A stretch of 20,541 nt of DNA. Source: a virus. The position numbers and the translations under genes are program-made. The notes beneath the pieces are model-generated. The model made no database searches. It was not told the origin of the DNA and worked only from the letters and a program-made list of their open reading frames with translations. The stretch is from positions 1 to 20,541 of the IMG/VR virus record IMGVR_UViG_3300044765_000024; one strand, written 5' to 3'. Shown piece after piece: positions 1-20,541 of this stretch. Position 1 is the first letter of the stretch; each line of letters starts with the position of its first letter.

Positions 1-2
1 AT

Positions 3-1373
3 GTGAAGACTGCCATTCAAAGCGGGGGATCGGTGACGCTGGGCTTCCAGACTCCGCTGGCTATCGTGCCACAGGTCGGTGCAAAGGTCATGGTCTACAC
101 GCGACTGGTCAATTCGGCGCAGATTACGATCCCCATCGCGTCACCCAGCGTGCTGGGCGGTATTAAGATCGGTGCAGGTCTGCAGGTGGCGCTCGACGGG
201 ACATGCTCGGTAGACGCGGCATCGCTGGGTGCAGTGACGTCTGTCAACGGCAAGACCGGAGTCGTCAACCTGACGCCCTCCGATATTCCGGGGTTGGCTA
301 CTGTAGCAAGCACGGGCAACTACAACGACCTGATCAACAAGCCGACTCCCTACTCGCTGCCGATAGCAGGTCTGTCCACGCTGGGTGGGGTGAAGCTACC
401 GTCGAACGGCAACCTGGTGGTCAACGGACAGGGCGTAATCGACTTCGGCTTCTCTCCGGTCAAGACCGTCAACAATGTGGCACCGGATGTGAACGGTAAC
501 GTGCAGGTGACGACAACCGACATCGGTTTGATCAACCCGGCCTCAGTGTCGAACGCAGCAGACCTCAACACCTACAAGACCACTGGTCTATTTACTGTTA
601 CCGCAGCAGTCGCACCTACGCTGACCAACTCTCCTGGGATCACGCAGGCGGCCACCCTTGAGATCGTTCCGCTTGTGAACGGCGGCACTGGAGACGTTAT
701 CCAGCGGCTGACCACTGCGGCAGGCTTATGGTGGAGGGCATGCTACAGCGGGACGTGGAACGCATGGCAGCAAGTGGCGACCGAAGCTGTTGCGACAACC
801 ACTACGCTGGGCGTCGTCAAGATCGGTGCAGGTCTGAGCGTAGGTGTAGACGGTACGGTATCTGCAAGCTACTCGAACATTCCGGTGGCCTCGGCGTCCA
901 CACTGGGTGCAGTCAAGGTAGGATCAGGACTGAGCATCGACGGTTCCGGAGTGCTGTCTATCAGCTCCTCGTTCGACAAGCTGGACCGCGTGAACGGCAT
1001 TGCAGTCGGCCTGTTCTTGAAAGGCAATGCATTGCCCTCTGCTACGACAACCATTAGCGGAAATGTCTCGACTGCGAACTTCCAGACTGTGACTGTGACG
1101 GGCACTGGAGCCATCACGTGGTCGCTTTCAGGATGGCCAACTTCCGGCAACTACGGCGAAATGGAGTTTCAGCTCACGAACGGCGGACTGGCGGCTTCGC
1201 ATACGTTCCCGGCTGCGGTGCAGTGGGTGAAGCCTGACGGAACGTTGACGAACGACTTCCCCACGTACATGACTGCCAAACGTGGGGCCACTAACTTCCA
1301 GAACCCAGGTGTCGACTTCGTTATCTTCTGGTCGTCCGACGGCGGTACAACCATCTTTGCTCGGGTGATGTGA
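3..1373 (+). CDS. Tail-fibre protein, 5' end cut by window edge
   Basis: Virion tail-fibre protein. The frame is open to the left edge. The first possible start is a GTG at 3, but no ribosome site is visible and the protein begins in what looks like mid-domain, so the true start is probably outside the window. Visible parts (numbered from the GTG): four units of the fibre repeat type STLGxVKxGxGL near residues 49, 125, 267 and 299; a VTSVNGKTG block at 78-149; a region at about 187-262 (DLNTYKTTG ... QRLT ... WNAWQQVA) that matches the pyocin-knob pattern of phage fibres; and a C-terminal beta domain ending DGGTTIFARVM. Residues 78-149 closely resemble residues 129-199 of the large fibre at 7071. 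The stop overlaps the start of the next gene (ATG within TGATGTGATG), so the two are translationally coupled. The fibre class is certain; the receptor is unknown. Confidence 0.85.
   Translation: MKTAIQSGGSVTLGFQTPLAIVPQVGAKVMVYTRLVNSAQITIPIASPSVLGGIKIGAGLQVALDGTCSVDAASLGAVTSVNGKTGVVNLTPSDIPGLATVASTGNYNDLINKPTPYSLPIAGLSTLGGVKLPSNGNLVVNGQGVIDFGFSPVKTVNNVAPDVNGNVQVTTTDIGLINPASVSNAADLNTYKTTGLFTVTAAVAPTLTNSPGITQAATLEIVPLVNGGTGDVIQRLTTAAGLWWRACYSGTWNAWQQVATEAVATTTTLGVVKIGAGLSVGVDGTVSASYSNIPVASASTLGAVKVGSGLSIDGSGVLSISSSFDKLDRVNGIAVGLFLKGNALPSATTTISGNVSTANFQTVTVTGTGAITWSLSGWPTSGNYGEMEFQLTNGGLAASHTFPAAVQWVKPDGTLTNDFPTYMTAKRGATNFQNPGVDFVIFWSSDGGTTIFARVM
141..959 (+). repeat. Four dispersed STLGxVK fibre repeats
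   Basis: Within the fibre gene, units begin near 141, 375, 798 and 891. Each encodes a variant of [S/T]xLGxVKxGxGLxxxxxGxxS. Units 1, 3 and 4 are most alike at DNA level (for example AAGATCGGTGCAGGTCTG occurs in units 1 and 3). Such short beta repeats are common in trimeric phage fibres, where they form the shaft. Confidence 0.7.
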
Positions 1374-2254
1374 TGTTCAGGCTCAGGAAATACTTAGACG
1401 CAGGCGGCAACTACGTGCCTCCGATCACGGATGGTGCGTACGCCATTTTCAAGACCACCGGCAACTCGTCGGCCAAGTACACGTACTCTGGAGACGCGAC
1501 GAGCGTAGCTCAATCGTTCTCCAGTACGATTGACCGGACCATCTCGGTGGGTAACGCAACGAGAGGCGTGTTCTTCCAATCGTCCTCGAGTGGGCTCTCA
1601 GCCCGATACACCTATGCGTCCAACACCATAACAGACGACGGGGCGGCGCTAGGGGTTGCTACGGGGTCGGGCTCTGCTTCGTGCTCTAACGCGTCGTTCG
1701 GTCTGGTTTCCCCTAACGTGTCAGGCGTGCAGCCATTCATGAAGTACACGTTCGCGGCCAACACGTCTGCTGCATCGACATCTGCTACTGTAGCACTAAG
1801 TGGAGGTGCCGGATGCGGCAACGACACCTACGGTATCTTCGCAATGGGCGGCACTGCAACTGCGGGTACGAACGTGTCGAATCGGTACACGTACTCGGAC
1901 GACTCTGTGATAGCAGGTGGTAACCTTACGACCACTAGCAAGAACGGTGGCGCTGCTGGCAACATGACTATGGGTGCATTCGTCACAGGTGGTTCGTCAG
2001 CTAACCTAGTGACCAATACATACTCGTATGCGAGCAACACCTTCGCTGTGGGAAACAACTTGTCGGCAGCGATTATCAGCCTACAGGCAACAGGGAACAG
2101 CGCGTGCGGTATCTTCAGCGTGCGCACCGGAGTGGCAACGACAGCAAGATGCGATTACGCCAGCGATACGTTCAGTGTAGGTACGAGTCTACCGGCGAAC
2201 ACTGCGGCAACCAACAATGGCGCCACCTCGAACGGAAACACAGGCATCCTCTAA
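1370..2254 (+). CDS. Beta-propeller-like repeat protein, accessory tail protein
   Basis: No named family is certain. The 294 residues consist of about six units of 43-47 residues, each a G-rich strand (pattern xxYGIF) followed by an aromatic strand of type [R/K]YTY[A/S]S[D/N]. The aromatic motifs lie near residues 37, 80, 126, 173, 218 and 262, and the protein ends in a lone first-strand motif, GNTGIL. This is the pattern expected of a Kelch-like beta-propeller whose ring is closed by a terminal strand. The residues are mainly small and polar (T, S, N, G, A), with no signal peptide. The ATG lies inside the 3' end of the fibre gene, so the pair is cotranslated. The same fibre-then-propeller order recurs at 7071-10824. 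Position suggests a fibre-tip, receptor-binding or virion-decoration role, which is inference. Confidence 0.7.
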   Translation: MMFRLRKYLDAGGNYVPPITDGAYAIFKTTGNSSAKYTYSGDATSVAQSFSSTIDRTISVGNATRGVFFQSSSSGLSARYTYASNTITDDGAALGVATGSGSASCSNASFGLVSPNVSGVQPFMKYTFAANTSAASTSATVALSGGAGCGNDTYGIFAMGGTATAGTNVSNRYTYSDDSVIAGGNLTTTSKNGGAAGNMTMGAFVTGGSSANLVTNTYSYASNTFAVGNNLSAAIISLQATGNSACGIFSVRTGVATTARCDYASDTFSVGTSLPANTAATNNGATSNGNTGIL

Positions 2255-2271
2255 TCGACTAGAGTGCACAA

Positions 2272-2310
2272 AGGGAGCTACCACTAGCAATGGTAGCTCC
2301 CTCTTTTATT
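2272..2310 (+). terminator. Intrinsic terminator of first fibre run
   Basis: The hairpin GGGAGCTACCA (2273-2283), loop CTAGCAA, TGGTAGCTCCC (2291-2301) is followed by TCTTTTATTT. One further A-T pair extends it. It lies between convergent genes. On the minus strand the following tract is only TTTG, so it may stop the exonuclease transcript less well. The stem core is identical to that of the terminator at 12096-12136. Confidence 0.88.
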
Positions 2311-3178
2311 TCCTGCCGAACAGACCTCGGGTCTTGGGCCAGCACAGATCTTGGTGTGCGTACCACCAACTACTCATGCCGGTCTTCTGCACCTTGGCTG
2401 GCTTCAGCATCTTCGGATCAGGCAAAGCCAAGTCGGTTTTGAGCGTCACCAGCTTGTTGTTGATCATCAGCTGAGCCTGCTTGGAACGAATGAACCTCTT
2501 GGTCGCTTCGTCAGAGGCCTCGAACCAGTCTTTGATCGACTTGTGCTTGAGGCAAACGGCCTTAGCTTTCGCAGGGCTAAGGATCTGCGGTATGTCGTCG
2601 ATGCCGTCACCTATCAGGGTTTGGTACATCACCATCTTGGAGACGGGTACACCTTTTAGCTTCTCCGCCTTCTCCGCCGTCATGTACTTGGGCTCAGGCT
2701 TGGCGCTTGAGTCGTACATGCGGACACCCTTCTTCAGGGCTTGAAATCCGTCCTTGTCCTTGCATCCTCCCACCACGTCATAGCCAAGTGCCGAGTACTG
2801 CGCAGCAGCGGATGCCCACACGTCGTCGGCCTCGTACTTCTTGTGCTGGAGGACGTGGACGCCACACGAGGCGAATAGCGACCGTACATTCGGTAAACAG
2901 GCGTAGACGTCCGTGTACCCCTCTTCTGATTCCTTCTCTGCTCTCTTCTCCTCTCGGGACACCTTGTAATTCTTGTAGATGTCGTATCGAAAGACCGCGT
3001 GTCCGTCGAACGCCACCAGAATGCGAGGGGCCTTGACGTTGACGGCGTCCTTCAGAACGAGGTTCAGAAGATTCATTGGCAGCACGTCTTCCAGACGGCG
3101 ATTGGTCTTACCTACGACCGTGTGATAGCAGCGATGCAGATACCAATTTGCATCCACCACCAATATTCGTTCACCCAT
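2306..3178 (-). CDS. 5'-3' exonuclease / flap endonuclease (PolA N-terminal type)
   Basis: Predicted metal-dependent 5' nuclease that trims flaps or RNA primers during phage DNA replication, like T4 RNase H or T5 D15. The family's acidic motifs are in order: VVDANW (D9), AFDG (D58), YKxxR (71-75), EADD (116-119), DKD (141-143) and GDGIDDIP (D191, D194, D195). The 290-residue length fits the family. The helix-hairpin-helix after residue 195 is unusual: the normal glycine-rich GVPGIGxKTA stretch is replaced by QILSPAKAKA, so DNA contact there may differ. The ATG overlaps the TAA of the upstream 93-residue gene (TAATG), so they form a two-gene unit. Placement of a replication enzyme inside the late virion and lysis region, on the opposite strand, is notable. 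The nuclease family is secure; the exact substrate is not. Confidence 0.93.
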   Translation of the reverse strand: MGERILVVDANWYLHRCYHTVVGKTNRRLEDVLPMNLLNLVLKDAVNVKAPRILVAFDGHAVFRYDIYKNYKVSREEKRAEKESEEGYTDVYACLPNVRSLFASCGVHVLQHKKYEADDVWASAAAQYSALGYDVVGGCKDKDGFQALKKGVRMYDSSAKPEPKYMTAEKAEKLKGVPVSKMVMYQTLIGDGIDDIPQILSPAKAKAVCLKHKSIKDWFEASDEATKRFIRSKQAQLMINNKLVTLKTDLALPDPKMLKPAKVQKTGMSSWWYAHQDLCWPKTRGLFGRK

Positions 3179-3459
3179 TAGTGCATGCTCCTTGAGTAGA
3201 GTGGGGCCTCTTGTTTGATCACCAGTACGTAATCCTCTTCAGGCTTCTCGGTCTCGAGCTCCGCGTAGTGATCGACGAAGCCTACAGTGACGTGCGGTAT
3301 GGACTTGCGGAGACGGGTCTGCACGGCCTCTCGTAGAATTTGCGGATCTACATCGGGACCCAGGTTGAGCATTACGGTTTGGCCTTGCGCAAGCGCCAGC
3401 TCAGGATTGAACAGCGCAGAGTGAGCACCCTCAGCTATGAATATTCCAACGCAGCTCAT
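3178..3459 (-). CDS. Hypothetical 93-residue protein upstream of exonuclease
   Basis: I do not recognise this protein. It is short and soluble-looking, with a hydrophobic N-terminus (MSCVGIFIAEGA), a middle segment that could alternate helix and strand (VDPQILREAVQTRLRKS then PHVTVGFVD) and an acidic patch, ELETEKPEED, before the C-terminal strand. It has one cysteine and no signal peptide or transmembrane segment. The start is well supported by AAAGGAGG five to six bases upstream on the minus strand. The stop overlaps the exonuclease start by one base, so both are made from one transcript, most likely started in the 3460-3528 gap. Coupling suggests a role linked to the nuclease or to DNA metabolism, but nothing in the sequence proves it. 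Confidence 0.75.
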   Translation of the reverse strand: MSCVGIFIAEGAHSALFNPELALAQGQTVMLNLGPDVDPQILREAVQTRLRKSIPHVTVGFVDHYAELETEKPEEDYVLVIKQEAPLYSRSMH

Positions 3460-3528
3460 ACTTTCCTCCTTTGCTAACTATTTACTGTCTCAATTTCATG
3501 CAATGACTTTAAATTAAAAAGGGCTTCT
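3460..3528. promoter_or_regulatory. Divergent AT-rich intergenic region, probable promoters
   Basis: This 69-base gap separates the leftward exonuclease pair from the rightward lysis genes and is the only divergent junction in the window, so transcription in both directions must begin here or read through from far away. It is much richer in A/T than its surroundings. On the minus strand TTGCAT and TAGTTA are 17 bases apart, a weak sigma70-like match. On the plus strand TTTAAATTA lies about 15 bases before the holin start. Neither is a convincing consensus. The minus gene has a strong AGGAGG; the holin has only a weak AAAAGGG. Confidence 0.4.
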
Positions 3529-3876
3529 ATGGATCCGAAGATATTAGAGACCCTGTCTCAGTGGCGGGACCCATTGGGCTATACTTGGACCACCTACCTG
3601 TGGGTGGTCATGGTGGCCACTATGGCAAGCGTAGTCAAACACCTGAACGCCATGAAGAAGTTTCGATTGGGAAAGCTCTTGTTGGACATGATGACTGCAG
3701 GTGTTACGGGCATCATCGTGTTCTGGCTGTGCGAAGCGCGCGACATTCATGGGCCGATGAGTGCAGTGGCAATTGCTATAGCAGGAGCAATGGGAAATCG
3801 CTGCTGGGCAGAGTTCGAGAACATCTGGCGAATCAAATTCGGCTTGAGAAAAACTGAAGACGAGGAACCAAAATGA
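3529..3876 (+). CDS. Holin, LydA-like (holin superfamily III)
   Basis: Predicted inner-membrane holin that sets the time of lysis and lets the endolysin reach the cell wall. The 115 residues carry three likely membrane spans, at about 18-36, 51-69 and 74-91, and a charged C-terminal tail (RKTEDEEPK). The block from FWLCE through IHGPMSAVAIAIAGAMGNR matches the pattern of P1 LydA-type holins, in which an FWLCE-like motif is followed by a short polar turn and a glycine-rich third span. It is the first gene of the rightward lysis cassette. Its stop overlaps the next start (ATGA). The call rests on motif memory and topology plus the neighbouring endolysin. Confidence 0.82.
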   Translation: MDPKILETLSQWRDPLGYTWTTYLWVVMVATMASVVKHLNAMKKFRLGKLLLDMMTAGVTGIIVFWLCEARDIHGPMSAVAIAIAGAMGNRCWAEFENIWRIKFGLRKTEDEEPK

Positions 3877-4322
3877 CCGCAACTCAACTACTGATCTTAG
3901 GCAAAAAATTCAAGACCATAGCAGATGCCGTGTATGCCCTCTCAGCACTATTCGTGGTTCCGTGCGTCGTAGTCACTCCCGTGCTTTGGTGCTTGCAGAA
4001 ACCACCTGAGATACGTTCACACGTACAGGCACGAACAGTCTTAGGCGGGTCAATGCAAGAGCTTCAAGGCGGTATCGAGTTCAATGAGGGGCAGCCTCTC
4101 AGGGTTGCCTATCACTTGGAATTAATAGATCGACACGGGCGGATCATCAAGTTCCCAAAGGTAGAGACGCGAGGAACACCTCGTTTCGACAACATGCTGA
4201 TCCCTATCCCCGCAACGATCAAGCCCGGCGACTACCAGTTGGTCGCCAAAGTTCAGTACACGGTGAATCCCATTAAGGCCGTGGCAAAAGAGATCCCAGT
4301 CACCACCATAACGGTGAACTGA
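3873..4322 (+). CDS. Membrane-anchored beta-sandwich protein A of lysis cassette
   Basis: Unknown function. The N-terminus has positive residues (K11, K12, K14) before one long hydrophobic span at about 20-41, so the remaining ~108 residues should face the periplasm. That part is predicted beta-rich (strands such as LRVAYHLELID, QLVAKVQYTV, VTTITV) and resembles an Ig-like sandwich. There is no lipobox: the cysteines at 31 and 40 lie inside the span in the contexts VVPC and VLWC. The C-terminal pattern PGDYQLVAKVQYTVNP followed by a strand aligns with GRYEAHVVIGYKLNP in the next gene, so the two are tandem paralogues. It overlaps both neighbours (ATGA and TGATG) and has GAGGA upstream. Its place between holin and endolysin suggests a lysis or envelope role such as a spanin substitute, antiholin or lysis regulator. 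This is inference. Confidence 0.75.
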   Translation: MTATQLLILGKKFKTIADAVYALSALFVVPCVVVTPVLWCLQKPPEIRSHVQARTVLGGSMQELQGGIEFNEGQPLRVAYHLELIDRHGRIIKFPKVETRGTPRFDNMLIPIPATIKPGDYQLVAKVQYTVNPIKAVAKEIPVTTITVN

Positions 4323-4735
4323 TGGGGGCTCTCCGATGGATTGCAAGTACGGTTTCAGCAGGAACGGCTTTGACCTTAATTTTCTGGTGGTGGCAACCTG
4401 ATGTTGAGATCAACGTCGGCGACGTGTCGGTACTCAGTCAAGTTGAAGGTCAGAGCCTAGCGCTTAACGTGCCAGTCGAGAACTATGCGTCGGTGCTTCA
4501 AGATTTCACCATGCGAGCGGAGATACGCAATCTACGAGGTAAGCGCGTTAGTCAAACAGACGCCATTCACTACGAACCCGGGATGAACTACAAGTTCGTC
4601 ACCAATCGTAATATGGCCCGCGGTCGCTACGAGGCGCACGTAGTGATCGGATACAAGCTGAACCCACTGCGCTCTAGTGAGCTAGATTTCCCACTGGCTA
4701 TAATCTATGTGGAGCCAAACAATGATCAACAGTAG
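4322..4735 (+). CDS. Membrane-anchored beta-sandwich protein B of lysis cassette
   Basis: Paralogue of the preceding gene, function unknown. One membrane span at about residues 6-24 follows R5 and ends in a WWW cluster. The remaining ~110 residues are beta-rich and probably periplasmic. The shared C-terminal signature is G-x-Y ... Y-x-x-N-P-[LI] followed about 10 residues later by a P-containing hydrophobic strand (here YKLNPLRSSELDFPLAIIYV; in the upstream copy YTVNPIKAVAKEIPVTTITV). There is no signal-peptidase II site, no coiled coil and no second span, so it does not look like a standard i-spanin, o-spanin or unimolecular spanin. Its start overlaps the upstream stop (TGATG), and its end overlaps the endolysin start by 14 bases, so all four lysis-cassette genes are coupled. 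Confidence 0.73.
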   Translation: MGALRWIASTVSAGTALTLIFWWWQPDVEINVGDVSVLSQVEGQSLALNVPVENYASVLQDFTMRAEIRNLRGKRVSQTDAIHYEPGMNYKFVTNRNMARGRYEAHVVIGYKLNPLRSSELDFPLAIIYVEPNNDQQ

Positions 4736-5339
4736 TCAACTCATGAGCTTCGTCGGCAAGTCCGACGAGGCTCTAGTAGATTCTATCAACGCCGTGCTGG
4801 ATCGCTTCGCCATAAACACGCAAAGGCGTGTGCGGTACTTCCTCACCCACGCAGCCTTCGAGACCCAGATGTTCACTAGATTCGAGGAGGACCTGTGGTA
4901 CTCGACGCCTGAGCGGTTAGTTGCCGTATGGCCCAAACGGTTCACCTTGGACCGGAACATCCGCCTCGCCTACGCACCTGACTACATCAAGAACCCCCAG
5001 AAGCTGGCGAACTTCGTGTATGGAGGGCGCAACGGCAATAGCGGAACAAACGACGGATGGCTCTACAGAGGACGAGGCGGATTCCATCTGACATTCCTCG
5101 ACAACTACAAGGCGTACTCGCACGCTATATACGGCGATGACCGCTGCGTGACTGATCCGGAGCTGGTAGCCAAGCCGGCCGACGCCATGATGAGCGCAGG
5201 ATGGTTCTGGGATAGTCGGGGCTTCAATCACTTAGCTGACCTGGATCAGTTCACCCAAGTCACTACTCAAATCAACGGGTCTGCTGCTACCGCGCCTGCC
5301 CGACTCAAAGTTCTCAACAAAGCCAATCAAATCTTCTAG
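4722..5339 (+). CDS. Endolysin, GH19 chitinase-like lysozyme
   Basis: Predicted muralytic enzyme that cleaves peptidoglycan glycan strands at the end of infection. The whole 205-residue protein is one glycoside hydrolase family 19 domain: LTHAAFET (41-48, probable catalytic acid E47), FEEDLWYS (54-61, second glutamate at 55 or 56), KLANFVYGGRNGN (94-106) and the GWLYRGRGGFHLT core (112-124), the equivalent of the YGRGPIQLT substrate-cleft motif. There is no signal peptide or cell-wall-binding repeat, which fits holin-dependent export in a Gram-negative host. I chose the ATG at 4722 over the in-frame ATG at 4707 because GGAG (4711-4714) sits seven bases before it and alignment to the family begins here. 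It overlaps the upstream gene by 14 bases. Confidence 0.9.
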   Translation: MINSSQLMSFVGKSDEALVDSINAVLDRFAINTQRRVRYFLTHAAFETQMFTRFEEDLWYSTPERLVAVWPKRFTLDRNIRLAYAPDYIKNPQKLANFVYGGRNGNSGTNDGWLYRGRGGFHLTFLDNYKAYSHAIYGDDRCVTDPELVAKPADAMMSAGWFWDSRGFNHLADLDQFTQVTTQINGSAATAPARLKVLNKANQIF

Positions 5340-5351
5340 TCGGAGGTTGTA

Positions 5352-6062
5352 ATGGTCCCAGATTCACTGCTCTATCTGCCTCTAACGATACACGCAGAGG
5401 CAGACATTTATTCGTACGCACCTCTGTTGCCTACGACACCCTCGACGTCTAGCGGTTTGGGGGCTTTCGTATTGACAGCGGATCTGGGGTCATTCCACCA
5501 GGGTCTATACGTATTGGAGAACGAGACATGGCGATTTGCCTTGCCTCAGCCGGTGGTCTCCGACGTGCTGATCCGGGGCTACGAAGTGGATGTCTATGTT
5601 GGCCTCGATAGTCCGCTGACTGTACCCGCCGCCTCCATCTCGTACAAGAATGGAGTTCTTTCGCACTCGCCGAGTCTCCAAGGGCACAGTGTCTTCTGCG
5701 TGTTGAGTCCACGTCCTTCAGAATTTTATCTGAAGGCGTCACGGACGCTAGACAAGCATAGAGTGCTCAAGACCGCTGACGATGGCGCCGACTACGCATC
5801 TAGCAATGTGCCGGCTGACGCTTTCAAAGTGGCAGGCATAAGTGCTGAGGCCGCAAGCCAGGGCCAGCTCGTAAGAATTCAAACAACCGGAGAGCTGACC
5901 GACTCTGGCTGGAATTGGGAAGTCGGTCAACCAGTCTTCAATGGAATAGACGGGAATCTGACACAAGAAAACCCTTCCGTGGGATACAGCCTGATAGTTG
6001 GGATCGCTATCAAGCCGTCTTCAATTCTGATCTCGATGAAACAACCTATCATTCTCGACTAA
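5352..6062 (+). CDS. Tail appendage protein with shared adaptor domain
   Basis: Virion protein, probably a short tail appendage or fibre adaptor. Two parts are visible. Residues 1 to about 123 contain LYVLENETWRFALPQ, then VDVYVG and ISYKNGVL, and align in order with LYVYDNTQAWRYALPI, CDLYINV and IVYRNGQL in the large fibre at 7071, so both share an N-terminal domain. Residues about 140-236 follow the pattern of a C-terminal domain widespread in phage tail proteins: a glycine turn, GWNWEVGQPVF, DGNLTQENPSVGY, then IGIAIKPSSI and PIIL. The 6073 gene ends with a related form. GGAGG precedes the ATG by five bases. It is the first gene of the ten-gene fibre operon and follows the endolysin by 12 bases. 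Confidence 0.75.
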   Translation: MVPDSLLYLPLTIHAEADIYSYAPLLPTTPSTSSGLGAFVLTADLGSFHQGLYVLENETWRFALPQPVVSDVLIRGYEVDVYVGLDSPLTVPAASISYKNGVLSHSPSLQGHSVFCVLSPRPSEFYLKASRTLDKHRVLKTADDGADYASSNVPADAFKVAGISAEAASQGQLVRIQTTGELTDSGWNWEVGQPVFNGIDGNLTQENPSVGYSLIVGIAIKPSSILISMKQPIILD

Positions 6063-6072
6063 GGAGCGTAAC

Positions 6073-6678
6073 ATGGGTACTGCATCGACTAAGAAATTCA
6101 TCAAGCAAGTTAACGGCCAGCTGACGGAAGAGGCCGCTCTCATCACCTCGGCAGGCGCAGGTGACGCAAACAAGGTTCCGGCGCTCAACGCATCCGGCGT
6201 ACTGGATCATTCCATCATCAATGCCACGGTGACTTCCGCTGGCGCGGGCGACTCGGGTAAGACTCCGGCTCTCGACTCCACCGGCCGGCTGGACACGTCG
6301 GTGATGCCAGTGGGCATCGGGGCGGAAACCGGCAGCATCGTGGCTTCCGAAGACCTGGATGACGGCGACTTCGTGAACGTGTGGAACAACTCGGGTACGC
6401 CGAATGTCCAGAAGGCAGACGCCGCCACGGGCAAGGAGGCGCACGGCTTTGTGCTGGCCGCAGTGACCAGCGGTGATCCGGCCACCGTCTACTTCGAGGG
6501 CTCCAACACGCACCTGACTGGCCTGACAGCTGGTCCGGTGTTCCTCAGCACTTCCACTCCGGGTGGTACGCAGTCCTCAGCTCCTACCGGAAGTGGTCAA
6601 ATCAGTCAGCGTCTGGGCACTGCATTTGCCGCCACGTCGCTGACCTTCGAGCCGCAGCCCGTCATCGTGGTGGCCTAA
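6073..6678 (+). CDS. Tail appendage / capsid-decoration-like repeat protein
   Basis: Structural protein of a type often found with phage fibres. It starts with a 29-residue tandem duplication at about residues 25-82: each copy begins TSAGAGD, continues K-x-P-A-L-[N/D]-[A/S]-[S/T]-G-x-L-D and ends near a hydrophobic I/V. The second half begins IVASEDLDDGDFVNVWNN, then KADAATGKEAHGFVL, AGPVFLST, the G-S-G-Q-x-x-Q-R-L-G-x-A turn and FEPQPVIVVA. This matches a beta domain common in tail proteins, and it resembles the end of the previous gene. AAGGAG lies six bases before the ATG, and the stop abuts the next ATG exactly (TAAATG). Exact location in the virion is unknown. Confidence 0.72.
   Translation: MGTASTKKFIKQVNGQLTEEAALITSAGAGDANKVPALNASGVLDHSIINATVTSAGAGDSGKTPALDSTGRLDTSVMPVGIGAETGSIVASEDLDDGDFVNVWNNSGTPNVQKADAATGKEAHGFVLAAVTSGDPATVYFEGSNTHLTGLTAGPVFLSTSTPGGTQSSAPTGSGQISQRLGTAFAATSLTFEPQPVIVVA
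6145..6318 (+). repeat. 87-base tandem coding repeat, two copies
   Basis: Copies begin at 6145 and 6232. Each encodes 29 residues opening TSAGAGD and containing K-x-P-A-L-x-x-x-G-x-L-D. The copies differ at many silent sites, so the duplication is old and kept at protein level. Confidence 0.7.
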
Positions 6679-7053
6679 ATGGCGCAGCGCCGTCCACTGG
6701 TGAACGTGAGCGGCGCTCTTGCTGAGGTCTCTCTCACCGACAGTTTAGTAAGCGGGATGGAGGCCAATCTTTCCGATACGGTAGATGCCACAGACGAGCT
6801 GACCTCAGTCAGCTTGTCAACACGCTATACCTACCTAGTTGGAACAGCAGGGGCTTCCCTCGCTATAACGCTGCCAGCTGCTTCGTCTGACATAGACGGG
6901 CAGCTTATGACAGTGACCTCAACAACTGACCGGGCATCTACGTCGTGGACCTCTTCTGGGGGTACTACGACAGGGCTGCCGGGCTCTCTAACAGCGAACC
7001 AATCGGTTACTGTGAAGTACATTCATTCTCAAGCACGTTGGTTCGTAAGCTAA
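6679..7053 (+). CDS. Small tail-fibre-associated beta protein
   Basis: A 124-residue virion-type protein not assigned to a named family. The core pattern YLVGTAGASLAITLPAASSD then GQLMTVTSTT, a serine/glycine stretch and SVTVKYIHSQARWFVS is the short beta-sandwich often found as a domain in phage fibres, in which an aromatic strand is followed by ITLPAAS and the domain closes with a W-x-V strand. Here it stands alone as a separate gene. The ATG follows the upstream stop with no gap, and there is no clear Shine-Dalgarno site, so translation is probably coupled to the 6073 gene. A fibre-cap or appendage part is the likely role. Confidence 0.65.
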   Translation: MAQRRPLVNVSGALAEVSLTDSLVSGMEANLSDTVDATDELTSVSLSTRYTYLVGTAGASLAITLPAASSDIDGQLMTVTSTTDRASTSWTSSGGTTTGLPGSLTANQSVTVKYIHSQARWFVS

Positions 7054-7070
7054 CTCTCCAAGGAGCTCTA

Positions 7071-9842
7071 ATGCCTACTCCTCTTTTTATCCCAGCAACT
7101 CTCTATGACGGCCCGAACTCAGGGGCCGTCCTCGTTCCTTACGTAGACGCTCTACCACTGGCGCCTACAACAGGTAGGGCCTTGATCCTCGACCAACTGG
7201 TGGGTGTTAATGTGCCGGGCCTGTACGTCTACGACAACACGCAGGCGTGGCGCTACGCGCTGCCTATCGAAGCAGTGAGTGCCATCGTTGTCGGTGGAGA
7301 TCAGTGCGATCTCTACATCAACGTTTCGCAGACCTATAATCTGGGTTCGACCACCATCGTCTATCGCAACGGCCAGTTGCAGACCGGTCACGACGTGGTT
7401 CCCGCAAATGCCGTGTACGCTGTGAGGACACCTAGCCAAGCATCGCAAGGTGCGGTGACGTCCGTGAACGGCAAGACCGGAATCGTGGTGTTGACTGCGC
7501 AAGACATAGGAGGCTTCGCCAATGTCGCTTATTCTGGCCTATACTCTGACCTGATTGGCGCTCCTGGTCCGTACACGCTGCCCGCTGCCACAGGCTCTGC
7601 ACTGGGCGGCGTAATCGTTCCGTCGTCGTCGAACATTTCTATCGATAGTTCGGGCAATATCGATCTCAAGTCGACGGTGCTCACGAAGATCAACAATGCA
7701 TTGACCGACGTGCAGAACGCAGGTACGGGCTCGTCACTGATTCTGTCGAAGGTCTCTGGCGTGGTGACGCTGAAGTCGCTGGCCGCAGGCTCCAATGTGA
7801 CCATCACCGACAACGGGACAGGTACCCTCACCATTGCTAGCTCGGGTGGCTCCATCACCTCGGTGGGTACCGGTGTGTCCCTGATCGACTCGCAGGCTTC
7901 CTCGAATACCAATCTGCGCTCTATCGTCGCAGGCTCTAATGTGACCGTTACCTCGAACGGCACAGGCGGCATCGTCATCGCATCGACGGCAGGATCAACG
8001 TCTACGACTCTCACCGGAGACGTCACGGGTACTGGTACGGGCACCGTAGCCACTACGCTGGCGAACAGCGGCGTCACGGCAGGCACCTACACACAGGTCA
8101 CTGTCGATGCAAAGGGTCGCGTGACTGTAGGTGCGAATCCGACCACTTTGGCAGGCTTCGGCATCACCGACGCTCTGCCTCTGGCCGGGGGGACGATGAC
8201 AGGCGACATCAACATGACCCTCGGGAAGACCATCAAAGGTGTCCCGGACCCAGTCGCGCTGACGGATGTTGCAAACAGGAACTACGTCGACACTGCGTTG
8301 GCCGACGCAGCCAACGGCGTGTCGTGGCGTGAATCGGCCGCAGTGGCTACCACTGCAAACCTTGCGGCTCTGAGTGGACTGCAGACCATCGACGGCTACA
8401 CGCTGCAAGCGGGCGACCGAGTGCTGGTCAAGAACCAGACCACGGCAACTCAGAACGGTGTCTACGATGCCGCGAGTGGTGCGTGGACCCGCTCGTCGGA
8501 TTCCAACACAGGAGCAGAGCTGCTCCACGCAGCGTACCTGGTGGTGAACGGTACGACCAATGGCTTGACGCAGTGGGCCAATACGAACCAAACGACTCCG
8601 AACGTGGGAACTGATGCTATCACGTTCGGTCAGCTGCGGGCGGCAGGCAACCTGTACACGGCGGGTGCAGGTCTGACTCTGAGTGGTCTGCAGTTCAGTA
8701 TTGCCCCCACTGGAGTGACTGCGGGCTCCTACGCGAAGGTGACAGTCAACACTCTGGGTCAGGTGACTGGAGGTTCGGCGCTGACCAGCTCAGACATCAC
8801 GACGGCTTTGGGCTATACGCCGTACAATGGGACGACGAACCCGAGTGGCTTTATCGGAGCCCTTACCGCAGCAGGCGATGCGACGGGCTCGACGGTGGTA
8901 ACGGGTTCGGCGGGTGTGCTGACACTCGCATTGGCAACAACTGGTGTTGCGGCCGGCACCTATACCTCAGTAACAGTGGACGCCAAAGGTCGTGTGACTG
9001 CGGGCGGTCAGATCACGCCTACTCAGATCACGACAGCGCTGGGATACACGCCCGTGAACAAAGCTGGCGACACGATGAGTGGCGCGCTGAACTTCGCACC
9101 TCAGGCGACCGTTACGGCATCGGCGACGACAGGAATCGGTGCGGCTGGGGCTAACCAAATTCTTGTCAATGGTACGACGACAATCACGGCCTTCGACACT
9201 ATCGCATCTGGTGCGTTTCGCGTTGTGGTCTTTGCCAGTACCCTGACGCTGACCCACAATGGTACGTCTCTGATCCTACCAGGCGCTGCGAACATCACGA
9301 CCGCAGCTGGTGATGTTGCCCAATTCGTGAGTCTCGGATCAGGTAACTGGCGGTGCGTCAACTACATGAAGGCAGACGGTACGCCGCTCAAAGGTGGTAG
9401 TGGTTCGCCATACAGCACGGTGCAGATCTTCAACGGGTCGACAACTGACTTTGCGGCAGAGTTCGTCAACGCAGTTGAGCTGGTGAAGATCACCGGCACC
9501 ACTCCGAGCCCGAACTTCGACGTTCAATTAGGTGCTGTGCAGTACTACACAACCAATCTCAGCCAGAACTTTGGTATAAACTTCAGGTTCAACAGCACCA
9601 CAACCCTCGGATCGATGCTGTCCTCCGGGATGTCGGTAACACTGGCCCTGATAGTGAGCAACGGCTCGAATGCGTTTATGCCCACCACTTTCCAAATCGA
9701 TGGTTCGGCTATAACGCCTAAGTGGCAAAACGGAGTGGCCCCCTCAGGAGGAAACCCTTCGGCCTACGACATCTATACGTTCACGATCATTAAGAGCGGA
9801 GCGAGTTTCATAGTATTCGCGGCGCAGACCACGTTCTATTGA
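7071..9842 (+). CDS. Large tail-fibre protein (923 residues)
   Basis: Main long-fibre candidate of this operon. The start is set by AAGGAG at 7060-7065, five bases before the ATG; the frame stays open upstream, but that region belongs to the 6679 gene. Order of parts: adaptor-like domain 1-126 (LYVYDNTQAWRYALP), shared with the 5352 gene; VTSVNGKTG block from 129, shared with the fibre at the left edge; two ~44-residue copies of SLI-x-S ... AGSNVT[I/V]T-x-NGTG; three GVTAGTYTxVTVDAKGRVT units at 334, 548 and 625; AGGTMTGDI and AGDTMSGAL; a fibre domain at about 417-522 (SWRESAAVATTANLAAL ... QAGDRVLVKNQT); ITTALGYTP motifs; and a C-terminal beta domain. The host-binding part is probably the last ~100 residues. 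It is followed by a hairpin and then a second propeller-like gene. Confidence 0.88.
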   Translation: MPTPLFIPATLYDGPNSGAVLVPYVDALPLAPTTGRALILDQLVGVNVPGLYVYDNTQAWRYALPIEAVSAIVVGGDQCDLYINVSQTYNLGSTTIVYRNGQLQTGHDVVPANAVYAVRTPSQASQGAVTSVNGKTGIVVLTAQDIGGFANVAYSGLYSDLIGAPGPYTLPAATGSALGGVIVPSSSNISIDSSGNIDLKSTVLTKINNALTDVQNAGTGSSLILSKVSGVVTLKSLAAGSNVTITDNGTGTLTIASSGGSITSVGTGVSLIDSQASSNTNLRSIVAGSNVTVTSNGTGGIVIASTAGSTSTTLTGDVTGTGTGTVATTLANSGVTAGTYTQVTVDAKGRVTVGANPTTLAGFGITDALPLAGGTMTGDINMTLGKTIKGVPDPVALTDVANRNYVDTALADAANGVSWRESAAVATTANLAALSGLQTIDGYTLQAGDRVLVKNQTTATQNGVYDAASGAWTRSSDSNTGAELLHAAYLVVNGTTNGLTQWANTNQTTPNVGTDAITFGQLRAAGNLYTAGAGLTLSGLQFSIAPTGVTAGSYAKVTVNTLGQVTGGSALTSSDITTALGYTPYNGTTNPSGFIGALTAAGDATGSTVVTGSAGVLTLALATTGVAAGTYTSVTVDAKGRVTAGGQITPTQITTALGYTPVNKAGDTMSGALNFAPQATVTASATTGIGAAGANQILVNGTTTITAFDTIASGAFRVVVFASTLTLTHNGTSLILPGAANITTAAGDVAQFVSLGSGNWRCVNYMKADGTPLKGGSGSPYSTVQIFNGSTTDFAAEFVNAVELVKITGTTPSPNFDVQLGAVQYYTTNLSQNFGINFRFNSTTTLGSMLSSGMSVTLALIVSNGSNAFMPTTFQIDGSAITPKWQNGVAPSGGNPSAYDIYTFTIIKSGASFIVFAAQTTFY
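7719..7986 (+). repeat. Two tandem 'AGSNVT' beta repeats in fibre
   Basis: Two neighbouring units of about 43-45 codons, each running GTGxSLI-x-S through AGSNVT[I/V]T-x-NGTGxxxIAS. The DNA also matches partly (GCAGGCTC[C/T]AATGTGACC in both), which points to duplication within the gene. Confidence 0.65.
8070..9011 (+). repeat. Three dispersed GVTAGTYTxVTVDAKGRVT units
   Basis: Units begin at 8070, 8712 and 8943. Each gives G-V-x-A-G-[T/S]-Y-x-x-V-T-V-[D/N]-x-x-G-[R/Q]-V-T. The last two are each followed by ITTALGYTP; the first by the related TLAGFGITDALPLAGG. These are common shaft units of phage long fibres. Confidence 0.75.
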
Positions 9843-9848
9843 TTAACA

Positions 9849-9883
9849 GGGCCGCCATTAACATTAATGGCGGCCCTTCTTCT
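9849..9883 (+). terminator. Hairpin after large fibre gene, likely terminator or attenuator
   Basis: GGGCCGCCATT (9849-9859), inner AACATT, AATGGCGGCCC (9866-9876) gives an 11-bp stem, extendable to 13 with a two-base loop, followed by TTCTTCT. The tail is C-interrupted, so termination may be partial. It ends just before the AGGAGA ribosome site of the next gene, so it may lower expression of the downstream four genes relative to the fibre or stabilise the fibre message. Confidence 0.75.
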
Positions 9884-9894
9884 AGGAGATTCAA

Positions 9895-10824
9895 ATGCCT
9901 ATGATTGGAACACGCGGGGTAATGTCCTCGCGCGGGCTCGGGCAATTCTCGGCAAAGAATTTGGTGCCAGGTACATTTGCGGTAGTTGTATTAGGGCTCG
10001 GTTCTTGGAGATATTCGTTCGCTACAGACACCGCAGTGCAGTTGCTGTCGAGCATAGACTCGAACGGCACTACCCCGTCTGGTAATAGAATGACCAACGT
10101 TGGTAACTCTGTAAAGGCTTATCTGAGCGTGCGGTCTAACTCCAACGGCATTCTGTTCATGAAGCGCATGCTCTGGTCCGCCCAGAAAGCGCTTAAGAGC
10201 GTCAGCTTAGTGCCTCAGGTTAACAACCTGAGCCCTACCGCGTCTGGCAACTCAACCGTGGGTGTCATATCCAACAGTAGTGGAGCGTCCCCTTCGGGTG
10301 CAGTGGACACTATTACCTACTCAAATGATGCAGTGGCGTCCGGCACTACACTGACAGGGCAGGCCTACGGAGGTCAGTCTGTCGCGACTTCGGACCACGC
10401 TCTGTTTGCTCTTATGGGATCTTCGCTACAGCAGACTAACAAGTACGGATTTGCTGACAACAGCGTCGTCTCTGGGACCAACCTCACGTTCACAGCGTCG
10501 TACTCGGCCGGTGCCTCAATCGGGAACGCTAATGTAGGTATCTTCACCCGAGCCAACAGCACAAACCTCACCTGCAAGTACACGCACGCAGGTGACACTG
10601 CGGCGAACAGCACGAACCTTGTGGGTAACACGTCTGTAGTCGGCGGGTGGAATAACGATGTGAGTGGGGTCATACCCTATGGCGCTGCAACAGGGCAGAC
10701 CAACTGGACGAAATGGCTTTTCGCCAGCGACACGGTTAGCGCTGTCCTAGGAAGCAGTACAGGCCTCGGTAGTGCCATATATGCCTATGGCTGCGCCAAC
10801 GGTATTCCAGGAGTCTCTGTGTAA
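9895..10824 (+). CDS. Second beta-propeller-like repeat protein
   Basis: Same architecture as the protein at 1370 but strongly diverged. The 309 residues hold about six units spaced 44-53 residues apart. Each has a G-rich strand (TVGVIS, HALFALM, NVGIF, SGVIPYG) and then an aromatic strand followed by a polar turn: WRYSFATD (38-45), MLWSAQ (92-97), TITYSND (139-145), KYGFADN (183-189), KYTHAGD (228-234) and KWLFASD (273-279). A lone final strand (SAIYAYG) at 293-299 could close the ring. The first two units are the least regular. It has no signal peptide. The ATG at 9895 has AGGAGA six bases upstream. It follows a large fibre gene, as its relative does. The role in the virion, perhaps a fibre tip or receptor-binding accessory, is inferred from position. 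Confidence 0.7.
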   Translation: MPMIGTRGVMSSRGLGQFSAKNLVPGTFAVVVLGLGSWRYSFATDTAVQLLSSIDSNGTTPSGNRMTNVGNSVKAYLSVRSNSNGILFMKRMLWSAQKALKSVSLVPQVNNLSPTASGNSTVGVISNSSGASPSGAVDTITYSNDAVASGTTLTGQAYGGQSVATSDHALFALMGSSLQQTNKYGFADNSVVSGTNLTFTASYSAGASIGNANVGIFTRANSTNLTCKYTHAGDTAANSTNLVGNTSVVGGWNNDVSGVIPYGAATGQTNWTKWLFASDTVSAVLGSSTGLGSAIYAYGCANGIPGVSV

Positions 10825-10868
10825 GCCAGCAATTTCACGACACCTATAACAACCCTTCCGAGGACTAA

Positions 10869-11519
10869 ATGACTGCCAAACCGCACCGCCAGAACTCCGG
10901 CTTCCAGCTTCGTTACTTCCTTGCTGGTCAGTGCTCAACGCCTGATGGAGCATACGTACTCATGTACGGTCAGATGACCGACATGAAGAACAAGCTGCGC
11001 CACGCGGAGGCCCAGCTGAAGCGTCGACATGCCAAGCTGGCCAAGTCTCAGTATGTGATCGACCACCCAGCAGAGTTCAAGGCCTACGAGGTATTGGAGG
11101 CCGAAGCCGACAAGTTGGAAATCGAGGCCGACATCCCTATCTGGGATATGAATGTGTTAGCCGCTCAACAAGAGTTGGCCGACATCGAGAACCTCATGTT
11201 GGAGATACGCCCCAAGTGCAAGTATGCGGATCTTCCTATTCTGGAGATGAGCGAGGCCTGTCAAGAAGAAGAGTGGCTGGGCGAATTGAAGCAACGCGCT
11301 GAGAACTTCCTCATCACTGCTGGTACGATCCCGCATGATCATTTCCAGACCATGCGGTCGCACCCGAGGTTCAAGACCGACCTGGTGCCGCACATTCAGC
11401 TCGTAAATCAGAAGCTGGCAACAGCAGCAGCGTTGACTCACAAAGGCCAAGACGGTATGACTTCCCTCATGCTGGAACTGGAGGAACCAAAGTTGCTTGA
11501 AGCTCCAAAGGAGGATTGA
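10869..11519 (+). CDS. Hypothetical helical, acidic protein (216 residues)
   Basis: Unrecognised. The N-terminus NSGFQLRYFLAGQCSTPDGAYVLMYGQM may form a small fold. Then comes a charged helix likely to be coiled coil (about 33-62, MTDMKNKLRHAEAQLKRRHA), a second acidic helix (about 70-105) and a C-terminal helical half with TIPHDHFQTMRSHPRFK. There is no membrane span. It differs from its neighbours in being helical, not beta-rich, so it is less likely to be a fibre part and could be a scaffold or chaperone for the fibres encoded upstream. The ATG lies 44 bases after the propeller gene with GAGGA upstream. The stop overlaps the next start (TGATG). Confidence 0.65.
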   Translation: MTAKPHRQNSGFQLRYFLAGQCSTPDGAYVLMYGQMTDMKNKLRHAEAQLKRRHAKLAKSQYVIDHPAEFKAYEVLEAEADKLEIEADIPIWDMNVLAAQQELADIENLMLEIRPKCKYADLPILEMSEACQEEEWLGELKQRAENFLITAGTIPHDHFQTMRSHPRFKTDLVPHIQLVNQKLATAAALTHKGQDGMTSLMLELEEPKLLEAPKED

Positions 11520-11716
11520 TGGACTTTGCAGACATCGGACTTGAGGCCACTGAGGCGCGCACGGAGGCCTTAATCAAGGAGGCGCGCGAGCGAGTCGAAA
11601 CGACGCCTAAAGCGAAGGGCTCGTGCAACAATCCATTGTGCGGGCTCGACACTGACAAACCTTTCTGTTCGCCGGAATGCCGTGACGAATACGACCGAGT
11701 AAAGGACAAGATATGA
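11519..11716 (+). CDS. Small zinc-finger protein (65 residues)
   Basis: Function unknown. An N-terminal acidic helix (about residues 8-29) is followed by a four-cysteine metal-binding site: C36-x4-C41-x8-C50-x3-C54, ending CSPECRDEYDR, which resembles the treble-clef or zinc-ribbon knuckles of small phage and bacterial proteins. I chose the ATG at 11519 and not the TTG at 11516 because AGGAGG ends at 11514, too close to the TTG. The ATG shares a base with the stop of the upstream gene, and its own stop overlaps the next start (ATGA). A nucleic-acid- or protein-binding regulator is possible; assembly factor is equally possible. Confidence 0.7.
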   Translation: MDFADIGLEATEARTEALIKEARERVETTPKAKGSCNNPLCGLDTDKPFCSPECRDEYDRVKDKI

Positions 11717-12096
11717 CCTACATCACAGGCAGTGCCTCGCCGCCTCAGAGTTTGGGGCTCGAACTCAAGGCTACGGTGTGCCGCAATCAGATACAGCGCA
11801 CGGTGGGCAATTACTCTGCACTGTACTTCGCTGACCAGTCCAACATACAGGACGTGTACATCGAACTCGATGAATTGCAAGTGTGGTCATCGAATCCGCA
11901 GGAGACTTACCAGCAGCTGGTGGTTTCCTGTTCGGGGCCGCTGGAGTTCACTGGGGTTCGCCCTAACGGATCATCCGTAACGCTGACGGCCAACAAGATG
12001 CTGGTTCTGGACACTGAGTTCAGGACGTTCAAGTTGTCGAACATCAACACCGAACGAGTAAGGGCCCAGTTGAATTTCGTTTCGACCCGGCCGTAA
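11713..12096 (+). CDS. Hypothetical beta-rich protein closing fibre operon
   Basis: Unrecognised 127-residue protein. Sequence alternates short hydrophobic strands and polar turns (LELKATVC, DVYIELDELQVW, QLVVSCSGPLEF, NKMLVLDTEFRTFKL, VRAQLNFV), as expected of a compact beta-sandwich, probably a virion part. It has no signal peptide or span. It overlaps the zinc-finger gene by four bases (ATGA), and its stop codon touches the base of the strong terminator hairpin at 12096, so it is the last gene of this operon. Confidence 0.65.
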   Translation: MTYITGSASPPQSLGLELKATVCRNQIQRTVGNYSALYFADQSNIQDVYIELDELQVWSSNPQETYQQLVVSCSGPLEFTGVRPNGSSVTLTANKMLVLDTEFRTFKLSNINTERVRAQLNFVSTRP

Positions 12097-12141
12097 AAAG
12101 AGGGAGCTACCATTGCTAATGGTAGCTCCCTCTTTTCGTTT
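12096..12141. terminator. Strong bidirectional intrinsic terminator
   Basis: A perfect 19-bp inverted repeat lies at 12096-12114 and 12118-12136 with a three-base loop (GCT). The stem begins AAAAG and ends CTTTT, giving a T run on either strand. It lies between two convergent operons (fibre operon on plus, baseplate operon on minus), so it stops both. Its GGGAGCTACCA/TGGTAGCTCCC core and TCTTTT tail match the terminator at 2272-2310. Confidence 0.93.
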
Positions 12142-12152
12142 TTCACAGGGGA

Positions 12153-12680
12153 TTACGGAATGAGCATGCGTGGCTCCTGCAACAGTGCCTGCGTGAGAAC
12201 CGGTGGATTCTTCTCAAGCTCATCAGATTTCCTCTGATACGTACCCAGAGCAACTGCAACTGCTTCGTGGTATGCGTTGGCCTTGATCACGATCTTCTGG
12301 GCAAGTACGTCTACGTCTACGCCCCTGATCCTGCTCAGGGTCTCCAAGAAAAGGCTGGGCGTGCCTGTCTTGAGATACTCCCTCGCGTCTGCCTCCTGTC
12401 GCGAATACGTCGCCACTTCGTCGGGAGACTTACCTGACGTGAGTGCATTGATGGCATTGCGCAGCTCCCGCTTCAGAGCTCCTTGCGCCGCTTCACTTAG
12501 CAGCTTGGGCGTAATCTGATCAAGAGGGCGTCCGTGCATCCAGCCATGCCCGTTGAAGTAGACCTGCTGTCCTTCTCGTTGAGCTGGTGGCGCCCACGTA
12601 GTTGAATTAGGCGGCGGATTCTCAGATATGACAAAGCCTTGAGGAATAAAGGTCTCCGGGCAATAGGTGTAGTAGATCAT
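12153..12680 (-). CDS. Tail-fibre assembly chaperone
   Basis: Probable chaperone that helps the fibre encoded just upstream to fold and trimerise. The N-terminal part follows the tail-fibre-assembly pattern: short aromatic start (MIYYTYCPET), then PPPNSTTWAPP, then VYFNGHGW. The C-terminal part (SRQEADAREYLKTGTPS ... LSRIRGVDVDVLAQKI ... AYHEAVAVALGTYQ) resembles the DUF4376-like helical domain often fused to or found in such proteins. I take the ATG at 12680, which overlaps the stop of the fibre gene (ATGA), over the TTG six bases upstream, giving 175 residues. It is the last gene of the minus operon and ends just before the bidirectional terminator. Confidence 0.78.
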   Translation of the reverse strand: MIYYTYCPETFIPQGFVISENPPPNSTTWAPPAQREGQQVYFNGHGWMHGRPLDQITPKLLSEAAQGALKRELRNAINALTSGKSPDEVATYSRQEADAREYLKTGTPSLFLETLSRIRGVDVDVLAQKIVIKANAYHEAVAVALGTYQRKSDELEKNPPVLTQALLQEPRMLIP

Positions 12681-14701
12681 CCCCAAGACGTGACTCCTTC
12701 AGGATACAGCCACACATAAGAGAACGTGTCCGTTCCAATAACTCCGTAATCGCCCGTTATTTGTATGCGGTCTCCTGGGTTGACCGGAATCGTGTACATA
12801 CCGCTATGGCCCGGGAATCCAGGGGACTCCTCAATGTCGATGAAGCAGATCTGGACTCCGTTGACCAGCAGGTAGGCAGTACCCACGTTGTCGTGCTCGC
12901 AGCGTACCGTCACGTAGTAGCCGATGCGATCTGATGGTACGGTGTAGTCCGTCGGATCGGGCACACTGATGCGCTCCAACATGCCGCTGCTGGTTGGCAA
13001 GATGTTGGTATTGAAGTTCGTGTAGGTCGGGGAGCTGGCCACCTTGTTGCCGATGAATGCCGCTACTCCTGCTACCGTCATAGTTCGTGAGCCTACAGCA
13101 CCACCTCGGAAGTTGAAGGACATGTCCCGCGACTCTGCGGTGAACAACTTGCCACTGCCAGAGACCAGCGTAGACTCTTGCAGCAGATTGTGCGGCACCA
13201 GCGTGAAGTTGGAACCGAATTGCGACTCCGCCTGAGGCAACGAAATCTCGCAGTTACGGAGAAGCCAGCTGCCACTTGCATAGGGGTCCATGAAGCTACC
13301 ATTCCGGTGTACCGGATTGGCGTTGGCGACCTTGATACCTGCAACGAACTTGATGTCTATGGCTTGCACGTAGGCCCCGAGGTCGGGTATCAATGCTGAG
13401 GCGTACTGCACCATCAGACCACCCTCGTTGTACTGCATGAACGGCTGGGATTGAATCGTCGGGCTGACGGCTTGGGCGGCGACAGTCATGAAGACCGAGT
13501 CACCTGGGTTAGGTGGTAGTGCATCGGACAGAGGGCCATACGGTTGGATCAACCACTTGCCACCCCTGAACACTGCGCAGTTGTTGGGATCGACGTAGTG
13601 GGTCTGTTGCTCGTACAGGAAGATGTTGCGGTCGATACCGGAGGCACCAAGGCTCAATGCGTATTGCAGGGTCTGCAGGGGTTGAGCACGCGTACCCGGA
13701 TTGCTGTCACTACCGTTCACTGCATCGACATAAATGTTCTGAAGTTCAGGCGGCGCTACCGTCCCATAGTAAAGGCCGTCCGACCGCTTCTCCAGCAGGT
13801 TCCCAGAAGTGGCTGACAGGCGGACTTTGCTGAGGTCCTTGGTCGTGTGAATCCAGACCTGATTGCCGCTACTGAAGGCAGTCGGGAACGCCTCAGTAAA
13901 GGTGAAGGTCAGCGTTGTCTCATCGGCACTCAGAACTGCTGTAGAGACCGCGCGGAGATAGCCGGCGCTATTTTCGATCACAAATTCCTTGGCAGTCGAG
14001 GACACCAACTCGTGTACGGAGAGCACGGAGTCCATAGCGCTGGTGGCCACTACGACTGTCGTGGTGCTGCCTGATTGACACGGACCTTTGTACACCGATT
14101 GGTAGTTAGTGCCTACCGTCCAGTGAGTATCCGACGCTTGGTGGATCAAGGTCGAGTCACCTTTCGGATCGAGCTCGCGCACCAGAATCGAAGGAATGCC
14201 CGGATTGGCCGACAAGGCAGGTGGGTAGACATCCGACCAGTGATCAACTTCCCAAATGTCTGGAGGCAAACAGTTGGTGTTGACCTGGAAGACTGCAACT
14301 GACTGCTCCAGCTTCAGCAGGCAATTGAAGGTATAGGTCGACAATACGTTAGTGCCCAAAGAACTGTACTTGATCTGCGGGGTAGCGAACGCCGCCTTGG
14401 CGAACATCGCGCCGCCTGTCAGGAACAGTGCGACCTCACCGAACTGGAAAGGGCCGGCCTGAGTCGGAATACGGCACACGATGTCCAGTGTGTTGTTACC
14501 TACGTATTTGTAGGTCAAGGGCTCGCCCTCGTACAGCAAGTCCCCGTTGATGTCGGTGTCGGTAGGCTCTGGTGTATAGCCGTACGCCGAGCCGATTTTG
14601 AAGGACGCGATCTCAATGAAGGGACCGGTTGGAGTTGCTACTGAGGCTGCGGCCTCCCCTACGTTGGTAACAACCAGCTTAGGCGTTGTGAAGTCGGTCA
14701 T
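12677..14701 (-). CDS. Baseplate-attached tail fibre with beta-helix-type module
   Basis: Third fibre-type protein, 674 residues, encoded at the end of the baseplate operon as fibres are in P2- and Mu-like phages. Residues 1 to about 145 look like a baseplate-docking tail-fibre domain (MTDFTTPKLVVTNVG, SFKIGSAYGYTP, FQFGEVALFL). Around 299-313, SGNLLEKRSDGLYYG is a motif common at fibre junctions. Residues 323-337, IYVDAVNGSDSNPGT, followed by PLQTLQYAL, match the entry of DUF1565/pectate-lyase-like right-handed beta-helices. That points to a polysaccharide-binding or possibly depolymerase region, though I cannot identify catalytic residues. The last ~90 residues (YYVTVRCEHDNVGTAYLLVNG ... 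PVNPGDRIQITGDYG) form a beta-sandwich tip. It is coupled to its chaperone by ATGA. Confidence 0.82.
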   Translation of the reverse strand: MTDFTTPKLVVTNVGEAAASVATPTGPFIEIASFKIGSAYGYTPEPTDTDINGDLLYEGEPLTYKYVGNNTLDIVCRIPTQAGPFQFGEVALFLTGGAMFAKAAFATPQIKYSSLGTNVLSTYTFNCLLKLEQSVAVFQVNTNCLPPDIWEVDHWSDVYPPALSANPGIPSILVRELDPKGDSTLIHQASDTHWTVGTNYQSVYKGPCQSGSTTTVVVATSAMDSVLSVHELVSSTAKEFVIENSAGYLRAVSTAVLSADETTLTFTFTEAFPTAFSSGNQVWIHTTKDLSKVRLSATSGNLLEKRSDGLYYGTVAPPELQNIYVDAVNGSDSNPGTRAQPLQTLQYALSLGASGIDRNIFLYEQQTHYVDPNNCAVFRGGKWLIQPYGPLSDALPPNPGDSVFMTVAAQAVSPTIQSQPFMQYNEGGLMVQYASALIPDLGAYVQAIDIKFVAGIKVANANPVHRNGSFMDPYASGSWLLRNCEISLPQAESQFGSNFTLVPHNLLQESTLVSGSGKLFTAESRDMSFNFRGGAVGSRTMTVAGVAAFIGNKVASSPTYTNFNTNILPTSSGMLERISVPDPTDYTVPSDRIGYYVTVRCEHDNVGTAYLLVNGVQICFIDIEESPGFPGHSGMYTIPVNPGDRIQITGDYGVIGTDTFSYVWLYPEGVTSWG

Positions 14702-14711
14702 GAGCTGCCTT

Positions 14712-15458
14712 TCAATAATTGGTGAGCTTGATTTGGAAATCGTTGTTCAGGCCTATCGCCACAATGACGGCTGCATCGCCGTCTATCTCGGAGACTATCT
14801 GCATGTCGAAGTTTGCGTCCACCGACTGAAGCACGAGATTGTAGTTGGCGATCTCGTAGAAGAACTGCTGGAGCGTCAGGATGTCGATGCCCTTCAACCC
14901 TCCCTTGGCCTCAATCAATACGTGCGTTGTCGGATACCACGGTCCGCCCTCCCATATAGGAGTGCCTATGGTTTCATCTCCCTCAGGTACGAAGGTCACG
15001 TAGTCAGTGGTCCACATATTGAAGACCCTGAAATCTGAGGACAGGCAGTAGTTGATGAACTCGATGAACTGTCCTGTGCCCTTGCCGAACCAGTAGGTGC
15101 CGACGAAACGAGCAATGGTCTGGTAAGCGTCGTCTGAGATGATGCCTGCGGTCTGGAGCTTCATGCCGAGGGCGTTGACCTGCTTGACTACTAGGTCGCG
15201 GTCAGGAGTAGACCATGCACTGTCAGGTATCAACGCCTGCTGGTCCACGCTGGCCTCCGTCGTAGGGTTTTGCACCCACATATTGCGGAGATTAGCCAGA
15301 GTCCGAAGCTCTGCATCTACAGTGGGGCCGAACACTGCGTCCATCGCATTGCAGTACTCGACGAAATAAGGGTTCGATGCGAGATACGGTGGCAGCAGAG
15401 TCGAACGAGGAACGACGATTCCGTGACGCTGCCTGTACTTTGCGCTTTCAGTATCCAA
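14712..15458 (-). CDS. Baseplate protein, gpI-like
   Basis: Probable baseplate wedge protein linking the J/gp6 ring to the fibre, placed as P2 gpI is, directly between gpJ and the fibre gene. The N-terminal part LLPPYLASNPYFVEYCNAMDAVFGPTVDAELRTLANLRNMW follows the pattern of an N-terminal helical region that gpI-type proteins start with. The remainder (DDAYQTIARFVGTYWFGKG, FINYCLSSDFRVFNMWTTDY) resembles tail proteins of large myoviruses. The start is TTG at 15456-15458: AGAGAGG lies six bases upstream and there is no ATG before residue 39. It overlaps the 67-residue gene upstream by 11 bases. The assignment rests on order as much as on sequence. Confidence 0.68.
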   Translation of the reverse strand: MDTESAKYRQRHGIVVPRSTLLPPYLASNPYFVEYCNAMDAVFGPTVDAELRTLANLRNMWVQNPTTEASVDQQALIPDSAWSTPDRDLVVKQVNALGMKLQTAGIISDDAYQTIARFVGTYWFGKGTGQFIEFINYCLSSDFRVFNMWTTDYVTFVPEGDETIGTPIWEGGPWYPTTHVLIEAKGGLKGIDILTLQQFFYEIANYNLVLQSVDANFDMQIVSEIDGDAAVIVAIGLNNDFQIKLTNY

Positions 15459-15651
15459 AGAGGACCTCTCTTGATTCTGGAGTGGAGACCAGCATTTCCG
15501 GGCACTCCTTTATGGGCCGCAACCCGTGAGTCATAGCCATCTGTTCTTTCGGATTGCTGACCATGTTGTTGAATAGCTTTATGGTGGCCTCTTCGTTCGA
15601 CATGGCTTCCGCCACGTAGACCACCTTGTCGCACTGGCACAGGTAGATCAT
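15448..15651 (-). CDS. Small hypothetical protein between gpJ and gpI
   Basis: Unrecognised 67-residue protein in the baseplate operon. It starts MIYLCQCDKVVYVAEAM, with a CxC pair, then an amphipathic helix (NEEATIKLFNNMVS) and a C-terminal segment with a third cysteine (KECPEML). It is too short for a known wedge protein. The ATG overlaps the stop of gpJ (ATGA), and its end overlaps the gpI-like start by 11 bases, so its coding status is supported by tight packing. The fold hints at a small alpha/beta protein; its function is unknown. Confidence 0.65.
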   Translation of the reverse strand: MIYLCQCDKVVYVAEAMSNEEATIKLFNNMVSNPKEQMAMTHGLRPIKECPEMLVSTPESREVLFGY

Positions 15652-17408
15652 GCCAGCCTCGTGGGTGCACCTTGGATGCGCTGTTGCCGCTCGGCGTACA
15701 CAACATTGACCACTAGGCTGTTGACCTTGTTATAGCGGATTGGAACATTCGCGGTACCCGGAGGCGCGACACCAGGCGTAATAGAGCCGTTGTCCGTGAA
15801 CTGCAGAGGATCACCTGCGTTGATCGTGGCTAAGAGGCCTACACCCTCAGAGGCTTTCCGGCCATAGACCTTGTACTGCGCAGCGACTTCCATAGGGAGC
15901 CACGTGAGTTTGACGGAGTTGTTGTTACCCATAGCATTCGTGATCTGCGGGAAGACCCAGTTCGACGGGGGCCCTTCCTCGCCGTCGCCGTTCACGACCG
16001 ACACGCCGTAGGAGTACATCAGAGGCGTCAGCGTACCTGATCCGTGAATGAGCTCGAACTGCAGGCCCGGACTCGGCGGCGCAGTCACGATCATCGGATC
16101 GGTCGGCGACTGCACGGTGACATAGGACACTAGGCCAGGAGCAGCTATACGGCAAGCGTTCTCCAAGTCATAGCCATAGAAGTTGGTCATCAGCAAGCCG
16201 CTGCGTGGCGCGAATAGCTGATTGATCTGTGCCTCACACGCCGCTTGCACTTGCGAGAGGATAGCAGTGTTGAAGCAGAAGACAGTGACCTCGATGTCAC
16301 GTAAGATCGCTATAGGATCTTGGAACACGAAACGTGGTGCGTACATCGTGACCGACTGCAGGTATGAACAGTAGTCTTTCTTCTGCTGCGTTGTCCAAGG
16401 CGTAGTGGTTAATGCCGAGACACGCATCACGTTCATCCACTCCAAGGCCATCGGGTTGATGTCGCGCTGGGCTTGTGTCACCGAATCGATGACGCCTGGA
16501 TAGTCACCGACTGTCGCCAGATACTGGGACTTCGTGACCGCCGACGAGTAGGTGCCGAAGGCCCCACTACTCAAGTTCTTGTAAGTCTGGATCGGCTGCT
16601 CATCGCCGCCCCCTGTCGGGTTTGCCAAGGCCGTGCCCGTGATTTCCGGATGGCCGTCCACTGAGAGAGGCTTGCCTTGCAGAGTCTGGTTCGACCCGTC
16701 TGCGCCATTCGTGATGGCGTATTGAATGACGATGACATCGGAGACCTGCGGCGTATAGCCGAACTGCTGCGAACCGAAGACCACGAGTAGGCGTCCATCC
16801 GACGTGGTGAGATCCGCGTACGCCGGAAGGCCCCTGTAGTTCCAGAGCGTGCCAAACGATTTTTCGATCAGCGTATTGTTCACGTAGATCCTTACGTCTT
16901 GATCGGAGACGGTGAACGAGTCGTCCTCGGAGAGGAAGGTCTGACGAGGCGAACCCAAACCACTCATCGCGAAGGCCGTGATCCGGCCTTGGAACAGCGT
17001 CACCGTCTGCGGTACGTTAGCGGTGAAGAACAGCTGCTCGCGATTGAAGTAGTATTGCCCAGCGATCAGGAACTGAGTCATCGGATTCAGCGTCTGCGTG
17101 GTAGTCGACGTGAGCGAAACATCTAGCCCGGCCGGGAGCTTACGCGTCATGCGCAGGCCCTGCATCTGGGTGATGGCTCGAATAGCGTCATCGGACTGCG
17201 CGGTTTCCGCGAATGCGTCCTCCGCCGTTCGGATGTTTCGGCCTTCCATGAAGGTGCCAACAGCAGCGACCAACTCGATTAGCGTCTGAGAGGTCTGCGT
17301 GGTCAGATTCCCTTTCCACGTAGGCGTGTTCGACAAATAGGTCTCGAACGCCGTGACGAAGTCGTTGAAGTCCGCTGCTGTTACTGGGATGCTCAGGTCT
17401 TGGCTCAT
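15648..17408 (-). CDS. Baseplate wedge protein, gpJ/gp6-like, with FN3-like insert
   Basis: Core baseplate wedge protein, related to P2 gpJ and T4 gp6, which forms the ring around the hub and transmits the contraction signal. Family signs: an N-terminal helical region, VSLTSTTTQTLNPMTQFLIAGQYYF (98-121), then ALANPTGGGDEQPIQTYKN (260-278), AVTKSQYLATV (290-300) and DINPMALEWMNVMRV. At about 462-560 (SYGVSVVNGDGEEGPPSNW, VKLTWLPMEVAAQYKVYGR, PLQFTDNG) there is a fibronectin-III-like domain, and then the chain returns to a J-like final strand (NSLVVNVVYAERQQR). The 586-residue length is well above P2 gpJ because of this insert. The start lies one base after the stop of the gp25/W gene. Confidence 0.87.
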   Translation of the reverse strand: MSQDLSIPVTAADFNDFVTAFETYLSNTPTWKGNLTTQTSQTLIELVAAVGTFMEGRNIRTAEDAFAETAQSDDAIRAITQMQGLRMTRKLPAGLDVSLTSTTTQTLNPMTQFLIAGQYYFNREQLFFTANVPQTVTLFQGRITAFAMSGLGSPRQTFLSEDDSFTVSDQDVRIYVNNTLIEKSFGTLWNYRGLPAYADLTTSDGRLLVVFGSQQFGYTPQVSDVIVIQYAITNGADGSNQTLQGKPLSVDGHPEITGTALANPTGGGDEQPIQTYKNLSSGAFGTYSSAVTKSQYLATVGDYPGVIDSVTQAQRDINPMALEWMNVMRVSALTTTPWTTQQKKDYCSYLQSVTMYAPRFVFQDPIAILRDIEVTVFCFNTAILSQVQAACEAQINQLFAPRSGLLMTNFYGYDLENACRIAAPGLVSYVTVQSPTDPMIVTAPPSPGLQFELIHGSGTLTPLMYSYGVSVVNGDGEEGPPSNWVFPQITNAMGNNNSVKLTWLPMEVAAQYKVYGRKASEGVGLLATINAGDPLQFTDNGSITPGVAPPGTANVPIRYNKVNSLVVNVVYAERQQRIQGAPTRLA

Positions 17409-17409
17409 A

Positions 17410-17832
17410 TTATGTTCCTGCGGTCTCCTGGAACCGAATGTCCAGTGGGTTTTTGGTTAAGGTATCCGTGCCTACGATCCGAACTTCGTAACCGGGGATC
17501 AGGGTATTGGGCGTGATAGAGCACTTGGCGTAGTCCAGACGAATGCGCGGCTCCCACCTTGAGATAGCCTGAATCATGGCGATCCTCATCTTCGCTGCGG
17601 TGACGAGATCGATGGGCTCTTGCAGGAACAGTTTCCATTCGGAACCGTACTCAGGTTGGAAGATCTTGCCGCGCTCTCCAATAGAACAGTTGAACAAGTT
17701 GAACAGGCTCGAATGAACGATGGATAGTGAGTCAGGCAGTCGGTCAGGCAAAGCGTCCTGGGTGACCCTGCTGTTGACGTCTATCCATGTTGCCCCTGAC
17801 AGGGACAGTTCAAAGTTGGTAGGCTGTGGCAT
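17410..17832 (-). CDS. Baseplate wedge protein, gp25/gpW family
   Basis: Small conserved baseplate wedge protein equivalent to T4 gp25 and P2 gpW, which sits at the sheath-baseplate contact and starts sheath assembly. Diagnostic motif: GERGKIFQPEYGSEWKLFLQEP (52-73), the family GE[R/P]-x-F-x-P-x-[Y/F]-G-[S/T] signature, then a helix and AISRWEPRI (89-97), the usual RxEPR-type element. The 140-residue length is typical. GAGGA lies about five bases before the ATG on the minus strand. It sits between spike and gpJ genes, the standard myovirus order. Confidence 0.92.
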   Translation of the reverse strand: MPQPTNFELSLSGATWIDVNSRVTQDALPDRLPDSLSIVHSSLFNLFNCSIGERGKIFQPEYGSEWKLFLQEPIDLVTAAKMRIAMIQAISRWEPRIRLDYAKCSITPNTLIPGYEVRIVGTDTLTKNPLDIRFQETAGT

Positions 17833-17851
17833 GTTGTCCTCAAATGAAATT

Positions 17852-18697
17852 CTACAATATGCTGGTGATGATGCCGTCCTGCACGGTTATGGTCTTGTTC
17901 TCCTTGGAGTGGAACACGCCACTAGCACCGTTACCCGCCGACAGACTACCCGTTGAAGACGTACTCGGAGCGTCGAGGCTGATGCCACCACCACTTATCG
18001 TAACCAGACCGCTACCACTTATAGTAATCGTTGGAGCGTTCAGCGAAATCGAACTACCAGCAGTTTCTGTGATAGTGTCGGCACTCAAGCTGGCCGCACT
18101 CTGTACGCTTTCAGTCTGGTTCCCTTGGACGTTCGAGGTGCTGTTCCCTTGAACAGTTGTGTCTTGATTACCACCTATGGTGGAGGTCTGGTTGCCAATC
18201 ACGTCTTCGCTCAGGTCCTTCGCAACGTGCAGGTTGACGTCTCCTGAGCCGTCGTATTTCAAGGTCGTTCCCGACTGATGCGTGAACTCCCAGGCCCCCG
18301 TATCCATATTTACCCACAGCTCCGAACCTCCGGGGTCCTTGAACCCCCAGGTGTTGGGGTTGCTGAACTTGGGATTGGCGTGCGCAGCCAGATACTCGTC
18401 GCACTCGTAGACGGGGTGATGCGGATCGCCTCCTTGGAAGGACACCCGAACTGGCGACCCGATCTTGGGTGCGCCGTACACTCCGTAGTTAGGACCCTGC
18501 CCGAACGGAGACTTCTTGGACGGCAGGCACCACGGTATGGGACCTTGATCGCTGTCCAGCAGCTCTGGTATCCGAACCTTGACACGAGCAATGCCAAGTG
18601 GATCGTTGTTCTCTACGACGGTACCCACTACAAAGCCGTCGTACTTGTCGTCCTGCTCTGCGTCAGAGAGACGATCGTTCACTGAGTTCATTGTCAT
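17852..18697 (-). CDS. Baseplate central spike, gp5/gpV-like
   Basis: Central spike that pierces the outer membrane when the sheath contracts. Residues about 20-100 form the OB-fold: GFVVGTVVENNDPLGIARVKVRIPEL and the APKIGSPVRVSFQGGDPHHPVY segment. Downstream, GxxLWVNMDTGAWEFTHQSGTTLKYDG is the usual bridge to the beta-helix. From 166 there is an exact eight-residue repeat (hydrophobic-x-G-N...), with glycines at 168, 176, 184 and 192, the same VxGxxxxx octad as T4 gp5. The C-terminal part is further beta-helix ending FHSKENKTITVQDGIITSIL. No lysozyme domain is present, unlike T4 gp5, and no PAAR-type metal site is obvious. The ATG overlaps the hub stop (ATGA). Confidence 0.92.
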   Translation of the reverse strand: MTMNSVNDRLSDAEQDDKYDGFVVGTVVENNDPLGIARVKVRIPELLDSDQGPIPWCLPSKKSPFGQGPNYGVYGAPKIGSPVRVSFQGGDPHHPVYECDEYLAAHANPKFSNPNTWGFKDPGGSELWVNMDTGAWEFTHQSGTTLKYDGSGDVNLHVAKDLSEDVIGNQTSTIGGNQDTTVQGNSTSNVQGNQTESVQSAASLSADTITETAGSSISLNAPTITISGSGLVTISGGGISLDAPSTSSTGSLSAGNGASGVFHSKENKTITVQDGIITSIL

Positions 18698-19818
18698 TGC
18701 GCACCTATTACTGTCTCGTTAGTGCCGTGTCGGCACAGGCCCAGCTTTTCTGAATAGTTGGCACCCTGCACGTAGATCGCACGACCTGTGACGGTATAGG
18801 TGCCGCTGTTTGGGGTGTCCTGGCTCGTGGCCTCCGTCTGAAGACTCAACGATAGCCGTTCGCACAACTGCACTGCTGTCGTGTCCACCATCAAGGCCTC
18901 CAAGCCTAAGCTGAATAGGTTGCGGTACCTCAGATTCTGGTACGCGGCCTTCTCGTAGTTCAGGTGTACGTTTCCCGCATCGATAGGTCCGAACCTCACG
19001 GCACCTCGGCCGAGCGTCTGCTTGAGCGTATCGTTGTAGTGCGGGGTCTTCACGTCAGGAGTGAACGACAGATTCTTGTTCGCCGTCCAGATGTCGTTCA
19101 CCGTTACCGACTGGGACACACGCATGTTTTGATAGCCGGATAGGGCGTTGTTCAGGCCCGACGAGGCACTCAGCTGTATGTCGGAGGCGGTCATCGCGTC
19201 CTCCGCGTACGTATAGCCAATGATCTTCTGCTTGGGTTCGGGTAGGTTGTTGACGTCTTTGAGTCTCAGAGTTCCGTCGAGGTCGACGCACAAAATCATG
19301 CATGAGGTGTCGTTGATCCATGAGTGATCGGCCACGTCTTTCGCCCATGCCCGATACAGTCGATTGCGTGGCACCCATATCTGACTATCGTTGGTTGTCG
19401 TGCCGTCGTACTTTAGTCCGCACGTAGATGCTATCTCCTGAAGTACGTTGCTGGCGGTGCCTTCGATAGTCCTGACCGAAGACGCCAGCCAGTACAGAGG
19501 AGCATCCCAATAGCCATAGATGCTCCAGGTGTAGGCCTCGCCGGAGAACACCCGCTTGTGATTGAACTTGCGGAACAGGTAGGTCCGGCTGTCCTTACCG
19601 TTAGGCTTCACCACGATGCGAAGGGGAGTACCGTCGAGGATACCGATCTTATCGAAGACGTGTTGCACATCCGTGATCTGGAATCCGCAGACGGGCAGTG
19701 CGTGGCGCACGGTTGTGGCTATGTGCAGCCAATTCAGAAGGTTGAGGGCTCCAAGAGGGTACTCTTTGTCAGCGATGAAAATCGAGATTTCGATTTGTCC
19801 GTTCACCAAATAGGACAT
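18694..19818 (-). CDS. Baseplate hub protein, gp27/gpD-like
   Basis: Hub protein that joins the tail tube to the spike, equivalent to T4 gp27, P2 gpD or Mu gp44. I set the start at 19818, where TAGGAG lies seven bases before the ATG; the frame stays open further upstream but would run into the LysM-like gene. The 374-residue chain begins with strand MSYLVNGQIEISIFI, contains TIEGTASNVLQEIASTCGL, IWVPRNRLYRAWAKDVADH and SCMILCVDLDGTLRLKDV, a pattern typical of hub proteins (S-x-x-x-VLxxIA ... W ... a-x-H ... DGxLxxxD), and ends in a beta domain GTYTVTGRAIYVQGANYSEKL. It sits immediately upstream of the spike, as in nearly all myoviruses. No hydrolase motif is evident. Confidence 0.85.
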   Translation of the reverse strand: MSYLVNGQIEISIFIADKEYPLGALNLLNWLHIATTVRHALPVCGFQITDVQHVFDKIGILDGTPLRIVVKPNGKDSRTYLFRKFNHKRVFSGEAYTWSIYGYWDAPLYWLASSVRTIEGTASNVLQEIASTCGLKYDGTTTNDSQIWVPRNRLYRAWAKDVADHSWINDTSCMILCVDLDGTLRLKDVNNLPEPKQKIIGYTYAEDAMTASDIQLSASSGLNNALSGYQNMRVSQSVTVNDIWTANKNLSFTPDVKTPHYNDTLKQTLGRGAVRFGPIDAGNVHLNYEKAAYQNLRYRNLFSLGLEALMVDTTAVQLCERLSLSLQTEATSQDTPNSGTYTVTGRAIYVQGANYSEKLGLCRHGTNETVIGAQ

Positions 19819-19826
19819 GTGATCTC

Positions 19827-20165
19827 CTAGATAGTGAGGGTCTTCTGTTGCGACTGAAGCTGCGAATTCAGATACTGAATGACAGCTGCTTTTGCCGGGA
19901 GCTTCAAGACCTGCCCTGGATACATGTCCTGGATCGGGTCTTGCATGCCGTTGTAGGCCAACAGCATCCGCCACAGCGAGACGTCACCGTAGAACCGGAA
20001 GGCTATACCAGCAAGATTGCCAACATCTGGATCGCTAATCACCAAGGTCTGAACAGCAGGAAGGGCGAATCGAATGTTCTTATACGCCGACTTCACGAAG
20101 TTGTAAGCCGTGCCAGTGTTGTCCAGAGGAGTGAACCGCGAGTAGTCGTAGTCTGAGGAAACCAT
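19827..20165 (-). CDS. LysM-type baseplate protein, gp53/gpX-like
   Basis: Small baseplate protein of 112 residues. The first part, YDYSRFTPLDNTGTAYNFV, has the look of T4 gp53-like wedge proteins. Residues about 36-90 (VISDPDVGNLAGIAFRFYGDVSLWRMLLAYNG ... MYPGQVLKLP) follow the LysM pattern (D-x-L-x-x-I-A-x-x-x-Y-G-D-x-x-x-W-x-x-I-x-x-x-N ... I-x-P-G-Q-x-L-x-L-P) found in gp53 and P2 gpX, where it makes wedge or tail-tube contacts and need not bind peptidoglycan. The ATG shares one base with the upstream stop (TGATG). The gap to the hub gene is eight bases. Confidence 0.83.
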   Translation of the reverse strand: MVSSDYDYSRFTPLDNTGTAYNFVKSAYKNIRFALPAVQTLVISDPDVGNLAGIAFRFYGDVSLWRMLLAYNGMQDPIQDMYPGQVLKLPAKAAVIQYLNSQLQSQQKTLTI

Positions 20166-20541
20166 CAGGCTCTCCTAGCGAAGATCTGGTCCAAGTCATC
20201 TTGCGTGACAAGGAACAGTGGTTTGAAGCGAATGGATACCTTGGCATGCAGTGGAAGACCCGTGCGCGCGTCGATTTGGTTCGACCACGTCTCTTGTGCG
20301 GACATTATGACCACGGAGTCGAAGAACGCGTAGTTGCCGATCTGCACGCTGATCTGATTGCGAACAACAGACTTCCAGAACTGTGCACCGCCCAATCCGT
20401 TCTGCGCGGTGGGCGGGCTGTTGGCTTGCTGATTGGAATTCAGATTAGCATTAGGCCCGTTCAGTCCTCGGTCGGTACGTAAGGTACCGGAGATGCCTGC
20501 TACGCTACCCAACGCGTTAAGAGCCTGCTTCGATTCATTCA
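20165..20541 (-). CDS. Tail/baseplate structural protein, 5' end cut by window edge
   Basis: Partial. The frame is open from the stop at 20165 to the right edge (at least 125 residues). A TTG at 20510-20512 is the only start-like codon near the left part of the chain, but the frame continues past it, so I treat the gene as truncated. The visible end has a low-complexity N/Q/G linker (NGPNANLNSNQQANSPPTA) and then a beta domain: VQIGNYAFFDSVVIMSAQETWS, TGLPLHAKVSIRFKPL and DDLDQIFARRA. The pattern of a strand, a W-S-x-x-x-D-x-x-T-G-x-P turn and a VSIxFxPL strand fits the end of tail-tube/baseplate connector proteins (T4 gp48/gp54-like), and its place upstream of the LysM-like gene agrees. Exact homology is unsure. 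Confidence 0.6.
   Translation of the reverse strand, partial: NESKQALNALGSVAGISGTLRTDRGLNGPNANLNSNQQANSPPTAQNGLGGAQFWKSVVRNQISVQIGNYAFFDSVVIMSAQETWSNQIDARTGLPLHAKVSIRFKPLFLVTQDDLDQIFARRA

Follow-up and report, generated by a model that had tools for sequence, protein, structure and literature searches.

Two phage tail fiber genes, each followed by a gene for a predicted Kelch-type propeller, a putative tip adhesin

Two fiber-propeller gene pairs

The stretch of phage DNA analyzed here (the window, 20,541 nucleotides) contains two tail fiber genes, and directly behind each of them lies a gene for a protein with a six-unit layout (Table 1). Both pairs had been pointed out in a first-pass annotation of the same DNA, and both are present where it placed them. 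The first fiber gene is complete in a near-identical record of 189.5 kb (G001, positions 55429-57558), where it encodes about 693-709 residues. The N-terminal domain seen there is related to the PF12571-type fiber at 12677-14701. The ATG of propeller A overlaps the TGA of fiber 1, and fiber 2 is separated from propeller B by 52 nt.

Table 1. Features of the two fiber-propeller pairs and of the companion gene in the window
Feature	Position	Strand	Remarks
Fiber 1, 3' part of gene	3..1373	+	Cut by the left edge of the window
VNGKTG block of fiber 1, residues 73-164	219..494	+	52% identity to fiber 2, E 1e-18
Fiber 1 C-terminal domain, 'socket 1', F1_C	963..1370	+	Kelch propeller gene directly after in 6/9 F1_C loci
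Propeller A, predicted six-bladed Kelch-type	1373..2254	+	Alternative GTG start at 1370
Propeller A N-terminal tail (MFRLRKY...), putative plug for socket 1	1373..1432	+	pLDDT < 50, residues 1-17
Fiber 2, 923 aa	7071..9842	+	
VNGKTG block of fiber 2, residues 124-215	7440..7715	+	
Fiber 2 C-terminal domain, 'socket 2', F2_C	9393..9839	+	phrog_5906-like
Propeller B, predicted six-bladed Kelch-type	9895..10824	+	
Propeller B N-terminal plug, putative	9895..9948	+	MPMIGTRGVMSSRGLGQF
Companion gene, 'TPDGA' family, 216 aa	10869..11519	+	Adjoins Kelch propeller genes

The two fibers resemble each other only in a block of 92 residues that contains the VNGKTG motif. The similarity of this block, noticed in the first-pass annotation, is real (48 of 92 residues are identical), whereas the N-terminal and C-terminal domains of the fibers differ. 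The product of the TPDGA gene is likely to be an assembly partner of Kelch propellers.

Fold and relatives of the propellers

Propellers A and B each consist of six units of about 45 residues. A profile made from all twelve units detects exactly six of them in each propeller, and it matched no protein of G001 besides these two. Nearly all relatives of the propellers also have six repeats. The AlphaFold models of A and B (pTM 0.81 and 0.80, respectively) have 24 and 23 strands, preceded by low-confidence N-terminal tails of 17 and 20 residues. Kelch domains were the best Foldseek matches of both models (best E 2.5e-12 and 2.9e-10, TM 0.64-0.77). Model A also matched Kelch proteins of phages, and its best match in BFVD was BcepSaruman_110. 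By predicted fold, A and B are thus both six-bladed Kelch propellers, and by sequence they lie outside the Pfam Kelch families. The two had been thought to share little sequence, but their similarity is detectable (27% over 275 aa, E 8e-10).

The cellular Kelch domains of KLHL20, Keap1 and KLHL12 share with A and B the arrangement of six blades of four strands. The sequences, however, are only 9-15% identical, and A and B possess neither the regular Gly-Gly...Tyr...Trp signature nor a BTB domain. The Pfam search with A and B returned no Kelch model, no enzyme family and nothing else, and searches of PHROGs, NCBIfam and PDB sequences gave no match even at E 10. A distant member of the family, L039, passes the Pfam Kelch_3 model with 24.4 bits against a cut-off of 22. 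Named phages gave no match in tblastn with A and B, and BcepSaruman and Sauron were reached by tblastn solely from a distant relative of the two. A scan of genome contigs with alignment A1 found no relative, and the first DNA pattern for the repeat had 2 true relatives among its 10 matches. Between the window and G001, propeller A has a pN/pS of 0.10 and propeller B shows just two differing sites, which are both non-synonymous; the comparison gave no sign of positive selection.

The first-pass annotation regarded the propellers as belonging to no familiar chaperone or tip family. Neither A nor B matches a chaperone family (T4 gp38, Tfa/caudo_TAP) in Pfam, PHROG or NCBIfam. Kelch-like proteins, however, are already known in jumbo phages (PMC5259590). 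These known Kelch-type β-propeller proteins (CBB_550/552/554, BcepSaruman_110, those of EL and PhiPA3, and others), which resemble A and B, have no assigned function; it was described as 'not yet elucidated' (PMC7760394). One of them, CBB_552, was found in the virion of phage CBB by mass spectrometry (PMC5259590). BcepSaruman_110 is a sequence relative, and its gene also has a TPDGA gene as its direct neighbor, but, unlike A and B, it is not adjoined by a fiber.

The adjacency of fiber and propeller genes is conserved across related phages, which include the near-twin G001 and several distant large phages. The propeller directly follows a fiber in 2 of 2 cases in G001, 2 of 2 in G003, 1 of 1 in G002, and 4 of 4 in IMGVR_3300050821_002122, where the pairs are in tandem. 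G004 has two separate pairs and one in-frame fusion, and L035, L220 and L221 have one adjacency each. In the fusion, L041 (2868-4949), a fiber, an F2_C domain and a six-unit propeller are joined in a single reading frame that lacks the plug. There are exceptions to the adjacency: one phage (L222-L224) has a socket-1 fiber without a propeller, and the Kelch genes of BcepSaruman and L039 do not lie beside fibers. The propellers of L040, L045, L046 and L048 come after small structural genes, and their tails are of a third kind.

Fiber ends and the tails of the following proteins

The type of N-terminal tail carried by each propeller pairs with the last domain of the preceding fiber. Socket 1 is accompanied by M..L.(R/K)K(Y/F), a pairing drawn from few sequences, and socket 2 by MPxIxxRGxxSxxGFG. 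Fiber 2 and propeller B fit the latter pattern, with an F2_C domain at the end of the fiber and a tail of this type at the start of the next gene. The socket-2 pairing was examined in both directions, in sets that both include near-copies. Starting from the tail, an F2_C domain immediately precedes 54 of 63 open reading frames that begin with a B-type tail, and five of the nine exceptions begin at a contig edge. Starting from the socket, a B-type tail (score of at least 8) was found in the next gene, usually 9-10 nt on, at 79 of 80 F2_C loci and in 2 of 1,156 control N-termini; these loci were picked by F2_C alone and ordered by how closely they resemble a single plug-associated domain, and the tail profile had been iterated on matches that came from them. 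The first, independent profile pass gave 56 of 80 at a score of at least 4, compared to 2 of 1,156 controls. A simple regular expression, later replaced by the profiles, detected the tail at only 27 of the 80 loci, as variants such as MSLLSRLAVQAARAYG escaped it.

At the positions left free by the search pattern, the tail is conserved up to about residue 16, after which conservation decays. Beyond it the proteins differ: 111 non-redundant plug proteins form 36 body clusters, and these unrelated bodies include glycine-rich, LamG-like, DUF7483 and SBBP proteins as well as Kelch propellers. The gene downstream of the fiber in MW202481 carries the annotation 'phage tail fiber adhesin gp38'. No gp38 match in Pfam was obtained with ten plug or plug-like proteins of other phages, several of which are glycine-rich. 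F2_C fibers also occur in isolated phages, among them Roseobacter phage CRP-3 and the cyanophages Syn30 and S-CAM22.

The two pairs of the window look like combinations of shuffled parts, each built around its own type of socket. The first-pass annotation had proposed an old duplicated module, which is partly right. Pairs do multiply, as the genome with four of them demonstrates, but the fiber N-termini, the sockets and the propeller tails differ between the two pairs. The VNGKTG block was rejected as a proof of duplication, as it is an element found in the fibers of related phages too. A plain tandem duplication of one module, with later divergence of both parts, is an unlikely origin, although the block is common to both fibers, A and B are homologous, and tandem pairs exist in IMGVR_3300050821_002122. 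Besides the unlike fiber domains and the variation of the propeller tails with the socket, propeller A groups with the socket-1 propellers of other phages and not with B; the support is modest (83/71), in a tree that is too divergent to place B and in which about three changes are needed for both labels.

The propellers as putative fiber tips

Each pair probably consists of a tail fiber and a separately encoded tip adhesin, so that two socket/plug types would be present in one phage. The predicted folds, the adjacency, the pairing of sockets and tails, the diversity of bodies and the one natural fusion, all established computationally, point to propellers that would dock physically to the fibers, reside at their tips in the virion and bind receptors. 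The fiber would end in the conserved C-terminal socket domain, and the product of the next gene would be the adhesin, whose tail of about 18 residues plugs into the socket. The folded body would then be positioned at the distal end of the fiber with its loops touching the cell surface. In this phage both tips would be Kelch propellers mounted on different socket/plug types, and it is plausible that A and B, in this putative role, recognize different surface structures. Recombination may swap the body behind the plug, because the plug is short and is encoded by the first codons of the next gene; elsewhere the same socket would bear many unrelated folds.

A similar arrangement is known in T-even-like phages. 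The N-terminal part of gp38 docks to the fiber tip in T2 and S16 (PMC12892980, PMC6851490). Like the gp37-gp38 systems of T2, S16 and PP01, the window pairs would have a separate adhesin of exchangeable specificity, joined N-terminally to the C-terminal end of the fiber trimer. The propeller genes (starting at 1373 and 9895) also lie directly downstream of the fiber stops, as T-even gp38 does. The details of the attachment are different, however. In S16, gp38 attaches through a helical domain in which tryptophans are conserved, whereas A and B have about 18-25 residues before the first blade and no tryptophan there. The N-terminal exchange in T2/PP01 used 113 residues, compared to the common tail of about 18 residues here. 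The body is a Kelch propeller in A and B but a polyglycine sandwich in gp38, and family searches link neither A nor B to gp38, the gp38 families of Pfam and PHROG giving no match.

In many cases a fiber gene is followed by one for a chaperone (T4 gp38; V22 gp26/gp27 of an Alteromonas phage, PMC10579305), and the window pairs share with T4 gp37/gp38 and V22 gp26/gp27 the order of a fiber gene and a small partner gene. Fiber-specific assembly chaperones or transient caps, absent from the mature virion or dispensable in it, would suit the pairing of tail and socket equally well as tips do. Such a function is nevertheless rather improbable for the propellers. In contrast to the T4 and V22 chaperones, the partner is a propeller, for which many unrelated substitutes exist behind the same tail; about 36 unrelated bodies on the same plug and socket are better suited to target recognition than to the folding of one fixed domain. 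Furthermore, the L041 propeller is permanently fused behind its socket, A and B match no chaperone family, and a Kelch protein of CBB is part of the virion.

Propellers often bind or cut glycans, and LamG-like and glycine-rich domains are found in other plug proteins. It is nonetheless quite unlikely that A and B, which match no Pfam enzyme family, are virion enzymes or lectins (e.g. polysaccharide-modifying) that ride on the fiber without being primary receptor binders. Such proteins would have the same location as tip adhesins and would differ from them only in activity. Least probable is an action inside the cell, as known for many cellular Kelch proteins, with a position beside fibers due to chance or expression timing: the BcepSaruman Kelch gene has no adjoining fiber, but the adjacency conserved in many genomes, the socket-tail pairing and the in-frame fusion argue against it.

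The tip adhesin reading can be extended beyond this phage, and the extension is favored here by a little. In a large share of the phages with F2_C (phrog_5906-like) fibers, the plug of about 18 residues may be a common standard for the whole-gene exchange of unrelated adhesin folds, such as propellers, LamG-like and glycine-rich ones, on a single kind of fiber end. At least two such standards would coexist, giving a phage several independently exchangeable tips, and the TPDGA companion would be dedicated to Kelch tips.

Few phage proteins change as fast, or are annotated as poorly, as receptor-binding tips, because the bodies of these tips share no sequence. The conserved tail and socket would provide a simple rule for finding them, namely to read the gene that follows an F2_C-type fiber. 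It also suggests a possible role for the Kelch proteins that large phages encode, and it explains in testable terms how phages may swap recognition folds as wholes.

Fibre-propeller pairs and their predicted folds

The window, a viral contig of 20,541 bp, is 98.2% identical over its full length to positions 56,186-76,728 of G001 (IMGVR_UViG_3300044719_000048), a phage record of 189,544 bp. Both pairs of a fibre and a six-unit repeat protein proposed in the first-pass annotation are present, as judged from coordinates and a profile of the units. Fibres 1 and 2 have a 92-residue block in common (48/92 identical, E 1e-18). The repeat proteins that follow them, A and B, do have a common layout of six ~45-residue units each, but the earlier impression that they share little sequence does not hold (27% identity, E 8e-10). 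A profile search of G001 with these units found no third such protein.

Features of the window and of related viral records
Record	Feature	Coordinates	Remarks
Window	Fibre 1		Truncated by the left window edge, intact in G001; stop codon overlaps the start of A (TGATG)
Window	Repeat protein A	1373-2254	GTG at 1370 is an alternative start
Window	Small protein	5352-6062	N-terminal domain as in fibre 2 (7071-7460); C-terminal part head-decoration-like (phrog_4368, weak PF09956), as is the protein at 6073
Window	Fibre 2	7071-9842	B begins 52 nt further on
Window	Repeat protein B	9895-10824	
Window	TPDGA gene	10869-11519	
Window	Third fibre	12677-14701 (-)	N-terminal PF12571-type domain in common with fibre 1
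L036	Two-propeller protein	8753-13615	1,620 residues; two complete six-unit propellers among other domains
G001	..DGGRN(F/Y) fibre / LamG-like loci	11071-15344, 17679-18380	
L030	..DGGRN(F/Y) fibre / LamG-like loci	2597-9336	

AlphaFold models, based on alignments of 19-20 family sequences, have six blades for both A (24 strands, pLDDT 78.8, pTM 0.81) and B (23 strands, pLDDT 76.8, pTM 0.80), with low-confidence N-termini of 17 and 20 residues, respectively. The top Foldseek matches of each in the PDB are all Kelch domains: A matches KLHL20 and designed six-bladed Kelch proteins (best E 2.5e-12), and B matches KLHL12, KLHL3 and Keap1 (best E 2.9e-10). The best match of A among viral models is a 'kelch-motif containing protein' of Burkholderia phage BcepSaruman. 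The anticipated relationship of the two folds thus agrees with the predictions, both proteins being modelled as six-bladed Kelch-type propellers. Neither has a sequence-family match; a more distant member of the family, L039, reaches Pfam Kelch_3. The Kelch protein CBB_552 is present in the virion of phage CBB (PMC5259590), and Kelch proteins are known in jumbo phages, their function being called not elucidated (PMC7760394).

Distribution of propeller genes and their neighbours

Propeller relatives turned up in many phages when 2.9 million viral contigs were scanned. Among the window's large relatives, propeller genes lie directly 3' of fibre genes (2/2 in G001, 2/2 in the 133.9-kb G003, 4/4 in the 189.7-kb IMGVR_3300050821_002122 and 1/1 in the 153.7-kb G002), so that the suspected conservation of the adjacency is borne out there, though not every case fits. 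The 230-kb G004 has two pairs and one fusion, and L035, L220 and L221 have one pair each. In L041 and its near-copies, a single 693-residue reading frame comprises a fibre, a fibre-2-type C-terminal domain and a six-unit propeller. Two-propeller proteins of the L036 type also occur, truncated, in L038 and L051. The exceptions are BcepSaruman and L039, with a propeller but no neighbouring fibre, and one phage (L222-L224) whose socket-1 fibre, ending as fibre 1 does, has no propeller; a convergent exonuclease gene adjoins that fibre, an apparent natural loss.

The TPDGA family, which has no Pfam or PHROG match above noise, is encoded beside propellers in the window and in L228-L306. In a redundant sample skewed to close relatives, a propeller lies no more than 8 kb from 82 of 85 TPDGA loci and no more than 3 kb from 80 of them, often 1-30 nt upstream. 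Two others are truncated by the end of their contig, which leaves L303 as the single true exception. In BcepSaruman the TPDGA gene is a divergent neighbour of the Kelch gene.

Pairing of fibre ends with N-terminal tails

The residues ahead of the first blade vary with the type of the upstream fibre. Behind fibres ending in the C-terminal domain of fibre 2 (F2_C, phrog_5906-like; socket 2) these tails, the putative plugs, are MPMIGTRGVMSSRGLGQF (B), MPIIASRGIMSATGFGQF, MTLMGMRGAMSVSGFGRF and MPVIAARGAFAARAYGSY; behind those ending as fibre 1 does (F1_C, socket 1) they are MFRLRKY, MTLMRKY, MLLKKY, MMLKRKF, MLAKKFF and MLKTKFF. A DNA pattern for the F2_C-associated tail, scanned through viral contigs, gave 66 loci, 63 of which begin an ORF of at least 40 codons. 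Fifty-four of these ORFs are directly 3' of an F2_C domain, and five of the remaining nine begin about 120 nt or less from the end of a contig. Conversely, when 80 loci were picked by the F2_C domain alone, the next gene bore the tail in 79; among the 1,156 control N-termini, 2 reached the score required. The one remaining locus, L212 (MPRLSKIGAAALAAFGW), appears to have a variant of the tail. An initial round, whose profile came solely from the independent pattern set, gave 56/80 against 2/1,156 controls. The tail gene most often starts 9-10 nt after the fibre.

Conservation extends to positions left unconstrained by the pattern (T/S at 6, A at 9, F at 15) and ends at about residue 18. The 111 non-redundant proteins behind the tail form 36 clusters, with DUF7483, SBBP propeller, glycine-rich, LamG-like and other bodies; Kelch propellers occur in seven proteins. 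F2_C fibres are also found in cyanophages P-SSM7, S-CAM22 and Syn30, Roseobacter phages CRP-3 and CRP-738, and MW202481, where the N-termini of the next genes are plug-like as judged by eye; the MW202481 gene carries the annotation 'phage tail fiber adhesin gp38'. The socket-tail rule is not described in the open-access papers that were searched, and its novelty is relative to these papers.

In smaller phages (L040, L045, L046, L048, L228-L300), Kelch propellers follow small structural genes and carry a third kind of tail, SG(V/I)W(S/T)LxQQxQAxxxGxWP or GxWTIDQMxxWQKAGLWP; this may be a further plug, with a socket of its own. A further fibre type, ending in ..DGGRN(F/Y) and followed by a LamG-like protein with no propeller, is found in G001 and G003 and is possibly a third fibre-tip pair.

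Origin of the pairs and the proposed docking of tips

The pairs had been taken for an old duplicated module. A common propeller family and one fibre block speak for this; the fibre N-terminus, socket and tail, however, are unlike, and the block is also present in fibres of related phages. In the tree, propeller A clusters with those that follow socket-1 fibres in other phages (support 83/71), and B is not placed. A history of shuffled parts and occasional duplication accounts for the pairs better than one copied module does.

Differences between the window and G001 in fibre 2 stop at 9,557, within the socket-2 domain, and are followed by one substitution in 1,030 bases; synonymous differences number 57 in fibre 2 and zero in B. 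Such a pattern is expected of recombination whose crossover fell within or close to the socket, though a single genome pair is no proof. Along the window the two records differ at no position over about 1.9 kb (3500-5500), at very few in 9558-14700 and by 18-22 differences per 250 bp near 19500-20500; this mosaic divergence points to recombination between close relatives.

Among working systems, the nearest parallel is the gp37-gp38 tip of phages T2, PP01 and S16, where gp38 is anchored on the fibre trimer by its N-terminal part (PMC12892980, PMC6851490). In the family test A and B do not qualify as gp38: neither matches a gp38 family, and both lack its large attachment domain and polyglycine sandwich. 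The chief rival explanation, a less likely one, is that the propellers are chaperones or transient caps (cf. PMC10579305). The N-terminal tail of the propeller would dock a separately made tip onto the fibre. Adjacency apart, tail and socket are statistically tied in both directions, the body is independent of the tail and a natural fusion dispenses with the tail; on this support, A and B are probably fibre tips that are encoded separately and dock via their tails.
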